DNA of 64,000 nucleotides from Fusobacterium perfoetens ATCC 29250 (GTDB taxonomy: Bacteria; Fusobacteriota; Fusobacteriia; Fusobacteriales; Fusobacteriaceae): positions 124,001 to 188,000 of the forward strand of contig NZ_JHXW01000004.1 in NCBI RefSeq assembly GCF_000622245.1, written 5' to 3'. Below are positions 1 through 64,000 of this stretch, piece by piece (within the stretch, counting starts at the first letter, position 1; every line of letters starts with the position of its first letter). Made by a program: the position numbers and the translations under genes. The notes beneath the pieces are model-generated. The model saw nothing but the letters and a program-made list of their open reading frames with translations. It was not told the DNA's origin and did not search any database.

Positions 1-512
1 GTTCCACCAGGCCATTGAGGTGAATTTCCATCAATTTCTAATAATTCTATTGCTTTTGTATTTGTTGATAATATATGGCCACAAACACGTTCTAATATAA
101 TTGGAATTTCTGTGGAAATTTTATCTAAATCAAATCTTGTTGGTATTCTTTTATCTGGAAAATAATCTTGATTCCAACCTATAGCATGGATACAATGTTT
201 TGTTAATTCAGGATTTTCTTTTTTAAATTTTATACATCTTTCAACTAAATCTTCTACTGAAGTACAATCAAAAATAGATACTTCTTGTAATACTTCAGCA
301 AATTGTATAAGGTGTAAATGAGAATCATTTAATCCAGGAATTACTGTTCTTCCCTCACAATCTATTTTTCTACAATCTTCTAAACATAATGGTAAAAGTT
401 CCTCTTTTTTTCCAACTTTTTTTATGATTCCATCTTCTATAAGAATAGCTTCTGTAAATTTTTCTCTTTCAAGATAAACTTTTCCATTAAATATTAAAGT
501 TTGTGTACTCAT
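1..512 (-). CDS. YtcJ-like amidohydrolase, N-terminal part (cut by window edge)
   Basis: Read from the complement of the first 512 bases. The ATG at 512-510 lies 2 bases after the permease stop codon, with a GGTGAG ribosome site inside the end of the permease gene. The visible 170 residues have the N-terminal beta-sandwich and the metal-binding DSHLHL motif of the amidohydrolase superfamily, followed by an IGWNQ segment typical of the YtcJ (Amidohydro_3) group. The carboxyl part, with the remaining metal ligands, lies outside the window, so the substrate cannot be named. The tight coupling to an amino acid permease suggests that an imported amide or amino acid derivative is hydrolysed. Confidence 0.8.
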   Translation of the reverse strand, partial: MSTQTLIFNGKVYLEREKFTEAILIEDGIIKKVGKKEELLPLCLEDCRKIDCEGRTVIPGLNDSHLHLIQFAEVLQEVSIFDCTSVEDLVERCIKFKKENPELTKHCIHAIGWNQDYFPDKRIPTRFDLDKISTEIPIILERVCGHILSTNTKAIELLEIDGNSPQWPGG

Positions 513-514
513 AA

Positions 515-1900
515 TTACTCACCTTTTTTTAATTTTTTATCAAAATACATATAGAAAAATACTCCAACTACTAAAACTAAAGTTCCTAATATAGAGTTTG
601 TTGTATCTTCTATAAATGTATTAATAACTAGCCCTAAGAAAATCACTGCTGTTATTATTACAGATACTGGATATGCCCAAACTTTATAAGGACGCTCTAA
701 GCTTGGATATTTTTTACGACATCTCATTACTGCTACTATTGATAAGAAACTAAATATCATACTTGAAAATACAACTAAAATTGTTAATTGTTCTAAGTTA
801 CGTAATAAAACTAAAACTACAGAAATAACTCCTTGAATAACTATAGCAACTGTTGGCACTTTATATTTTGGATGTAAATAAGCATAAGATTTGAAGAAAT
901 GTCCCTCTACAGCCATAGCATAATACATACGAGGTTGAGCCATTATTAATCCATTAAGAGCACTAAACATAGCTAATACCATTCCTATAACAACAACTGA
1001 AGCTCCTATATTTCCAAGAACTTTTTTAGCTACAGCTGTTCCTAAATAAAAATCTCCACTACCTATCATAGATACTATTTCTTCATGAGGAAGAACTTTA
1101 AATATAGCAAAGTTAAAAAATACATAAAGTAAAGTTACTCCACCTATACCAAATATTAAAGAAAGAGGTAAATTTCTTTTTGGATTTTTTATTTCTTCAG
1201 CTAAAGTATTTAAGTTTGTCCATCCTTCATAAGCCCATAAAGTAGCCACAACAGCAAAAGCTATCATTCCAATTAAACCTCTTTCACTAGTTTCAACAGC
1301 TGTTGATACACTAGCTAAAGAAAAATCTGGTTTTACATCTCCAACAAAAATAGCCACAAACATTATTAATAAAATAGGTATTAATTTTGCTACCATTGAA
1401 GCATTTTGAAGCCAACTTGAACCTTTAACTCCATAACAATTATATATTGTTAATACAACTATAAGGATTATGGCAATTATTTTTATTGTAAAATCACTCA
1501 TATCAAAAAAAGTTCTTAAAGCTGTTGGTAAGGCAATAGCAATACTGGCTACAGAACCTGGTCCTCCAATAGCCCAATCTGTAAATCCTGTTAGGAATCC
1601 AACAATTGGATGAAAGGCCTCTGTTAAATATACAGTTCTTCCTCCAGCCTTAGGCATTAAAGTTCCTAACTCTGCATAACAAAGTCCAGCCATTAAAGAG
1701 ATTAATCCCCCTATAAGCCAACATAAAAGAGCTAATCCTAAATTCATATTAACTCTTTCTAAAACATAAGAACCAAGATAGAAAATTCCTGACCCTATCA
1801 TGATTCCTCCAATAATACTAACTCCCCCAAAAACTCCAATTTCTCTATTAAATTGAGTTTCCTCAGAGGTTAGATTTTTTATTCTCTCTTGTTCGTTCAT
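515..1900 (-). CDS. APC-family amino acid permease
   Basis: A 461-residue inner-membrane protein with about 12 hydrophobic segments. The GSGIF motif at residues 36-40 in the first helix is the unwound substrate-binding segment of the APC/LAT superfamily. These carriers are usually amino acid/proton symporters or exchangers; the particular amino acid is not evident. The ATG is preceded by a GAGGGGG ribosome site. The downstream amidohydrolase follows after 2 bases, so the two form an operon. Confidence 0.88.
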   Translation of the reverse strand: MNEQERIKNLTSEETQFNREIGVFGGVSIIGGIMIGSGIFYLGSYVLERVNMNLGLALLCWLIGGLISLMAGLCYAELGTLMPKAGGRTVYLTEAFHPIVGFLTGFTDWAIGGPGSVASIAIALPTALRTFFDMSDFTIKIIAIILIVVLTIYNCYGVKGSSWLQNASMVAKLIPILLIMFVAIFVGDVKPDFSLASVSTAVETSERGLIGMIAFAVVATLWAYEGWTNLNTLAEEIKNPKRNLPLSLIFGIGGVTLLYVFFNFAIFKVLPHEEIVSMIGSGDFYLGTAVAKKVLGNIGASVVVIGMVLAMFSALNGLIMAQPRMYYAMAVEGHFFKSYAYLHPKYKVPTVAIVIQGVISVVLVLLRNLEQLTILVVFSSMIFSFLSIVAVMRCRKKYPSLERPYKVWAYPVSVIITAVIFLGLVINTFIEDTTNSILGTLVLVVGVFFYMYFDKKLKKGE

Positions 1901-1934
1901 AAAAACTACCCCCTCTTTTATTTAATTAAAATAA

Positions 1935-1963
1935 AGTATAGTATATATTCTTTTTATTGTCAA
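1935..1963 (-). promoter_or_regulatory. Sigma-70 promoter of the permease-amidohydrolase operon
   Basis: On the minus strand, TTGACA (1963-1958), a 17-base spacer and TATACT (1940-1935) stand about 35 bases before the permease start. Boxes and spacing were read directly. Confidence 0.75.
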
Positions 1964-2065
1964 GAATTAATATTATAGTAGTTAGATTAAATTTTTCTTG
2001 ACTTTATAATGAAAAAGGGGTAAATATAAAATATGGGTAGAAAACTTTTATTAGGAGGATAAAAA

Positions 2066-2608
2066 ATGAAAATATTACTATTAAACGGAAGTCCAAGACT
2101 TGCTGGAAATACAGAAGTAGCTTTAAAAGTTTTAAAAGAAGAGGTAGAAAAAAATATAAAAGGTGAAATAGAAACTATTAATCTTCCAAAATTACAAATA
2201 AAAGGTTGCTTAGGATGTAACTATTGTAAAACATCTGGTGGGAATTGTATCACAAAAGATGATGGACAAATGGTAGCTGAAAAAATTCTTGAATCTGATG
2301 TAATTATTTTTGCTTCTCCAGTTTATTGGTGGGGAATAACTTCTCAAATGAAAGCAGCTATAGATAGAATATATATGAAAGGAGAATTCTTACCTCAAAA
2401 ATCTAAAAAAATAGGATTAATTACTGTTGGAGCTGCTGAATTAAGTGATGAAGAATATGATATTATTAAAAGACAATTCAAATGTATTTGTGAATATTTA
2501 AAATGGGATTTTGTTGGAAACATAGATATTTCTGCTTATGAAAAAGGAGATATATTAAAAGATACTACTAAAATAACTGAATTAAAAGATTTTTGGAAAA
2601 AAATCTAA
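2066..2608 (+). CDS. Flavodoxin-fold iron-sulfur flavoprotein / NADPH-dependent FMN reductase family
   Basis: A 180-residue soluble protein. The GSPR motif at residues 8-11 is the FMN phosphate-binding loop of the NADPH-dependent FMN reductase family. Cysteines at 48, 51, 54 and 61 form the CX2CX2CX6C spacing known from iron-sulfur flavoproteins, so it may carry both FMN and a 4Fe-4S cluster and act in electron transfer or stress defence. The motif SPVYWWG around residue 94 is the usual second flavin loop. An AGGAGG site lies 7 bases before the ATG. It is transcribed alone, divergent from the permease, and ends in a hairpin. Confidence 0.85.
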   Translation: MKILLLNGSPRLAGNTEVALKVLKEEVEKNIKGEIETINLPKLQIKGCLGCNYCKTSGGNCITKDDGQMVAEKILESDVIIFASPVYWWGITSQMKAAIDRIYMKGEFLPQKSKKIGLITVGAAELSDEEYDIIKRQFKCICEYLKWDFVGNIDISAYEKGDILKDTTKITELKDFWKKI

Positions 2609-2621
2609 ATTTTAATAAAAT

Positions 2622-2655
2622 AAAAAGGATATTGTATTTTTATAATATCCTTTTT
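2622..2655. terminator. Bidirectional intrinsic terminator
   Basis: AAAAAGGATATT (2622-2633) pairs with AATATCCTTTTT (2644-2655). T-rich tracts on both sides let it serve the flavoprotein gene (+) and the NhaC-family gene (-). Confidence 0.8.
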
Positions 2656-2695
2656 ATTTTTATTATGAAGAAAAAATTTATCAATTATAAAAACT

Positions 2696-4168
2696 TTATT
2701 TTTTTAATTTTACTTTTGGTTCTTCAGGAATATTAAATAATGGAATAAATTTATCTAATCCTGTTAAAGTTAAAATAAGTATAGAAACTACAACTATTAT
2801 AGAAAGAAAATTATATTTTATAATATCTGTTGGTCTAAAATCATAAAGAGGATAAACAACAGAAGCTATTCCTGTAAAAAATACTGTATAAGTATGCCAA
2901 GGAATAAATTGAGACCCAAAAACTCCCATAGCATCACTAAAACATCCGTTTCTAAGACGTAATTTATATTTTTCTTCTTCTGTCCCTTCTACATTTTCAT
3001 CTACTAAATTTTTTATTATTGGTCCAATAGTAACTATTTGAGCCATCTCATCAGCTAAAGCAACATTTCCTAATATTGAAAAAACTCCATTATAAAACAT
3101 TAATTGTCTTACATTTCTAGAAATTTTCTTTACTATTCTTGATAATGGTTCAAATGCATTGATACTTCCCATAATTCCACCAAAGGCTGTTATCCACATC
3201 ATCATTATAATAACACTAGCTCCAGCACTTGAAAAACCTGTATACATTAAATCTAAAAATTCTGAAATATTAGGAATTGTTCCTGATATTAATCCAAATA
3301 CCATAGAACTAATAATTCCTATAAAAAGACAAGCTAAAGTTGGAAAACCTTTTATTGCTGATACTAAAACAAAAATTAGAGGTAAACACATATATAAAGG
3401 TACTCCCTCTTTTACTTGATTTAAAAGAATAATTGCTGATTCTCTTTCTGTTTTTAAAACTTCCCAAACGTTATCAGGAATTTGATTGATAGCATCATTT
3501 ACATTTCCACTTATATTTGGTAACCCCAACATAACTGACACTACATAAAAAGTTATTATTCCAACTATAAGACACCCTACAGACCATACTCCTTGATGTC
3601 TTATTCTATGTATAACTTCTACTTTTTGTATTCCAGAACTTACAACTGTAGTATCTGAAATAAGTCCTATATTATCACCAAAACAAGCTCCACCAGCAAT
3701 AGCTCCTAAGGTCAAAAGAATATTTCCACCAACTATATGATTTAACCATAAAAATATAGGAGCACAAGCTGCAAAAGTTCCCCAAGATGTTCCTATTGTA
3801 ATTGATAAAATACTTGTGACAATTATTCCTGTAACTGCTATAGTTTTTCCTGTTAGTCCTAAATTTAATGACATAATAATTATTGAAGCTCCTACACCAC
3901 TAGCCATAAAAGCCTCAGCCATAGCATAAGCTAACATCAAAATAAAAAATACTAATTGAATTTCTTTTACACTATTTACAGCTTTTTCTACAATTTGATT
4001 AAAAGAAAACTTTTCAGTTAACCAAGCAATTATTGCTACATATATAGTTGAAATTGGAGCTGCTATTAAAAAGTCTAATTTTATTCCAACCATTAAAATT
4101 CCCAATAAAACAATAGGAGATAATTTTAGTATCTCTATAAAAATCCCTCTTCTCTCGTTATTTGTCAC
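2696..4168 (-). CDS. NhaC-family antiporter, predicted lysine transporter
   Basis: A 490-residue polytopic membrane protein of the Na+/H+ antiporter NhaC family, with about a dozen hydrophobic helices. The start is GTG at 4168 with AGGAGG upstream. Its leader is a lysine riboswitch followed by an intrinsic terminator. NhaC-superfamily proteins under L-box control were previously predicted to be lysine carriers (called LysW), and this context supports lysine uptake rather than general sodium/proton exchange. It is transcribed alone and ends in the hairpin at 2622-2655. Lysine specificity is inferred from the riboswitch; the family assignment comes from the protein. Confidence 0.85.
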   Translation of the reverse strand: MTNNERRGIFIEILKLSPIVLLGILMVGIKLDFLIAAPISTIYVAIIAWLTEKFSFNQIVEKAVNSVKEIQLVFFILMLAYAMAEAFMASGVGASIIIMSLNLGLTGKTIAVTGIIVTSILSITIGTSWGTFAACAPIFLWLNHIVGGNILLTLGAIAGGACFGDNIGLISDTTVVSSGIQKVEVIHRIRHQGVWSVGCLIVGIITFYVVSVMLGLPNISGNVNDAINQIPDNVWEVLKTERESAIILLNQVKEGVPLYMCLPLIFVLVSAIKGFPTLACLFIGIISSMVFGLISGTIPNISEFLDLMYTGFSSAGASVIIMMMWITAFGGIMGSINAFEPLSRIVKKISRNVRQLMFYNGVFSILGNVALADEMAQIVTIGPIIKNLVDENVEGTEEEKYKLRLRNGCFSDAMGVFGSQFIPWHTYTVFFTGIASVVYPLYDFRPTDIIKYNFLSIIVVVSILILTLTGLDKFIPLFNIPEEPKVKLKK

Positions 4169-4190
4169 TTAATCCTCCTCAATAAAAAAA

Positions 4191-4215
4191 GCCTTATATT
4201 ATTAAAATATAAGGC
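4191..4215 (-). terminator. Riboswitch-controlled intrinsic terminator
   Basis: On the minus strand GCCTTATATT and AATATAAGGC form a 10-bp stem followed by seven or more U residues (4190-4183), directly before the NhaC-family gene. It is the expression platform of the lysine riboswitch. Confidence 0.88.
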
Positions 4216-4249
4216 AGAAAATATAAAATAAACTATATAATTTATAATC

Positions 4250-4422
4250 TAATTGATAGCTCTACACTAGTAAACTAATGTCAGTCTTATAGATATTCTC
4301 TATAATCCCAAGTGTCTAAAGTTAGCTCTTTAAACCTTTCGGCAAAATTCCCTTTCAATAATAATCTATGCTTGCTAAGCTCCTATTATTTAATAATGTT
4401 TTTTGCAACCTCTACCTCTAAA
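4250..4422 (-). ncRNA. Lysine riboswitch (L box) aptamer
   Basis: Read 5' to 3' on the minus strand, the conserved lysine riboswitch blocks occur in order. They are AGAGGTTGC near 4413, the GAAAGGGA...TTGCCGAAAG block at 4356-4335, CTTGGG, GACTGACA and GTAGAGCTATC near 4260. GGTAG and CTATC close the P1 stem. The terminator at 4191-4215 follows. When lysine binds, transcription of the downstream transporter should stop. Confidence 0.93.
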
Positions 4423-4443
4423 ATATTAAATTGTCCAATATAC

Positions 4444-4472
4444 ATGATAACATTTTTTATATTTATTGTCAA
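4444..4472 (-). promoter_or_regulatory. Sigma-70 promoter of the lysine riboswitch transcript
   Basis: TTGACA (4472-4467), a 17-base spacer and TATCAT (4449-4444) on the minus strand. The start site would be about 15 bases before the riboswitch. Confidence 0.72.
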
Positions 4473-4589
4473 TTTTGTTTTTCATTTTCTTATTTATTTT
4501 TCTTTCTATGAATGTTATAATTAAATATGAACCTATTTTGAGAAGAATATAATAAAATTAAATTCATATAAAATTATTTAGGAGATAAA

Positions 4590-5198
4590 ATGAGTGAATT
4601 ATATAAATTTGATATTGAAAAAGGAAAAATAATATTAGGTGTTGATGAAGCTGGAAGAGGCCCACTAGCTGGTCCTGTAGTAGCAGCCGCTGTAAAAATA
4701 AATGAGTATCATGATTTTTTTGAAGAAATTAATGATTCAAAAAAATTAACAGAAAAGAAAAGAGAAAATTTATTTGAAAAAATTTTAACATTTTGTGATG
4801 TTGGAATTGGAATAGCTACTGTAGAAGAAATTGATGAAGTTAATATTTTAAATGCCACTTTTTTAGCAATGAACAGAGCTATTGAAGATATTAAAAGTCA
4901 AAATATCAATTATGATATTGTATTAGTAGATGGAAATAAATTAATAAAAAATTATGATGGAAATCAAGAATGTATTATAAAAGGTGATGGAAAATCTTTA
5001 TCAATAGCTACAGCTTCTATAATAGCTAAAGTAACAAGAGATAGAATAATGTTAAAATTTTCTGAAATATATCCTGAATATCATTTTGAAAAACATAAAG
5101 GTTATGGAACAAAACTTCATAGAGAAATTTTACTAGAAAAAGGTCCTTTAAAAATTCATAGAAAAACTTTCTTAAAAAAAATTTTATCTAATTTTTAA
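4590..5198 (+). CDS. rnhB: Ribonuclease HII
   Basis: A 202-residue cytoplasmic enzyme that cuts the RNA strand of RNA-DNA hybrids and starts removal of ribonucleotides from DNA. The signature GVDEAGRGPLAGP at residues 17-29 carries catalytic Asp19 and Glu20, and the later VDGN and ASIIAKVTRD segments supply the other acidic residues. Full family length. The TAGGAG ribosome site precedes the ATG. It is followed after 18 bases by yraN, a common neighbour of rnhB in bacteria. Confidence 0.96.
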   Translation: MSELYKFDIEKGKIILGVDEAGRGPLAGPVVAAAVKINEYHDFFEEINDSKKLTEKKRENLFEKILTFCDVGIGIATVEEIDEVNILNATFLAMNRAIEDIKSQNINYDIVLVDGNKLIKNYDGNQECIIKGDGKSLSIATASIIAKVTRDRIMLKFSEIYPEYHFEKHKGYGTKLHREILLEKGPLKIHRKTFLKKILSNF

Positions 5199-5216
5199 TA
5201 AAAAATCAGGTTTAAA

Positions 5217-5591
5217 ATGAAAAAATTTTTAAATAAAAGAACTCAAGGAGATTATTTTGAAAATTTAGCATTAAAATTCTTAGAAGCTCAAGAATTTCAA
5301 TTAATTAAAAAAAATTTTTATTCACATTTTGGAGAAATAGATTTAATTTTAAGAAAAGATAATTTAATTATTTTTGTAGAAGTAAAAGAAAGAAGTAGCA
5401 AAAAATTTGGAAATGGTTTTGAAGCTATTTCTAAGCAAAAACTAAAAAGAATTTTTTTAAGTGCCAATGAATTTATAACAATAAATAAACTGCAAAATTT
5501 TGATATCCGATTTGATGCAATAGCATTTGATGAAAATAATAAATGTTGTTGGATTGAAAATATATTGTGGGGTGATGAAATTGGATTTTAG
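5217..5591 (+). CDS. yraN: YraN-family (UPF0102) predicted endonuclease-fold protein
   Basis: A 124-residue protein of the UPF0102 family, which has the restriction-endonuclease-like fold. GEIDLIL near residue 40 and FVEVKERS near residue 56 give the D-(X)n-E-X-K metal-binding pattern of that fold. The in vivo role is not settled; association with DNA processing is suggested. The 3' end overlaps the next small gene by 17 bases, so the two are probably translationally coupled. Confidence 0.9.
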   Translation: MKKFLNKRTQGDYFENLALKFLEAQEFQLIKKNFYSHFGEIDLILRKDNLIIFVEVKERSSKKFGNGFEAISKQKLKRIFLSANEFITINKLQNFDIRFDAIAFDENNKCCWIENILWGDEIGF

Positions 5592-5793
5592 ATGTGCAAA
5601 ATGTGGAAGTAGCGATTATTATGTAAAAACAGCTATTTTTCCTGAAAAAGATTCAAAATTAAAAGTTGAATTTGGAACTTACTATCTAAAAATTTGTTCA
5701 GACTGTGGATATACAGAAATTTATTCTGCTAAAGTTGTTAATAAAGAACTTAAGAAGGTGAAAAATGTTCCAGAGCCTAAACCAACACCTTAG
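5575..5793 (+). CDS. Small Zn-ribbon nucleic-acid-binding protein
   Basis: A 72-residue protein starting at the ATG 5575, where TGGGG supplies a ribosome site. A longer in-frame ATG at 5527 would sit inside yraN with no ribosome site. Two CxxC pairs, CAKC near residue 7 and CSDC near residue 41, form a zinc ribbon of the family annotated as nucleic-acid-binding Zn-ribbon protein. Both ends overlap neighbours: the start lies within yraN and the end overlaps comF by 29 bases. Function unknown. Confidence 0.8.
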   Translation: MKLDFRCAKCGSSDYYVKTAIFPEKDSKLKVEFGTYYLKICSDCGYTEIYSAKVVNKELKKVKNVPEPKPTP

Positions 5794-6436
5794 AAAATTT
5801 TTATTTAACAATAGATGTAGTGTTTGTAACAGCATTTTATTTGAAGATGAAATATATATTTGTAAAAAATGTAAAGATATTTTTCTACAAAATAATTCTT
5901 TAAAAAAATATGATAATGTTTATTATATTTTTAATTATAATAAATATTTTAGAAGTTTAATAAAAAATTATAAATTTCAAAATAGAAAATATATTGGATT
6001 TTTTTTAGCAAAACTTATAGAAAAAAATTTAAAAAAAGTAATTGAAGAAAATAATATAGATATAATTATTCCCATACCTTTAAATAAGAAAAGATTCTTT
6101 TCAAGAGGATTTAATCAAGTATCTTATATTTTAGATATTTTAAATATAAAGTATTATGAGGCAGAGAGAATAAAAAATACAAAACATATGAGTCATTTAC
6201 TGAATAAAAATTCAAGAAAATTTAATATAAATAAAGCTTTTTATATTCCTTTTCAAGTGGAAAATAAAAATATTTTAATAATAGATGATATAATAACAAC
6301 TGGAAATACCATAAACGAATTAAAAAAAGAAATTAAAAGTAAAGGAAAAGTAAAATCTATAACTATTTTTTCTTTTTCTATGGCATCAAGTTTTAAAAAA
6401 TATAATTTTGGGGAGAATCATGACAATATTAATTGA
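5765..6436 (+). CDS. comF: ComF-family phosphoribosyltransferase-like protein
   Basis: A 223-residue protein. The zinc-binding cysteines C18/C21 and C33/C36 are followed by a phosphoribosyltransferase domain with the PRPP loop IIDDIITTGNT near residues 177-187. ComF proteins act in the cytoplasm during uptake of single-stranded DNA, though many occur in bacteria without proven competence. The ATG at 5765 has AAGGTG 6 bases upstream and lies inside the preceding small gene. It overlaps the next gene by 17 bases. Confidence 0.88.
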   Translation: MFQSLNQHLRKFLFNNRCSVCNSILFEDEIYICKKCKDIFLQNNSLKKYDNVYYIFNYNKYFRSLIKNYKFQNRKYIGFFLAKLIEKNLKKVIEENNIDIIIPIPLNKKRFFSRGFNQVSYILDILNIKYYEAERIKNTKHMSHLLNKNSRKFNINKAFYIPFQVENKNILIIDDIITTGNTINELKKEIKSKGKVKSITIFSFSMASSFKKYNFGENHDNIN

Positions 6437-7022
6437 TAATAAAGAATATCTTTTAGATAAACAATATAGTAGTTTTGGTGAAATTATAAATGAAATCACA
6501 AAAAAACTTAAAGGAGAAGATAAAATATTAGAAAAAATTGTAGTTGATGGAGTGGTCCTAACTACTACTTCTATTGTTGATATTTCAAAAGTATCTTTAA
6601 TAGAGATTTATACAAAAAGTCATAGAAATATTTTATTTCATTCTTTATATTTATTAGAAGAATATATAGAAGAATATTTTAAAAGCTTAAAAGCTTTAGA
6701 AGAATTTGAACTTGAAGAAATAGCATATGATATGAAAATGAATGAGATATTAAGTTTTTTAAATTGGACTTTAAATCTTTTATATAGTTTAAAAGAAAAT
6801 ACCTATGTAGATTATCTATATTTTGGATATAATGAGTTTTTAGATGATTTTAAAGAAAGTTACAATTCACTTATAAAGGCTTTAACTCAAGAAGATTATG
6901 AAACAGCTTTTGATATTTTAGAATTCGAAATTTCTGATATGTTATCTCTTTTAAGTGAGAATATTGAAAATTATAAAAATGATATTATTTTAGAAGAACA
7001 ATCATCAAATAATAGCAATTAA
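6420..7022 (+). CDS. Conserved-looking protein of unknown function
   Basis: A 200-residue soluble, acidic, mostly helical protein. The ATG at 6420 was chosen because GGGGAGA lies 5 bases upstream; an ATG-less extension to 6408 has no such site. The first 65 residues look like a small beta-rich domain (MTILIDNKEYLLD), and the rest is rich in Leu, Glu and aromatic residues in amphipathic helices. It overlaps the comF end and is the last gene of the rnhB-yraN-ribbon-comF chain. I do not recognise a family. Confidence 0.7.
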   Translation: MTILIDNKEYLLDKQYSSFGEIINEITKKLKGEDKILEKIVVDGVVLTTTSIVDISKVSLIEIYTKSHRNILFHSLYLLEEYIEEYFKSLKALEEFELEEIAYDMKMNEILSFLNWTLNLLYSLKENTYVDYLYFGYNEFLDDFKESYNSLIKALTQEDYETAFDILEFEISDMLSLLSENIENYKNDIILEEQSSNNSN

Positions 7023-7098
7023 ATTAATAACGGATAAAAATTAATCAAAAAATATTTATTTATTAACTTATACAAAATTAGAAATTTTTTTTAGAATG

Positions 7099-7107
7099 TG
7101 ATAAAAT
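7099..7107 (+). promoter_or_regulatory. Probable extended -10 promoter of tpiA-gpmI
   Basis: TG-A-TAAAAT is an extended -10 element about 38 bases before the tpiA start. No clear -35 box is seen at 17 bases. Confidence 0.45.
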
Positions 7108-7144
7108 TAGTTATTAAGATAAAAATATTTAGGAGGATTTAGTT

Positions 7145-7900
7145 ATGAGAAAAACAATAATTGCAGGAAACTGGAAAATGAATAAAACTAACAAAGAAGC
7201 TGTTGAAATGTTAACAGAATTAAAAGAACTTGTTAAAGGAGTAGATTCTGTTGGAATAGTAATTGGAGCTCCATTTACAGCTTTATCTGATGCTGTTAAA
7301 GCAGTAGAAGGAAGTAATGTTAAAATAGCAGCTGAAAATGTATATCCTAAAGATTCAGGAGCATACACTGGAGAAGTTTCACCAGTTATGTTAAAAGATT
7401 TAGGTGTTGAATATGTTATATTAGGACATTCAGAAAGAAGAGAATATTTTAAAGAATCTGATGAATTTATAAACGAAAAAGTAAAAGCTGTATTAGCTCA
7501 TGGAATGACTCCTATTCTTTGTATTGGAGAAAAATTAGAAGACAGAGAAGCTGGAAGAACTGATGAAGTTAACAAAACTCAAATTAGAGGAGGATTTGCT
7601 GGCCTTACTGGAGAAGAAGCTAAAAAAATAGTTGTAGCTTATGAACCAGTTTGGGCAATAGGAACAGGTAAAACAGCTACTCCAGAAATAGCTCAAGAAA
7701 CTCATAAAGCTATTAGACAAGAACTTACTGAAATGTTTGGAGAAGAAGTTGCTAATGAAATTACTATTCAATATGGTGGTTCTATGAAACCAAATAATGC
7801 TAAAGAATTATTAGCTCAAGCTGATATTGATGGTGGATTAATTGGAGGTGCTTCTCTTAAAGCAACTGATTTCTATGACATTATTAAAGCAGCTTTATAA
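7145..7900 (+). CDS. tpiA: Triosephosphate isomerase
   Basis: A 251-residue glycolytic enzyme interconverting dihydroxyacetone phosphate and glyceraldehyde 3-phosphate. Catalytic residues are visible: Asn9 and Lys11 in GNWKMN, the histidine in GHSERR near residue 95, and the glutamate in AYEPVWAIGTG near residue 165, which also contains the start of the flexible loop. Full length. The AGGAGG site lies 7 bases before the ATG. gpmI follows 30 bases later and shares the transcript. Confidence 0.98.
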   Translation: MRKTIIAGNWKMNKTNKEAVEMLTELKELVKGVDSVGIVIGAPFTALSDAVKAVEGSNVKIAAENVYPKDSGAYTGEVSPVMLKDLGVEYVILGHSERREYFKESDEFINEKVKAVLAHGMTPILCIGEKLEDREAGRTDEVNKTQIRGGFAGLTGEEAKKIVVAYEPVWAIGTGKTATPEIAQETHKAIRQELTEMFGEEVANEITIQYGGSMKPNNAKELLAQADIDGGLIGGASLKATDFYDIIKAAL

Positions 7901-7930
7901 TTATTTTATACAAAAATATAGAAAGGAAAA

Positions 7931-9451
7931 ATGATGATAAAAAAACCATTAATGTTAATGATACTAGATGGATGGGGAATAAGTACATGTGATACATGTG
8001 TTAATGCTATAAAAAATGCACATCCAGAATATTTTTTGAATCTTTTAAAAAATTATCCAAATTCCCAACTAAATGCTTCTGAAGAATATGTTGGATTACC
8101 TGCTGGACAAATGGGTAACTCAGAAGTAGGACATTTAAATATTGGAGCTGGAAGAGTTATTTATCAACCTTTAGTAAAAATAAGTAAAGATATTAAAGAT
8201 GGAACTTTCTTTGAAATTAAAACTTTAAAAGAAGCTTTTGAATATGCTAAAAAATATAACAATAGAGTTCATATTGGAGGGCTTGTATCTGATGGTGGAG
8301 TTCACTCTCATCTTGAACATTGTTATGGACTTTTAGAAATGGGAAAAAGAGAAGGTGTAATTATGTACTTACACGCTTTCTTAGACGGTAGAGATACTCC
8401 TCCTACTTCAGGAGCTGGATATTTAAAACAAGTTGAAGAAAAAATGTTTGAATTAAACTATGGAAAAATAGCTACTATTTCAGGAAGATACTTTGCTATG
8501 GACAGAGATAAAAACTGGGATAGAACAAAAAGAGCTTATGATAATATGACTATTGGAAATGGTTTAGAATTTTCTTCTGTTGAAGAAGCTATAAAAACTT
8601 CTTATGATAAAGGAATTACAGATGAATTTGTTGAACCTTCAATAATTGATAAAGAAGGATTAATTAAAGAGGGAGATGTATTTATAAACTTCAACTTTAG
8701 ACCTGATAGAGCTAGACAAATTACAAGAGCTTTAAATGATAAAGAGTTTTCATATTTCGAAAGAAATATAGCTCCAGTTAAAGTATATTGTATGAGACAA
8801 TATGACTCTACAATAGATGCTCCAGTTATATATGTTGATGAAGAAATTAAAAATACATTTGGAGAAGTTATTTCTAAAGCTGGTTTAAAACAATTTAGAA
8901 CTGCTGAAACTGAAAAATATGCTCATGTTACTTTCTTCTTTAATGGTGGAGTGGAAACTCAATATGAAGGAGAAGTTAGAAAACTTGTTGCTTCTCCAAA
9001 GGTAGCAACTTATGATTTAAAACCTGAAATGTCAGCTTATGAAGTTACTGAAGGATTAATAGAAGCTTTAAATAGTAACGAATATGATGTTTTCATTGTA
9101 AACTTTGCAAATCCTGATATGGTTGGACATACTGGTGTTGTTGAAGCCACTGAAAAAGCTATAAAAGCTGTTGATGAATGTGTTAAAAAAGTGGCTACAA
9201 AAATTCTTGAATTAGATGGAACTTTATTAATTACAGCTGACCATGGAAATGCTGAACTTATGGTAGACCCTGTAACAGGAGCTCCATTCACATCTCATAC
9301 AATCAATAAAGTACCATTTATTTATGTATCTAATCATACAGAAAATATTCATTTAAAAGATGGTAAATTAGCAGATATTGCTCCTACTATGTTAAATATA
9401 TTAGGAATTGAAAAACCTGTAGAAATGGATGGAGAAAATTTAGTTAAATAA
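7931..9451 (+). CDS. gpmI: Phosphoglycerate mutase, 2,3-bisphosphoglycerate-independent
   Basis: A 506-residue manganese-dependent enzyme converting 3-phosphoglycerate to 2-phosphoglycerate. It has the alkaline-phosphatase-like metal motif LDGWG at the N-terminus and the phosphorylated Ser64 in MGNSEVGHLNIG. DGRDTPP and the late TADHGNAE metal-binding motif follow. Full length. A GAAAGG site precedes a double ATG, of which either could be used. The operon with tpiA ends at the hairpin at 9461. Confidence 0.97.
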   Translation: MMIKKPLMLMILDGWGISTCDTCVNAIKNAHPEYFLNLLKNYPNSQLNASEEYVGLPAGQMGNSEVGHLNIGAGRVIYQPLVKISKDIKDGTFFEIKTLKEAFEYAKKYNNRVHIGGLVSDGGVHSHLEHCYGLLEMGKREGVIMYLHAFLDGRDTPPTSGAGYLKQVEEKMFELNYGKIATISGRYFAMDRDKNWDRTKRAYDNMTIGNGLEFSSVEEAIKTSYDKGITDEFVEPSIIDKEGLIKEGDVFINFNFRPDRARQITRALNDKEFSYFERNIAPVKVYCMRQYDSTIDAPVIYVDEEIKNTFGEVISKAGLKQFRTAETEKYAHVTFFFNGGVETQYEGEVRKLVASPKVATYDLKPEMSAYEVTEGLIEALNSNEYDVFIVNFANPDMVGHTGVVEATEKAIKAVDECVKKVATKILELDGTLLITADHGNAELMVDPVTGAPFTSHTINKVPFIYVSNHTENIHLKDGKLADIAPTMLNILGIEKPVEMDGENLVK

Positions 9452-9460
9452 TAAAATAAA

Positions 9461-9486
9461 GAGGGTGTTGTATAACAACATCCTCT
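9461..9486 (+). terminator. Intrinsic terminator after gpmI
   Basis: GAGGGTGTTG pairs with CAACATCCTC (one G-U pair) and is followed by a T tract. It may also stop the convergent LysR-type gene. Confidence 0.85.
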
Positions 9487-9501
9487 ATTTTTTTAAATTT
9501 T

Positions 9502-10386
9502 TTATTTAAAATATCTTTCTTTATTTTCTAAAATATTTTCTACAATTTTTTTTATATTTTCATCTTTTAATTTTTCCTTTTTTACTAAAAGATATGTTTC
9601 TCTCTCAAAAGGTTCCCCATTAAGTTTAACCATAGGAAAAAAATTTAACTCTTTAAAATTTTGCATATGAATTTTAGGTAATACTGTCCAACCAATTCCA
9701 CTTTTTATCATTTCCAAAGAAGCTTCTGTAGAATTAACTTTCATTATCTCCCCTTGAAATGGTTTTCCTAAATAAATTTTACTCCATTCATCTAAAAATA
9801 TTCTAGATTTTACCACAGTATTAGTTTCATATTGAATATATGGTAATTTTTCTAATTCTTCTATTCTTAATAGTTTCTGTGATATTATTCCATAAGGCTC
9901 TTTTGAAACAATATATTTTTCTTCATTCCATGGAACATCTCCTCTTAAAATTGCTATATCTATTTTTTCTTCTTTTAATAATTTAGGAAGTTCATGATAA
10001 CTATTTCCTGAAATTATATTAATTTTTATTTGAGGATATATTTCTTTTAAACTTTGTAATATAAAAGCTAATTTATATTTAGCCATTGTTGTACTTATAC
10101 CTAAATTTATTTTCTTTTCTTCTAAATCTTTTATATTTTTTATATTTTTCTTCATTATTTCATATTCTAAAAGAAACTTTTTAGAGTATTCTGCTAAATA
10201 CTCTCCTTCTTTTGTTAATATAATTCCAGTAGAAAGCCTTTTAAATAAAACTACATCTAATTCTTCCTCTAATTTATTTAATCTATAAGTTAAAGAAGGT
10301 TGTGAAGTATATAATTTTTCTGCTGTTTTTGTTAAATTTAACTCTTCTGACATAACTTTTATTATTTCGCAGTCTTTTAAATCCAT
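9502..10386 (-). CDS. LysR-family transcriptional regulator
   Basis: A 294-residue regulator starting at the ATG 10386, where GGGAGA lies 5 bases upstream; the in-frame ATG at 10398 has no ribosome site. Residues 1-60 form the winged helix-turn-helix (KTAEKLYTSQPSLTYRLNKLEEEL is the recognisable core, given here only in part: LNLTKTAEKLY). The rest is the two-lobed effector-binding domain. It is divergent from the M20 amidohydrolase/YfcC operon, the classical arrangement for a LysR protein controlling its neighbour and itself. The effector is unknown. Confidence 0.9.
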   Translation of the reverse strand: MDLKDCEIIKVMSEELNLTKTAEKLYTSQPSLTYRLNKLEEELDVVLFKRLSTGIILTKEGEYLAEYSKKFLLEYEIMKKNIKNIKDLEEKKINLGISTTMAKYKLAFILQSLKEIYPQIKINIISGNSYHELPKLLKEEKIDIAILRGDVPWNEEKYIVSKEPYGIISQKLLRIEELEKLPYIQYETNTVVKSRIFLDEWSKIYLGKPFQGEIMKVNSTEASLEMIKSGIGWTVLPKIHMQNFKELNFFPMVKLNGEPFERETYLLVKKEKLKDENIKKIVENILENKERYFK

Positions 10387-10539
10387 ACATTCTCCCATAA
10401 AAATTTAGTGATATAAAAATTTTTTAAAAAGCTTATAAAAATTCAATATTTCATTTTTTTATAAATTTATATTAAAATATTTGTAATAAAACATGATACT
10501 GTATACATAATTATATCATATTTTTTTTAAGGAGACAAT
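10387..10539. promoter_or_regulatory. Divergent control region of the LysR gene and the M20-YfcC operon
   Basis: 153 AT-rich bases between divergent starts. They hold the palindrome TGTATACA at 10500-10507, overlapping a possible plus-strand promoter (TTGTAA, 17 bases, TACATA). The LysR operator could not be singled out. Confidence 0.5.
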
Positions 10540-11706
10540 ATGAAAGAGATATTATTAAAAAAATTTGAATCTTTAGAACCTCAATTACAAAATATGGCTA
10601 ATTTTATTTTTGATAATCCTGAATTTGGTTTAAAAGAATTCAAAGCTTCTAATCTTTTGATAAATTATTTAGAAGAAAATGGATTTATTATTGAAAAAGG
10701 TGTAGGAGGATTAGAAACTGCTTTTAGAGCTATTTATGAACAAGGAACTGATGGTCCTTCTATTGGAGTTTTAGTAGAATATGATGCCATTGAAGGAATT
10801 GGTCATGCTTGTGGTCATCATATGCAAGGACCTATAGGAGTTGGAGTAGCTGTAGCTTTAAAAGAAGTTTTAAAAAATGAAAATTATAAATTAGTTGTTT
10901 ATGGAACTCCAGCTGAAGAAACAACAGGTGGAAAATTAACAATGTTAAAAAATGGTTGTTTTAAAGATATTGATGTAGCTTTAATGACCCATGGAGGTCC
11001 GAACACTACAACTGATATAAAATCTTTAGCTATGTGTAAACTTACAGTTACATTTAATGGTATAAAATCTCATGCTGCTTTAAAACCTGAATCTGGTAGA
11101 AGTGCTTTTGATGCTCTTCTTCTTACATTTAATGCTATTGAATTTATGAGAGAACATGTACCAGATGATGTTAGAATGCATTATACTGTTTTAAATGCTG
11201 GTGGACCAGCTAATGTAGTACCTGATAAAGCTATAGGAAACTTCTACTTAAGGTCTTATGATAATGCTACTCTTGTAGATTGTAAAGAAAGATTTTTTAA
11301 CATCATAAAAGGAGCTAGTCTTATGACTGGAACAACTTATGATATTCATATAGATAAAGAAATGGGTGGAAAAATTCCTATTCTTACTTTGAATGATTTA
11401 ATTATGAAAAATGCTTTAGAATTAAATGCTCCTTCTATGAGCCCACCAAGAGAAAAAACAGGTTCAACTGATTTTGGAAGTGTTATGGCAATAGTTCCAG
11501 GAACTTGTTTAAGAATAGCTTTTGTTCCTGAAGGAACAGCTTCTCATTCAGATGAATATTTAAAAGCGGGAAAATCACCAGAAGCTTATAAAGCCATTGA
11601 CATGGGTGGAAAAATTCTTTTATCTACTATTTATGAAATAATTACAGATAAAGAAATTTTAAAAAGTATTAAAGATGAATTTGAAAGAAAAACAAATAAA
11701 AAATAA
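10540..11706 (+). CDS. M20-family metal-dependent amidohydrolase (AbgB/M20D type)
   Basis: A 388-residue cytoplasmic hydrolase of the M20D amidohydrolase group, which splits N-acyl amino acids or aminobenzoyl-glutamate-like amides. GHACGHHMQG at residues 88-97 carries the metal-binding cysteine and histidines, PAEETTGGK contains the catalytic glutamate pair, and a later TDFGS and SHSDEY supply further ligands. Between them lies the lid/dimerisation domain. The ATG is preceded by AAGGAG. The carrier gene follows after 26 bases, suggesting import and hydrolysis of an acylated amino acid or peptide. Confidence 0.9.
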   Translation: MKEILLKKFESLEPQLQNMANFIFDNPEFGLKEFKASNLLINYLEENGFIIEKGVGGLETAFRAIYEQGTDGPSIGVLVEYDAIEGIGHACGHHMQGPIGVGVAVALKEVLKNENYKLVVYGTPAEETTGGKLTMLKNGCFKDIDVALMTHGGPNTTTDIKSLAMCKLTVTFNGIKSHAALKPESGRSAFDALLLTFNAIEFMREHVPDDVRMHYTVLNAGGPANVVPDKAIGNFYLRSYDNATLVDCKERFFNIIKGASLMTGTTYDIHIDKEMGGKIPILTLNDLIMKNALELNAPSMSPPREKTGSTDFGSVMAIVPGTCLRIAFVPEGTASHSDEYLKAGKSPEAYKAIDMGGKILLSTIYEIITDKEILKSIKDEFERKTNKK

Positions 11707-11732
11707 ATTTTTTAAAGTTTAAGGAGGAAATT

Positions 11733-13103
11733 ATGAAAAAATTTAAAGTTCCACACTCATATGTAATTATTTTTATATTACTTATCTTTGTATCAATTCT
11801 TACTTATATTATTCCAGCTGGAGAATATACAAGAATCACTACTGCTAGTGGTTTAAAAATGGTTGATAGTACTAGTTATCATTTAGTTGAAGCTAAACCT
11901 GTTGGTATTTGGATGATTCCAAATTTTGTTATGAAAGGTCTTATTAAACAAGCTGGTATTATATTCCCAATCCTTGTTATAGGAGGAGCTTTAGAAACAG
12001 TTCTTTCTACTGGAATGTTCCATGCTTATTGTAATAAACTTGCTAGAAAATGTTCTGGTAAAGAAAGATTATTTATCCCAGCAGTATTATTACTATTTGC
12101 TATTATAGGAATAACTCAATCAACAAATAAATTTATAGGTTTTGCTCCTTTAGGTGTTATGTTATCAGCTACATTAGGATATGATGCTATAGTTGGAGTT
12201 GCTATGATTTTATTAGGAGTTGGTATTGGATTTTCTACAGGTATTTTAGCTCCTACAACAGCTATTGCTCAAGAAATGGCTGAGTTACCAGCTTATTCTG
12301 GAATTGGATTAAGAACAGTTTCTTTTGTACTTTTCTATCTTGTTACAGCTGCTTATATAGTTTGGTATGCTGAAAAATCTAAAAAAGACCCTACAAAAAG
12401 TGCTCTTTATGGGGTTGAAGAAGTACAAACTTTTGATTTAAAAGATTCTAATATTGAAGTTGAGAAAAAACATCCTTTAGTATTAACTATCCTTATTATT
12501 TTCTTCGCTATTTTAATGTATGGTTGTATAAAATTTAGTTGGGGACTTGTTGAAACTGCTGTATGTTTTATGTGGATGGGATTTATCATTGGACTTAGTT
12601 ATGGATATGACCCTAGTAAAATAGCTAGTTGTTTTGTAAAAGGAATTAAAGGAATGTCTTCTGCTGCTATGATTGTTGGACTTGGAGCTGCCGTTGCTTT
12701 AATTTTATCAGAAGCCAAAGTACTAGATACAGTAGTTTATGGATTAGCTAAAATGTTAGAATGGTTCCCTAATTTCTTAAAAGCTCCTGTAATGTTATTT
12801 ATAAATGTTATTGTTAATGGATTTGTTACTTCTGGTACAGGTCAAGCAGCTGTTGTAATGCCTGTTATGGTTCCTTTAGCTGATGTTTCAGGAATTACTA
12901 GACAAACGGCTGTTTTAGCTTATAAATTTGGTGATGGATTCTGTAACTATATTTTACCTCATGCATCTGCTTTAATGGGATTCTTAGGGGCTACTGGAAT
13001 TACTTATGACCGTTGGATGAAATTCATGTGGAAATTATTCTTAATATGGATGATTTTAGGTTCAATAATTCTTTCTTATGCTTATTTTACTCAATATGCA
13101 TAA
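11733..13103 (+). CDS. YfcC/DcuC-superfamily carrier
   Basis: A 456-residue membrane protein with about 12 helices. The N-terminus (VPHSYVIIF ... IIPAGEYTR) is characteristic of the YfcC family in the C4-dicarboxylate anaerobic carrier superfamily, whose members include arginine/ornithine or peptide-type carriers. AAGGAGG precedes the ATG. It is co-transcribed with the M20 amidohydrolase, so it probably takes up that enzyme's substrate or exports a product. The substrate cannot be fixed from sequence. Confidence 0.88.
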   Translation: MKKFKVPHSYVIIFILLIFVSILTYIIPAGEYTRITTASGLKMVDSTSYHLVEAKPVGIWMIPNFVMKGLIKQAGIIFPILVIGGALETVLSTGMFHAYCNKLARKCSGKERLFIPAVLLLFAIIGITQSTNKFIGFAPLGVMLSATLGYDAIVGVAMILLGVGIGFSTGILAPTTAIAQEMAELPAYSGIGLRTVSFVLFYLVTAAYIVWYAEKSKKDPTKSALYGVEEVQTFDLKDSNIEVEKKHPLVLTILIIFFAILMYGCIKFSWGLVETAVCFMWMGFIIGLSYGYDPSKIASCFVKGIKGMSSAAMIVGLGAAVALILSEAKVLDTVVYGLAKMLEWFPNFLKAPVMLFINVIVNGFVTSGTGQAAVVMPVMVPLADVSGITRQTAVLAYKFGDGFCNYILPHASALMGFLGATGITYDRWMKFMWKLFLIWMILGSIILSYAYFTQYA

Positions 13104-13156
13104 AAATAAAAAAGTATAAATAATATAGTACCCCCATTTTACTATATTATAATAAA

Positions 13157-13204
13157 AAAAGACTGTTGGATTTTATAATAAAGAATTTTCAATAGTCTTT
13201 TTTA
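13157..13204 (+). terminator. Intrinsic terminator after the YfcC-type carrier
   Basis: AAAAGACTGTTG pairs with CAATAGTCTTTT, followed by a T tract. A second, weaker hairpin (AATATAGTA/TACTATATT, 13121-13149) precedes it. Confidence 0.75.
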
Positions 13205-13214
13205 TTTAAAATAA

Positions 13215-13246
13215 AAAAGTCAGTTTTATATTTTAAACTGACTTTT
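13215..13246 (-). terminator. Intrinsic terminator of the infC-rpmI-rplT operon
   Basis: AAAAGTCAGTTT pairs with AAACTGACTTTT around an 8-base loop, with a U tract on the minus-strand transcript 10 bases after the rplT stop. Confidence 0.85.
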
Positions 13247-13255
13247 ATTTTTATA

Positions 13256-13606
13256 TTATAATGCTGCTTTAGCTGTTTCAGCTAATTTTGCGAATCCTTC
13301 AGCATTGTTTAAAGCCATATCAGCTAATACTTTTCTGTCTAAAAGGATTCCAGCTTTTTTAAGACCATTCATAAATGTTGAGTAAGTCATTCCGTTTAAT
13401 CTTGCTCCAGCATTTATTCTTATGATCCATAATTGTCTCATTTTTCTCTTAGTTACTTTTCTATCTCTAGTAGAGTAAGCCATTGCTCTCATAACAGCTT
13501 GTTTAGCTTGTTTTATAACGTCACCAGATGCTCCTCTAAATCCTTTAGCAGCTTTTAAAACTTTTTTATGTTTTCTTCTTCTTACGATTCCAGTTTTAAC
13601 TCTCAT
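13256..13606 (-). CDS. rplT: Ribosomal protein L20
   Basis: A 116-residue, very basic protein of the large subunit, needed early in 50S assembly and, in many bacteria, the autoregulator of its own operon through the infC leader. The N-terminal RVKTGIVRRRKHKKVLK and the later ARLNGMTYSTFM segment are family hallmarks. AGGAGG precedes the ATG. Last gene of infC-rpmI-rplT. Confidence 0.98.
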   Translation of the reverse strand: MRVKTGIVRRRKHKKVLKAAKGFRGASGDVIKQAKQAVMRAMAYSTRDRKVTKRKMRQLWIIRINAGARLNGMTYSTFMNGLKKAGILLDRKVLADMALNNAEGFAKLAETAKAAL

Positions 13607-13641
13607 TTTATCCTCCTATAATATATTCTCTCGAAAACCGA

Positions 13642-13851
13642 TTATCTTCCAACTCCGTATGGTAATAATCTAATCATATCACTTTTATGAACGTTATCTA
13701 AAAGTACAAAGTCTTTTTTCATTCTATTTTTTCTTTTTCTAGTTTTTTTAGTTAATATGTGGCTTTTTCCTGAATGTTTAGCTACATATTTCCCTGTTCC
13801 TGTTACTTTGATTCTTTTAGCTGTTCCTCTATGAGTTTTCATTTTTGGCAT
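13642..13851 (-). CDS. rpmI: Ribosomal protein L35
   Basis: A 69-residue basic large-subunit protein. [13 protein letters not shown] and the KKTRKRKNR patch are typical. It lies between infC and rplT with an AGGAGG site; the order infC-rpmI-rplT is the standard bacterial one. Confidence 0.97.
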
Positions 13852-13880
13852 TTTTGTGTTCCTCCTCTCAAATTACAAAC

Positions 13881-14384
13881 CTATTTTTTCAATGATAACA
13901 TTAAATATTTTTGTGCATCTTTATATCTTTTTTCAACTTCAGCAAATCCTTCAAATTGACTAGCTACATCATCAAGAAGTTCAATTCCCATTTCTTCATA
14001 GCTTCTTTCTCTTCCAAATTGTACTAAAGTAACTTTAACTTTATTATCTTTTTCTAAGAATCTTTTGATACTATTTATCTTTGTTTCTAAATCATGAGTA
14101 TCAATTCTTGTTCTTAATTTTACTTCTTTAACAACCACTTGTTTTTGTTTTTTCTTAGCATCTTTTGCTTTTCTAGTTTGTTCATATTTATATTTTCCAA
14201 AATCCATTATTTTACAAACAGGTGGATTAGCATTTGGAGAAATTTCTACTAAATCTAAATTCTCTCTTCTTGCTGCTTCTAAAGCCTCAGCTGCAGTCAT
14301 AATTCCCATTTGTTCCCCAGAATTAGATATTATTCTAAATTCCTTACCTTTTATTTTTTCATTGATTCTAATTTTGTCAGAAAT
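13881..14384 (-). CDS. infC: Translation initiation factor IF-3, probable AUU start
   Basis: Initiation factor 3 binds the 30S subunit and checks start codon and initiator tRNA. The protein (167 residues from the proposed start) has the N-terminal INEKI...LDLVEISP-like domain and the C-terminal KEVKLRTRI domain. The start is proposed at ATT 14384-14382. An almost perfect AGGGGGTG site (14398-14391) ends 6 bases before it. The only conventional candidate, GTG 14393, lies inside that site and cannot use it. A rare start of this kind is the known device by which infC is autoregulated. It leads the operon infC-rpmI-rplT. Confidence 0.93.
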   Translation of the reverse strand: MSDKIRINEKIKGKEFRIISNSGEQMGIMTAAEALEAARRENLDLVEISPNANPPVCKIMDFGKYKYEQTRKAKDAKKKQKQVVVKEVKLRTRIDTHDLETKINSIKRFLEKDNKVKVTLVQFGRERSYEEMGIELLDDVASQFEGFAEVEKRYKDAQKYLMLSLKK

Positions 14385-14412
14385 AGCCGACACCCCCTAT
14401 ACTATAATCATA

Positions 14413-14443
14413 TATAAAAAAACGAGGTCGCACTAACCCCGTC
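14413..14443 (-). terminator. Attenuator hairpin in the infC leader
   Basis: On the minus strand ACGGGGT pairs with ACCTCGT around a 7-base loop and is followed by seven U residues. It lies upstream of infC, inside its own leader. Confidence 0.82.
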
Positions 14444-14550
14444 ATACAATTTAAAATTAATAAATATATACATTGCTCTTAACCTTATATAAGTATCAAG
14501 ACCTATAAGGTGAGAAACGGGAAGTTTCTTCTTAAAAATATTTAATTCAG
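14444..14550 (-). ncRNA. Probable L20-type autoregulatory leader of infC-rpmI-rplT
   Basis: About 165 bases separate the predicted start site (near 14551) and infC. The RNA contains CTCACCTTATA, which can pair with TATAAGGTTAAGAG, and is followed by the attenuator hairpin at 14413-14443. The position and the hairpin are what the known L20 leaders of other bacteria show. Assignment to that family is by context and partial motif, not by alignment. Confidence 0.6.
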
Positions 14551-14557
14551 CTTTATT

Positions 14558-14586
14558 ATTATAAAATAATTTTTACAAAAAGTCAA
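14558..14586 (-). promoter_or_regulatory. Sigma-70 promoter of infC-rpmI-rplT
   Basis: TTGACT (14586-14581), 17 bases, TATAAT (14563-14558) on the minus strand. Confidence 0.8.
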
Positions 14587-14601
14587 GTATTTTTATAAAT
14601 T

Positions 14602-15180
14602 TTATTTAAGAAAATCTATATCTTCCAACTCTTTTTTATCTTCTACCATAAATGAAAAAACTTCTTCCATATGTTTTTTTATGATTTGTTTTCCCCCTTT
14701 ATCTCCTTTTATATTTTTTAATTCTTCTATATATTCAGGAGAAAATATACATGGATTCCCTAAATCTTTTCCATCAAATAAACATCCTATTTTTTTACTT
14801 TGTTTAAAAAAATTTTTTATAAATTTTTCTAAAGTTTCTACTTTTAAGTAAGGCTGGTCACAAACCATAAACATCAAAAAATTTTTATTATTAATTTCAT
14901 TTAGTCCTAATATAATAGATGAGGAAATCCCCATTTCACTATGGGGATTTTCTTTATATTTTATATTATTTATTTTTGTAGTTTTTAAATATTCTTCTAT
15001 CTCTTTATATTTTGAAACTACTATTATATTTTCTATACTTTCTTTAAATATTTTTTTTAATGAAAAAATATTTTCTAATGTATATTCAAACATATATTTA
15101 TTATTCAATTTATAAAGTAATTTATTACTTCCAAATCTTTTACTATTTCCAGCAGCAAGTAAAATAATATCTAATTTCAT
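14602..15180 (-). CDS. mocA: MocA-like molybdenum cofactor cytidylyltransferase
   Basis: A 192-residue nucleotidyltransferase of the MobA/MocA fold. LLAAGNSKRFGSNKL near the N-terminus is the nucleotide-binding loop, and MVCDQPYL near residue 90 is the metal-binding motif. MocA enzymes join CMP to molybdopterin, making the dinucleotide cofactor used by xanthine-dehydrogenase-type enzymes. Its start overlaps the stop codon of the molybdenum subunit gene by one base, so it is the last gene of the hydroxylase operon. This suggests the enzyme uses the cytidine form of the cofactor. Confidence 0.82.
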   Translation of the reverse strand: MKLDIILLAAGNSKRFGSNKLLYKLNNKYMFEYTLENIFSLKKIFKESIENIIVVSKYKEIEEYLKTTKINNIKYKENPHSEMGISSSIILGLNEINNKNFLMFMVCDQPYLKVETLEKFIKNFFKQSKKIGCLFDGKDLGNPCIFSPEYIEELKNIKGDKGGKQIIKKHMEEVFSFMVEDKKELEDIDFLK

Positions 15181-17459
15181 TATTTTTTCTCTAACATTCC
15201 CATAAATACTTTTTCTGGTGTTATAGGAAGTTCTCTTATTCTAACTCCTACAGCATTATATACAGCATTTGCTATAGCTGGAGATGAAGTATTTATAACA
15301 ACTTCTCCTATTGATTTTACTCCAAAAGGTCCAGTTGGTTCATAACTACTTTCAAATTGAACTTCTATTGTTCCAACATCTTTTCTAGTAGGGATTTTAT
15401 ATTGCATAAATGAATGAGTTTGTAAACTTCCTTTATTAGTATAAACTACATCTTCATATAAAGCCATTCCAATTCCTTGAGCTATTCCACCTTCTGTTTG
15501 TACTCTAGCTAATGCTGGATTTACTACTGTTCCACAGTCAACAACAGCTTTATAATTAATAACATCTACTTTTCCAGTTTCTGTATCTACTTCTACTTCT
15601 GCTATTCCTACCATATATGGTGGTGGAGATACTTTAGAAGAATGAGATTCACTAGCATAAAGAGTATTATTGTTGTTACACATAGCCTTATTTGCTATAT
15701 CTTTTAATGAAATTTCTTTATTATCTTCTAAATCAAAAACTTTCTTTCCATCAAAATCAACTTTTTCTACATCTACATTTAAATATTGTGCACCTAAAGT
15801 TTTGATTTTAGTTATTAATTTTTCACAAGTTTTTACTACAGCCATACCTGTTAAGTATGTTGTACTTGAAGCATAAGAACCTGAATCATATGGAGAAGTA
15901 TCTGTATCAACACCATGTACTATTATATTATCAACACTACAATCTAAGCATTCTGCAGCTATTTGTGATAGTACTGTGTCACAACCTGTTCCCATATCTG
16001 TAGCTCCTACCATTAAATTGTAGAATCCATCATCACTTACTTTTATTGCTACAGAACCTACATCTACATTAGAAATTGAAGAACCTTGCATAGAAAATCC
16101 TAATCCAACTCCTCTAACTTTACCATTTCCCATATCTCTACGAGGATATTTATTATCCCAGTCTATCATAGCCTTAGCTCTCTCTAAACATCTATCTAAA
16201 GCACAACTATTAGCTGTTTCTCTATAATAAGCTGGCATTAAATCTCCTTCTCTAACCATATTTTTTTCTCTTAAAGTTATTGGATTTATTCCTAACTTTT
16301 CTGCTAATTCATCTATTATTGATTCCATAGCAAATATTCCTTGAGTAGCTCCATAACCTCTATAAGCTCCAGCTGACATAGTATTTGTATATACTACATC
16401 ATATCTAAATCTATAAGATTTAGCCTTACTATATAAAGGTATTGCTTTATGTCCACTTAATCCAACTGTTGTTGGTCCATGTTCTCCATAAGCTCCTGTA
16501 TTTGATAAAGTATATAAATCAATAGCTTTTATTATTCCATCTTTAGTAGCTCCTATTTTTATTGTTACTTCCATTTCATGTCTTGGACTTGAAGCAGTTT
16601 GACTCTCTTCTCTTGTAAATATTAATTTAGAATTTCTACCTGTCATATAAGTAACAAAAGCTGGATAAACTTCCATTATAGCTGTTTGTTTAGCTCCAAA
16701 ACCTCCACCTATTCTAGGTTTTATTACTCTTACTTTAGATTTTGATATATCTAAAGCATTAGCTACTATTCTTCTTACATGGAAAGGAATTTGAGTAGAA
16801 GAAACTACATTTAATCTACCAAACATATCCATAGTTGCATAAGCTCTAAAAGTTTCCATTGGAGTTTGTTGATTAGCTTTTGTATGATATGTATTTTGAA
16901 GAACAACATCACATTCTTCAAAAACTTTATCTATATTTTCATCGCCATCATTAGCATGAGCACATAAATTTCTTTTATTGTCAGCTCCAACAGGACATAA
17001 TGCTTTCCAGTTATCTTCTGGATGTATTAATATTTTATTATCTTTTGCTTTTCTAAAATCTAATATAGCTTCTAAAACTTGATACTTAACTTTTATAAGT
17101 TTCATAGCCTTTTCTACTACTTTTTCATTTTCTCCAGCTACTATAGCTACTACATCTCCAACGTATCTTACTCTTTGGTCTAGTATAAGTCTATCATATG
17201 GACTTGGTTCAGGATAAGTTTGTCCTGCCATTGTAAATCTTTTATTTGGTACATCTTTATAAGTAAATATACTATGAATTCCAGGAACTTTTTTTGCTAT
17301 ATCTGTATTAATTTCTTCAATTAAAGCATGAGCATGAGGACTTCTTAATAATTTTATTACAAGACAATCTTTTGGTGCTATATCGTCAGTATATACAGGT
17401 TTTCCTGTAACTAATGCCATAGCATCTTTTTTCATAATAGATGTATTTACTATTTTCAT
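15180..17459 (-). CDS. Molybdenum hydroxylase large (Moco) subunit, xanthine dehydrogenase type
   Basis: A 759-residue subunit with the aldehyde oxidase/xanthine dehydrogenase a/b hammerhead followed by the molybdopterin-binding domain. Visible motifs include RIGGGFGAKQT, AYRGYGATQ and the C-terminal GVKSIGE, whose glutamate is the catalytic base of the family. It works with the FeS and FAD subunits encoded just upstream. The purine permease gene nearby favours xanthine, hypoxanthine or a related purine as substrate. Residues that would prove the exact substrate cannot be judged here. The gene overlaps the FeS-subunit gene by one base. Confidence 0.92.
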   Translation of the reverse strand: MKIVNTSIMKKDAMALVTGKPVYTDDIAPKDCLVIKLLRSPHAHALIEEINTDIAKKVPGIHSIFTYKDVPNKRFTMAGQTYPEPSPYDRLILDQRVRYVGDVVAIVAGENEKVVEKAMKLIKVKYQVLEAILDFRKAKDNKILIHPEDNWKALCPVGADNKRNLCAHANDGDENIDKVFEECDVVLQNTYHTKANQQTPMETFRAYATMDMFGRLNVVSSTQIPFHVRRIVANALDISKSKVRVIKPRIGGGFGAKQTAIMEVYPAFVTYMTGRNSKLIFTREESQTASSPRHEMEVTIKIGATKDGIIKAIDLYTLSNTGAYGEHGPTTVGLSGHKAIPLYSKAKSYRFRYDVVYTNTMSAGAYRGYGATQGIFAMESIIDELAEKLGINPITLREKNMVREGDLMPAYYRETANSCALDRCLERAKAMIDWDNKYPRRDMGNGKVRGVGLGFSMQGSSISNVDVGSVAIKVSDDGFYNLMVGATDMGTGCDTVLSQIAAECLDCSVDNIIVHGVDTDTSPYDSGSYASSTTYLTGMAVVKTCEKLITKIKTLGAQYLNVDVEKVDFDGKKVFDLEDNKEISLKDIANKAMCNNNNTLYASESHSSKVSPPPYMVGIAEVEVDTETGKVDVINYKAVVDCGTVVNPALARVQTEGGIAQGIGMALYEDVVYTNKGSLQTHSFMQYKIPTRKDVGTIEVQFESSYEPTGPFGVKSIGEVVINTSSPAIANAVYNAVGVRIRELPITPEKVFMGMLEKK

Positions 17460-17923
17460 TATCTCTCTCCTCCTCTTTTATAATTTAAAAATGCTTTTAC
17501 TGCTCTAAATTGTCCCATATAACCAGTACATCTACATAAATTTCCTACTAAGTATTCTTTTATATCTTCATCAGAAAATTCTTTTAATTCTCTTACCATT
17601 GCTAGAACATTCATTATAAACCCAGGATTACAATATCCACATTGGTCTGCTCCTTCTTTGGCCATAAATTCTCCAAATTCTTTAGCTTCTTCTTGTAATC
17701 CTTCTAGAGTTGTTATATGTTTTCCGTTAGCTCTAGCAGCTAATACTGTACAAGATAAAACAGGTTTTTCATCTATCCAAAGAGTACATAATCCACAATT
17801 AGAAGTTTCACATCCTCTTTTTACACTTAAACATCCCTTACTTCTTACGTATTCTAATAGTGGTGTATCTGGTTCTATATTATCTTCTGTTAATTTTCCA
17901 TTAATCCATAATTTTATTTCCAT
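17459..17923 (-). CDS. Molybdenum hydroxylase 2Fe-2S subunit
   Basis: A 154-residue small subunit with two [2Fe-2S] domains. The plant-ferredoxin-like domain has CETSNCGLC plus a later cysteine (VLSC). The C-terminal helical domain has CGYCNPGF and LCRCTGY. It passes electrons from the molybdenum site to FAD. It lies between the FAD and molybdenum subunits, one base from each, so the three are surely co-translated. Confidence 0.95.
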   Translation of the reverse strand: MEIKLWINGKLTEDNIEPDTPLLEYVRSKGCLSVKRGCETSNCGLCTLWIDEKPVLSCTVLAARANGKHITTLEGLQEEAKEFGEFMAKEGADQCGYCNPGFIMNVLAMVRELKEFSDEDIKEYLVGNLCRCTGYMGQFRAVKAFLNYKRGGER

Positions 17924-17924
17924 T

Positions 17925-18716
17925 TTATTTTTCCTCCATTAATTTTTTTAAAGTTCTTTTTACAAAAACTTCTGTTAATCTTTTACGATACTCTCCACTA
18001 GCTCTCATATTTGAATCAAATTTTAAATTTTCACTAACATATTTTGCAAACTTTTCTATATTTTCTTCAGAAAATTCTCCTAAAATATTTTCATTATCTT
18101 CTACTACTTTTGCTTTATAAGGTCTTGCTCCTATAACAGCATAGACTTTTTTATTTTCAGTAATTGTTACTCCACAAGTTATTACAGGAAAATTTGTAGC
18201 TTGATTTCTAAAAGCAGAATATCCTACTTTTCTTCCATCTTTTTTTATTATAATTCTTACTAATATATCTTTATCATAAGGCATATTTACAAAATCTTTT
18301 AAAGGAATTATTCCTCCCTTATACATTTCTACATAAGTATCTAAAGTAAGAAGAGAAGTTAAAATGTCTGAAAATCCAAATCTACTATAAATACTTCCAC
18401 CTATTGTTACACAATTTCTAAATTGTACTCCTACTATATCTTTTAAACTATTTTTTAAAGCATTGTTTGTATATTCATTTAAAGAAACATTTTTTTCTAT
18501 ATCTCTAAGAGTTACCATACATCCTATAGTATATTTTTCTTCATCTTCCTCTATTTTATCTAATCCTAATTTTGATAAATCTATTGCTTTAACTATATTT
18601 CTATTTTGTAGCTTTAACCATCCTGTTCCACCAAGTATTACATTATTTACATTTTGATTTAATTTATATGCCTCTTCTAGTGATTCAACAGATACATATT
18701 CTTTTATTGTTAACAT
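17925..18716 (-). CDS. Molybdenum hydroxylase FAD-binding subunit
   Basis: A 263-residue medium subunit with the FAD-binding domain of the CO dehydrogenase/xanthine dehydrogenase family: the NVILGGTGWL loop near residue 29 and VQFRNCVTIGGS near residue 96, followed by the C-terminal domain. It hands electrons to NAD or a ferredoxin. It is the first gene of the FAD-FeS-Mo-mocA operon. The leader carries the folded RNA element at 18759-18842. Confidence 0.92.
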   Translation of the reverse strand: MLTIKEYVSVESLEEAYKLNQNVNNVILGGTGWLKLQNRNIVKAIDLSKLGLDKIEEDEEKYTIGCMVTLRDIEKNVSLNEYTNNALKNSLKDIVGVQFRNCVTIGGSIYSRFGFSDILTSLLTLDTYVEMYKGGIIPLKDFVNMPYDKDILVRIIIKKDGRKVGYSAFRNQATNFPVITCGVTITENKKVYAVIGARPYKAKVVEDNENILGEFSEENIEKFAKYVSENLKFDSNMRASGEYRKRLTEVFVKRTLKKLMEEK

Positions 18717-18756
18717 TTACCCACCACCTTTACTTTTATTTTAAATTTTTCCAAGA

Positions 18757-18842
18757 AAAAAGAGTTGATTTCTCCTAATTATCTAGTAATTAGAAAACAA
18801 TTAATACTTTATCACAAAATTAATTGTTTTACTCAACTCTTT
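18757..18842 (-). ncRNA. Three-way-junction RNA element ending in a U tract, before the hydroxylase operon
   Basis: On the minus strand a 10-bp stem (AAAGAGTTGA at 18842-18833 with TCAACTCTTT at 18768-18759) encloses two hairpins. One is a 12-bp stem (AAAACAATTAAT/ATTAATTGTTTT, 13-base loop); the other is a 7-bp stem (CTAATTA/TAATTAG). GAGAAA joins the second hairpin to the closing stem, and the closing stem is followed by U residues. It may be a branched terminator of the permease gene, or a riboswitch-like leader of the hydroxylase operon. It does not match the purine riboswitch consensus. Confidence 0.6.
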
Positions 18843-18900
18843 CACCTCTGTAATATATATTTGTATTTATTTTATCATTATTTCAACTACTTTGTAAAGA

Positions 18901-20208
18901 TTATTTTTCTTTCTTTTTCTCTGGTAATATTAAATTTAATGTAGTTGCTATAACAAATGTCATAATAATTCCATTTTGTGCAAATATTTGTCCAACCCAT
19001 TTTGGTAAATGTGCTAATACATCTGGTAAGTTTCCAATTCCTACTCCAAGTCCTAAAGAAATAGCAATTATTAATCCTTTTCTATCATCTATTTCATCTC
19101 TTAATAAAGATTTTAATCCACTAACAAATATCATAGCAAACATTACAACAGCTGCTCCTCCTAAAACAGATTGAGGCATTACTGTAAATATAGCACTTAA
19201 TTTTGGTATAAATCCCATAAGAACTAAAACTATAGCTCCAGTTCCTATAACAAATCTATTAACAACCTTAGTTACTGCTACTAATCCAACATTTTGACTA
19301 AATGTTGTATTTGGCAATACTCCAAAGAAAGCAGCAATTAAACTTCCAAATCCATCAGCAATAACTCCACCAGATAATTCTTCATCTGTTGGTTCTCTGT
19401 CTAATCCTCCATTAGCTATTCCTGATAAATCCCCTACTGTTTCTACAGCTGTAGCCACATACATTATTAGCATAGCTATTATAGCATTTATATTAAATTC
19501 TATTCCTACTGGCATTACTTTTGGTAAGCTAAACCAAGCAGCCTCTTTTACAGCAGTAAAATCTACCATTCCCATTACTATTGCTAATATATATCCAATT
19601 ACAATACTTATCAATATAGCAGAAGCACTTATAAATTTCTGTTTACATTGATTTAAAATAATTATCATTATAACAACAACTGTTCCTACTATTATATGTT
19701 TTGGGTCTCCAAACTCTGGAGTAAATCCTCCACCAAAGTATCTAATACCAACTGGTAATAATGATAATCCTATTGATATTACAACAAGACTTGTTACAAT
19801 TGGCGGAAATAATTTTTTTAATGGTTTTATAAAATATCCTAGTACCATTTCAAATAAAGCTCCAATAACTGAGGCTCCCATTATAGCTCCATACCCATAT
19901 GTTACTCCAATTGCTTTTGCTGTACCTAAAAATCCTGAACTTGTTCCCATAACTCCTGGTAATCCACTACCTATTTTCATAATAGGATAAATTTGAATAA
20001 GAGTTGTAATTCCAGCAATAAACATAGAATTTTGAATAAGAGCTGTTTTTAAGTTCAAATCCATTTGTAACATTCCACAAACTATAATAAGTGGAGAAAT
20101 ATTACCTAAAAACATAGCTAATAAATGTTGAATACCTAAAGGTAAGGCTGTTTTCAAAGGAACTTTTCCTTCTAATTGATAGATGTTTTCATTACTTACT
20201 TGTGACAT
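18901..20208 (-). CDS. Xanthine/uracil permease (NCS2 family)
   Basis: A 435-residue inner-membrane nucleobase:cation symporter with about 14 hydrophobic segments. The N-terminal PLGIQHLLAMFLGN, the internal TTFSQNVG and the late GNLPD stretches are family features. It should bring in xanthine or uric acid for the hydroxylase encoded downstream on the same strand. ATG with AAGGAG upstream. The stop codon is followed by the three-way-junction element. Confidence 0.92.
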   Translation of the reverse strand: MSQVSNENIYQLEGKVPLKTALPLGIQHLLAMFLGNISPLIIVCGMLQMDLNLKTALIQNSMFIAGITTLIQIYPIMKIGSGLPGVMGTSSGFLGTAKAIGVTYGYGAIMGASVIGALFEMVLGYFIKPLKKLFPPIVTSLVVISIGLSLLPVGIRYFGGGFTPEFGDPKHIIVGTVVVIMIIILNQCKQKFISASAILISIVIGYILAIVMGMVDFTAVKEAAWFSLPKVMPVGIEFNINAIIAMLIMYVATAVETVGDLSGIANGGLDREPTDEELSGGVIADGFGSLIAAFFGVLPNTTFSQNVGLVAVTKVVNRFVIGTGAIVLVLMGFIPKLSAIFTVMPQSVLGGAAVVMFAMIFVSGLKSLLRDEIDDRKGLIIAISLGLGVGIGNLPDVLAHLPKWVGQIFAQNGIIMTFVIATTLNLILPEKKKEK

Positions 20209-20258
20209 TTTTACTCCTTATTTATATTAAATTTTTTTACTTTTTCAAAGGACAAAAC

Positions 20259-20286
20259 ATTATATCACATCTTTAAAATTTTACAA
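20259..20286 (-). promoter_or_regulatory. Sigma-70 promoter of the purine permease
   Basis: TTGTAA (20286-20281), 16 bases, TATAAT (20264-20259) on the minus strand, about 50 bases before the gene. Confidence 0.65.
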
Positions 20287-20321
20287 GAGATTTTTTAATT
20301 TTTCTAAAAATTTTTTAAAAT

Positions 20322-20352
20322 GAAAGAGGACTGGAAAACTCAGTCCTCTTTC
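20322..20352 (-). terminator. Intrinsic terminator of the diaminopropionate operon
   Basis: GAAAGAGGACTG pairs perfectly with CAGTCCTCTTTC around a 7-base loop, 28 bases after the ridA stop. U-rich sequence follows on the minus strand. It separates this operon from the purine permease. Confidence 0.88.
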
Positions 20353-20379
20353 GTTAATTATTATTCATTTCTTAGGGTA

Positions 20380-20757
20380 TTATTTTACAGCTATTAATTC
20401 TATTTCTACCTTTACATCTTTCGGTAATCTTGCTACTTCTACACAAGCTCTTGCTGGTTTTACTTCTCCTAAATATTCATTATACACTTCATTTATTGCT
20501 CCAAAGTCATCCATATTTTTTATGAAACATGTTGCTTTTACTACATCTTTAAATGTGTATCCTGCTTCATCTAATATTGCTTTTAAATTTTCTAATGATT
20601 GTCTTGTTTGAGCTTTTACATCATCTGATACCAATATCATTGTCTCTGGTACAAATGGTATTTGTCCTGATATATATAAAGTTTCATTTACCTCTACTGC
20701 TTGTGAATATGGTCCTAAAGCTGCTGGGGCTTTTGGTGTATTTATTATTCTTTTCAT
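20380..20757 (-). CDS. ridA: RidA-family 2-iminobutanoate/2-iminopropanoate deaminase
   Basis: A 125-residue trimeric YjgF/RidA protein. The essential arginine is Arg103 in PARACVEVARLP, and the N-terminal APAALGPYSQAV and YISGQIP are typical. RidA hydrolyses reactive enamines/imines such as 2-aminoacrylate made by PLP enzymes. In this operon the diaminopropionate ammonia-lyase is a direct source of 2-aminoacrylate, so RidA is probably its dedicated safeguard. It is the last gene before the terminator. Confidence 0.95.
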   Translation of the reverse strand: MKRIINTPKAPAALGPYSQAVEVNETLYISGQIPFVPETMILVSDDVKAQTRQSLENLKAILDEAGYTFKDVVKATCFIKNMDDFGAINEVYNEYLGEVKPARACVEVARLPKDVKVEIELIAVK

Positions 20758-20787
20758 CTTTTTCTCCTTAAACTATTTTAATAATAA

Positions 20788-21996
20788 CTAAATAAATTTA
20801 GTTTTTGTTTCACTTAAAGTTTCTGAACCATCTTTTGTTACTATTAAGTTTTGTTCATAGTTAACTGTTCCAAGTCCTGGTTGATATAATCCTTTTTCTA
20901 TAGCTATATACATATTTTCTTCTAATATCATATCTTCTTCATGAATGAACCAAGGACGTTCCCAAGTTAATCCAATTCCATGTCCCCAATGAGGAGGGAA
21001 AGCTGCATATAATGTATTTTCATCTGTTTGTTCTGAAGATAAACTTACTCCTCTTTCTTCTAAGTATCTATCTCCAGCTTCACATAATTCTCTTACAGAA
21101 ACTCCTGGTTTAACTAAACTCATAACATATTCACACGCATCTGTTACTATATCTATTGCTCTTTTTTGTTTTTCTGTAGGTTTTCCTCCAACCACAGTTG
21201 TTCTTCCAAAGTCACAAATATATCCTTCATAACATATAATAAAATCTACTTTAAATAATTCACCATCTTGTAATTTCCTATTACAATCATATCCAGGGAA
21301 ATCAACACTATGAACGGCATCACTATGAGGTCCTGAACTTGTTACAATAAAGTATAAAACTGCTCCTTCTGAATATACTTTAGCCATAGCTGGTCCTATA
21401 ACTTCTGCTTCAGTTTTTCCTGCTGCTACATTATTCATTATCATTTCTACTGCTTCTGTTCCAATTTCATTAGCTCTTCTAATAGATTCAATTTCCCTTG
21501 GTGATTTAACAAGTCTCATTTTAGAAAGAATATCGTCACATGGAACTAATTCTAATTCTGGCATTCTTTCTTTCATTTCTCTACCTATTTTCCAAGTAAG
21601 AGTATCTTCATACATAACTCCTACTTTTCCTATATCCATTTTTAATTCTTTAGCTGTATCTGCTACTAATTTAAAGAAATCTGTACTATATCTAATATCT
21701 TTAACAGCTACTAAATCTTTTCTATATTCTAATGTTGTTACTATAAGTACTGGTTCTCCCTCTTTAGGAATCATTAAAACACAATGAGATCTTCCTGTCC
21801 ATAAAGGTGGTTGATCTGGTAAATAACATCTTTGTTGATAATGATTAGCAAAATAATCTACTCCAGCAAATCTATCCCAAGTTCCTCCTCCTCTAGACCA
21901 AATCATTACCCCATTAAGTCCTTGTTTTACTACTTCTTCTCTACACTTTTCTCTTCTTCTCTCAAATTCTTCAAATGGAACATTTTTAGCAAACAT
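20788..21996 (-). CDS. M24-family metallopeptidase (Xaa-Pro peptidase/creatinase fold)
   Basis: A 402-residue protein with an N-terminal creatinase-type domain and a C-terminal pita-bread domain. The five metal ligands of M24 are visible: Asp in KVDFI, Asp in CDFGRT, His in HWGHGIGL, and two Glu in AIEKG and NYEQN. Members split Xaa-Pro dipeptides or related amidino/amide substrates. It lies between the small transporter subunit and ridA, with AGGAGG before the ATG. It probably supplies amino acids to the operon's catabolic enzymes; the true substrate is unknown. Confidence 0.88.
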   Translation of the reverse strand: MFAKNVPFEEFERRREKCREEVVKQGLNGVMIWSRGGGTWDRFAGVDYFANHYQQRCYLPDQPPLWTGRSHCVLMIPKEGEPVLIVTTLEYRKDLVAVKDIRYSTDFFKLVADTAKELKMDIGKVGVMYEDTLTWKIGREMKERMPELELVPCDDILSKMRLVKSPREIESIRRANEIGTEAVEMIMNNVAAGKTEAEVIGPAMAKVYSEGAVLYFIVTSSGPHSDAVHSVDFPGYDCNRKLQDGELFKVDFIICYEGYICDFGRTTVVGGKPTEKQKRAIDIVTDACEYVMSLVKPGVSVRELCEAGDRYLEERGVSLSSEQTDENTLYAAFPPHWGHGIGLTWERPWFIHEEDMILEENMYIAIEKGLYQPGLGTVNYEQNLIVTKDGSETLSETKTKFI

Positions 21997-22038
21997 ATTT
22001 CCTCCTATAATTTCTCTATATTATAATTTATAATATCA

Positions 22039-22146
22039 TTATTGTTCTTCTTTCATTTTTTGATAAACTCTATGAAGACCCCAAGCAAAACCACCAAAAT
22101 TTAACATTGCACAAACAATCATACATAAAATAGTACTAACTGGCAT
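22039..22146 (-). CDS. MetS-like small subunit of an NSS amino acid importer
   Basis: A 35-residue peptide read by hand: MPVSTILCMIVCAML, then NFGGFAWGLHRVYQ and a charged end KMKEEQ. It has one transmembrane helix followed by a charged tail, the pattern of the small methionine/alanine importer subunit (MetS) found beside NSS transporters. GGAGGAG stands 6 bases before the ATG, and the gene starts 20 bases after the stop of the NSS transporter. Coding is supported by the ribosome site, position and composition. Confidence 0.85.
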   Translation of the reverse strand: MPVSTILCMIVCAMLNFGGFAWGLHRVYQKMKEEQ

Positions 22147-22166
22147 TTTAATCTCCTCCTCTTTTA

Positions 22167-23678
22167 TTAATCTTGATGTTCTTCTGGAATTTCCGGATAT
22201 CCTTCTATTACTGTATTCATATAATTATTTTCAGCACTTTCCCCTAATTTTTTATTAAATAATAATGTTATTATTATTAATAATCCAACTTGTAATATAA
22301 CTGTTCCAAAACTATCAACTACAAATGGATTCCACCAATCATTTGGTCTAGCTTTCATAGCTCCAATTGCTGACCATACAAATAATATAATTATAGCTAC
22401 TGGTGCTAGGAATCTAACTGATATATTCCACCATTTACCTATATATAATTCATTTTCTGGAATATTAATATATGAACGAGTTTTTTCTACTCCAAATTTC
22501 CATATTGCAAGACATGTAAATAAAGACCCTACTAATAAAGCCATTCCCCATACCCAATCTTGATTATTTACAAAATCTATGTCATAAGCTGAAAAGATTC
22601 CAATAGCAAATACTACAAAGAATATTATTGTTGTAGCTTTTTTTCTTGACATTTTCATATCCATTAAAGGAACAACTCCTGTATTAAAGAATATTACATT
22701 TGCTGTCATAGCTGCAAAGAATAATGATAAGAAGAATAAACATCCTAATATACGTCCACCAACCATTCCTCCAAATAATTGAGTTAAAGAAATAAATGTT
22801 AACCCATAGTTACCTGATCTACAAATCTCTTCTGCTACCTCAGGACTAGGAGCTAAAGCAAATAAAGCTGGTAATACAACAAACCCTGCTAATAATGCTG
22901 CTGAGTTATCTCCAACTCCTTGAAGGAATTCATTTAAAGCAACATCTGATTTAGCCTTAGTATAAACTCCCATTGTTATTACTAATCCAAATCCAGGTCC
23001 TACAGACCATGCTGATTGAGATAAAGCTTGTAACCAAGTATTAGAATCAAAGAAAGTATCTGGTGATATAGCAAATAAATATTTTAATCCCTCAACAGAA
23101 CCTGGTAAAGTTAAAGCTCTTACTAACATTATCAATAAAACTATATATAATGCTGGAGTTAGCCATTTTCCTATTAATTCTATTCCTTTACTTATTTTTT
23201 GAGCAACAATTACTGCTGTTAAAAGAAGTAATCCTACAAATATTCCTACATTTATCCATCCATTTGAAACATTATCAAATAATTGAACTAATTCTTGTGT
23301 TGTTTTTCCTTCAAATCCTTTTAATGAAATAAATGCATATCTTAAACACCAACCCATAACAACTGTATAATATCCAGTTATAGCAACAGTAGTAGCTGCC
23401 ATAAAAGCTCCCATCCAAGCATATTTTTTACCTATAAAATCTTTAAATGCTCCTGGTGCTCCGTGTCTTGTTAATCTTCCCATTACCATTTCTGCTGTAA
23501 TAATAGGTATAGATATTGAAAATAATATTATTGTCCAAGCTAAAACAAATGAACCTCCTCCATTTAATGCAGCCATTCTTGGAAATCTCCATACATTTCC
23601 TGTTCCAACTGATGCTCCTATTAAAGTAAGGATTAATCCCCATCTTGATGAGAATACCTCTTGACTCTTATCTGACAT
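22167..23678 (-). CDS. Sodium:neurotransmitter symporter (NSS) family amino acid transporter
   Basis: A 503-residue membrane protein with 12 helices. SRWGLILTLIGASVGTGNVWRFP (only the core GNVWRFP matters) in helix 1 is the sodium/substrate site of the LeuT fold. The long C-terminus and the small partner gene resemble the MetP/MetS importer. In this operon it probably imports the amino acid or diamino acid handled by DpaL and YgeY. AAGGGG precedes the ATG, 26 bases after ygeY. Confidence 0.92.
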   Translation of the reverse strand: MSDKSQEVFSSRWGLILTLIGASVGTGNVWRFPRMAALNGGGSFVLAWTIILFSISIPIITAEMVMGRLTRHGAPGAFKDFIGKKYAWMGAFMAATTVAITGYYTVVMGWCLRYAFISLKGFEGKTTQELVQLFDNVSNGWINVGIFVGLLLLTAVIVAQKISKGIELIGKWLTPALYIVLLIMLVRALTLPGSVEGLKYLFAISPDTFFDSNTWLQALSQSAWSVGPGFGLVITMGVYTKAKSDVALNEFLQGVGDNSAALLAGFVVLPALFALAPSPEVAEEICRSGNYGLTFISLTQLFGGMVGGRILGCLFFLSLFFAAMTANVIFFNTGVVPLMDMKMSRKKATTIIFFVVFAIGIFSAYDIDFVNNQDWVWGMALLVGSLFTCLAIWKFGVEKTRSYINIPENELYIGKWWNISVRFLAPVAIIILFVWSAIGAMKARPNDWWNPFVVDSFGTVILQVGLLIIITLLFNKKLGESAENNYMNTVIEGYPEIPEEHQD

Positions 23679-23704
23679 AATTCCAACCCCTTTCTTTATT
23701 TTTA

Positions 23705-24886
23705 TTATTTTAAATATGCTTTTAATATTGCATAATATCCTTCAATTCCTTTATAAGCTTGTTCTAATTCTATGTACTCATCTATTGTATGAGCTAAACT
23801 TTCTTTAGAAGGTCCATATCCAATAGTTTTTATTCCTAACTCCCCAGCATAATGAGAAGCATTTGTACAGAAATACCAACAACTTACAGGTGGCTCTTGT
23901 CCTATTTCTTTTAAAGCAGTTTTTGCTTTTTGAATATATTCTTCTTTTTCATCATAAATCCATCCAGGGAAAAATCTTTTACAAACTATATCATTTCCTG
24001 TCCAACATTTATCTTTTCCATCAGAATAACTTACTCTTGCTTTAAATTCATTATCTTCTTTAGTTAATTTATCTATAATATCTTGTATAGGTTTTAAAAC
24101 ATCTTCCATTGTTTCCCCTACAAGTAATCTTCTATCATAAGTAGCCATACAATAATCTGGTACAACTGATGCTCCAGGATATGGAGATGATTTTATATCT
24201 GTTAACTCCAGTACTCCATCTCCTAAGATTTTATGATGTGAAAATGGAATTTTTCTTATTTCTTCTATTAACTTCATCATTTTATAAACTGAATTTATTC
24301 CTTCTTGTGGATTTGAAGAGTGAGCTAGTTTTCCAAATGTTTCTACTACTATTTCTCCTCTTCCTTTTTGTCCTACTTTTAAATGAAGTTGTGAAGGTTC
24401 TCCTATAATAACATAATCTGGTTTAGCATATTTACTAATACTTCTTGCTGCAACTCCTTCGAAACATTCTTCATGTACAGAACCAGCAACAAATAATTCC
24501 CCAGCAAATTCTTTATTTAAATCTTTAGCTAAATATCCTCCTGCTAATGCCATTAGACATAAAGCACTTTTCATATCTGTGCTTCCTCTCCCATAAAGTT
24601 TTCCATCTGAAACTTCTCCTCCAAATGGTTCTTTAGTCCATTGACTTTCATTTACAGGAACTGTATCCATATGTCCTTCACATAAAATTCTTGGTCCTTC
24701 ATATTTCCCTTTTACTGAAGCTATTACATTTCCATATTCATCTACATGAACTTTATCATATCCTAGTTCTAAAAATAATTTTTCTAAATATTTAGCAAAT
24801 TCTCCTTCTTCTCCAGAATAACTTTTTATTTGAATAGCTTTTTGTAATACTTTTACTACTTCTTCTTTTCTTTCTTCTGTTAGCAT
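23705..24886 (-). CDS. ygeY: YgeY-type M20 metallohydrolase
   Basis: A 393-residue M20 peptidase family enzyme. The ATG at 24886 was chosen because GGAGG lies 7 bases upstream and the choice avoids overlap with dpaL; a longer frame reaching 24928 lacks a site. The motif GHMDTVPVN, with the metal histidine and aspartate, and HEECFEG, with the catalytic glutamate, are visible. YgeY usually sits beside ygeX (diaminopropionate ammonia-lyase), as here, and is often labelled a selenium-metabolism hydrolase, though its substrate is not established. It could release diaminopropionate from a conjugate. Confidence 0.9.
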   Translation of the reverse strand: MLTEERKEEVVKVLQKAIQIKSYSGEEGEFAKYLEKLFLELGYDKVHVDEYGNVIASVKGKYEGPRILCEGHMDTVPVNESQWTKEPFGGEVSDGKLYGRGSTDMKSALCLMALAGGYLAKDLNKEFAGELFVAGSVHEECFEGVAARSISKYAKPDYVIIGEPSQLHLKVGQKGRGEIVVETFGKLAHSSNPQEGINSVYKMMKLIEEIRKIPFSHHKILGDGVLELTDIKSSPYPGASVVPDYCMATYDRRLLVGETMEDVLKPIQDIIDKLTKEDNEFKARVSYSDGKDKCWTGNDIVCKRFFPGWIYDEKEEYIQKAKTALKEIGQEPPVSCWYFCTNASHYAGELGIKTIGYGPSKESLAHTIDEYIELEQAYKGIEGYYAILKAYLK

Positions 24887-24905
24887 TTCTTTGCCTCCGA
24901 AAATA

Positions 24906-26126
24906 TTATTTATTATTATAAGCTCCATCCCAAACTACTTTTCTGTATCCTTCTACATCTGTATCTCCTTCTGTACTGATACAAAGTATTCTTGAATTTT
25001 CATCTATTTTTAATGCTTCCATTAATTCTTTATATTCTTCTTTTCTTTCTGATAAAATTGTAAATAGTCCTAATCCTACTGCTCCTGATTCTCCTGATAT
25101 TACTCTTTGGTCATCTTTTAATGGACTTGATAATACTCTCATTCCTCTTGCTGCTACTTGGTCATCACATGAAACTGAAAAATCAGCATTATCTCTTAAA
25201 ATTTTCCAACTTATTGTATTTGGTTCCCCACAAGCTAATCCTGCCATTATTGTTGTTAAATCTCCACCTACATTATGAGGATTTCCATCATTTGCTTCCA
25301 TTGATTTATAAATACAGTTTGCTCCGTGTGGTTCACAAATTATTGTAATTGGTCTATCATCTCCATATAAATGAGCTAAGTATCCTTGAACTGCTCCTGC
25401 AAAAGAACCTACACCTGCTTGTAAAAATACATGAGTTGGTTTTTCTTCTCCAGCTTCTTTTAATTGTTCTATTACTTCATTTATTATTGTTGAATATCCT
25501 TGCATTATCCATAATGGTATTTCTTCATATCCATCCCAAGCTGTATCTTGTACCATTATCCAACCATAATCTTCTGCCCCTTTATTAGCTAATCTTACGG
25601 CATCATCATAATTTAAATCTGTAATAGTTACATCTGCCCCCTCTCTAGCTATTGCATCAAATCTCATTTTTGCTGAACCTTTTGGCATATAAACTACTGA
25701 TTTTTGTTTTAATCTATTTGCCATCCAAGCTACTCCTCTTCCATGGTTACCATCAGTAGCTGTTATAAATGTTACATCTCCTAACTCTTTTTTTATTTCA
25801 TCTGATATTAATACATTATAAGGAAGTTCATTTATATCTTTTCCTAATCTTTTACTTAAGTATTTTCCTATTGCATAAGAACCACCTAAAACTTTAAAAG
25901 CGTTTAATCCAAATCTTTTAGACTCATCTTTTAACCAAACTTTTTTTACTCCATAGTGCTCTGCTAAATTTTTTAAATCTACTAGTGGAGTTGGTTTGTA
26001 GTTTGGTAAACTTTTATGAAATTCATATACATCATGTATACTTTTATTATCAAATCCTATTAACTCAGATTTTTCATAATTTTCATCTCTACTTTTAGTA
26101 TTATGAACCCATTTTATTAATTCCAT
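24906..26126 (-). CDS. dpaL: Diaminopropionate ammonia-lyase
   Basis: A 406-residue PLP enzyme (YgeX) that turns 2,3-diaminopropionate into pyruvate and two ammonia molecules. The PLP lysine is Lys78 in NAFKVLGGSYA, TATDGNHGRG is the cofactor-holding loop, and the glycine-rich QAGVGSFAGAV binds phosphate. It is first in the six-gene operon. A sigma-54 promoter lies about 45 bases upstream and AGGAGG precedes the ATG. Confidence 0.95.
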   Translation of the reverse strand: MELIKWVHNTKSRDENYEKSELIGFDNKSIHDVYEFHKSLPNYKPTPLVDLKNLAEHYGVKKVWLKDESKRFGLNAFKVLGGSYAIGKYLSKRLGKDINELPYNVLISDEIKKELGDVTFITATDGNHGRGVAWMANRLKQKSVVYMPKGSAKMRFDAIAREGADVTITDLNYDDAVRLANKGAEDYGWIMVQDTAWDGYEEIPLWIMQGYSTIINEVIEQLKEAGEEKPTHVFLQAGVGSFAGAVQGYLAHLYGDDRPITIICEPHGANCIYKSMEANDGNPHNVGGDLTTIMAGLACGEPNTISWKILRDNADFSVSCDDQVAARGMRVLSSPLKDDQRVISGESGAVGLGLFTILSERKEEYKELMEALKIDENSRILCISTEGDTDVEGYRKVVWDGAYNNK

Positions 26127-26170
26127 TTTTTCCTCCTAAATTTCATTTAAAATTAATTGATTTATTAAAA

Positions 26171-26188
26171 GCATTTTCCATGCCAAAA
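26171..26188 (-). promoter_or_regulatory. Sigma-54 (-24/-12) promoter of the dpaL operon
   Basis: On the minus strand TTTTGGCATGGAAAATGC has GG and GC separated by exactly 10 bases, the hallmark of sigma-54 promoters (consensus TGGCACG-N4-TTGC). It lies 45-62 bases before the dpaL start, and a sigma-54 activator gene is adjacent. Confidence 0.82.
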
Positions 26189-26270
26189 CTTAAATTTTAT
26201 TTTTTGTATTAAAATAGTTTTTTTCTTTCTAAAATAAATTATTTTTCTTTTTAATATATTTATGTTCTTA

Positions 26271-26303
26271 TCTCATTTTGATAATTTTTATATCATTTTG
26301 ATA
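26271..26303. promoter_or_regulatory. Paired enhancer-binding sites (TATCA-TTT-TGATA)
   Basis: TCTCATTTTGATA (26271-26283) and TATCATTTTGATA (26291-26303) are two copies of one inverted repeat, 20 bases (two helical turns) apart, about 100 bases upstream of the sigma-54 promoter. They are probable binding sites of the activator encoded at 26456. Confidence 0.72.
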
Positions 26304-26368
26304 AAATATTTACTTTGCTTATTTTTAAAGTTTTTTTTATTACTAAAAAATATTTTATCGTTTTCTCA

Positions 26369-26381
26369 TATCATTTTGATA
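26369..26381. promoter_or_regulatory. Third TATCA-TTT-TGATA site, next to the regulator's promoter
   Basis: An exact copy of TATCATTTTGATA 32 bases before a TATAAT box (26413-26418) that could serve the activator gene, which suggests autoregulation. The rest of the 329-base gap between the divergent genes shows only AT-rich sequence. Confidence 0.65.
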
Positions 26382-26455
26382 AAAATATATATTTTTTTAT
26401 AATTTAATGTGCTATAATACAATCAAATATTTTTTTTCAGAAAAAAGGAGCTAAA

Positions 26456-28165
26456 ATGAAACTTTTAGAAAATATAAAAAATGATATAGAGCTTTATGCT
26501 GATGCCATATCTCAATTAATTGGTATTGATGTTGAAATTATGGGAAAAAATTTTAAAAGATTAGTTGGAACAGGGCTTCTTAAAGACAAAGTTGGACAAA
26601 ATATGTATCAAGACTCTCATGTTTATAGAAGTGTTCTTTATTCTGGAGAACTTTGTATTATCATAAATCCAAGAGAAGAAGAAATTTGTAAAACATGTCC
26701 ATCAAGAGAAATATGTAAAGAAACATTAGAAATATCTACTCCTATTTTTTTTAATGAAGATATTGTTGGAGTTATTGGTTTAATTTGTTTTGACCAAAAG
26801 CAAAAAGAAAATTTTTTACTAAAAAAAGATTTATATATTAATTTTATAAAACAAATTTCTCTTTCCATTACTTCTAGATTACATCAAGAAAATGAAAAAA
26901 TTATAGCTAAAAATAATAATGAGTTACTTCTTAATATTATAGATAGAATTCCTGACTCTATTATTATTACAAATGAAGATAAAAAAATAGAAATGATAAA
27001 TAAGAGTGGCCTTACTCTTCTAAAAAATATAAATTCTAATTCAAAAATAAAAATAAATAATGAAACTAAAATGTCTGATAAAAAAGAATTTTCTTTAGAA
27101 TATAACAATACTACTCATGATGTAATTGGAGATATTATCGAAATAAATAATAGTACAGATAATTCTAAAACTCTTTATATATTTCAAGAGTCTGATAAAT
27201 TTAGAACTTACCTTCAACAAATAAATACTAATCTTTCTAAAAATTTTATTTTCTCTTCACCAGAAATGAGTTTAATATATTCTAAAATTTATAAAGTAGC
27301 TAAAACTACTTCTACTGTATTTATTACAGGAGAAAGTGGTACTGGAAAAGAAGTAGTTGCTAGATTGATTCATTCTAACAGTGATAGAAAAGACAAACCT
27401 TTCATTGCAGTAAATTGTGGAGCCATTCCAGATTCTTTAATTGAAAGTGAATTTTTCGGATATGTTAAAGGAGCTTTTACAGGAGCTAATCCAAATGGAA
27501 AAATTGGTTTTTTTGAACAGGCTAATGAGGGAACTATATTTTTGGATGAAATTGGAGATATGCCTCTTTCTCTTCAAGTTAAACTTTTAAGAGTTTTACA
27601 AGAAAAAGTTATTTGTCCTATTGGTTCAAATAATTCTAAAAAAATAGATATTAGAGTTATTGCTGCTACTAATAGAGAGCCTGAAGAATTAGTTAAAGAA
27701 AATAAATTTAGAGAAGATTTATATTATAGATTAAATGTTTTTCCTATAGATATTCCTCCTTTAAGAAATAGAAAAAAAGATATTGAAGATTTAGCTAAAT
27801 ATTTTATAAGAAAATATTCTAAGCTTTTTAATAGAAGTAATATTAAAATTTCTGATGAAGTTATGGAATTTTTTCAATCTTATAGTTGGCCAGGAAATAT
27901 TAGAGAGTTAAAAAATGTTACAGAATATATAGTCAATGTTATAGAGGAAAAAGATAATGAAATTCTCTTAAAACATCTTCCAAATAAACTTTTTAAATCT
28001 TCAAATATTATTGAAGATAAAACTTTAGCAGAAATTGAAAAGGAAACTATTCAAAATCTCTTAATTAAATATGGTTCTTCTTCTAAAGATAAAGAAAAAA
28101 TATCTGAAATACTTGATATTGGAATTGCCACTTTATATAGAAAAATAAAATTGTATAATTTATAA
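26456..28165 (+). CDS. Sigma-54-dependent transcriptional activator (YgeV/PrdR-like)
   Basis: A 569-residue regulator. Residues 1-140 form a sensor domain with cysteines at 78, 81 and 87 (CKTCPSREIC), which might bind a metal or sense redox. Residues 155-245 are PAS-like. The AAA+ domain has the Walker A GESGTGKE at 292-299 and the sigma-54-contacting GAFTGA at 339-344. A Fis-type helix-turn-helix ends the protein. It is divergent from the dpaL operon, which has a sigma-54 promoter and repeated palindromes, so it almost certainly activates that operon. The effector is unknown, perhaps diaminopropionate or another amino acid. Confidence 0.93.
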   Translation: MKLLENIKNDIELYADAISQLIGIDVEIMGKNFKRLVGTGLLKDKVGQNMYQDSHVYRSVLYSGELCIIINPREEEICKTCPSREICKETLEISTPIFFNEDIVGVIGLICFDQKQKENFLLKKDLYINFIKQISLSITSRLHQENEKIIAKNNNELLLNIIDRIPDSIIITNEDKKIEMINKSGLTLLKNINSNSKIKINNETKMSDKKEFSLEYNNTTHDVIGDIIEINNSTDNSKTLYIFQESDKFRTYLQQINTNLSKNFIFSSPEMSLIYSKIYKVAKTTSTVFITGESGTGKEVVARLIHSNSDRKDKPFIAVNCGAIPDSLIESEFFGYVKGAFTGANPNGKIGFFEQANEGTIFLDEIGDMPLSLQVKLLRVLQEKVICPIGSNNSKKIDIRVIAATNREPEELVKENKFREDLYYRLNVFPIDIPPLRNRKKDIEDLAKYFIRKYSKLFNRSNIKISDEVMEFFQSYSWPGNIRELKNVTEYIVNVIEEKDNEILLKHLPNKLFKSSNIIEDKTLAEIEKETIQNLLIKYGSSSKDKEKISEILDIGIATLYRKIKLYNL

Positions 28166-28201
28166 AAAAATAAGCTAGAAAATTTTTCTAGCTTATTTTT
28201 T
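28166..28201. terminator. Bidirectional intrinsic terminator
   Basis: AATAAGCTAGAAAA pairs with TTTTCTAGCTTATT, flanked by A and T tracts. It stops the regulator gene (+) and the molybdenum cofactor operon ending in moaC (-). Confidence 0.85.
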
Positions 28202-28672
28202 CTAAAACTTAAAATCTCCACTTTTTCCACCAGATTTATTTAAAAGATGGATATCTGAAATACTCATTCTTTTATCTACACTTTTACACATATCATAAAT
28301 TGTAAGGGCGGCTACATTTACTCCTGTTAGAGCTTCCATTTCCACACCTGTTTCTCCAACTGTTTTAGCTGTAGAATAAATATGAATTTCACACTCTTCT
28401 TCTTTTATTTCAAATTTTATTTCACATCCACTTATAAAAATTGGATGACACATTGGAATTATTTCACTAGTTTTTTTCATTCCCATTATTCCAGCTACTC
28501 TTGCTACTCCTAAAACCTCTCCTTTTTTCATCTGATTATTAATAAGTTTTGAAATAATTTCTTTTGAAACTTTTACTTTTCCAAAAGCTGTAGCCTCTCT
28601 TTTAGTTTTATTTTTTTCACTTACATCTACCATATAAGCTTTCCCATCTTTATTAAAATGTGTAAAATCCAT
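28202..28672 (-). CDS. moaC: Cyclic pyranopterin monophosphate synthase
   Basis: A 156-residue enzyme that, with MoaA, converts GTP to cyclic pyranopterin monophosphate, the first step of molybdopterin synthesis. [14 protein letters not shown] at the N-terminus, the CHPIF segment and [10 protein letters not shown] near residue 112 are family features. GGAGG precedes the ATG, 9 bases after the MOSC gene. Last gene of the mog-DedA-moaA-MOSC-moaC transcript. Confidence 0.95.
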
Positions 28673-28681
28673 TTTTTCCTC

Positions 28682-29128
28682 CTAAATTATTTCAACAATA
28701 TCTCCCTCTTTTATAATTCCACCTGAAATAACTTTTGCAAATATTCCCTCTCTTGGCATTATACAATCACCAACTTTTTTAAATATTTCACAATGAGAAT
28801 GACATTCTTTTCCTATTTGAGTAACTTCTAAAACTATATCATTTATTTTTAATTTTGTTCCAATAGGAATGTTAACTAAATTTAAACCAGAAACAATAAG
28901 ATTTTCTCCAAAAGAACCATCTATTACTTCTCCACCTCTTTTTTTGAAATCTTCGATTTTTTCATAAGAAAGTAAGCTTATTTGTCTATGCCAATTTCCT
29001 CCATGTGCATCATTCTTTAATCCAAATCCCTCTACTATTTCACATTCATGAATATTTTTTTTATCAGTTCCCTTTTTTTCACTGATACAGACAGCCTTAA
29101 TTTTCCCTTTTAAACCTTTCATTGACAT
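28682..29128 (-). CDS. MOSC-domain protein
   Basis: A 148-residue protein with the MOSC beta-barrel: GNWHRQISLLSYE, GSFGENLIVSGL and the conserved cysteine region CHSHCEIF. MOSC proteins are thought to move sulfur for pterin-molybdenum enzymes. The start at 29128 is taken because AGGTGG lies 5 bases upstream; the in-frame GTG at 29137 is part of that site. It follows the moaA stop by one base, so translation is coupled. Confidence 0.88.
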   Translation of the reverse strand: MSMKGLKGKIKAVCISEKKGTDKKNIHECEIVEGFGLKNDAHGGNWHRQISLLSYEKIEDFKKRGGEVIDGSFGENLIVSGLNLVNIPIGTKLKINDIVLEVTQIGKECHSHCEIFKKVGDCIMPREGIFAKVISGGIIKEGDIVEII

Positions 29129-29129
29129 T

Positions 29130-30077
29130 TTATCCACCTATCTCATTCATATTTTTTCTTTCTTCATCAATATTTTCTTTTCCAAAAAGATGTTTTTCAG
29201 GTTTTTTATTTATTTCAATCTTTAAAATATTTTCTATCTCTTCATCAGATTTTAAATAATCTTTTATATTAATATTACTTTTCATATTTAAACATCTTTT
29301 TATTTCACCAGTAGAAGTTATTCTTATTTTATTGCAATTTTCACAAAAACAGTTATTAATAGGACTAATAAATCCTATTTTTCCTTTACCATCTACCAAT
29401 TTATAATATTCACTAACACCTTTTATTTGAAAAAAATCCTTTTGAAATCCATATATCTCTTCTAAATTTTTATAGATTTCTTTATTATTTATTCCTTTAT
29501 ATTTCTTTCCTTCTCCCATAGGCATTAGTTCAATAAACCTTACATCTATATTATATTTTTTAGTTATTTCTCCTAAATCAATTATAGAATTTTCATTTAT
29601 GCCTTTCATTATTACAGAATTTATTTTTATTTCAAATCCCATACCCTTAGCTTTTAATAATCCAGATATTACTTTATCTAAATTTCCACCTCTTGTTATT
29701 TTTTTAAACAACTCTTTTTCTAAAGTATCAAGACTTATATTTATTCCCTTTAAACCAGCCTTTTTTAAGTCCTCTAATTTTTCTTCCAATAAAATTCCAT
29801 TAGTAGTAATATATATTTCATCTATTCCTAAAAATTTTATTTCTTTTACTATTTCAATTAAATCTTTTCTAAGTAAAGGCTCTCCACCTGTTAATCTAAT
29901 TTTATTTATTCCAAGTTTTATAGCATTTTTTACAATTTTTAATATTTCTTCTAGAGAAAGTTCTTCTTCTTCTATATGTTCTGTTTTTTCTGGCAAACAG
30001 TAAATACATTTTAAATTACAATTTTTTGTTAAAGATATTCTTAAATAGTTTATTTCTCTTCCTGAATTATCTTTCAT
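29130..30077 (-). CDS. moaA: GTP 3',8-cyclase
   Basis: A 315-residue radical SAM enzyme. Cys20, Cys24 and Cys27 in CNLKCIYC bind the SAM cluster. The C-terminal CFCENC plus a later cysteine (KRCLN) bind the second cluster that holds GTP. TGGEPLLR is the SAM-binding motif. The family's C-terminal GG dipeptide is present (EIGG). It overlaps the DedA gene by 11 bases. Confidence 0.96.
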   Translation of the reverse strand: MKDNSGREINYLRISLTKNCNLKCIYCLPEKTEHIEEEELSLEEILKIVKNAIKLGINKIRLTGGEPLLRKDLIEIVKEIKFLGIDEIYITTNGILLEEKLEDLKKAGLKGINISLDTLEKELFKKITRGGNLDKVISGLLKAKGMGFEIKINSVIMKGINENSIIDLGEITKKYNIDVRFIELMPMGEGKKYKGINNKEIYKNLEEIYGFQKDFFQIKGVSEYYKLVDGKGKIGFISPINNCFCENCNKIRITSTGEIKRCLNMKSNINIKDYLKSDEEIENILKIEINKKPEKHLFGKENIDEERKNMNEIGG

Positions 30078-30693
30078 CTTTTATCACTTTCTTTTTTCCA
30101 TATTTTTTATATAAAACTTTAACTAATACTACAACTATTACAATAGAAATAATTATTGATGAATATTTTTCTAATAACACCAATCCCTCTTCCCATTTAT
30201 CTTCCATAACTCTTCCTATATATATTAGAATAGTATTCCAAATTAAACTTCCTACTCCTGTATAAAAAATAAATTTTTTTATCTCCATTTTTTGCATTCC
30301 AGCTGGAATAGAAATAAGACTTCTAACTACAGGAATACATCTACCTATAAATACACTTAAAGTATTATATTTTTCAAAATATTTTAATGTTTTATTTATA
30401 TCTCCTGATTTAAAACCCAACCTTTTTATCCACTTTTTTTCCAAAAAACTTTCTAATTTTTCTATAGAAATTTTTTTCCCAACATAATATAACATTAAAG
30501 CTCCAAGTACTGAGCCTACTGTTGAAAGTATTACCATCAAGAAGAAATTTAATTCTAATTTTTTTGAAATAAATCCTCCAAAAACTAAAATTAACTCTGA
30601 TGGAATTGGCGGAAATACATTTTCTAAGAAAATTAAAAAACATATTCCTATATAGCTAAAATTTGTTAAAATTTTTATAATATAATCTTCCAT
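30067..30693 (-). CDS. DedA-family membrane protein
   Basis: A 208-residue membrane protein with the DedA/SNARE-associated pattern. FLENVFPPIPSELIL near residue 22 carries the acidic residue, and GRCIPVVRSLISIPAG near residue 118 carries the conserved arginines. Recent work links the family to flipping of undecaprenyl phosphate or phospholipids. It sits inside the molybdenum cofactor operon between mog and moaA, which may be chance or may hint at a link. Confidence 0.9.
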   Translation of the reverse strand: MEDYIIKILTNFSYIGICFLIFLENVFPPIPSELILVFGGFISKKLELNFFLMVILSTVGSVLGALMLYYVGKKISIEKLESFLEKKWIKRLGFKSGDINKTLKYFEKYNTLSVFIGRCIPVVRSLISIPAGMQKMEIKKFIFYTGVGSLIWNTILIYIGRVMEDKWEEGLVLLEKYSSIIISIVIVVVLVKVLYKKYGKKKVIKDER

Positions 30694-30754
30694 TTTTCTC
30701 CCTTAAATTTTTTGAATTCAGAATATTATATCATATTTATCTATTAATTAATAT

Positions 30755-31246
30755 CTATTTTCTTGCACAGTCACTTGTAGTTCCTAATAATATTTCTAGT
30801 CCATGTTTCAATTCATCTACTATATATTCTAATGACTCCCTAACAGCCTTTGGACTTCCAGGTAAATTTATAATTAAAGTATCTTTTCTTATTCCTGATG
30901 TGGCTCTTGATAACATTGCTCTTTTTGTTATTCCCATAGAATAATTTCTTATTGCTTCAGAAATTCCAGGAGTTCTTCTCTCAATAATTTCTTCTGTAAC
31001 TTCTGGAGTCACATCTCTTTTGGAAAAACCTGTTCCACCTGTTGTTAAAATTAAATTTGCTATATTATTATCACAAATACTTATTAAATTTTCTTTTATA
31101 ATCTCCTTTTCATCTGGGATTAAAATTTTTTTTACAATTATATATCCTTTTTTTAACATTATTTCTTCAATAACTTTAGTAGATAAATCTTCTCTTTCTC
31201 CTTGAAAACCCTTATCACTCATACAAATTATTGCTACTTTAAACAT
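30755..31246 (-). CDS. mog: MogA/MoaB-type molybdopterin adenylyltransferase
   Basis: A 163-residue protein of the MogA/MoaB fold. TTGGTGFSKRDVTPE near residue 73 is the molybdopterin-binding loop, and NLPGSPKAVRE near residue 127 is the second family motif. It activates molybdopterin with AMP before molybdate insertion by a MoeA-type protein, one of which is encoded on the opposite strand at 32766. First gene of its operon. Confidence 0.9.
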   Translation of the reverse strand: MFKVAIICMSDKGFQGEREDLSTKVIEEIMLKKGYIIVKKILIPDEKEIIKENLISICDNNIANLILTTGGTGFSKRDVTPEVTEEIIERRTPGISEAIRNYSMGITKRAMLSRATSGIRKDTLIINLPGSPKAVRESLEYIVDELKHGLEILLGTTSDCARK

Positions 31247-31292
31247 TCATTTTTCTCCTTTTCTTTTTATTATATCATATTTTTTATTGCTC

Positions 31293-31321
31293 TTGATATA
31301 TTTCAATTTATTTGTTAAAAT
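31293..31321 (+). promoter_or_regulatory. Sigma-70 promoter of modA-modB-moeA-like operon
   Basis: TTGATA, 17 bases, TAAAAT ending 21 bases before the modA ATG. Confidence 0.7.
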
Positions 31322-31342
31322 TAATCTGAAAGAGGTGATTTT

Positions 31343-32086
31343 ATGAAAAAAATTTTTAAATTCCTATTATTATTTAGTATTATTTGTTTTTCTGTTTATT
31401 CTAAAGATTTAAAAAAAGAGATTACTATAAGTGCTGCTGCTAGCCTTAAAGAAGTAATGAATGAATTAATATTAAAATTTCAAGAAGAAAATGAAGATAT
31501 TCAAATTAACTTAAATCTTGGTGGGTCTGGTGCTTTAAAAAATCAAATTATTGGTGGAGCTCCTGTAGATATTGTTTTCTTTGCTTCTCAAAGTGATTTA
31601 GATGACCTTAATTCTAAAGGTTTAGTAGAAAATAATTTTCATAAAAACATTTTAAAAAATAGAATGGTTATTGCTGGGCAAAAAGAAATAACTTCACTAG
31701 AAGAAATTTTAAATCATAAAATAGCTATAGGTACTCCTGAAACTGTTCCAGCTGGAAAATATGCAAAAGAAATTTTAATAAATGAAAAACTATGGAACAA
31801 AATTCAAAATAATCTTATTTTTTCAAAAGATGTTAGAAGTGCTATGCAATATGTAGAATTATCTGAAGTCGATTTTGCTTTTATATATAAAACTGATGCT
31901 AAACTTCTAAAAAACTCTAAAATTTCTTATGTTATTCCAGAAAATTTACATAAACCAATAATTTATAGTTATGGAATTATTAAAGATAAAGCTTCTGATG
32001 AAACTATAAAATTCTATGAATTTTTATCATCTCAAGAAGCTCAAAAATATTATGAAAAATATAATTTTGAAATGGCAGAAAAATAG
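31343..32086 (+). CDS. modA: Molybdate ABC transporter substrate-binding protein
   Basis: A 247-residue exported protein. Residues 1-20 are a signal peptide (KKIFKFLLLFSIICFSVYS). The mature part opens with ITISAAASLKEVM, the oxyanion-binding start of ModA, and contains NLGGSGAL and GAPVDIVFFAS, which line the molybdate pocket. It works with the permease encoded 9 bases downstream. Confidence 0.94.
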   Translation: MKKIFKFLLLFSIICFSVYSKDLKKEITISAAASLKEVMNELILKFQEENEDIQINLNLGGSGALKNQIIGGAPVDIVFFASQSDLDDLNSKGLVENNFHKNILKNRMVIAGQKEITSLEEILNHKIAIGTPETVPAGKYAKEILINEKLWNKIQNNLIFSKDVRSAMQYVELSEVDFAFIYKTDAKLLKNSKISYVIPENLHKPIIYSYGIIKDKASDETIKFYEFLSSQEAQKYYEKYNFEMAEK

Positions 32087-32095
32087 TGATTTTAT

Positions 32096-32779
32096 ATGTT
32101 GAATAATCAAATAAATATAATATTATTAACTCTAAAAATTTCTATTATTTCAACTTTTATTGTAGCTATATTTTCTATATTTTTAGTTTGGTTTCTCGAA
32201 AAAGTTAGTTTAAAAATAAAAAACATTATCGAAATGTTTATTAATATTTCTCTTTTTATATCTCCAAGTGTTTTAGGATATATCCTTATTTTAATTTTAG
32301 GAAAGAAAGGATTTATAGGTTCTTTTTTATATAATAACTTTAATATAACTGTAATGTTTTCTTGGTGGGCCGGAATAATTACTGCTTCTATAGTTTCTTT
32401 ACCTCTTATGTATAATAATGTAAAAACTGGTATAAGTTCTTTAGACCCTATTTATGGAGAAGTTGCTAAACAACTTGGAGCTACTGATTTTCAAATTTTA
32501 AAAAAAATTACAATTCCATTAATAAAAAGAAATATTTTAGCTGGTATGGTTCTATCTTTTGGAAGAGCTATGGGGGAGTTTGGAGCTACTCTTATGCTTG
32601 CTGGAAATATTCCAAATAAAACTCAAACTATTTCTATGGCCATTTATTCAGCTGTTGAAAGTGGTGACTCTCAAACAGCTAATTTTTTTCTTGGAATTAT
32701 TTTAATAATTAGTTTTTTAGTAATGATAGTTTACAATTATTTATTTCAAAAAGAAAGGAAAATATATGAAAAAAATTAA
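32096..32779 (+). CDS. modB: Molybdate ABC transporter permease
   Basis: A 227-residue protein with about five membrane helices. The EAA loop (VAKQLGATDFQILKKITIP, only its core is needed) near residue 125 contacts the ATPase. SFGRAMGEFGATLMLAGN is the ModB signature. Its end overlaps the next gene by 14 bases. No modC ATPase gene follows. Confidence 0.93.
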   Translation: MLNNQINIILLTLKISIISTFIVAIFSIFLVWFLEKVSLKIKNIIEMFINISLFISPSVLGYILILILGKKGFIGSFLYNNFNITVMFSWWAGIITASIVSLPLMYNNVKTGISSLDPIYGEVAKQLGATDFQILKKITIPLIKRNILAGMVLSFGRAMGEFGATLMLAGNIPNKTQTISMAIYSAVESGDSQTANFFLGIILIISFLVMIVYNYLFQKERKIYEKN

Positions 32780-33782
32780 AACTGTAGATGCTGTTGGTTA
32801 TGTTTTACAACATGATATTACTGAAATTGTTCCTGGAGAATTTAAAGGAAGAGCTTTTAAAAAAGGACATATTATTACAGAAGAAGATATTCCAAAGTTA
32901 CTAAAACTTGGTAAAGATAATATATTTGTTTTTGAATTAGGTGATACAGGAGTTCATGAAAACGAAGCTGCTATTATATTAGGAAAACTTGGTAAAGGAA
33001 ATAACATAACTTTAGGAAAAGAAGTTAAAGAGGGAAAAATAAATTTTTATGCTGAAACAGATGGAATCTTAAAAGTTGATGTTGATAAACTTTTAGAACT
33101 TAATATGCTTGGAGAAATATCTTTTGCTACTTTACCCAATAATATTTCTGTAAAAAAAGGTGAATTAGTAGCTGGAGCTAGAGTTATTCCTCTTGTTATT
33201 AATAAGTCAAAAATGGATACAGCCCAAGAAATTATTAAAGAACCTTTACTAAAAATAAACCCATACCAAAAATATAAAGTTGGTATTATCACTACAGGAA
33301 ATGAAGTTTTTTATGGTAGAATTGAAGATAAATTTGGAAAAGTTATTATAGATAAATTAAGTGAATTTGATTGTGAAATTATAGGACAAACTCTTTGTCC
33401 TGATGACAAAGAAATTATAAAAAGTAAAGCAACAGAATTTTTAAATAAAGGAGCTAATATGCTTATTTTTACTGGTGGTATGTCTGTTGACCCTGATGAC
33501 TTGACTCCATCTTCTATTATTGAAATGGGTGGAGAATTAATTTCTTATGGTGCTCCTGTCCTTCCAGGTTCTATGTTTTTACTTTCTTACTTAGATGATA
33601 TTCCTATGATGGGACTTCCTGGTTGTGTAATGTTTGCCAAAAGAACTGTTTTTGATTTAGTTCTTTCAAGAGTAATGACTGGAGAAAAATTAAATAAGAA
33701 AGACATTATGTTATATGGTGCTGGTGGACTTTGTCAAAGTTGTGATGTTTGTCACTACCCTAATTGTTCTTTTGGAAAATAA
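32766..33782 (+). CDS. MoeA-like molybdopterin-binding protein
   Basis: A 338-residue protein related to MoeA, the enzyme that inserts molybdate into adenylated molybdopterin. VGIITTGNEVFYGRIED near residue 169 and FTGGMSVDPDDLTP near residue 233 are the molybdopterin-binding loops. GLPGCVMF follows. It is shorter than classical MoeA (about 400) and ends in a cysteine cluster CQSCDVCHYPNCSFGK. It overlaps modB by 14 bases, replacing the usual modC. It may be a regulator or insertase. Confidence 0.85.
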   Translation: MKKIKTVDAVGYVLQHDITEIVPGEFKGRAFKKGHIITEEDIPKLLKLGKDNIFVFELGDTGVHENEAAIILGKLGKGNNITLGKEVKEGKINFYAETDGILKVDVDKLLELNMLGEISFATLPNNISVKKGELVAGARVIPLVINKSKMDTAQEIIKEPLLKINPYQKYKVGIITTGNEVFYGRIEDKFGKVIIDKLSEFDCEIIGQTLCPDDKEIIKSKATEFLNKGANMLIFTGGMSVDPDDLTPSSIIEMGGELISYGAPVLPGSMFLLSYLDDIPMMGLPGCVMFAKRTVFDLVLSRVMTGEKLNKKDIMLYGAGGLCQSCDVCHYPNCSFGK

Positions 33783-33790
33783 TCTTTAAT

Positions 33791-33831
33791 AAAAAAGCTG
33801 TTACAAACTTTTAAAATGTAACAGCTTTTTT
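33791..33831. terminator. Bidirectional intrinsic terminator
   Basis: AAAAAAGCTGTTACA pairs with TGTAACAGCTTTTTT, giving U tracts on both strands, after the moeA-like gene (+) and the hydratase gene (-). Confidence 0.87.
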
Positions 33832-33896
33832 GTATAAATTTTTTATAAATAATTTTATTATTTATCTTTCAATTATTATATTTTTTTAGTTAATAT

Positions 33897-36131
33897 TTAT
33901 TTTCTATTAAAATTAATTAAACACCCTGCTTTTATAATTTCTTTTTCTGTTTCAGTTAAATTAGAAATATATAAAATAATTTCTTGAATATCATTTCCTA
34001 ATACATAAGCTGGTATTTCTTTCATATCACCCTTTAACATTTCTTTTATATTAGGAATATATATATAATCATCTACATCAAATACAGGAGTTTCCTTCAT
34101 TTGGAAAGGAAGCATTCCCCAGTTAATTAAATTAGAACGATAACGTTTTGTAGCATACTCTTCACAAATATTTGCTAATGCTCCCAAAACTCTTTGACAT
34201 GAAGCAGCTTGTTCTCTAGCTGACCCATCTCCTGGTTTTACAGCATAAATAGTACTTCCTATTTGAATATCTTTTAATGTTATTTCTCCTTGTCCTGGTA
34301 TTTTCTTTATTTTTTTAACCACTTCAATTAATTCTTTATCTTCAGTATTATTTTTTCTTTCATCCTCTAATTTTCTAATATTTTTTGCTTTAGTTACATA
34401 ATTAGGGTCTCTTCTTGATAAAGTAAATTCAGCAAGTCCTAATGGATTTGAACGATATGATGAAGTTTCTCCAGAAGGTATTAACTCATCTGTAGTAGTT
34501 ACTGGATCCATTATTTTAGAACATACTTTTAAAAGAATATTATCTGATAATTTATCCATTTCTGGCCAATCTTTTATATTTGGCCCATACTTTAATTCCT
34601 CTTCATAATTTCCTTTATTAAATCCATAATATACTCTATTTTTATAAGAAGTTTCATCATAATTATATTCTGGAATATTGTGTTCTTTGTAAAGAGTTTC
34701 TGCTGATGTTAATATTCCTCCATTTGCAGCTGTTGCAGCAATAGATCTAGCATCCATAAGTGCTACTGCTGACATTTGTCCTACTCCTGGTTTTGAACCT
34801 TCTCTATTAGGGAAGTTTCTTGTTGTATGACGAATACTTAATCCATTATTTGTTGGAGTATCTCCTGCCCCAAAACAAGGTCCACAAAATGCTGTTCTAA
34901 TTATAACACCAGAATTTGTTAAATCTGTTATTACACCTTTTTTTAGTAAATCTGTAAAAACTGGTTGAGAAGAAGGATATACAGAAAGAGAAAATTCTCC
35001 ATTTCCACAACTTTTTCCTTCTAAATAATTTACAGCTTCTACTAAATTAGTATAATTTCCTCCTGCACATCCTGCTATTATTCCTTGTTGAACCATAATT
35101 TTTCCATCAACTATTTTATCAGTTAGAGAAAGAATTCTCTTTCCTGTTAAACTTTCTGCTTCTTCCTCAACTTTCTTAAGAATTTCATAAGGATTTTTAT
35201 TAAGTTCGTCTATTTCATAAACATTACTTGGATGAAATGGTAGTGCAATCATAGGTTTTACTGTATTTAAGTCTACATAAACACATCCATCATAGTATGC
35301 TATATCTTTTGGATTTAATTCTTTATATTCATCCTCTCTTCCGTGTAATTTTAAAAATTCTCTAGTATCTTTATCTGTTCTCCAAATAGAAGATAAACAT
35401 GCAGTTTCTGTAGTCATAACATCAATACCATTTCTAAAGTCAGTTGTCATAGTACTAACTCCTGGTCCTACAAATTCTACTATTTTATTTTTTACATATC
35501 CTTTTTTAAATACTGCTCCTATTATCGCTAAAGCAATATCTTGAGGTCCAACCCAAGGTTTTGCTTTTCCATCTAAGTAAACAGCTATAACTTCTGGATA
35601 TGCTATATCATAAGTTTGTTTTAGAAGTTGTTTTACTAATTCTCCTCCACCTTCTCCTATTGCTATTGTACCAAGAGCTCCATATCTTGTATGTGAGTCA
35701 GAACCTAAAATCATTTTTCCACATCCAGCAAATTTTTCTCTCATAAATTGATGAATAACTGCTATATGTGGTGGTACATATATTCCACCATATTTTTTGG
35801 CTGCTGATAAACCAAACATATGGTCATCCTCATTTATAGTCCCTCCTACAGCACAAAGAGAATTATGACAATTTGTTAAAACATAAGGAATCGGAAATTT
35901 TTTCATTCCTGATGCTTTTGCTGTTTGTATTATCCCTACAAAAGTTATATCATGAGATGCCATTGCATCAAATTTCATTTTTAAATTCTTCATATCCTCA
36001 TTTTTATTATGAGATTCTAAAATAGAATAAGCTATAGTTCCTTTTTTTGCCTCTTCTTTAGAAACATTACTTTCTGTTACAATTTCTTTCCCATTTAATA
36101 AATAAATACCACTTTCATAAAGTTTAACCAT
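33897..36131 (-). CDS. Aconitase-family hydratase (YbhJ-like)
   Basis: A 744-residue protein starting at ATG 36131, with AAGGAGG 7 bases upstream. [20 protein letters not shown] is the aconitase active-site stretch. Iron-sulfur cysteines appear in [10 protein letters not shown] and in [12 protein letters not shown]. The C-terminal swivelling domain is present. The closest recognisable relative is the E. coli protein YbhJ, whose substrate is unknown. Its neighbours (a MatC-like carrier and DUF6282 protein, with a citrate-lyase set under the same operator) suggest reversible hydration of a tricarboxylic or C5 dicarboxylic acid. Confidence 0.88.
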
Positions 36132-36149
36132 CAAAAACTCCTCCTTAAA

Positions 36150-37439
36150 CTATATTATAATGCTTAAAATAATACTAAAAATAGTAGATGATATTAACGC
36201 TAAAGGGGTTCCTTTAAATAAAAGTTCTCCAAAAAGTCCATCTCTTTCTTCTTCTGTAGCAGCTCCTAATATCAAACTTCCTCCAGATGAGAAAGGAGAA
36301 ATTGAAGTAGCTTGAGCACCAACTATTATTGCTACAAATAAAATAGTAGGATTTAACTCTGTTGCTTCTGCTATTGATGGAACAATAGGGAATAGTGCTG
36401 GTGCTACAACACCTAAAGTACTACTAAATGAAGACATTATTCCTCCTACAATACAAAGAATTATTGGTATTAAAAATTTTGGTATATTAGTTCCTATCCA
36501 ACTAGAAAGTATTTCTATAGTTCCTGCTTTTATAGCCACTGATATTAACATTCCTACACCACAAATCATAATAAGAGTATTCCATGGAACTTTTGCTATT
36601 ATTTCTTTTTCTTTTCCTAATTTCATTAAAAATGCTATTATTGTAAATATTATTGCTACTAAACCTATATCTAATTTTGAATTTATAAATTTTATAATTT
36701 CATTTGTTGGAAACATAGTATTTAATATAGGAAATATTAAAACTAAAAATACCATTGTAAATATTAATTTTAATGTAGTCTTTTGTATTACATCAAATTT
36801 TTCTGGCACTTCAATATCTAAATTCTTATTCCCTGACATTTTATATTTATCTTTTAAAATTAAAATACTTAATACTACAATTGGTATTATAATAGTAGAA
36901 ATAAAAATAGTTGTTGTATATGAAAAAGAATCTTGATATCCTGCATTTTCTATAAGTCCTTTAAAAATTATCCCACTAGCACTAGTCATAAAATTAGCCC
37001 CTGCTAAAGAACCATAATTTACAGCTAATGCTCCTGTTAATTTACTTAATCCTGTTCTTTCACATAATATTAATGTTAAAGGTCCAAAAAAAGCTAATAC
37101 TGTAAAATATCCTGCCCCTAATCCTGCTATTAAAGTAGCTGAAAAGAAAATAGCAAATGGTAATAAATGTGGTACTTTTCTAGTCTTATATAACATATGT
37201 TGAGATAATTTTTCTAATGTTCCATTTGTCATTGGAAAGTTATAAAATAATGAAACTGAAAAAATAACAAAGAAAATTTTTATTGGCCACATAACTATTA
37301 CTTTTGACGCACTTAGATCAAGCATAAAACATCCTATTAAATAAGCAAACCCTATAGCAAAAAGGCCTGTATTTATTTTAGTTTTGTATCCTAAAGCAAT
37401 AGATATAGCTATTGCTAAAACAATTAAAAAACTTATCAT
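36150..37439 (-). CDS. MatC-like dicarboxylate carrier
   Basis: A 429-residue membrane protein with about 12 helices, in the ion-transporter superfamily close to the malonate/dicarboxylate carrier MatC. ATLIAGLGAGYFTVLAFFGP in the first half and the late FVAIIVGAQATSISPFSSGG carry the paired reentrant-loop signatures. It lies 18 bases before the hydratase and probably imports that enzyme's substrate. Confidence 0.82.
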   Translation of the reverse strand: MISFLIVLAIAISIALGYKTKINTGLFAIGFAYLIGCFMLDLSASKVIVMWPIKIFFVIFSVSLFYNFPMTNGTLEKLSQHMLYKTRKVPHLLPFAIFFSATLIAGLGAGYFTVLAFFGPLTLILCERTGLSKLTGALAVNYGSLAGANFMTSASGIIFKGLIENAGYQDSFSYTTTIFISTIIIPIVVLSILILKDKYKMSGNKNLDIEVPEKFDVIQKTTLKLIFTMVFLVLIFPILNTMFPTNEIIKFINSKLDIGLVAIIFTIIAFLMKLGKEKEIIAKVPWNTLIMICGVGMLISVAIKAGTIEILSSWIGTNIPKFLIPIILCIVGGIMSSFSSTLGVVAPALFPIVPSIAEATELNPTILFVAIIVGAQATSISPFSSGGSLILGAATEEERDGLFGELLFKGTPLALISSTIFSIILSIII

Positions 37440-37453
37440 TAACTTTCCTCCTG

Positions 37454-38308
37454 TTATTCTATTCCTAATAATTTAGCTGCATTTTTTATTGTCATTATTT
37501 CTAATTCCTCTTTTGAAATACCTCTATCATATAAATATTGCATATATTCTTCAAAAGCAATTTCCCAATTAGGATTTTCTACTTGTCCTCCATCTGTATC
37601 TACAATAATGTTATTACATCCAACTTTTTTTATAACTTCATAATTATCTTCTAAATTACTTTTGTAAACTCCTCCTCCCATAGGTTGAGCATAACATCTT
37701 TCTAAATAAACATCATATTCTTTAACTATTTTTATTTGATCTTCATGTGACATTCCAACAACCCAAAACTCTGGATGAGTAATTACAATTTTATTTAATC
37801 CCATTTCTTTAGCACGCTTTACTAAAATAAATATTTCCTCTGGTGAAATGTGTCCTGTTCCCAAAATAGCATCGTATTTTATTATAAGTTTTATAATTTC
37901 CTCTACTTCTGGTAAAACCCTCTTATTTTTATCTATACATTTTATTCCACCAATTTTTCCATAAGCTTTCAAATGATTTTCTGCATATGTTGTTGGCATC
38001 CAAACAATTTTTGCTCCTAATTTTAAAGCTGTCTCTACTGCAACTACATTAAATCCTCCCACTGCTGCATTTAACGTAATCCCACCAAACATTTGAAAAT
38101 TGTTATCTCCATATACTTTCTTATTGTACTCATTCACTAAATATGCTCTATCCATTGTAGTCCCATGATGAGTTTTTATTACTATTGCTCTTGCCCCTAC
38201 TCTTCTTCCAGCTTCCATTAATTGAAAATCAGTATATGCCCTTTCTCTAATATCAGGATGAGAATGTACATGTAAATCAATAACACCTTTTAATGAAACT
38301 TTATCCAT
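37454..38308 (-). CDS. DUF6282 / amidohydrolase-like protein
   Basis: A 284-residue protein starting at ATG 38308, with GAGGAGG upstream; the longer frame would begin inside the promoter. DLHVHSHPD at residues 11-19 is a metal-binding motif of the amidohydrolase superfamily. KTHHGTTMDRA, LGTGHISPEE and VDTDGGQ add the later histidines and aspartates. It leads the operon DUF6282-MatC-hydratase, and the reaction is unknown. A hydrolase or lactonase acting before the hydratase is possible. Confidence 0.85.
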   Translation of the reverse strand: MDKVSLKGVIDLHVHSHPDIRERAYTDFQLMEAGRRVGARAIVIKTHHGTTMDRAYLVNEYNKKVYGDNNFQMFGGITLNAAVGGFNVVAVETALKLGAKIVWMPTTYAENHLKAYGKIGGIKCIDKNKRVLPEVEEIIKLIIKYDAILGTGHISPEEIFILVKRAKEMGLNKIVITHPEFWVVGMSHEDQIKIVKEYDVYLERCYAQPMGGGVYKSNLEDNYEVIKKVGCNNIIVDTDGGQVENPNWEIAFEEYMQYLYDRGISKEELEIMTIKNAAKLLGIE

Positions 38309-38324
38309 AAAAAACCTCCTCATT

Positions 38325-38334
38325 TTGTATACAA
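38325..38334. promoter_or_regulatory. TTGTATACAA operator before the DUF6282 operon
   Basis: A perfect 10-base palindrome. It starts 15 bases downstream of the -10 box, so a bound repressor would block early transcription. The same core occurs at 43588 and 46779. Confidence 0.75.
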
Positions 38335-38348
38335 TTATTCTTTTATCC

Positions 38349-38377
38349 AATATAACATTTTTTTTTATATTTGTCAA
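38349..38377 (-). promoter_or_regulatory. Sigma-70 promoter of the DUF6282-MatC-hydratase operon
   Basis: TTGACA (38377-38372), 17 bases, TATATT (38354-38349) on the minus strand. Confidence 0.82.
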
Positions 38378-38419
38378 TAATCATTTATTTTTTGTATATT
38401 AATAGTTTTTTATAGATAA

Positions 38420-38468
38420 AAAAAATACACCTTTCTTTTTAAATTTTAAAATAAAAAGTGTATTTTTT
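38420..38468 (-). terminator. Intrinsic terminator of the GntR-reductase operon
   Basis: AAAAAATACAC pairs with GTGTATTTTTT across an AT-rich inner stem. It lies just after the reductase stop. Confidence 0.7.
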
Positions 38469-38483
38469 ATAAAATTTTATTTT

Positions 38484-40040
38484 TTAAATTAAATATGGTT
38501 TTACTATATCTAAAAATTCTTCTTTATTTGTTGTTAAAAATTCCCTAAATGTAACTTTCTTTTCATTTAATTTACAGGCTATATCACCAATACATTTAGG
38601 AATTTCTCTCATTATTATTGTTCCTATTTTTTCTCCTAATTCAGTTTTTTCTCTACTAAATACTCCGCCTACATATAAATCAAAAACATCTTCAAGAACA
38701 TCTCCAACTTTTCTTTTTCCTCCAGCAAAACCAATTTCATTAATTTGATGTCTTGCACAAGAATTTTGACAACCTGAAATATGAATAGATGGTAAATATT
38801 TTTCTTCAATATTATTTTCTTTTAAATAATCTAAAATAGTAACTAATAATTTCTGACTTTGTTCAATTCCCATTTGACAAGTTGGAACTCCTATACAACT
38901 TACACTTTGCTGTACTTTATTCAACATTCTAATGTTCTTTGTTAATTCTAATAATTCTAAAGCTTGCTCTTCAGTAAGATTTCTTACATATATACTTTCT
39001 TTCATACTAAGTCTAGCTTCTGTATTAGGATTTTTATCTAAAAATTTAACAATAGTTTTAAAAGAATTTGTTGGTAATTGACCATTTAAAGGGTGAACTA
39101 CTACTGTATATAAATTATCTTGTCTTTGATGTAATAAATAATCTGTTTCTTCTAATTTATGAGAATAACTTTCTAAAGTTTTAGATATTTCAATAGGAAT
39201 ATTTACATCTAATGATAATCTTTCTTTAACTTCTTTTAAATGCTTTTCATAGCATTCAAAAAATTCATTTATTCCCATACGTCTAGGAATGTATCTTGTT
39301 CTTGCTTTTGCTTTATTTTGATAATCTCCCTCAGCCATAAATAATTGTGTCATAGCCTCTACATGATAAAGAATGTCTTTAGTTTCTATTAATTTATTAT
39401 AATGAAGAGCTGGAGCTGGATTTCCGCCTAATCCCCCTGCTAAAAATACTCTAAAATAAGGTTTCCCTTCTTTTATAGTTGCCATAAATCCTAAATCATT
39501 TAAAGTACTATTACTTTCATCTACATCACTTGATGAAAAAGCAATTTTTAATTTTCTTGGTAATTTATAAGTCATTATTTGTCTCATTAAATATTTTCCA
39601 ACTTCTAAAGCAAAAGGAGTAACATCAAAATACTCATTTTTTTCTACTCCAGACATAACTGAAAGAGAAACATTTCTTGGAAAATTTCCTCCACCACCAC
39701 GAGTATAAAGATTATTATCAATTGACTCTGACATTATATCACAAACATCATCTATTCCTAAATCATGAAGTTGAATAGCTTGTCTTGTTGTTAAATGTAA
39801 ACGTTCTATAGAATATCTATCCAAGAAAGTATCTATTAATTTTAGATGTTCTAATGGTAAAATTCCAGAACTTGTGCGTAGTCTAATCATGAACTTTTCT
39901 CCACCACGTTGTGCATAAACCCCCATTCCACCTGATTTTCCTTTAAAATCACCTACAGATACTTCTTTATTTAAAAATCTATATCCTAATTCTCTAAAAT
40001 CCTTTATTTCATCTTTTAATAGTTGATTATAATTATTCAT
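38484..40040 (-). CDS. Nitrite/sulfite reductase, siroheme 4Fe-4S type
   Basis: A 518-residue ferredoxin-type reductase with two ferredoxin-like half-domains and the siroheme/4Fe-4S site. SCIGVPTCQ gives the first pair of cysteines (CX5C) and SGCQNSCARHQ the second (CX3C). It could reduce nitrite to ammonia or sulfite to sulfide; the sequence alone does not decide. Its ATG overlaps the stop of the GntR gene by 4 bases, so the regulator and the enzyme are coupled. Confidence 0.9.
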   Translation of the reverse strand: MNNYNQLLKDEIKDFRELGYRFLNKEVSVGDFKGKSGGMGVYAQRGGEKFMIRLRTSSGILPLEHLKLIDTFLDRYSIERLHLTTRQAIQLHDLGIDDVCDIMSESIDNNLYTRGGGGNFPRNVSLSVMSGVEKNEYFDVTPFALEVGKYLMRQIMTYKLPRKLKIAFSSSDVDESNSTLNDLGFMATIKEGKPYFRVFLAGGLGGNPAPALHYNKLIETKDILYHVEAMTQLFMAEGDYQNKAKARTRYIPRRMGINEFFECYEKHLKEVKERLSLDVNIPIEISKTLESYSHKLEETDYLLHQRQDNLYTVVVHPLNGQLPTNSFKTIVKFLDKNPNTEARLSMKESIYVRNLTEEQALELLELTKNIRMLNKVQQSVSCIGVPTCQMGIEQSQKLLVTILDYLKENNIEEKYLPSIHISGCQNSCARHQINEIGFAGGKRKVGDVLEDVFDLYVGGVFSREKTELGEKIGTIIMREIPKCIGDIACKLNEKKVTFREFLTTNKEEFLDIVKPYLI

Positions 40041-40711
40041 TCTCTCTCCTTAACTTTATTATTTTTATTTCTAAAATATTGAATTGTTGATTCTTTTGCT
40101 TTAGCTAAATGTTTTCTGTTTATCTTTTTAGCTTTATCTAATTCATTATTTTTAATACATTTTAATATTTCTATATGTTCAAGATAAGCTTCTTTCAATC
40201 TAATATCACTTTCTAAAGAACTTAATCTAAGTTTCCCTAAAATAAAAGTATAACTTTTTAAAATTTTAGTAGTAAAATCTAATTTACAATACTTATATAA
40301 AATTTTATTAAAATCAGAAAATAATTTTTTTAATTCGATAACATTTGATATTTCAATATAAAATTTTGTTAAATTAATATTATTTTCTAATTCTAAAATT
40401 AAACTTTCAGTTGAATCTAATGAAAAAAGTCTATCAAATATAATATCTTCAAGTGCCATCCTAATATCAAAAATTTCTTCAATTCTTTCTTCATTCATTT
40501 CCATAATTTTTATTCTTCCATTAGGCGTTCTTTCTATAACTCCTTCAATTTCTAACTTTTTTATAGCTTCTCTTAAAGGAGTTCTACTAACATTTAGTTT
40601 TTCACATAATTCTAATTCAACTATTTTTTCTCCAAATTCAAATTGTCCAGTCATAAATTGTTCTTTTAATTGAATATATATATTATCACTTATATTTGTT
40701 CTTTTTTGCAT
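40037..40711 (-). CDS. GntR-family (FCD domain) transcriptional regulator
   Basis: A 224-residue regulator. The N-terminal winged helix carries LCEKLNVSRTPLREAIKKLE, the classic GntR recognition helix region. The C-terminal helical FCD domain has the RMALED start and late histidines (EHIE...KHLAKAKE) that usually bind a metal with a carboxylic acid. It is the only GntR protein seen here and a candidate for the TGTATACA sites, because FadR-subfamily GntR proteins favour GT-N-AC palindromes. Its own promoter lacks that site. Confidence 0.9.
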   Translation of the reverse strand: MQKRTNISDNIYIQLKEQFMTGQFEFGEKIVELELCEKLNVSRTPLREAIKKLEIEGVIERTPNGRIKIMEMNEERIEEIFDIRMALEDIIFDRLFSLDSTESLILELENNINLTKFYIEISNVIELKKLFSDFNKILYKYCKLDFTTKILKSYTFILGKLRLSSLESDIRLKEAYLEHIEILKCIKNNELDKAKKINRKHLAKAKESTIQYFRNKNNKVKERE

Positions 40712-40742
40712 AAACTAACCCCGTTTTACATATTATATTTAC

Positions 40743-40771
40743 ATTATACTTTAAAATGTAAAATATTGCAA
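40743..40771 (-). promoter_or_regulatory. Sigma-70 promoter of the GntR-reductase operon
   Basis: TTGCAA (40771-40766), 17 bases, TATAAT (40748-40743) on the minus strand. ACATT...AATGT inverted repeats overlap it. Confidence 0.72.
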
Positions 40772-40778
40772 AATATAT

Positions 40779-40821
40779 TAAAAAAGTAGGAAATCTTTAA
40801 AAATTATCTCCTACTTTTTTA
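40779..40821 (-). terminator. Intrinsic terminator after citF
   Basis: AAAAAGTAGGA pairs with TCCTACTTTTT, with U residues following on the minus strand. Confidence 0.8.
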
Positions 40822-40835
40822 TTTTTTCATTTATT

Positions 40836-42392
40836 TTATTTAACTTGTCTTATTACATCTATAACTGTTCCATCTCTATATTCTATTATACCTACAATAT
40901 TATCTCCAAATTGAGTTTTTTCAGGAATACCTGTTAAATGTTCTACTTCTTCTTTTAATTCTCTCATTGTTTTTGTTTTAATTCCTACACTATCTAAAGC
41001 TTCTTGCAAATCCTTTCTCTTAGGATTTACACATACTCCTCTTTCTGTAACTAATATATCTACTGTTTCTCCTGGAGTAACCACATTTGTTACTTTATCT
41101 ACAATTATAGGAATTCTCTTTCTCATTGTAGGTGCAACAACTAAAGTTAATTTTGCTCCTGCTGCTGTATCTGGTGCTCCTCCTACAGCCCCCATTATCA
41201 TTCCTGTTGACCCTGTTAAAGAATTTATATTAAACTCTTCATCAATTTCTGTTGCTGATAGTATCATTACATCTAATTGATGAGCTACACAAGATTTATT
41301 ATGAGGATTTGCATACATTGAAGATGACATTTCTATATGATTAGAATTTTTTGCTACTGAAGCTGCTGCTACACTATCAAAACTTTGTGTATCTAATATA
41401 ACATCAAAATATCCCTCTTCTAATAATTCTACTAAATATCCTGTTGCTCCACCAGATACAAAAGAACCTTTTATCTCATTTTCTTTCATGTAATCTTTTA
41501 AAAATCTACATACTGCTAAAGATGATCCTCCTGAACCTGCTTGGAAAGAAAATCCATTTTTTATACTTCCTGTTGCTATTAAAACTTTTGCTGCATTTTC
41601 TGCTATTAATAATTCTTGAGGATTTTTAGTTATTCTTGTAGCTCCTGTAGCTATTTGTTCAGGGTCTCCTATTGAATCTACAACTACTACATAATCTGTA
41701 TATATCATTGGAATAGATATTTTCTTTAAAGGAAAATCCATTAAATTATCAGTTATTGCTACAACTTTTTCAGCATATTCAGCATCTACCATAGGATATC
41801 CCATAGCTCCAAATGCTGATTTTCCTTCACATCCATTCATATTTCCCATAGGGTCACATGCTGGAGCTGCTATAAAAGCTATATCTATTTTTAATTCTCC
41901 TGCTTCAATTGCTCTTCCTCTTCCACCATGTGTTCTAAATACTACAGGTTTTCCTAATATATTGTTTTTAGAAATTTCTTTTGCTATTTCTCCTCTAAGA
42001 CCAGAGGTATTTATCCCAGTAACTACACCATTTCTTATATGTTCTATTAAAGGTTCATGAGCTTTTGTTAAAGATGATGCTACTAGAGTAATATTTTTTA
42101 TTCCCATATTTGCTATTTCATCCATAACCATATTTAAGACATAATCACCATTTCTTAAATGGTGATGAAATGAAATTGTCATTCCATCTTTAATTTCACA
42201 TTTTTCTAGTGCTTCTCTTATTGATGCTACTATTTTATTTTGACCTGGTTTAGAAAAAGATTTATTAGGAGAATATTTTTTTCCTGTTGGAATAGTCTCA
42301 AATGGTCCTACATAAGGTTTTACTTCTCCATATCCTTCTATATAATTAGGTATTTCTCTATTTACTTTATTTATTAATGTCTTTATTTCCAA
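40836..42392 (-). CDS. citF: Citrate lyase alpha subunit (citrate CoA-transferase)
   Basis: A 518-residue CoA-transferase-family protein. ISFHHHLRNGDYVLN near residue 74, RTHGGRGRAIEAGE near residue 153 and AACDPMGNMNG-like APACDPMGNMNG are CitF features. In citrate lyase it swaps the acyl group of the acyl carrier protein for citrate. Homologues also serve citramalate lyase. ATG with AAGGAGATG upstream, 17 bases after citE. Confidence 0.93.
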   Translation of the reverse strand: MEIKTLINKVNREIPNYIEGYGEVKPYVGPFETIPTGKKYSPNKSFSKPGQNKIVASIREALEKCEIKDGMTISFHHHLRNGDYVLNMVMDEIANMGIKNITLVASSLTKAHEPLIEHIRNGVVTGINTSGLRGEIAKEISKNNILGKPVVFRTHGGRGRAIEAGELKIDIAFIAAPACDPMGNMNGCEGKSAFGAMGYPMVDAEYAEKVVAITDNLMDFPLKKISIPMIYTDYVVVVDSIGDPEQIATGATRITKNPQELLIAENAAKVLIATGSIKNGFSFQAGSGGSSLAVCRFLKDYMKENEIKGSFVSGGATGYLVELLEEGYFDVILDTQSFDSVAAASVAKNSNHIEMSSSMYANPHNKSCVAHQLDVMILSATEIDEEFNINSLTGSTGMIMGAVGGAPDTAAGAKLTLVVAPTMRKRIPIIVDKVTNVVTPGETVDILVTERGVCVNPKRKDLQEALDSVGIKTKTMRELKEEVEHLTGIPEKTQFGDNIVGIIEYRDGTVIDVIRQVK

Positions 42393-42409
42393 TTTTATTC
42401 ATCTCCTTA

Positions 42410-43294
42410 TTATTTTATAACTCCTGCAGCTTGTGCAAGTCTAACAACTCTTTCTGCTTTAGAAATTACAGGAATATCAACCATTTTTCCATCAACAGTA
42501 ATAACTCCACCTTTACTAATGTCTGCTGCTTTAGCTGCTTCTACTATTCTTATAGATTTTTCTATTTCTTCTTTACTTGGAGTGAATACATCATGAACAA
42601 CTTTTATTTGAGAAGGATGTATACAAGATTTACCAGCAAATCCCAAATTCATAGAAGATTTTACTTCATTTCTAAATCCTTCCATATCAGAAATATCGGC
42701 CCAAACTGTATCTATAGCATCAATTCCAGCTATTGAAGCAGCCATAACTACCATATTTCTAGCCATAAAAATCTCTGTACCTTCTTTTGTTCTAGAAGCT
42801 CCTAAACATCTAGTATAATCTTCTGCTCCAAAAGATACACTAACTATTCTTGGAGAAGCAGTTACTATGTTTAAAACATTCATAACTGCCTTTGGAGTTT
42901 CTATAGAAGCTTGTATTTTACAAGAACCTATTTCTATTCCATTTTCTCTTTCTATTTCTGTTAAAAGTTCATCTAATTCTTTTATTTGTTCTGGAGTTTC
43001 TGTCATAGCAAGTCTCATATTTCTAAGTCCTGCAGGAACTAATACTTTAACATCATCTCTTCCAAATTCAGTATACAAAGGATTTATTCTTGCAAATATT
43101 TCAGTATCACCATAATCAACTACTTTTAAAGCTTCTGCTAATAAATCTCTTGCTGAATCTTTTTCCGAATACTTAACTGCATCTTCTAAATCAAAGATAA
43201 CACAATCTGCTCCATATAAATGAGCAGTCACTAACATTTTTGGATTAGTTGCTGGAGAAAACATCATTGTTCTTCTTGATCTTTTTATTTCCAC
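42410..43294 (-). CDS. citE: Citrate lyase beta subunit (citryl-ACP lyase)
   Basis: A 294-residue TIM-barrel lyase. RRTMMFSPATNPKM at the N-terminus, IFDLEDAV with the magnesium aspartate/glutamate, and SFGAEDYTR near residue 155 are typical. It cleaves citryl-ACP to acetyl-ACP and oxaloacetate, or citramalyl-ACP to acetyl-ACP and pyruvate. Start is GTG at 43294, overlapping the citD stop by one base, with GGAGGGG upstream. Confidence 0.94.
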   Translation of the reverse strand: MEIKRSRRTMMFSPATNPKMLVTAHLYGADCVIFDLEDAVKYSEKDSARDLLAEALKVVDYGDTEIFARINPLYTEFGRDDVKVLVPAGLRNMRLAMTETPEQIKELDELLTEIERENGIEIGSCKIQASIETPKAVMNVLNIVTASPRIVSVSFGAEDYTRCLGASRTKEGTEIFMARNMVVMAASIAGIDAIDTVWADISDMEGFRNEVKSSMNLGFAGKSCIHPSQIKVVHDVFTPSKEEIEKSIRIVEAAKAADISKGGVITVDGKMVDIPVISKAERVVRLAQAAGVIK

Positions 43295-43557
43295 TATTTT
43301 TCCCCTCCATTCATTGCTCTTCTTACAGCTGTTCTTGTTCTTGCTTTTATTACAAAATCTAAAGCCCCAAAATCTTGAACTAATATTTTAGCATTTTTTA
43401 TACTCATTTCTTCTATAACTTCCTTAACAGCTTTTTCCATTAATTTTCCAAACATTTTTTTTAATTTAGATTCAATAATAATTTCTATTCCTTCATGATT
43501 TAAATCAACAGTTACTAAAACATCTGAATCTTTTTCATTGCCACAAATGCCAATCAT
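43294..43557 (-). CDS. citD: Citrate lyase acyl carrier protein
   Basis: An 87-residue acyl carrier subunit that holds the phosphoribosyl-dephospho-CoA arm on a serine near the N-terminus (KDSDVLV). FVIKARTRTAVRRA ends the protein, as usual. The ATG at 43557 is chosen because AAGGAGG lies 9 bases upstream; the longer frame would cover the operator. The genes for adding the prosthetic group (citX, citG) and for its acetylation (citC) are not in the window. Confidence 0.92.
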   Translation of the reverse strand: MIGICGNEKDSDVLVTVDLNHEGIEIIIESKLKKMFGKLMEKAVKEVIEEMSIKNAKILVQDFGALDFVIKARTRTAVRRAMNGGEK

Positions 43558-43586
43558 TTTGTAGTCCTCCTTATATCTACTGTATA

Positions 43587-43596
43587 TTGTATACAT
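43587..43596. promoter_or_regulatory. TTGTATACAT operator before citDEF
   Basis: TGTATACA core at 43588-43595, 15 bases downstream of the -10 box, the same spacing as in the DUF6282 operon. A second half-site TGTATA lies at 43581. Confidence 0.73.
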
Positions 43597-43610
43597 CATA
43601 TCTAATTATT

Positions 43611-43639
43611 ATATTAAAATATTTTTCTTCTTTTGTCAA
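43611..43639 (-). promoter_or_regulatory. Sigma-70 promoter of citDEF
   Basis: TTGACA (43639-43634), 17 bases, TAATAT (43616-43611) on the minus strand. Confidence 0.78.
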
Positions 43640-43657
43640 TCTTTTCTTTATTATTCT

Positions 43658-43689
43658 AAAATAAGAGAAAAATATTTTTCTCTTATTTT
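43658..43689 (-). terminator. Intrinsic terminator after tctA
   Basis: A 15-bp stem (AAAATAAGAGAAAAA/TTTTTCTCTTATTTT) lies between tctA and the citDEF promoter. Confidence 0.8.
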
Positions 43690-43696
43690 TATTATT

Positions 43697-45196
43697 TTAT
43701 TTATTTTTTTTATTAAATAATACCATTTTTATTAAAGGATACACTAACATAATAACACATACGCTTACTAAAATAGCTGTTATAGGTTTTGAAAATATTC
43801 CTATAAAATCTCCATTAGTTAAAGTATATGCTCTTCTAAAATTAGATTCACTCATTTGTCCTAATACCAAACCTAATACCAAAGCAGCTGAATTATATTT
43901 TAATTTTACAAAAAGATATCCTAATATCCCTGCTGTTGTCATTAATAATATGTCTCCTGTATTATTTTTTAAAGCATAGGCTCCAATAGTAGCAAGCATT
44001 ATTATAACTGGTCCTAAAATAGTATAAGGTACTGCTAATATTTTGGCAAATATTTTTGCTACCAACATTGCTACAATTACCATTACTATATTAGTTATAA
44101 ACATTGATCCAAATACAGAAGCTAAATAGTCAGGTTGAGTTTTTACCAACAAAGGACCTATTTGTACTCCTTTTATTACCAAAGCTGTCATCATAATTGC
44201 TGCAGCATTACCTCCTGGAATTCCAAGAGATAATAAAGGAACCATAGAACCACCTGTTGCTGCATTATTAGCAGCTTCTGAAGCAACTATCCCATCTGCT
44301 ATTCCTGTTCCTAATTTATCTGCTTTTTTATTTATTTTTTTTTCTATAGCATAAGATAAAAAAGATGCAATTGTAGCTCCAGCTCCAGGTAAAATTCCTA
44401 CTATTGTTCCTAAAATGGAAGATCTTGTCATAGTTGCCTTTGTTTCCCATAATTCTTTAAAACTTGGTAAAACAGTTTTTACTTTTGCTTCTCCTTCTCC
44501 TGAAGTACTTTCTAATTTTTCTTTTTTCTTTCCAGTTTGTTTTAAAACTTCTGTTACAGCAAAAAGTCCAATCATTATAGGAATCATCTCAATTCCTGAA
44601 AGTAATGTAGAACTTCCCCAAGTAAATCTTGCGATTCCTAACATAGGATCCATTCCGATACATGCTAAAAATAACCCTAATAAACCAGAAATTAAAGTTT
44701 TTACTATATTATCACTATCAAGACAAGATAAAACTGATAATCCTAAAAAAGATACTGCAAATAATTCAGAAGGTCCAAATTTTAATGCCACACTTGATAA
44801 TTGTGGAGAAATTAAAGCCATTGCAAATGCTGCAACCATTCCTCCTATTGCAGAAGCTACTAAAGAAAAACCTAAAGCTTTTCCAGCCTCTCCTCTTTGA
44901 GCCATTGGATATCCATCAAATGTTGTTGGAGCACTTGAAGGAGTTCCAGGTATTTTAAATAAAATAGCTGTTATTCCCCCTCCTGTAATAGAAGCACAAT
45001 ATACAGAAACTAAAAAAGCTATTGCTATAACTGGATTCATAGCATAAGCAAAAGGAAGAGCTAAGGCAACAGCCATTGAAGCACTAACACCAGGAAGAGC
45101 TCCAAAGATAACTCCTAATACTGTTCCAGCTGTTATCAATAAAAATGTACTTGGTACAAGTATAATTTTTAAACCTGAAAATAACAAATTAAACAT
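43697..45196 (-). CDS. tctA: Tripartite tricarboxylate transporter, large permease TctA
   Basis: A 499-residue membrane protein with about 12 helices. VFGALPGVSASMAVALALPF near the N-terminus and the repeated GILPGAGATIASFLSY near residue 268 are the two TctA signatures. PGGNAAAIMMTAL is a further family stretch. With TctB and the binding protein it forms a sodium-driven importer for citrate or similar carboxylates. It starts 3 bases after tctB. Confidence 0.94.
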   Translation of the reverse strand: MFNLLFSGLKIILVPSTFLLITAGTVLGVIFGALPGVSASMAVALALPFAYAMNPVIAIAFLVSVYCASITGGGITAILFKIPGTPSSAPTTFDGYPMAQRGEAGKALGFSLVASAIGGMVAAFAMALISPQLSSVALKFGPSELFAVSFLGLSVLSCLDSDNIVKTLISGLLGLFLACIGMDPMLGIARFTWGSSTLLSGIEMIPIMIGLFAVTEVLKQTGKKKEKLESTSGEGEAKVKTVLPSFKELWETKATMTRSSILGTIVGILPGAGATIASFLSYAIEKKINKKADKLGTGIADGIVASEAANNAATGGSMVPLLSLGIPGGNAAAIMMTALVIKGVQIGPLLVKTQPDYLASVFGSMFITNIVMVIVAMLVAKIFAKILAVPYTILGPVIIMLATIGAYALKNNTGDILLMTTAGILGYLFVKLKYNSAALVLGLVLGQMSESNFRRAYTLTNGDFIGIFSKPITAILVSVCVIMLVYPLIKMVLFNKKNK

Positions 45197-45199
45197 ATA

Positions 45200-45709
45200 T
45201 TATATCCCCCTTTTTATTTTTAGTATAATAGTTTCTAATGATAGTGCTATATTACGGAAAATTCCTATACCTCTTTCTAATCTAATATCTAGTAATCCCT
45301 GAAAAACTATATATAAAATAGCTGTTATTATAAAAGAAAATATAATAAGTTTTATTATATTTTTTTCTCCTAAAAGAGCTCCATAAGCAATTAGAAATAT
45401 AAAACAACTTGTTATAAATCCTATGTAAGACATTGAAATTGTCATAAAAACTATTAAAAGCATTCCTATAAATAATTTACTTTTAAAAAAATCAAAAATA
45501 TTTATTTTTTCTATTTTTTTTTGTTTTAAGTTTGTTATTAAATTTGAAAATAAAAGAATTATCATCAATATTAAAATAATTCTAGGCCAAAATGCTGCTC
45601 CTAACTCAGTTGGTGTTGGAGTAGGAGATTGTATTCCTACTAAAAAGAAACAATAAATACTAAATATTATTAATCCTATTGAAAATAAAATATCCAAAAT
45701 TTTCACCAC
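45200..45709 (-). CDS. tctB: Tripartite tricarboxylate transporter, small permease TctB
   Basis: A 169-residue protein with four predicted helices, the size and layout of TctB. The segment LGAAFWPRIILILMIIL near residue 37 is the family's hallmark (PxxFPR-like). It lies between the binding protein and TctA genes; the latter follows after 3 bases. Confidence 0.88.
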   Translation of the reverse strand: MVKILDILFSIGLIIFSIYCFFLVGIQSPTPTPTELGAAFWPRIILILMIILLFSNLITNLKQKKIEKINIFDFFKSKLFIGMLLIVFMTISMSYIGFITSCFIFLIAYGALLGEKNIIKLIIFSFIITAILYIVFQGLLDIRLERGIGIFRNIALSLETIILKIKRGI

Positions 45710-45719
45710 CTTTTATAAA

Positions 45720-45750
45720 AAAAAGAGTGTAGAGAGTATACACTCTTTTT
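45720..45750 (-). terminator. Hairpin between tctC and tctB (likely partial terminator)
   Basis: AAAAAGAGTGTA pairs with TACACTCTTTTT around a 7-base loop, followed by U residues on the minus strand. It lies between the binding-protein gene and the permease genes, where it would lower permease expression relative to the binding protein. Confidence 0.8.
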
Positions 45751-45761
45751 TAATTCATTTA

Positions 45762-46739
45762 CTATTTTTTGCCAAAAAGTTCTGTTAAATCTTTATAATC
45801 TTGATCCCATTGTGCCTTAAAATCAGCAGTGTTTTTCCATCCTTGTCTTTGATCTAATCCTTCTGTTTTAGCCCATTTTTGGAATGATTCACTAGCTATA
45901 GCTTTTTCTGCTGCATTTTCAAAAGCTTTTAGTGCTTTTTCAGGTGTTCCTTTTATATAGAAAATTCCCCTAGCAGGTCCAAAGAAACAATCTAAACCTA
46001 ACTCTCCTGCACATTGAACATTTTCAAATCCTGGTAATGTTAATCTTTCTTCAGTTGCTGTTAATATAACTTTCATATCCCCAGAAGCTATCATTGCTGA
46101 TACTTCAGCTGGACCAACAACAGCAAGACCTACATGCCCTCCAATAACATCTGCATTTAATTGAGACCCTTCAGTATAAGCAACTGGCTCTATAGCATCA
46201 CCAAAAGCATTTTTTACACAAGCTGTATCAAGCCCTGTTATTGACATAACTCCTGCTTTTACTTTTCCTGGATTTTTAGCCACATAATCCATTAATTCTT
46301 CATAAGTATTATATGGAGCTTTTGCTCCTGTTACAAATATATTAACATCATGTACCATTTGTACTAAAGGTTGTAATGTGCCATAAACATCATAATCTGT
46401 TGCCCCTGCTATTTGAGCTAATAATGGAGATGGTGTTGCCATTATGTATGTATATCCATCTGCTGGTTGTTTTGCTCCAAATTCTATTCCTGATACTCCT
46501 CCTGCTCCAGCTCTATTGTTAACAACAACTGGTACACCTAATTCTTTTTCAAGTGCTGTTGCAAAATTTCTTGTAGTTGTATCTGCTCCTCCACCATTTC
46601 CCCAAGGACAAATAATTTCTACTTTTCTTTCCCATTCCCATTCTCCATTAGTTTGAGTCTGGTCATTACCACCACATCCTCCAAATATTAGTAACAATGA
46701 TGCAGATATTGCTGCAAACAAACCTCTTTTTTTAAACAT
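45762..46739 (-). CDS. tctC: Tripartite tricarboxylate transporter substrate-binding lipoprotein TctC
   Basis: A 325-residue Bug-family binding protein. Residues 1-21 are a lipoprotein signal, with LIFGGC placing the lipid-bearing cysteine at 22. The mature domain has PWGNGGGADTTTR and VNNRAGAGGVSG, the beta-strand/loop pair that binds the carboxylate groups. It is first in the tctC-tctB-tctA operon. Substrate may be citrate or a related acid, as the citrate-lyase genes share its operator. Confidence 0.93.
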   Translation of the reverse strand: MFKKRGLFAAISASLLLIFGGCGGNDQTQTNGEWEWERKVEIICPWGNGGGADTTTRNFATALEKELGVPVVVNNRAGAGGVSGIEFGAKQPADGYTYIMATPSPLLAQIAGATDYDVYGTLQPLVQMVHDVNIFVTGAKAPYNTYEELMDYVAKNPGKVKAGVMSITGLDTACVKNAFGDAIEPVAYTEGSQLNADVIGGHVGLAVVGPAEVSAMIASGDMKVILTATEERLTLPGFENVQCAGELGLDCFFGPARGIFYIKGTPEKALKAFENAAEKAIASESFQKWAKTEGLDQRQGWKNTADFKAQWDQDYKDLTELFGKK

Positions 46740-46776
46740 ATTCTCACCATCCTTAAACTTTATTAAAATCCCGAAT

Positions 46777-46788
46777 CTTGTATACAGG
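46777..46788. promoter_or_regulatory. TTGTATACAG operator before tctCBA
   Basis: TGTATACA core at 46779-46786, 17 bases downstream of the -10 box. Confidence 0.7.
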
Positions 46789-46803
46789 ATTAATCTTAAT
46801 AAG

Positions 46804-46832
46804 ATTTTATCTTATTTTCTTCATTTTGTCAA
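46804..46832 (-). promoter_or_regulatory. Sigma-70 promoter of tctCBA
   Basis: TTGACA (46832-46827), 17 bases, TAAAAT (46809-46804) on the minus strand. Confidence 0.8.
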
Positions 46833-46895
46833 TCTTTTTTTAGTCTTATTTACGAAATTTTATTCTGAATTTAAAACAAAATAAATATAATATAT

Positions 46896-47864
46896 CTATT
46901 TTTTTTCTTTGATAATACCTGTATAAAAAATTTCTTTTTTATTATTTTCTTTAAGAAGAATTACTCCACCTTTTTCATTAATTCCAATAACTTTTCCAAC
47001 TATTATTCTTGTATTAGTTTTTAATGTAACAACTTTATCAAGAAATAAAAAATCTTTTAAATACTCCTCTATTAGAATTTTTCTATTTGAAATATAACGT
47101 TTATCACATATTAAGTTTTCTAATTCATTCAATATATTACAAATTAAAGTTTTTCTATTTATTTCTATTCCTTTTTCTAGTCTAAGTGATGTAACTTTAT
47201 CTTTAATAGTTTTTGGAAAAGATAAATTATTAACATTAATTCCTATTCCAATAACAATATATTCTATATTATTAGTATCACATTCTATATTGCATTCTGT
47301 TAAAATTCCAGCTACTTTTTTATTATTAATTATAATACTATTCCAATCACTCATTGGAGAAATACCAGTTGATTGAAATATCCCTCTAATTACGGCTACA
47401 GTTGATGTCAAAGATAATAATTTTAAAGAATCTAAAAAAATATTCTTTTTTAATAAAATACTCATATATATCCCTTTCTCTTTTGGAGAATAAAAATACT
47501 TTTCATTTTTTGCTCTTCCATTGATTTGTTCCTCAGCTATTACTACTGTTCCATGTTGTAAAGAATCAACTTCTTTTTTTATATAAGTATTTGTAGAATC
47601 TATTTGCTCAAAATATAGAATCTTACTCCCAATTTCTTTACATTGAATATTTGTTTTTATATCAAATTCATTTATATTATTATCATCATATAAACAGTAC
47701 CCTTTATTATTAACTCCTACTATATTATAACCACTTTTTTTCAAAGAATTAATTCCTTTCCAAATGGCTGTCCTAGAAACTAAAAGAACAGAACTAAGAT
47801 ATTCTCCTGAAACAAAAGTACCTTTATTTTTTAATAAAATTTCTAAGATTTTATATTTTGTCAT
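46896..47864 (-). CDS. birA: Bifunctional biotin ligase/repressor BirA
   Basis: A 322-residue protein with an N-terminal winged helix (LLVSRTAIWKGINSLKKSGY), a central ligase domain and a C-terminal SH3-like domain. It activates biotin and attaches it to carboxylase/decarboxylase subunits, and usually represses biotin genes. The biotin-binding loop is divergent: residues 116-121 read GRAKNE where the family has GRGRxG. GVAGILTE-like KKVAGILTECN is intact. A 12-bp inverted repeat lies just upstream. Confidence 0.88.
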   Translation of the reverse strand: MTKYKILEILLKNKGTFVSGEYLSSVLLVSRTAIWKGINSLKKSGYNIVGVNNKGYCLYDDNNINEFDIKTNIQCKEIGSKILYFEQIDSTNTYIKKEVDSLQHGTVVIAEEQINGRAKNEKYFYSPKEKGIYMSILLKKNIFLDSLKLLSLTSTVAVIRGIFQSTGISPMSDWNSIIINNKKVAGILTECNIECDTNNIEYIVIGIGINVNNLSFPKTIKDKVTSLRLEKGIEINRKTLICNILNELENLICDKRYISNRKILIEEYLKDFLFLDKVVTLKTNTRIIVGKVIGINEKGGVILLKENNKKEIFYTGIIKEKK

Positions 47865-47878
47865 AAGCTTTCTCCTAA

Positions 47879-47914
47879 AAATAACATTATTATTTTTATT
47901 ATATAATGTTATTT
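47879..47914. repeat. 12-bp inverted repeat between birA and the antiporter
   Basis: AAATAACATTAT (47879-47890) and ATAATGTTATTT (47903-47914), separated by 12 bases, 15 bases upstream of the birA start. The length and spacing suit a dimeric repressor such as BirA, though the bases do not match the known TTGTTAACC-type BirA operator. Confidence 0.6.
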
Positions 47915-47942
47915 AATTGAAATTCAATATAAATTTATTTAA

Positions 47943-47971
47943 TTGCTTTTATTTGAATAAAATGTTATAAT
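47943..47971 (+). promoter_or_regulatory. Sigma-70 promoter of the antiporter gene
   Basis: TTGCTT, 17 bases, TATAAT, ending 35 bases before the proposed AUA start. Confidence 0.68.
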
Positions 47972-48005
47972 ACATAATAGTATACAAAAAAAGGAGGTCT
48001 TAAAA

Positions 48006-49397
48006 ATAGAATCTTATATCTTTATTTTTGGTTTATTATTATTTTTTAGTCTTTGTTCAATAAAAATATCACATAAAATAAAAATTCCTTTGTTAATTAT
48101 GTTTATTTTTATAGGAATGTTAGCTGGTTCAGAGGGAATAGGAGGAATTGAATTTGAAGATTATAATTTGGCTCAAAATATAGGAAATTTTGCTCTTCTA
48201 TTTATTTTATTTAGTGGAGCTTTGGAAACTAATAAAAATGATGTTATATCTTCTTTATATCCTAGTGGGACTTTAGCTACTTTAGGAGTTTTCTTAACAG
48301 CTATATTATCAGCTACTTTTACTTATTTTTTAACAAATTTTTCTTGGATGGAATCATTAATATTTGGAGCTTTTGTATCCTCTACTGATGCTGCTGCTGT
48401 AATATCTATATTAGGTGAGTCAAAATTAAATAAAAAAGTTAAAACTGTAATAGAAATTGAATCAGGAAGTAATGACCCAATGGCCTATGCTCTTATATTA
48501 TTTTTTATTTCTATTTATGAAATTGGAAATTTGGATATTATTAATGGAATAATATTTTTATTAAAACAAATTATTATAGGAGGAGCTTTAGGATTCATAT
48601 TCGGAAAAATAACTATCCCAATATCTAAATTTTTATCTATAAAAAGAGAAGAATTTTTAATTATTCATGTAATTTCTTTCCTATTTATCTGTTATTCTTT
48701 GACAAATCTATTAAATGGAAATGGTTTCTTAGCAATCTATTTAATGGGAATTTTAGTAGGAAATGAAAAATTTGAATATAGAATAAATCTTTTAAGAAAT
48801 ATGAGAGCTTTTTCTTGGATTATGCAAATTACAATGTTCTTAATTTTAGGTTTATTAGTATTTCCTTCACAACTTTTATCTGTTATTTGGACTGGAAGTT
48901 TTTTAGCTATTTTAGTTATTATTTTAGGAAGATTTATCGTAGTCTTTTCTCTTCTTTCTATTTTTAAATTTGATATAAAAGAAAAATTTTTTGTTTCATG
49001 GGCTGGTTTGAAAGGGGCAGTTCCTATAATATTTTCAATAATGGCTGTAACACATGATTTAGAAAATTCTCAAATGATGTTTAATATGATATTTTATATG
49101 GTAGTATTTTCTGTCTTAATTCAAGGAACAAGTTTAAAATTTATTGCTAAATATCTTGGTCTATTAGAAAAAGATGAAGAAAACAATGAGATATCTTTAG
49201 ATGAAATAGAGGAACTAGCAATAAAAAAATTGTATATTACTCAATATTCTGATTATTTGAATAAACAAATAAAAGATTTAAATTTAGGTGAAAAAGGAAT
49301 ACATATAATATCTGTAAAAAGAGGTAAAAATTATTTGACTCCTAATGGTTCTTTAAAATTTGAATCAGGAGATGAAGTTTTATTCTCTCAAAATTAA
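48006..49397 (+). CDS. CPA1-type cation/proton antiporter (NhaP2-like), probable AUA start
   Basis: A 463-residue membrane protein with 12-13 helices. SSTDAAAVISILGES is the ion-binding motif, and a C-terminal RCK_C-like domain (DLNLGEKGIHI ... FESGDEVLFS) may sense a ligand. The reading frame is open and homologous-looking (ESYIFIFGLLLFFS) up to an ATA at 48006, which stands 8 bases after a perfect AGGAGG. No ATG, GTG or TTG exists in frame between that site and a TTG at 48090, which has no ribosome site and would remove the first helix. It may therefore start at AUA, or carry a point change in the start codon. Confidence 0.85.
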   Translation: MESYIFIFGLLLFFSLCSIKISHKIKIPLLIMFIFIGMLAGSEGIGGIEFEDYNLAQNIGNFALLFILFSGALETNKNDVISSLYPSGTLATLGVFLTAILSATFTYFLTNFSWMESLIFGAFVSSTDAAAVISILGESKLNKKVKTVIEIESGSNDPMAYALILFFISIYEIGNLDIINGIIFLLKQIIIGGALGFIFGKITIPISKFLSIKREEFLIIHVISFLFICYSLTNLLNGNGFLAIYLMGILVGNEKFEYRINLLRNMRAFSWIMQITMFLILGLLVFPSQLLSVIWTGSFLAILVIILGRFIVVFSLLSIFKFDIKEKFFVSWAGLKGAVPIIFSIMAVTHDLENSQMMFNMIFYMVVFSVLIQGTSLKFIAKYLGLLEKDEENNEISLDEIEELAIKKLYITQYSDYLNKQIKDLNLGEKGIHIISVKRGKNYLTPNGSLKFESGDEVLFSQN

Positions 49398-49423
49398 AAA
49401 AGGGATTATACATCCCTTTTTTT
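49396..49423. terminator. Bidirectional intrinsic terminator
   Basis: AAAAAAGGGAT pairs with ATCCCTTTTTT between the antiporter (+) and the histidine kinase (-). Confidence 0.85.
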
Positions 49424-50747
49424 AAATTTTTATTTTAAAAGTAAAAATATCATTCTCAATCTCTAAATCAAAAGCTATCTCCAATAATTCCAATACATTT
49501 TTTATTATAGATAATCCTAGTCCTGACCCATCTACACTTTCATTTAATGAGTTACTTCCTCTTTTAAAAGGAAAAAAAAGTTCTTCAGATTTTTCTTTTA
49601 TAATATTTTTTATTTTATTTTTAATTATAAGCATATTATTTTTATAAAAAATATTTATTTCTGAGTTTTCAGGTGAATATTTAAAAGAATTTTCAATTAG
49701 ATTATCAATTACAACTTTAAAAAATCTATAATCTGTATTAATTTTTATATCTTTCTCTATATCAATATTTATTGTTAAATCTTTTTCTAACTCAATTAAT
49801 TCATACTTACTCAAACTTTCTTGTATAACTTCTCTTAAAATAAAATCCTTTTTAATCAAATTATTTTTTGAATACGAAATTTTAGATAAAAAAAGAAGAT
49901 TATTTATAAGTTCTGACATCTCTCCTGTTTCTTTTATAAGAGCAGCATATAATTTTTTCTTCTCTTTTTCTGACAAATTCGTATTTGATTCTAGATTTTG
50001 AGAAATCATATTAACTACTGATACTGGCGTTTTTAATTGATGAGATGCATTTCCAACAAAATTTCTTAAATCATTAATTGAAATTTTTAAATTATTTGAC
50101 ATTTTTTCTATAGAAATAGCTAACTCTTCTATTTCATCATTTGTATGTATACCAATTTTATCTATAAAATCTTGATTTGATATTTTTTGAGAAGCATCTC
50201 TTAATTTTTTAATATTTTTAGTAAGTTTTTTTGAAAAGAAATTAGCAAAAATAAAACTGATAATCAATGCTATAAAAATGGAAATTCCTTGTATTATAAA
50301 AACTTCAAATCTATAATTATCAAAAGCTACCAAAGGAATAAATATTGTTAATGGTGTTTTTCCATCAATTGTATCATAATATGCTAAATATCTTCCTCCA
50401 TTTTTCATAGTTCTTACTATCACTTGTTTTTCAGGTAAATCTTTTTTCAATTTATGATAATGTTCTTTCTTTATTTTCTTATAATTTGGAACCATCTTTT
50501 TTCCTAAAATTATTTGAACCCCATTTTCTGAGTTTTCTTCTATTATATATTCTAATAATTTTTCTTCATCATTTTTTAATTTTTTTACATTATTTGCAAT
50601 ATAAGGTATTTCTATTTTTTTTCTATAAATATAAAATCTATCTAAAAAAGTTAAATTTAAAAATTGAGTAATCAAAATTCCTATTATACTTATAGTTATC
50701 GAAAAAATTAATAATTTTTTAGAAAAATTAAATTTTCTTTTCTTCAT
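49422..50747 (-). CDS. Sensor histidine kinase
   Basis: A 441-residue membrane kinase. Helices at about residues 13-33 and 148-170 enclose a 115-residue external sensor. A HAMP segment follows, then HisKA with the phosphorylated His236 in NASHQLKTPV, and an ATPase domain with NLIENSFKYSP and GSGLGLSI. It overlaps the response regulator gene by 20 bases. The signal is unknown. Confidence 0.93.
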   Translation of the reverse strand: MKKRKFNFSKKLLIFSITISIIGILITQFLNLTFLDRFYIYRKKIEIPYIANNVKKLKNDEEKLLEYIIEENSENGVQIILGKKMVPNYKKIKKEHYHKLKKDLPEKQVIVRTMKNGGRYLAYYDTIDGKTPLTIFIPLVAFDNYRFEVFIIQGISIFIALIISFIFANFFSKKLTKNIKKLRDASQKISNQDFIDKIGIHTNDEIEELAISIEKMSNNLKISINDLRNFVGNASHQLKTPVSVVNMISQNLESNTNLSEKEKKKLYAALIKETGEMSELINNLLFLSKISYSKNNLIKKDFILREVIQESLSKYELIELEKDLTINIDIEKDIKINTDYRFFKVVIDNLIENSFKYSPENSEINIFYKNNMLIIKNKIKNIIKEKSEELFFPFKRGSNSLNESVDGSGLGLSIIKNVLELLEIAFDLEIENDIFTFKIKI

Positions 50748-51390
50748 AAGAATATCCCATTCCTCTCAATGTTTTAATTCTATCAGAATACTTACCTAAT
50801 TTTTTTCTAAGTCTTTTCACTAAAGTATCTACAGCTCTATCTCCACCTTCATAATCAAATCCCCAAATTTCATTTATTAATTTTTCTCTGCTCAAAATAA
50901 AATTTTTATTTTTTATAAAATATTCTAAAAGTTGTGCTTCTTTAGGAGATAATTCTATTTTTTCATCATCAATTGATAACTCCAAAGTTCTTATATCAAA
51001 CCCCATTCCTTCAAAATAATAATTACTTTTACCATCTATTTTCAATATTCTTTTTATTCTAGCAAGTAAAATTTTTAAATTTATTGGTTTTGTCACATAG
51101 TCATCAGCTCCCAATTCTAATCCATATAATTCATCAAATTCACTATCCCTAGCTGTCATCATTATAATTGGAAGTGTTGAATTCTCTCTTATTTCTTTAC
51201 AAATTTCCCATCCATTTTTATTTGGTAAATTAATATCTAATAATACTAAGTCTGGAGTAAGATTATAAAATTTTTCCAAAGCTTTATCACCATCAAAAAT
51301 TACAAAGGTTTCAAAATTTTCTTTTCTTAAAAAAAGTTCTATAGAATAAGCTAACTCTTTTTCATCTTCTATTATTAAAATTTTTTTCAT
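50728..51390 (-). CDS. OmpR-family response regulator
   Basis: A 220-residue regulator. The receiver domain has acidic Glu8/Asp9, the phosphorylated Asp52 in LLDINLP and a lysine in DYVTKPI. The C-terminal winged helix (LSPKEAQLLEYF ... GGDRAVDTLVKRLRKKLG) binds DNA. First gene of the two-component operon. Confidence 0.95.
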   Translation of the reverse strand: MKKILIIEDEKELAYSIELFLRKENFETFVIFDGDKALEKFYNLTPDLVLLDINLPNKNGWEICKEIRENSTLPIIMMTARDSEFDELYGLELGADDYVTKPINLKILLARIKRILKIDGKSNYYFEGMGFDIRTLELSIDDEKIELSPKEAQLLEYFIKNKNFILSREKLINEIWGFDYEGGDRAVDTLVKRLRKKLGKYSDRIKTLRGMGYSYEEKKI

Positions 51391-51440
51391 AATAACCTCT
51401 CATCTTAAATTTTTATAATAAAAATTTAACATATAATAAA

Positions 51441-51475
51441 AAAACTGTCAATTAGTAAACCTAATTAACAGTTTT
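51441..51475 (-). terminator. Intrinsic terminator of the tRNA transcript
   Basis: AAAACTGTTAATTAG pairs with CTAATTGACAGTTTT (one G-U pair), followed by U residues on the minus strand, after the tRNA-Arg gene. Confidence 0.85.
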
Positions 51476-51485
51476 ATTTTTTGAA

Positions 51486-51562
51486 TGGCGTACTCGAGAG
51501 GAATCGAACCCCCAACACCCTGATCCGTAGTCAAGTGCTCTATCCAATTGAGCTACGAGTAC
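51486..51562 (-). tRNA. tRNA-Arg (ACG)
   Basis: 77 bases with encoded CCA. Acceptor GTACTCG/CGAGTAC, D arm GCTC...GAGC, anticodon loop CTACGGA (anticodon ACG) on a CTTGA/TCAGG stem, and T arm GGGGGTTCGATTCC. Last of three linked tRNA genes. Confidence 0.95.
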
Positions 51563-51604
51563 TTATAATAAAAAAAGGTAGTTAGACTACCCTTATATCC
51601 TAAA

Positions 51605-51699
51605 TGGCGGTGAAGGAGAGATTTGAACTCTCGGTACCATTTTTAATTGGTACACTCCCTTAGCAGGGGAGCGCATTCGGCCAGCTCTGCCACTTCACC
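51605..51699 (-). tRNA. tRNA-Ser (GCT)
   Basis: 95 bases with encoded CCA. Acceptor GGTGAAG/CTTCACC, long variable arm (TGTACCAATT...AATGGTACCG) typical of class II, and anticodon GCT in a CTGCTAA loop. Confidence 0.95.
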
Positions 51700-51701
51700 A
51701 C

Positions 51702-51785
51702 TGGCGGAGAACTAGAGACTCGAACTCTAAAGCCTTACGGCGTCGGTTTTCAAGACCGATTCCTTACCAATTAGGATAGCTCTCC
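51702..51785 (-). tRNA. tRNA-Ser (TGA)
   Basis: 84 bases with encoded CCA. Acceptor GGAGAGC/GTTCTCC, anticodon TGA in a CTTGAAA loop on a TCGGT/ACCGA stem, and an extended variable arm CGCCGTAAGGC. First of the three tRNAs, just after the promoter. Confidence 0.94.
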
Positions 51786-51794
51786 ACTTCAAAA

Positions 51795-51823
51795 ATTTTA
51801 TCATATTCTTTCTATTTTGTCAA
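51795..51823 (-). promoter_or_regulatory. Sigma-70 promoter of the tRNA cluster
   Basis: TTGACA (51823-51818), 17 bases, TAAAAT (51800-51795) on the minus strand, 10 bases before the first tRNA. Confidence 0.82.
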
Positions 51824-51880
51824 TATTTTTTAAGTTAAAGTTAGATTTTTTTACAAAACTATTGAAAATAAAAGAAATTT

Positions 51881-52972
51881 TTATTTTTTTATAAATCCAC
51901 TCAAAATAACTCTATATTCTTCATCATAAAGAGTCAATAATTGTCCTGGGGTAATCGCTCTTACTTTCTCATTTAAAAATTCTATTTTTACCTCATTTTC
52001 TGATAAAATTATTACTTTACAAAGATGAAACTTATCTCTTGATCTAGTCTTAGCTAAAAAAGTTTTATCACTAATTTCATCTAATTTTTTATATTTAAAA
52101 AGATTTATATCAGTTGCTATTAGATTTTCTTTAAATAAATCTTCATTATTTCCTAATATAATTTCATTTTTCTCTTTATTAAAACCTATTACATAATAAG
52201 GAGAACTTCCAGATATTCCTAGACCTTTTCTTTGACCAATAGTATAAAAACCTAATCCCATATGTTTTCCTAAAATTTTTCCATTTTTATCTACAAAATT
52301 TCCTTTTTTAGCAATCTTTCCATTTGTACTTGCAAATAAAAATTCTTCTAATTTTCCATCTTCTATAAAGCAAATTTCTTGAGAATCTTTTTTTGCAAAT
52401 ACCCTTACTCCTAAATATTTTCCTAATTCTCTTACCTCTGTTTTTGTTAATCTCCCTAAAGGAAACATTAATTTTTTAACTTTTTCCTCTTTTGCTTGAG
52501 ATAAAAAATATACTTGGTCTTTTGTTAGGTCATCTCCTATTTTTAATAATCCATTTTCTATATTACTATAATGTCCTGTGGCCATATAATCAGCACCTTT
52601 TTCTATAGAAAAATCTATTAATTCTCCCATTTTTATATGCTTATTACATACAACACATGGATTAGGAGTTCTTCCATTTTCATATTCACTTACAAAATAA
52701 TCAATAACTTCTTTTTTAAATTTTTCACGAACATCCAAAATATAATGTTCTATTCCTAAATCATCACATACTTTTTTAGCATCATCATCTATACTTTGAT
52801 CTGTTGTTTTCATTGTAACACCAAAAATATTATATCCCTGTTTCTTTAATAGATAGGCTGTTACTGAACTATCTACTCCACCACTCATAGCTACTGCTAC
52901 TGTTACTTTTGTATTCCCTCCATTATATTTGATTAAATTATCAAATTTATTTTTTAACTCTAAATTTTCCAT
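51881..52972 (-). CDS. mnmA: tRNA-specific 2-thiouridylase
   Basis: A 363-residue enzyme that puts sulfur on U34 of tRNAs for Lys, Glu and Gln. The ATP PP-loop SGGVDSS starts at residue 30. The catalytic cysteines appear in NPCVVCNK and SQEICFIE. Residues before 25 are a short extension. AGGAGG-type site (TGGAGGAATAA) precedes the ATG. It lies just upstream of the tRNA promoter on the same strand. Confidence 0.95.
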   Translation of the reverse strand: MENLELKNKFDNLIKYNGGNTKVTVAVAMSGGVDSSVTAYLLKKQGYNIFGVTMKTTDQSIDDDAKKVCDDLGIEHYILDVREKFKKEVIDYFVSEYENGRTPNPCVVCNKHIKMGELIDFSIEKGADYMATGHYSNIENGLLKIGDDLTKDQVYFLSQAKEEKVKKLMFPLGRLTKTEVRELGKYLGVRVFAKKDSQEICFIEDGKLEEFLFASTNGKIAKKGNFVDKNGKILGKHMGLGFYTIGQRKGLGISGSSPYYVIGFNKEKNEIILGNNEDLFKENLIATDINLFKYKKLDEISDKTFLAKTRSRDKFHLCKVIILSENEVKIEFLNEKVRAITPGQLLTLYDEEYRVILSGFIKK

Positions 52973-53042
52973 TTATTCCTCCATAAATAATATATTTATA
53001 TATAAACATACTTTCAAAGAGTAGTCATATATCTTTATAAAT

Positions 53043-53073
53043 AAAAATAACACAGAAAAGCTGTGTTATTTTT
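53043..53073 (-). terminator. Intrinsic terminator after secY
   Basis: AAAAATAACACAG pairs with CTGTGTTATTTTT around a 5-base loop. It begins at the secY stop codon, ending the long ribosomal operon. Confidence 0.85.
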
Positions 53074-54352
53074 ATAGAAATCCTTTATATTCTTTCATTA
53101 CTAAATGAGCATCTATTTGTTGAACTGTATCTAAAGCTACTCCAACAACGATTATTATTCCAGTTCCACCAAAGAAGACTGGTAATCCTAATGCTGTAAA
53201 TATAGCCATTGGTAAAATAGCTATAGCGGCTAAAAAGATAGCCCCTCCCCAAGTAATTCTAGTTACAACTCCTTCTAAATACTCAACTGTTTCTTCACCA
53301 GGTCTTATTCCAGGAATAGTCCCTCCACCTTGTTTTAAATTGTCTGCTACTCTCTCAGGGTCAAACATAATTGCTGTATAAAAGAAAGAAAAGAATATTA
53401 TTATTAATGCATATAATATCATATATACTGGATGTTTTTGATCAAAGAATAATACTAAATAATCTCTATATGGAAAAGTTGTTGGTAATGATCTTATTAA
53501 TAATGATGGTATCATCATCATTACAGAAGCAAAAATAACTGGCATAACTCCAGATGTATTTAATTTTAAAGGAATATATGAGTTTTGTGCAACTCCTCCC
53601 CTTACTCCAAATCCTTTTCCTACATAATGAACTGGTATTTTTCTTTGTCCTAATTGAAATAAAATAATCACAGACACTGATAAAATAGCTGCAATAGCTA
53701 CTGCTATCAGTACAGGTATTATAAATTTACTTCCTTTCATTAATTGTATAGTCTGAACTATACTAGAAGGACCTCTTGATATTATATTTAAAAAAATTAA
53801 TAAAGAAACTCCATTTCCTATTCCATTAACAGAAATTTGTTCCCCTACCCACATCAAGAACACAGTTCCAGCTGTAAGTATAGTAATAGTTACTAGCATA
53901 AATCTAAATCCAGGTTCAATTACTAATCCAGCAGATGTCAACCAAACACAAACTCCTATTCCTTGCATTATAGCAATAAAGATTGTGACATATCTTGTCC
54001 ATTGATTTATTTTATTTCTTCCTGATTCTCCTTCTTTTTGAATTTCATCAATTTTAGGGATAATAACAGCAAGTAAGCTAAATACAATGGAAGCATTGAT
54101 ATATGGCACAATTCCTAAAGCAAAAATAGAAATTCTTTGAAAAGCTCCACCTGAAAACATGTTAATAAAACCTAATAAATCATTTTGAGCTGTCATTGCT
54201 GATAATCTATCAATATCAATTCCTGGAGCAGGGATAAATGTCCCTACTCTAGCAACTAAAAACATCAACAAGGTAAAAATAATTCTCGATCTTAGCTCCG
54301 GAATTTTTACAACTCCTCTTAACTTATTGTTAAAGCTTTCCATTAAAGTCAA
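53072..54352 (-). CDS. secY: Protein translocase subunit SecY
   Basis: A 426-residue channel protein with 10 membrane helices forming the Sec pore. VKIPELRSRIIFTL at the N-terminus, GLGIVPYI-like ALGIVPYINAS and GTGIIIVVG late in the protein are typical. The start is taken as TTG at 54352, with GAGGTG 7 bases upstream; the ATG at 54343 would be 16 bases away. Last gene of the S10-spc block. Confidence 0.96.
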   Translation of the reverse strand: MTLMESFNNKLRGVVKIPELRSRIIFTLLMFLVARVGTFIPAPGIDIDRLSAMTAQNDLLGFINMFSGGAFQRISIFALGIVPYINASIVFSLLAVIIPKIDEIQKEGESGRNKINQWTRYVTIFIAIMQGIGVCVWLTSAGLVIEPGFRFMLVTITILTAGTVFLMWVGEQISVNGIGNGVSLLIFLNIISRGPSSIVQTIQLMKGSKFIIPVLIAVAIAAILSVSVIILFQLGQRKIPVHYVGKGFGVRGGVAQNSYIPLKLNTSGVMPVIFASVMMMIPSLLIRSLPTTFPYRDYLVLFFDQKHPVYMILYALIIIFFSFFYTAIMFDPERVADNLKQGGGTIPGIRPGEETVEYLEGVVTRITWGGAIFLAAIAILPMAIFTALGLPVFFGGTGIIIVVGVALDTVQQIDAHLVMKEYKGFL

Positions 54353-54381
54353 AGTTTTTCACCTCGCTTTTTATTAAACAA

Positions 54382-54861
54382 TTATTTATTGTTTTTTGCT
54401 ACATCAGCAAAAGTTTTAACTTCGATGATTTCTACTGTTCCACCTTTTTCTTCAATAGCTTTTTGAGCAGATTTAGAAACTTTATGAGCCTCTACAGAAA
54501 CTTTTCTTTCTAAAACTCCGTTTCCTAAAACTTTAACTCCATCATTTAATTTTTTAATTAATCCAGCTTCTAATAAGATTTCAGGAGTTACTACTGTTCC
54601 TTCCTCAAATCTATTTAATGTATCTAAATTAATTATTGTATATTCTTTCTTAAATGGATAGTTACTAAATCCTCTTTTTGGAGTTCTTCTAATTACAGGC
54701 ATTTGTCCACCTTCAAAACCAGGTTTTAATCCTGCTCCAGATCTAGATTTTTGTCCATTACTTCCTTTTCCAGCTGTTTTTCCCCAACCAGAAGATTCTC
54801 CTCTTCCTACTCTTTTTCTGTTTTTTCTAGGTACAGAAGGTTGTAATTCGTTTAAATTCAT
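54382..54861 (-). CDS. rplO: Ribosomal protein L15
   Basis: A 159-residue large-subunit protein. The glycine-rich [19 protein letters not shown] in the first third and the [10 protein letters not shown] segment are diagnostic. It lies 3 bases after rpmD and 29 before secY. Confidence 0.97.
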
Positions 54862-54864
54862 TGA

Positions 54865-55047
54865 TTATTGCACCTCCTCTACATCTAATAAGTAAGAAAC
54901 TAATTCTATTTTACCCTTAATTTCAGGAGTAAGTTCGTGTTCTACTACACTATTCATTTTCTTAAGCCCTAGCGACTTTACAGTTGCTATATGGTTAGGC
55001 TTTCTTCCTATTATACTTTTTGCAAGTCTTATTCTAACCTTTGCCAT
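54865..55047 (-). CDS. rpmD: Ribosomal protein L30
   Basis: A 60-residue large-subunit protein. [19 protein letters not shown] and SLGLKKMN are typical of bacterial L30. 15 bases after rpsE, with TAGGAGG upstream. Confidence 0.96.
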
Positions 55048-55062
55048 TTTCCTCTAAACCTC

Positions 55063-55569
55063 CTAGCTTAAGATTTCCTTAACAGTTTTTCCTCTTAAAG
55101 CAGCTACTTCTTCAGCAGTTCTTAATAATCTTAAACCTTCTATTGTTGCTCTAGCAACATTGTGTTTATTTTTAGAACCTTTAATTTTTGTTAATATGTT
55201 ATGAACTCCTACTAATTCAAGGATTTCTCTACATGAAGATCCAGAAATAACTCCAGTTCCTTCATATGCAGGTGACATCCATACAGTAGTTGCTCCCCAT
55301 TTTCCTTCTATTTCATGAGGTATAGTTCTACCTTTAAGAGAAACATCTATCATGTTTTTCTTAGCAGCAGCTACAGCCTTTCTTATAGCATCTGGTACAC
55401 CATTTGCTTTTCCTAATCCAATTCCTATTTTTCCTTCTTTATTTCCTACAGCAGCTAAAACTGAGAAAGATATAGTTCTTCCTCCTTTAGTTGTCTTAGA
55501 AACTCTAGAAATTTTTAATAGTTTTTCTTCAAATTCTTTTTCTTCTCTATTTTCAATTAACTTAGACAA
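55063..55569 (-). CDS. rpsE: Ribosomal protein S5
   Basis: A 168-residue small-subunit protein important for decoding accuracy. RVSKTTKGGRTISFSVL near the start and GTGVISGSSCREILEL in the second domain identify it. Full length. Confidence 0.97.
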   Translation of the reverse strand: MSKLIENREEKEFEEKLLKISRVSKTTKGGRTISFSVLAAVGNKEGKIGIGLGKANGVPDAIRKAVAAAKKNMIDVSLKGRTIPHEIEGKWGATTVWMSPAYEGTGVISGSSCREILELVGVHNILTKIKGSKNKHNVARATIEGLRLLRTAEEVAALRGKTVKEILS

Positions 55570-55593
55570 GTGAAGTCCTCCTCTCTTATAAAA

Positions 55594-55962
55594 TTAGAAG
55601 TTTAATCCATTTTCTCTTGCTGCTTCTGCAAGAGCAGATACTCTTCCTGTATAAATGTATCCTGATCTATCGAATACTACATCTTTTATATTTTTTGCTA
55701 CAGCTCTTTCAGCTAATAATTTTCCAACTGCTTTAGCTGCTTCTACGTTTCCACCGTTTGCTAAAGTTCCTTTTAGTTCTTTATCTATAGTTGATGCAGA
55801 AACTAAAGTTACTCCATTAACATCATCTACTAATTGTGCAAACATATTAGTGTTTGATCTATATATAGAAAGTCTTGGTCTTTCTGCTGTACCAGAAATT
55901 TTATTTCTAATTGATAAGTGTTTTCTTTCTCTAACAGCTTGTCTATCTACTTTCTTAAACAA
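55594..55962 (-). CDS. rplR: Ribosomal protein L18
   Basis: A 122-residue 5S-rRNA-binding protein. [20 protein letters not shown] and the C-terminal [21 protein letters not shown] are hallmarks. Between rplF and rpsE as expected. Confidence 0.97.
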
Positions 55963-55990
55963 CTCACTTACCTCCTTTTTGAGCTATATC

Positions 55991-56524
55991 CTATGATTTT
56001 TTACCTTCTTTTCTTCTGATTACTTCATCAGCGTATTTAACTCCTTTTCCTTTATAAGGCTCTGGAGCTCTCTTAGATCTGATGTTAGCTGCTATTTGTC
56101 CAACTAAATCTTTCTCTATTCCTTCAACTATTATAGTTGTATTTTTTTCAACTGTAAAAGTGATATTATCTACTGGATCAATTTTTACAGGATGTGAATA
56201 TCCTAAAGATAATTCTAATCCTTTTCCTTGAACTGCTGCTCTATATCCAACCCCTACTAGATTTAAAACTTTTTTAAATCCTTCACTTACTCCAACAACC
56301 ATATTGTGAAGTAATGCTCTAGTTGTTCCATGTAAAGCTCTCATTTCTATTTCATCATTTGGTCTTTCAACAATGATGTGATTTCCTTCTACTTTTATAG
56401 TTATATTTTTATTAAATTCTTTTGTTAAAGTACCTTTAGGTCCTTTTACAGTAGCAACATTTCCATCTACTGTAACTGTAACCCCAGCAGGTACCACTAT
56501 AGGTTTTTTACCTATTCTTGACAT
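55991..56524 (-). CDS. rplF: Ribosomal protein L6
   Basis: A 177-residue large-subunit protein made of two similar domains. MSRIGKKPI at the start and [11 protein letters not shown] near the end are typical. Confidence 0.98.
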
Positions 56525-56546
56525 TAATGGACACCTCCTAGTTTAA

Positions 56547-56942
56547 TTACCATACGAATGCAAGGATTTCTCCACCTACATTCTCTTTTCTTGCTACTCT
56601 ATCTGTAACAATTCCTTTTGAAGTAGATACAATTGCTATTCCTAAACCTGAAAGAACTCTTGGTAACTCATCAACTTGAGCATAAACTCTTCTACCTGGT
56701 TTAGAAATTCTTTTTAATCCCTTAATTACTCTTTCTTTTCCTTCGTATTTTAAATATATTCTTATATTTTTTATATTTTCATCAGTTATTACTTTATAGT
56801 TAGCTATATATCCTTCATCTTTTAAAATCTTAGCTAATGTAAGTTTTAAGTTAGAATATGGAACATCAACTTTCTCATGCATAACTGCGTTAGCGTTTCT
56901 GATTCTTGTTAACATATCTGCGATTGGATCTGTTAAAAACAT
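56547..56942 (-). CDS. rpsH: Ribosomal protein S8
   Basis: A 131-residue small-subunit protein and, in some bacteria, the repressor of the spc operon. [14 protein letters not shown] at the start and [13 protein letters not shown] near the end are diagnostic. Confidence 0.98.
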
Positions 56943-56977
56943 TTAGTTAATCCTCCTTCCTTAATCAATGGTATATT

Positions 56978-57265
56978 TTACCAAGATGATTTTTTTACTC
57001 CAGGAATTAATCCTGCACCTGCTAATTGTCTAAATTTAACTCTTGAAATTCCAAATTCTCTCATGAATCCTCTTGGTCTTCCATCAATTTGACATCTATT
57101 TTTTTGTCTAACAGCTGAAGAGTTTACTGGTAATTTGTTTAATTCAAACATTGCTTCAGTATCTCCCTCTAACACTCTTTTCTTTAATTCAGCTCTTTTA
57201 GCTGCATATTTATCACAAAGTGCCGCTCTTTTAACATCTCTAGCGATCATTGACTTTTTAGCCAT
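56978..57265 (-). CDS. rpsN: Ribosomal protein S14, zinc-free type
   Basis: A 95-residue small-subunit protein. [19 protein letters not shown] marks S14. It lacks the paired CxxC motifs of the short zinc-binding form and has the longer body, so it is the zinc-independent version. Confidence 0.96.
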
Positions 57266-57284
57266 TCCTTATCCTCCTTACCAA

Positions 57285-57836
57285 TTACTTTTTAAAAGGC
57301 ATTCCGAAAGCCTTAAGTAAAGCTCTTCCTTCTTCATCAGTTTTAGCAGAAGATACTATTGTGATAGACATACCTTGTAATTTCTCAACTTTATCAAATT
57401 CTATTTCAGGGAAAACTAATTGATCTCTTAATCCTAAAGAATAGTTTCCTCTTCCATCAAATGAATTTGTTGGAACTCCTTCAAAGTCTCTAACTCTTGG
57501 AAGTACAACATTTATTAATCTATCAAGGAAATCATACATTCTTTCCTTTCTTAAAGTAACTTTTGCACCGATTGCTTGATTTTCTCTTAATTTAAATCCA
57601 GCTTCTGATTTTTTAGCTCTTCTTTCTACTGGTTTTTGTCCAGTTATTATTGCTAAATCATTCATTGCTGCTTCCATTAATTTAGCATTTTGAGTTGCTT
57701 CTCCAACTCCCATATTTACTATTATTTTTTCTAGAGTTGGACATTCCATTACATTTTTTAAGTCTAACTCTTTCATTAAATTTTCTTTGATTACTTCATC
57801 AAATAATTTATGATATCTAGAAATATATTTAGACAC
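57285..57836 (-). CDS. rplE: Ribosomal protein L5
   Basis: A 183-residue 5S-rRNA-binding protein. [15 protein letters not shown] and [18 protein letters not shown] are typical. Start is GTG at 57836 with GGGAGG upstream. Confidence 0.98.
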
Positions 57837-57854
57837 TTACGTTATCCTCCCTTC

Positions 57855-58196
57855 TTATAGAACTTCACCAGACACTTTTGAGTATCTAACTTTTTTTCCA
57901 TCTACAACTTTATATCCAACTCTTGTTGGTTTTCCTGCTTTTGCATCAAATAACATTACTTTTGATGAGAACATTGGAGCTGGTTTAGTAACAACTCCAC
58001 CTTGTGGGTTCACTTGAGATGGTTTTAAGTTCTTAGTTACTACATTTACTCCCTCAACTACTACTTTTCCTTTTTTAGGGAATACTTTTAATACTTTTCC
58101 TGTTTTTCCTTTATCTTTACCAGATATTACATAAACTGTATCTCCAGTTTTTACATGTAATGATGCTGGAACAAATTTTACTTTAGGTTTAGCCAC
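57855..58196 (-). CDS. rplX: Ribosomal protein L24
   Basis: A 113-residue assembly-initiating large-subunit protein with a KOW motif ([18 protein letters not shown]). Start is GTG at 58196 with GAGGAGG upstream. Confidence 0.96.
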
Positions 58197-58212
58197 AGTA
58201 TTAGCCTCCTCT

Positions 58213-58581
58213 CTATATTACTTCTGGAGCAAGAGATACTATTTTCATAAAGTTTTTAGCTCTTAATTCTCTTGCAACAGGTCCAAAAATTCTTGTTGCT
58301 TTAGGTTCATTATTATTGTTGATTATAACACCTGCGTTATCATCAAATTTTATATATGATCCATCTTCTCTTCTTAATTCTTTTCTTGTTCTAACGATGA
58401 CAGCTTTAACTACGTCACCTTTTTTAACGTTACCACCAGGTATTGCTTCCTTTACTGATGCTACAACTATGTCTCCGATTTTTCCAAATCTTTTTTTAGT
58501 TCCACCAAGTACTCTGATAACCATTATCTTTTTAGCACCTGAGTTGTCTGCAACATTAAGGATAGTTTGTTGTTGTACCAT
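58213..58581 (-). CDS. rplN: Ribosomal protein L14
   Basis: A 122-residue large-subunit protein. [18 protein letters not shown] and [15 protein letters not shown] are hallmarks. Confidence 0.98.
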
Positions 58582-58610
58582 TAAAATATCCTCCTTCCAA
58601 AATTATTGGA

Positions 58611-58862
58611 TTATTTTGCTCTTTCTAAAACTTCAACTAATCTCCATCTTTTGTCTCTTGATAATGGTCTAGTTTCCATTATTCTTACTCTATCACCAAC
58701 TTGAGCTACATTATTCTCATCGTGGGCTTTAAACTTAGTTGTTTTCTTAACTCTTTTTTTATAAATTGGATGTAAAACCATTGTAGCTATTGCAACAACT
58801 ATTGTTTTATCCATTTTATCAGAAACAACTACACCTTCTCTTACTTTTCTATCGTTTCTCAA
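58611..58862 (-). CDS. rpsQ: Ribosomal protein S17
   Basis: An 83-residue small-subunit protein. [16 protein letters not shown] and [18 protein letters not shown] are typical. The start is TTG at 58862, 8 bases after GGAGG; no ATG is available before the conserved region. Confidence 0.96.
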
Positions 58863-58903
58863 GGTTTTGACCTCCTATTTCCAAGAATTATCTATAAAAA
58901 ATC

Positions 58904-59086
58904 TTATCTTTCATTTAATATTGTATTCATTCTAGCAATTTCTCTTCTAACTTCTCTGATTCTAGCAGTGTTAGTTAATTGTCCTAATGAAAGTTGAAAT
59001 TTTAGATTGAATAATTCTTCTTTAAGTTCTTTACACTTAACCACTAAGTCTTCAGTAGACATTTCTCTTATATCCTTAGCTTTCAT
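58904..59086 (-). CDS. rpmC: Ribosomal protein L29
   Basis: A 60-residue protein at the tunnel exit. LREM-like [20 protein letters not shown] and [12 protein letters not shown] fit L29. Its start shares one base with the rplP stop. Confidence 0.96.
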
Positions 59087-59508
59087 TAATTCTCACCGCC
59101 ATTCTCTTTTTTTACTATTTTACATTTAATAGGTAATTTCATAGAAGCTTTTCTTAAAGCTGCTAATGCTAATTCCTCACTTACACCAGAAACTTCAAAC
59201 ATCATTCTTCCAGGTTTTACTACGCAAACCCAACCTTCAACTGCTCCTTTACCTTTTCCCATTCTCACTCCAGCTGGTCTAGCTGTAATTGGTTTATCAG
59301 GGAATATTCTTATAAATGTTTTTCCTTCTCTCTTAAATGTTCTATTTATTCCAACTCTACATGCTTCTATTTGTCTATTTGTTATCCAAGCTGGTTCTAA
59401 AGCTTGTAATCCATAATCTCCAAATGCTACAGTATTTCCTCTTTGAGCAGAACCTTTCATTCTTCCTCTAAACATTTTTCTATGTTTTGTTCTTTTAGGC
59501 ATTAACAT
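59086..59508 (-). CDS. rplP: Ribosomal protein L16
   Basis: A 140-residue large-subunit protein near the peptidyl transferase centre. The start [30 protein letters not shown] and the SMKLP end identify it. It starts 2 bases after rpsC. Confidence 0.98.
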
Positions 59509-59510
59509 GA

Positions 59511-60167
59511 TTACGCTTCCCCTCCTTCTTTCTTAGTTGGAAGTACTTCTCCGTTAAATATCCATACTTTTATTCCTAATGCTCCATATGTTGTATGAGC
59601 TGTTGCAGTAGCATAATCTATATCAGCTCTTAATGTATGTAAAGGTACTTTTCCTTCTACCATCCATTCAGCTCTTGCTATTTCTGCTCCATTTAATCTT
59701 CCTGAAATCATAACTTTAATTCCTTTTGCTCCTGATTTCATAGCTCTCATTATAGCTTGATTAGCAGCTCTTTTGTATGCTACCCTTTTTTCAATTGATC
59801 CAGCTATATTTTCTGCTACTAATACAGCATCTCTATTAAAGTTTTTAACTTCTAATACTTTAACTAATACTTTTTTTCCAGTTAAAGCTTCTAATTTTAC
59901 TCTTAATTCTTCTATTTCAGCACCTTTTCTACCAATAACAATTCCAGCTTTAGCTGCATGAATTATTACAACTACTTGTGAAGGTGATGTTCTTTCTATA
60001 TTAACTTTTGATATCCCAGCATGGAAATAATTTTTCTTTACGAACTCTCTGATTTTTACATCTTCATGGAAATATTTTACATATTCCTTTTTATCTGCAT
60101 ACCAGTTAGAGTCCCAAGTTCTTGTTATTCCAAGTCTTAATCCTCTAGGGTCTACTTTTTGTCCCAC
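59511..60167 (-). CDS. rpsC: Ribosomal protein S3
   Basis: A 218-residue small-subunit protein with a KH domain ([19 protein letters not shown]). The start is GTG at 60167 ([12 protein letters not shown]), with AAGGAGG 9 bases upstream. The open frame continues upstream to 60218, but that part would overlap rplV and lacks a site. Confidence 0.97.
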
Positions 60168-60189
60168 AGTTGTTAACCTCCTTAATAAA

Positions 60190-60522
60190 CTACTTCTCAG
60201 ATACTCCAACGATAACATGAGCTGTTGGTTTTCTTATTATATCTGCTCTTCCCATTGCTCTAGGACTCATTCTCTTAAGAGCTGGTCCATCATTGATCAT
60301 TATTGTAGATATAACTAATTTTTCATCATCTAGTTTTGCATTATGTGTAGCATTAGCTATTGCTGATGCTAAAGTTTTCTTTATAATTCTAGCTGCTTTT
60401 TTATTTGTAAATTCTAATATATCTAGTGCTTCTAGAGCTGATTTTCCTCTCACTAAGTCAGCTACTAATCTAGCTTTTCTTGGAGACATTCTCACGAATC
60501 TAGTACTTGCTTTTACTTCCAC
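60190..60522 (-). CDS. rplV: Ribosomal protein L22
   Basis: A 110-residue protein lining the exit tunnel. [20 protein letters not shown] at the start and the MMPRAMGRA-like [13 protein letters not shown] beta-hairpin are typical. Confidence 0.98.
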
Positions 60523-60576
60523 TAGTTTCTCCTCCTTTTTTATTTTTTAACTCAAATATATATTTTTTCCTACTTT

Positions 60577-60843
60577 TTATTTACCTTTTGTATGTCCATG
60601 ATAAGTTCTTGTAGGTGCAAATTCTCCTAATTTATGTCCAACCATTTGTTCAGTTACATATACTGGTATATGTTTTTTTCCATTATAAACTCCAAAAGTT
60701 AATCCTATGAAGTTAGGGAATATTGTTGATCTTCTTGACCAAGTTTTTATAACTGCTTTTAAGTTATTGTTTGCCTTAGCATCTTCAACCTTTTTCATTA
60801 GATGATGATCACAAAAAGGTCCTTTTCTAAGTGATCTTGCCAT
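60577..60843 (-). CDS. rpsS: Ribosomal protein S19
   Basis: An 88-residue small-subunit protein. [14 protein letters not shown] and [16 protein letters not shown] are hallmarks. Confidence 0.98.
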
Positions 60844-60867
60844 AACCTATATTACCTCCTCTCGAAA

Positions 60868-61698
60868 TTACTTATCGTTTCTTCTTCTTACGATAAACTT
60901 ATCAGATACTTTTCTTCCTCTTGTTTTAACACCAAGAGCTGGTTTACCCCAAGGAGTTAATGGTGATTTTCTACCTACAGTAGCTTTTCCTTCTCCTCCT
61001 CCATGAGGGTGGTCACAAGGGTTCATTGCAGATCCTCTAACATGAGGTCTTCTTCCCATAAGTCTATTTCTTCCTGCTTTTCCGATTGAAACTAGGTTAT
61101 GTTCAGCATTTCCTACTTCTCCAATAGTAGCTGTACATTCTCCATGTATTAATCTAAGTTCTCCTGATGGTAACTCAACGTGGCAATAAGTTCCTTCTTT
61201 AGCAACAAGTCTTGCAGCTGTTCCAGCAGATCTTACTAATTGTCCACCTTTTCCTACTTGTAATTCAATATTATGAATTTGTGCTCCAACTGGCATATCT
61301 TTTAATTTTAATGCATTTCCAGGTTTTATTTCAGCATTTGATCCGTTCATTACAACGTCTCCTACTTTTAAACCTTTAGGTGCTAATATATATGCTTTAG
61401 CTCCATCTGCATAATATAATAATGCGATATTTGCTGTTCTGTTTGGATCGTATTCTATTGATTTAACAGTTGCAGGAACATCTAATTTATTTCTTTTAAA
61501 ATCAATTATTCTATATAATCTTTTATGACCTTTTTGTCTATTAACATTTGTTCTGTGTCCAAAGTTATCTATTCCATATGCAGATTTTAAAGGCACAGTT
61601 AAAGACTTTTCAGGTCTTGCTTTACTTAATTCAGGCACAACAAGTCTAGACATGTGTCTAACTCCATCACTTGTTGGTTTCATCTTTTTAATAGCCAT
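60868..61698 (-). CDS. rplB: Ribosomal protein L2
   Basis: A 276-residue protein essential for subunit joining. The conserved [13 protein letters not shown] near residue 227 contains the key histidine region. Full length, with GGAGG upstream. Confidence 0.99.
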
Positions 61699-61751
61699 TT
61701 CTTAATCCTCCAAAATTTTATTATGAGACCTATAACTATCTTTAGCCGTTA

Positions 61752-62036
61752 TTATGCTTCTTTAAAGTAAGAAATTGTTCCAGAAGCTAATTTTACTATT
61801 GCTTTCTTTTTAGCTTGAGTTTTATATAATTTCATACCATGTCTTTTTGTTACAGGTTTTATATTTACTGTAGCAACTTCAGCAACTTTAACGTTGAATA
61901 TTTCTTCTACAGCTTTTTTTATTTCAATTTTATTTGCTTTTCTATTCACTTCAAAAGTATATTTATTATGCTCTCTTCTTAGAAGCTCAGTTTTTTCAGT
62001 GATTAGAGGTTTTCTTATGATATCATAAGCTGTCAT
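61752..62036 (-). CDS. rplW: Ribosomal protein L23
   Basis: A 94-residue protein at the tunnel exit and docking site of trigger factor and SRP. IIRKPLITEKTELLR and KIEIKKAVEEIFNVKV are typical. Its ATG directly follows the rplD stop. Confidence 0.97.
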   Translation of the reverse strand: MTAYDIIRKPLITEKTELLRREHNKYTFEVNRKANKIEIKKAVEEIFNVKVAEVATVNIKPVTKRHGMKLYKTQAKKKAIVKLASGTISYFKEA

Positions 62037-62669
62037 CTATCCAAGCACCTCCTCAATTGTAGCTAATGCTTCTTTTGTAATAATTACTTTATTTTGTTTT
62101 AATAACCAATAAATTCCTAATTCACTTGGTTGGAAAACAACTGCATTTTCTAAGTTTCTAGCAGCTAAGAATAAATTGTAATCATTAGCTGTAGTTAAAT
62201 CGTTTACTACAAACATTTGTTTTGTTGTTGCATTTAATTCTTTTGTTAAAGCAACTATTGTTTTAGTTTTTGGAGTTTCTACAACACCATCTAATACAAC
62301 GATGTCTCCATTTGCACATTTTACAGAAAGTGCTGATTTAAGAGCTAAAACTCTAACTTTTTTGTTAACTTTTTTCTCATAGCTTCTAGGTGTTGGTCCA
62401 AAAACAACTCCTCCACCTACCATATGTGGAGCTCTGATTGTACCTTGTCTAGCTCTACCAGTACCTTTTTGTTTAAATGGCTTTCTTCCTCCTCCTCTAA
62501 CCATAGCTCTTGTCTTAGTACAAGCACTTCCTTGTCTAGCAGCTGCTAGTTCTGCAGTAAGAACTTCGTGAAGAACTACTTTATTTGGCTCTATTCCAAA
62601 TATAGAATCCTTAACTTCAACAGTTCCAGTTTGTGCTCCTGCTAAGTTATATATGTTTAAAACTGCCAT
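62037..62669 (-). CDS. rplD: Ribosomal protein L4
   Basis: A 210-residue large-subunit protein, the autoregulator of the S10 operon in E. coli. [19 protein letters not shown] and the [20 protein letters not shown] segment identify it. Confidence 0.98.
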
Positions 62670-62697
62670 TTTTTTCCTCCTTTCACTTCTACTAACC

Positions 62698-63324
62698 TTA
62701 TTTCTTTATAGCTGGTCTTACTACAAGGTAACCATTTTTAGCACCTGGTACTGCACCTTTTATTAAGATTACATTGTTTTCAACATCTAATTTAACTACT
62801 TTTAAGTTTTGAACTGTAACTGTAGTATTTCCATATTGTCCAGCCATTCTTAATCCTTTAAGAACTTTTCCAGGCCATGATGATTGTCCTATTGACCCTC
62901 CTAGTCTATGGTTTCTTGAAACCCCGTGAGATGCTCTGTTTCCACCAAAACCATGTCTCTTCATAACACCTGAAGTTCCTTTTCCTTTTGATGTTCCAGT
63001 GATATCTACATATTCGACACCATTTAAAACATCTACTTTAATTTCTTGTCCTAATTCGTAACCTTCAACAGTATCAACTTTAACTTCTTTTACGAATCTT
63101 AATGGTTTTACTCCAACTTTATTGAAGATTCCCATCATAGGTTTAGTAGAATTTTTTTCTTTCTTCTCATCAAAACCAAGTTGTAATGCTGTATATCCAT
63201 CATTTTCAACTGTTTTCTTTTGTAGAACAAAGTTTGGTCCAGCTTCTACAACTGTTACTGGAACGAACTTACCATCTTCAAAGATTTGAGTCATTCCGAT
63301 TTTTTTTCCTAAAATTCCTGACAT
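62698..63324 (-). CDS. rplC: Ribosomal protein L3
   Basis: A 208-residue large-subunit assembly protein. The start [15 protein letters not shown] is at 63324, 9 bases after GGAGG; the frame continues to 63363 without a site. [15 protein letters not shown] and the [13 protein letters not shown] loop are typical. The gap to rpsJ holds folded RNA elements. Confidence 0.97.
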
Positions 63325-63355
63325 TTGTTTCATACCTCCATCAAATAATATATTG

Positions 63356-63408
63356 GTTGACAACTTGACCTCGTGGTTCCACGACCTCGCTTTAAAAAAA
63401 GCGTCAAC
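63356..63408 (-). ncRNA. Three-way-junction RNA in the rpsJ-rplC gap
   Basis: On the minus strand GTTGAC (63408-63403) pairs with GTCAAC (63361-63356) and encloses two hairpins. One is GCTTT/AAAGC; the other is TCGTG/CACGA with a GAAC loop. GAGGTC occurs twice, once before and once after the second hairpin. There is no U tract, so it is not a simple terminator. It lies 32 bases before the rplC start. Confidence 0.55.
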
Positions 63409-63424
63409 TTGTATTATTCTGTAA

Positions 63425-63459
63425 GGATAATTTGATGCATTTATATTTTCAAATTACCC
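63425..63459 (-). other. 11-bp hairpin in the rpsJ-rplC gap
   Basis: GGGTAATTTGA pairs with TCAAATTATCC (one G-U pair) around a 13-base loop on the minus strand, between rpsJ and the three-way junction. No U tract follows. Confidence 0.55.
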
Positions 63460-63482
63460 GAGAATCAGCCATTTGTGTTTTA

Positions 63483-63791
63483 TTACGCTTGTTTAATTTC
63501 AATTCCAACACCAGCTGGTAAGTTAACCGCTGTTAATGATGATATTGTTTTTTGAGTAGAGTTTTTGATTTCAACCATTCTTCTGTGAATTCTCATCTCA
63601 AACTGCTCTCTTGAATCTTTGTTTACATGTACTGATCTTAATACAGTGTATTTTTTTATTTTTGTTGGTAGTGGCATAGGTCCTACTATTTCAGCACCAG
63701 ACTTTTCTGCAACTTCTGCTATTTTCTTAGCTGATTGATCTAATAACATATGATCATAAGCTTTTAAATAGATTCTTAATTTGTTAGCCAT
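63483..63791 (-). CDS. rpsJ: Ribosomal protein S10
   Basis: A 102-residue small-subunit protein (also NusE in antitermination). [18 protein letters not shown] and [17 protein letters not shown] are hallmarks. First gene of the 22-gene S10-spc block, with AGGAGG before the ATG. Confidence 0.98.
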
Positions 63792-63849
63792 TATACACCT
63801 CCTTTAAGTTTTAAAATTTAAAAGATGATCTCTTTTGTACACCTGAAAA

Positions 63850-63877
63850 ATTATATCATATTTTCCTGATTTTGCAA
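63850..63877 (-). promoter_or_regulatory. Sigma-70 promoter of the ribosomal operon
   Basis: TTGCAA (63877-63872), 16 bases, TATAAT (63855-63850) on the minus strand, about 60 bases before rpsJ. The remaining bases to 64000 are AT-rich and hold no feature I can support. Confidence 0.72.
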
Positions 63878-64000
63878 AGCTTTTTTTTTATTTTTTTCAA
63901 ACTTTTTTTAAAAATTTTTTTTGCTTTTTTTATGCTAATTATGTGATATTTCTTTACATATTTCTTTGCCTTTATTAATATTTTCAAAAATAAAGAGGTT

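Follow-up and report, generated by a model that had tools for sequence, protein, structure and literature searches.

A six-gene dpaL operon of Fusobacterium perfoetens with a predicted sigma-54 promoter and a probable role in the catabolism of N-substituted 2,3-diaminopropionate

In the 64,000-nucleotide stretch of the Fusobacterium perfoetens ATCC 29250 genome analysed here (the window), a group of six genes is predicted, with a probability of roughly 0.6, to form a catabolic unit for N-substituted 2,3-diaminopropionate (DAP), which would be controlled by sigma-54 and its activator (EBP) and in which the compound would be imported and deblocked stepwise. Now that biochemical work has assigned YgeY, UacY and YgeX (DpaL) to the reductive urate pathway (PMC12507026), the most fitting view of the operon is as a modified relative of the closing part of this pathway, in which YgeY converts 3-ureido-2-aminopropionate (albizziin) to DAP and YgeX then yields pyruvate (PMC12507026). 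The features of the region are as follows.

26456..28165, plus strand: sigma-54 activator (EBP), 569 aa, divergent from dpaL (PF00158, 238.7 bits)
26368..26382: inverted repeat 1, ATATCATTTTGATAA on the plus strand, overlapping the -35 element of the EBP gene's own sigma-70-like promoter
26290..26304: inverted repeat 2, ATATCATTTTGATAA on the plus strand, a likely upstream activating site (predicted)
26270..26284: inverted repeat 3, ATCTCATTTTGATAA on the plus strand, 20 bp from repeat 2
26170..26185, minus strand: sigma-54 -24/-12 promoter TGGCATGGAAAATGCT, GG-N10-GC, 59 bp before dpaL
24906..26126, minus strand: dpaL (ygeX), 2,3-diaminopropionate ammonia-lyase, 406 aa (TIGR03528, 641.7 bits, cut-off 532.25)
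23705..24886, minus strand: ygeY, M20 hydrolase, 393 aa (PRK13004, 457 bits, cut-off 321)
22167..23678, minus strand: NSS (SNF) family Na+-dependent transporter, 503 aa (PF00209, 189.8 bits; NF037979, 98 bits)
22039..22146, minus strand: ORF of 35 aa containing a single hydrophobic stretch, with a strong ribosome-binding site, MetS-like by position
20788..21996, minus strand: M24 (creatinase/prolidase fold) hydrolase, 402 aa (PF00557, 134.3 bits)
20380..20757, minus strand: ridA, enamine/imine deaminase, 125 aa (TIGR00004, 179.3 bits, cut-off 106.25)
20319..20355, minus strand: terminator hairpin 3′ of ridA (folding z = -5.3)

The six genes follow one another on the same strand in the order dpaL, ygeY, NSS, 35-aa ORF, M24 and ridA, as an earlier sequence-only reading of this DNA had described, with gaps of 19–42 bp and a purine-rich ribosome-binding site before each gene. 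The strong terminator claimed after ridA is likewise borne out by the hairpin, which has a similar counterpart in a sister species (L114). A search for the same gene order in other genomes, which that reading had proposed, found it in this sister species and in no other of 61 Fusobacteriaceae. Between the two species, dN/dS is at most 0.12 in all five operon genes tested, with values of 0.02 for M24 and 0.06 for the NSS gene that denote strong purifying selection.

Sigma-54 control of the operon, also put forward previously, is well supported. The -24/-12 element before dpaL matches the Clostridioides difficile SigL consensus, TGGCA-N6-[AT]TGCT[AT] (PMC7438776), and no other site in the 64 kb matches TGGCAYNNNNNWTGCW perfectly; a looser form of the promoter pattern occurs in about 0.2% of shuffled intergenic regions. 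Such an element is present in 12 of the 12 dpaL upstream regions examined, including the present one, and is expected in no more than 0.5% of shuffles of each. The genome encodes rpoN (PF04552, 143 bits, with the ARRTVAKYRE box), on whose presence the proposal depended. The strongest evidence is provided by the divergent EBP gene and the three inverted repeats, both overlooked in the sequence-only reading. The EBP carries the GAFTGA motif, Walker A and B motifs and a C-terminal HTH; its best NCBIfam match is PrdR (374.6 bits, under the PrdR cut-off), and its homologues, mostly 52–63% identical, are also divergent from dpaL in other Fusobacteriaceae.

Triple repeats with similar geometry were found in 8 of the 11 regions that have a divergent EBP gene. 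The three repeats are conserved operator-like sites, predicted to be bound by the EBP; such a conserved operator geometry would predict co-regulation. Only the triple arrangement is informative, since TTATCANNNTGATAA, with one mismatch allowed, is no commoner genome-wide than its reversed control (53 versus 52 sites), which makes single sites uninformative; nor was the repeat pattern enriched within the window at two mismatches. Because repeat 1 overlaps the sigma-70-like promoter of the EBP gene (26376–26403, 11 of 12 matches), autoregulation of the EBP is suggested.

Sets of dpaL and ygeY with a hydrolase and a transporter gene recur away from ssnA, since six other Fusobacteriaceae that lack ssnA have the EBP gene and dpaL-ygeY-SSS-uacY, and Bacillales have loci in the order EBP-ridA-dpaL-ygeY-uacY-SSS. 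The present operon is a variant of this recurrent module of EBP, dpaL-ygeY, uacY and a Na+ symporter, which is kin to the final reductive urate steps. It shares the EBP, dpaL and ygeY with the stand-alone operons of Fusobacteriaceae, Bacillales and Proteus (the last with an MFS carrier), ridA additionally with those of Bacillales, and the promoter and repeat geometry with those of Fusobacteriaceae. In contrast to them, uacY and the SSS symporter gene are missing from the operon in this species and its sister, and M24 and the NSS gene with the MetS-like ORF occupy their place; a same-genus relative (L118) has the order dpaL-M20-NSS-small ORF-M24. RidA is not unusual beside dpaL, as ridA-dpaL-ygeY recurs in Bacillales. 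For Clostridiales, an earlier proposal had already put dpaL and a ridA-like gene (tdcF) under sigma-54, in the DioR/SigL regulon (PMC6615313, PMC7438776). That regulon also has a sigma-54 promoter and an EBP but, unlike the single ssnA-free operon described here, takes in urate and selenium-linked genes. The last steps of anaerobic urate breakdown, a pathway described only recently, appear here as a portable sigma-54-controlled module, which bacteria may refit with other transporters and deblocking enzymes.

In the proposed route, the NSS carrier and its small partner would import an N-substituted DAP with Na+, and M24 and an altered YgeY would each take one blocking group off the two nitrogens of DAP, with M24 filling the role held by UacY in related operons. 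DpaL would then convert DAP to 2-aminoacrylate and ammonia, and RidA would hasten hydrolysis to pyruvate of the 2-aminoacrylate, which otherwise harms other PLP enzymes. The presumed part of the EBP is to detect the substrate, attach to the inverted repeats and open the -24/-12 promoter. The unit resembles the UacY/YgeY/YgeX tail of urate degradation (PMC12507026) in its DpaL, its YgeY and its predicted products, pyruvate and ammonia, and differs from it in lacking SsnA and a UacY orthologue, in possessing M24, NSS and the small ORF, and in its altered YgeY; it would be re-equipped for a substrate other than urate-derived ureides. Of the complete uptake, release and breakdown route suggested before, the core from DAP to pyruvate with RidA as detoxifier is well supported by the DpaL, YgeY and RidA families, and the whole route is plausible. 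If so, the operon points to yet-unrecognised diaminopropionate derivatives as fusobacterial food.

The alteration of YgeY consists of departures at 14 positions that are invariant in 17 other YgeY proteins, which themselves depart at 0–5 positions; DpaL shows no departures from otherwise invariant positions. Thirteen of the 14 are common to the sister species, some of the changes lie near the active site, and the YgeY branch is long (0.35). The protein scores under the cut-off of TIGR03526 (246 versus 321.5 bits), a model that urate-cluster YgeY proteins fail too, and it is identified as a YgeY hydrolase by PRK13004 and the M20 metal ligands. The divergence could reflect faster drift, and the dN/dS of 0.04 between the two species argues against present relaxation. 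A species pair with M24, NSS and an altered YgeY offers a natural experiment on shifts in YgeY specificity.

The sequence-only reading took the M24 protein for a peptidase. In a route close to that view, a dipeptidase would free DAP from peptides, the NSS carrier would import free DAP, and YgeY would act on albizziin as in urate degraders; this appears rather unlikely. The best solved relatives of the protein are indeed Xaa-Pro dipeptidases (E about 1e-29), and alignments show that the five metal ligands (D, D, H, E, E) are retained; however, the motif GHGIGLTWERP lacks the prolidase-signature histidine of GHxxGxxxH[DE] seen in typical M24 peptidases, and the peptidase label is therefore doubtful. 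The M24B prolidase signature (PS00491) is absent here, whereas 6 of the 10 M24 loci used for comparison show it. Also against a peptide substrate, M24 relatives at about 30% identity adjoin amidase and ABC importer genes, YgeY is altered as described above, and NSS carriers are not known to import peptides. It may tentatively be proposed instead that M24 is not a peptidase but has a new hydrolytic activity, stripping a group from, or opening a ring of, an N-substituted DAP, and that with the re-specialised YgeY it provides a catabolic route for a compound new as a bacterial nutrient. M24 may nevertheless fail to substitute for UacY, its role being assigned from gene position and one lost residue. 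It is improbable that the operon simply serves the use of free DAP as a nutrient, with only a marginal part for the hydrolases: DpaL would require no deblocking of imported DAP, and RidA and an amino-acid carrier would fit, but hydrolase genes stand beside dpaL in every variant examined in the genus, and purifying selection on both YgeY and M24 is strong.

It is highly improbable that the operon forms the final part of a purine or urate route fed by the adjoining genes. Genes for an NCS2 permease (18901–20208) and XDH subunits (15180–18716) come next in the same orientation, and the sister species has them too. The closest DpaL comes from a species with a urate cluster (G002), and identity to the DpaL of a Fusobacterium mortiferum urate cluster is 85%. 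However, the genome contains no ssnA (best match 27 bits versus a cut-off of 455.5), a gene whose product scores above cut-off in 24 of 61 Fusobacteriaceae, and no uacY orthologue, the only relative being a 38%-identical paralogue in a D-serine cluster. Moreover, the strong hairpin stands between the operon and the NCS2/XDH unit, and the XDH fits the XdhA/XdhB type better than selenium-linked models. Since ssnA is absent, urate is not a likely source for the operon, and the urate route was rejected as its role; given the adjacent XDH and NCS2 genes, a link to purines is possible.

Returning to the N-substituted DAP reading, the M24 hydrolase has an orthologue among the 61 Fusobacteriaceae in the sister species only, and none came up at E ≤ 1e-60 in 391 genomes of the class Clostridia, scanned without a positive control. 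No source was found in viral contigs, and plasmid matches were only 26–32% identical. The operon points to an uncharacterised M24 subfamily. In ectoine catabolism, DoeA and DoeB likewise pair an M24 hydrolase with an M20 enzyme that deblocks a diamino-acid derivative, but the M24 protein of this operon falls far under the DoeA cut-offs (68.7 versus 575 and 50.3 versus 613 bits).

NSS carriers mostly move free amino acids, and the imported compound could therefore be DAP or albizziin itself. The 35-aa ORF, previously called a MetS-like subunit, matches no MetS model, PF16951 included, and membership of that family was dropped; the label derives from its place after the NSS gene and from the equivalent ORF in L118, which matches PF16951 weakly (E = 0.0026, below cut-off). 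A search of the MetPS literature found nothing relevant. The 35-aa protein is 100% identical in the sister species.

The six-gene operon for 2,3-diaminopropionate (DAP) proposed in the sequence-only reading was borne out in its layout: the genes run in one direction with gaps of 19–42 bp, each is preceded by a ribosome-binding site, ygeY starts with ATG at 24886, and the assignments of DpaL, YgeY, NSS, M24 and RidA are backed by family scans. The strong terminator expected after ridA was also recovered, a similar hairpin being retained in the sister species (G005), and a terminator scan found no minus-strand terminator-like sites inside the operon. The features are:

26126 to 20380, minus strand: six-gene operon, dpaL, ygeY, NSS transporter, 35-codon ORF, M24-family hydrolase and ridA (gene reading)
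20319-20355, minus strand: terminator hairpin closing the operon (folding z = -5.3)
26185-26170, minus strand: sigma-54 promoter element TGGCATGGAAAATGCT, matching the C. difficile SigL consensus
26456-28165, divergent from dpaL: sigma-54 activator (EBP) with GAFTGA (family scan and motif)

The hairpin sets the adjoining NCS2 and XDH genes apart from the operon. Together with a gene for a MocA-like protein, those for the three XDH subunits and the PbuX-like NCS2 permease lie downstream on the same strand (14602-20208) and are also retained in G005; molybdenum cofactor genes (MoaA, MoaC, MOSC) are found on the opposite side of the operon at 28202-30077.

The SigL consensus, derived experimentally in C. 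difficile, is TGGCA-N6-[AT]TGCT[AT] (PMC7438776). The only perfect match to TGGCAYNNNNNWTGCW within the window is the 26185-26170 element, and the same element occurs 53-64 bp before dpaL in this locus and 11 related loci, with a chance of at most 0.5% per dpaL upstream region; this supports the predicted sigma-54 promoter, and rpoN, on which that prediction depended, is present in the genome. The EBP gene had not been noticed in the earlier reading. In Clostridiales, an EBP named DioR has already been proposed to control dpaL and a ridA-like gene through sigma-54 (PMC6615313; PMC7438776). Three inverted repeats, one located ~70-80 bp from a pair spaced 19-20 bp, lie between the EBP gene and dpaL; where the EBP is divergent, 8 of the 11 intergenic regions show this triple arrangement, and the remaining three retain one or two sites at the same threshold. 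A lone repeat is no rarity genome-wide, so the evidence lies in the arrangement and its conservation. In a relative (G016, L121, 9100-9350), a GC-rich stretch resembling an insertion separates the repeats from the promoter. The rpoN gene itself (L001) adjoins a further EBP gene (44% identity between its product and the operon activator over the matched part), and in G026 (L113) an rpoN-like gene and an EBP gene are directly divergent from a dpaL-ygeY-SSS-uacY operon.

YgeY hydrolyses albizziin (3-ureido-2-aminopropionate) to DAP, from which YgeX/DpaL yields pyruvate, the 2-ureido group being taken off before the YgeY step by UacY (PF07969) or YgeW (PMC12507026, urate work of 2025), although a commentary calls the order of ureido cleavage unsettled (PMC12990295). 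In Salmonella, diaminopropionate ammonia-lyase is among the enzymes releasing 2-aminoacrylate (PMC9127364), which fits the presence of ridA in the operon. Urate as the operon's role was rejected because the genome has no ssnA: this urate-pathway marker, above cut-off in 24 of 61 Fusobacteriaceae, is absent here and from the dpaL-bearing relatives G004, G005, G006, G013, G016, G023, G027 and G036. Six of these relatives carry an EBP with dpaL-ygeY-SSS symporter-uacY, and the orders are EBP-ridA-dpaL-ygeY-uacY-SSS in Bacillales and EBP, dpaL-ygeY-uacY-MFS in Proteus; a transporter-hydrolase-DAP-lyase module thus recurs on its own, ssnA absence having been scored in the Fusobacteriaceae genomes and the Bacillales and Proteus cases being known from dpaL loci alone. 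The order in F. mortiferum is dpaL-ygeY-uacY-EBP-ssnA-NCS2-ygfK. In a urate-cluster species of the same genus (G002, L135), the dpaL coding sequence (9342-10561) falls into two frames, and close by a second EBP gene likewise seems disrupted. Contig L005, labelled Mailhella sp., has a dpaL 88% identical to the operon's, a Fusobacteriaceae-type EBP and ygeY, and is probably mis-binned.

In this genome and G005, whose operon proteins are 96-100% identical, the operon has neither uacY nor SSS, and their place is taken by NSS, the 35-aa ORF and M24. The best reading is import, two-step N-deblocking, elimination and clean-up under EBP control: NSS and its partner would import a putative N-substituted DAP, M24 and YgeY would strip two N-substituents, DpaL would then carry out the elimination and RidA the clean-up, with the EBP switching the operon on when substrate is present. 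A route for free DAP is possible, as is one for peptides, on which the M24 enzyme bears. Its five metal ligands are all kept across seven homologues; it has GHGIGLTWERP and is without the prolidase-signature histidine, as is the genus's second M24 type, the signature being seen in 6 of 10 comparison M24 loci. Its scores against the named M24 equivalogs all lie far under their cut-offs, and full-length relatives on alphaproteobacterial plasmids adjoin an amidase and branched-chain ABC importers. Judged from sequence, the enzyme more probably hydrolyses a small molecule than cleaves peptides.

YgeY departs here from 14 positions (E70, S107, S149, H168, V171, K174, L187, S191, V225, S288, D292, C302, W337 and A343, full-protein numbering) that are invariant in 17 others drawn from urate and stand-alone operons; the other YgeYs show 0 to 5 departures and DpaL here none. 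Several lie near, in sequence, the positions assigned as M20 metal ligands (H72, D104, E140, E163) and as the dimer-domain histidine H189, and 13 of the 14 are common to G005. Between the two genomes, dN/dS is 0.04 for YgeY, 0.02 for M24, 0.06 for NSS and 0.12 for RidA (dpaL, cut by a contig end in G005, is left out), and the 35-aa ORF differs by a single silent change. The pattern suggests an earlier shift in YgeY specificity that selection now maintains, rather than decay.

An M24 orthologue was found in 2 of 61 Fusobacteriaceae, this genome and G005 only. In the same-genus G006, dpaL is accompanied by another M20, NSS, a small ORF and a distinct M24 (28% identical), while a second dpaL operon in G005 has this second M24 type, M20 and ridA, indicating that M24-type enzymes and NSS joined dpaL more than once, or were exchanged, within the genus. 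Two G005 contigs (L114 and L115) end within near-identical dpaL copies, which suggests that this genome has two dpaL operons and that they broke the assembly. A uacY paralogue (38% identity) lies elsewhere in the F. perfoetens genome within a D-serine ammonia-lyase cluster (L179, G000 C24:453000-472000, 7234-12976), where genes for D-serine ammonia-lyase, a GntP-family permease, the UacY-like Amidohydro_3 protein and an M20 amidohydrolase sit next to one another in what looks like an N-acyl-D-serine unit.
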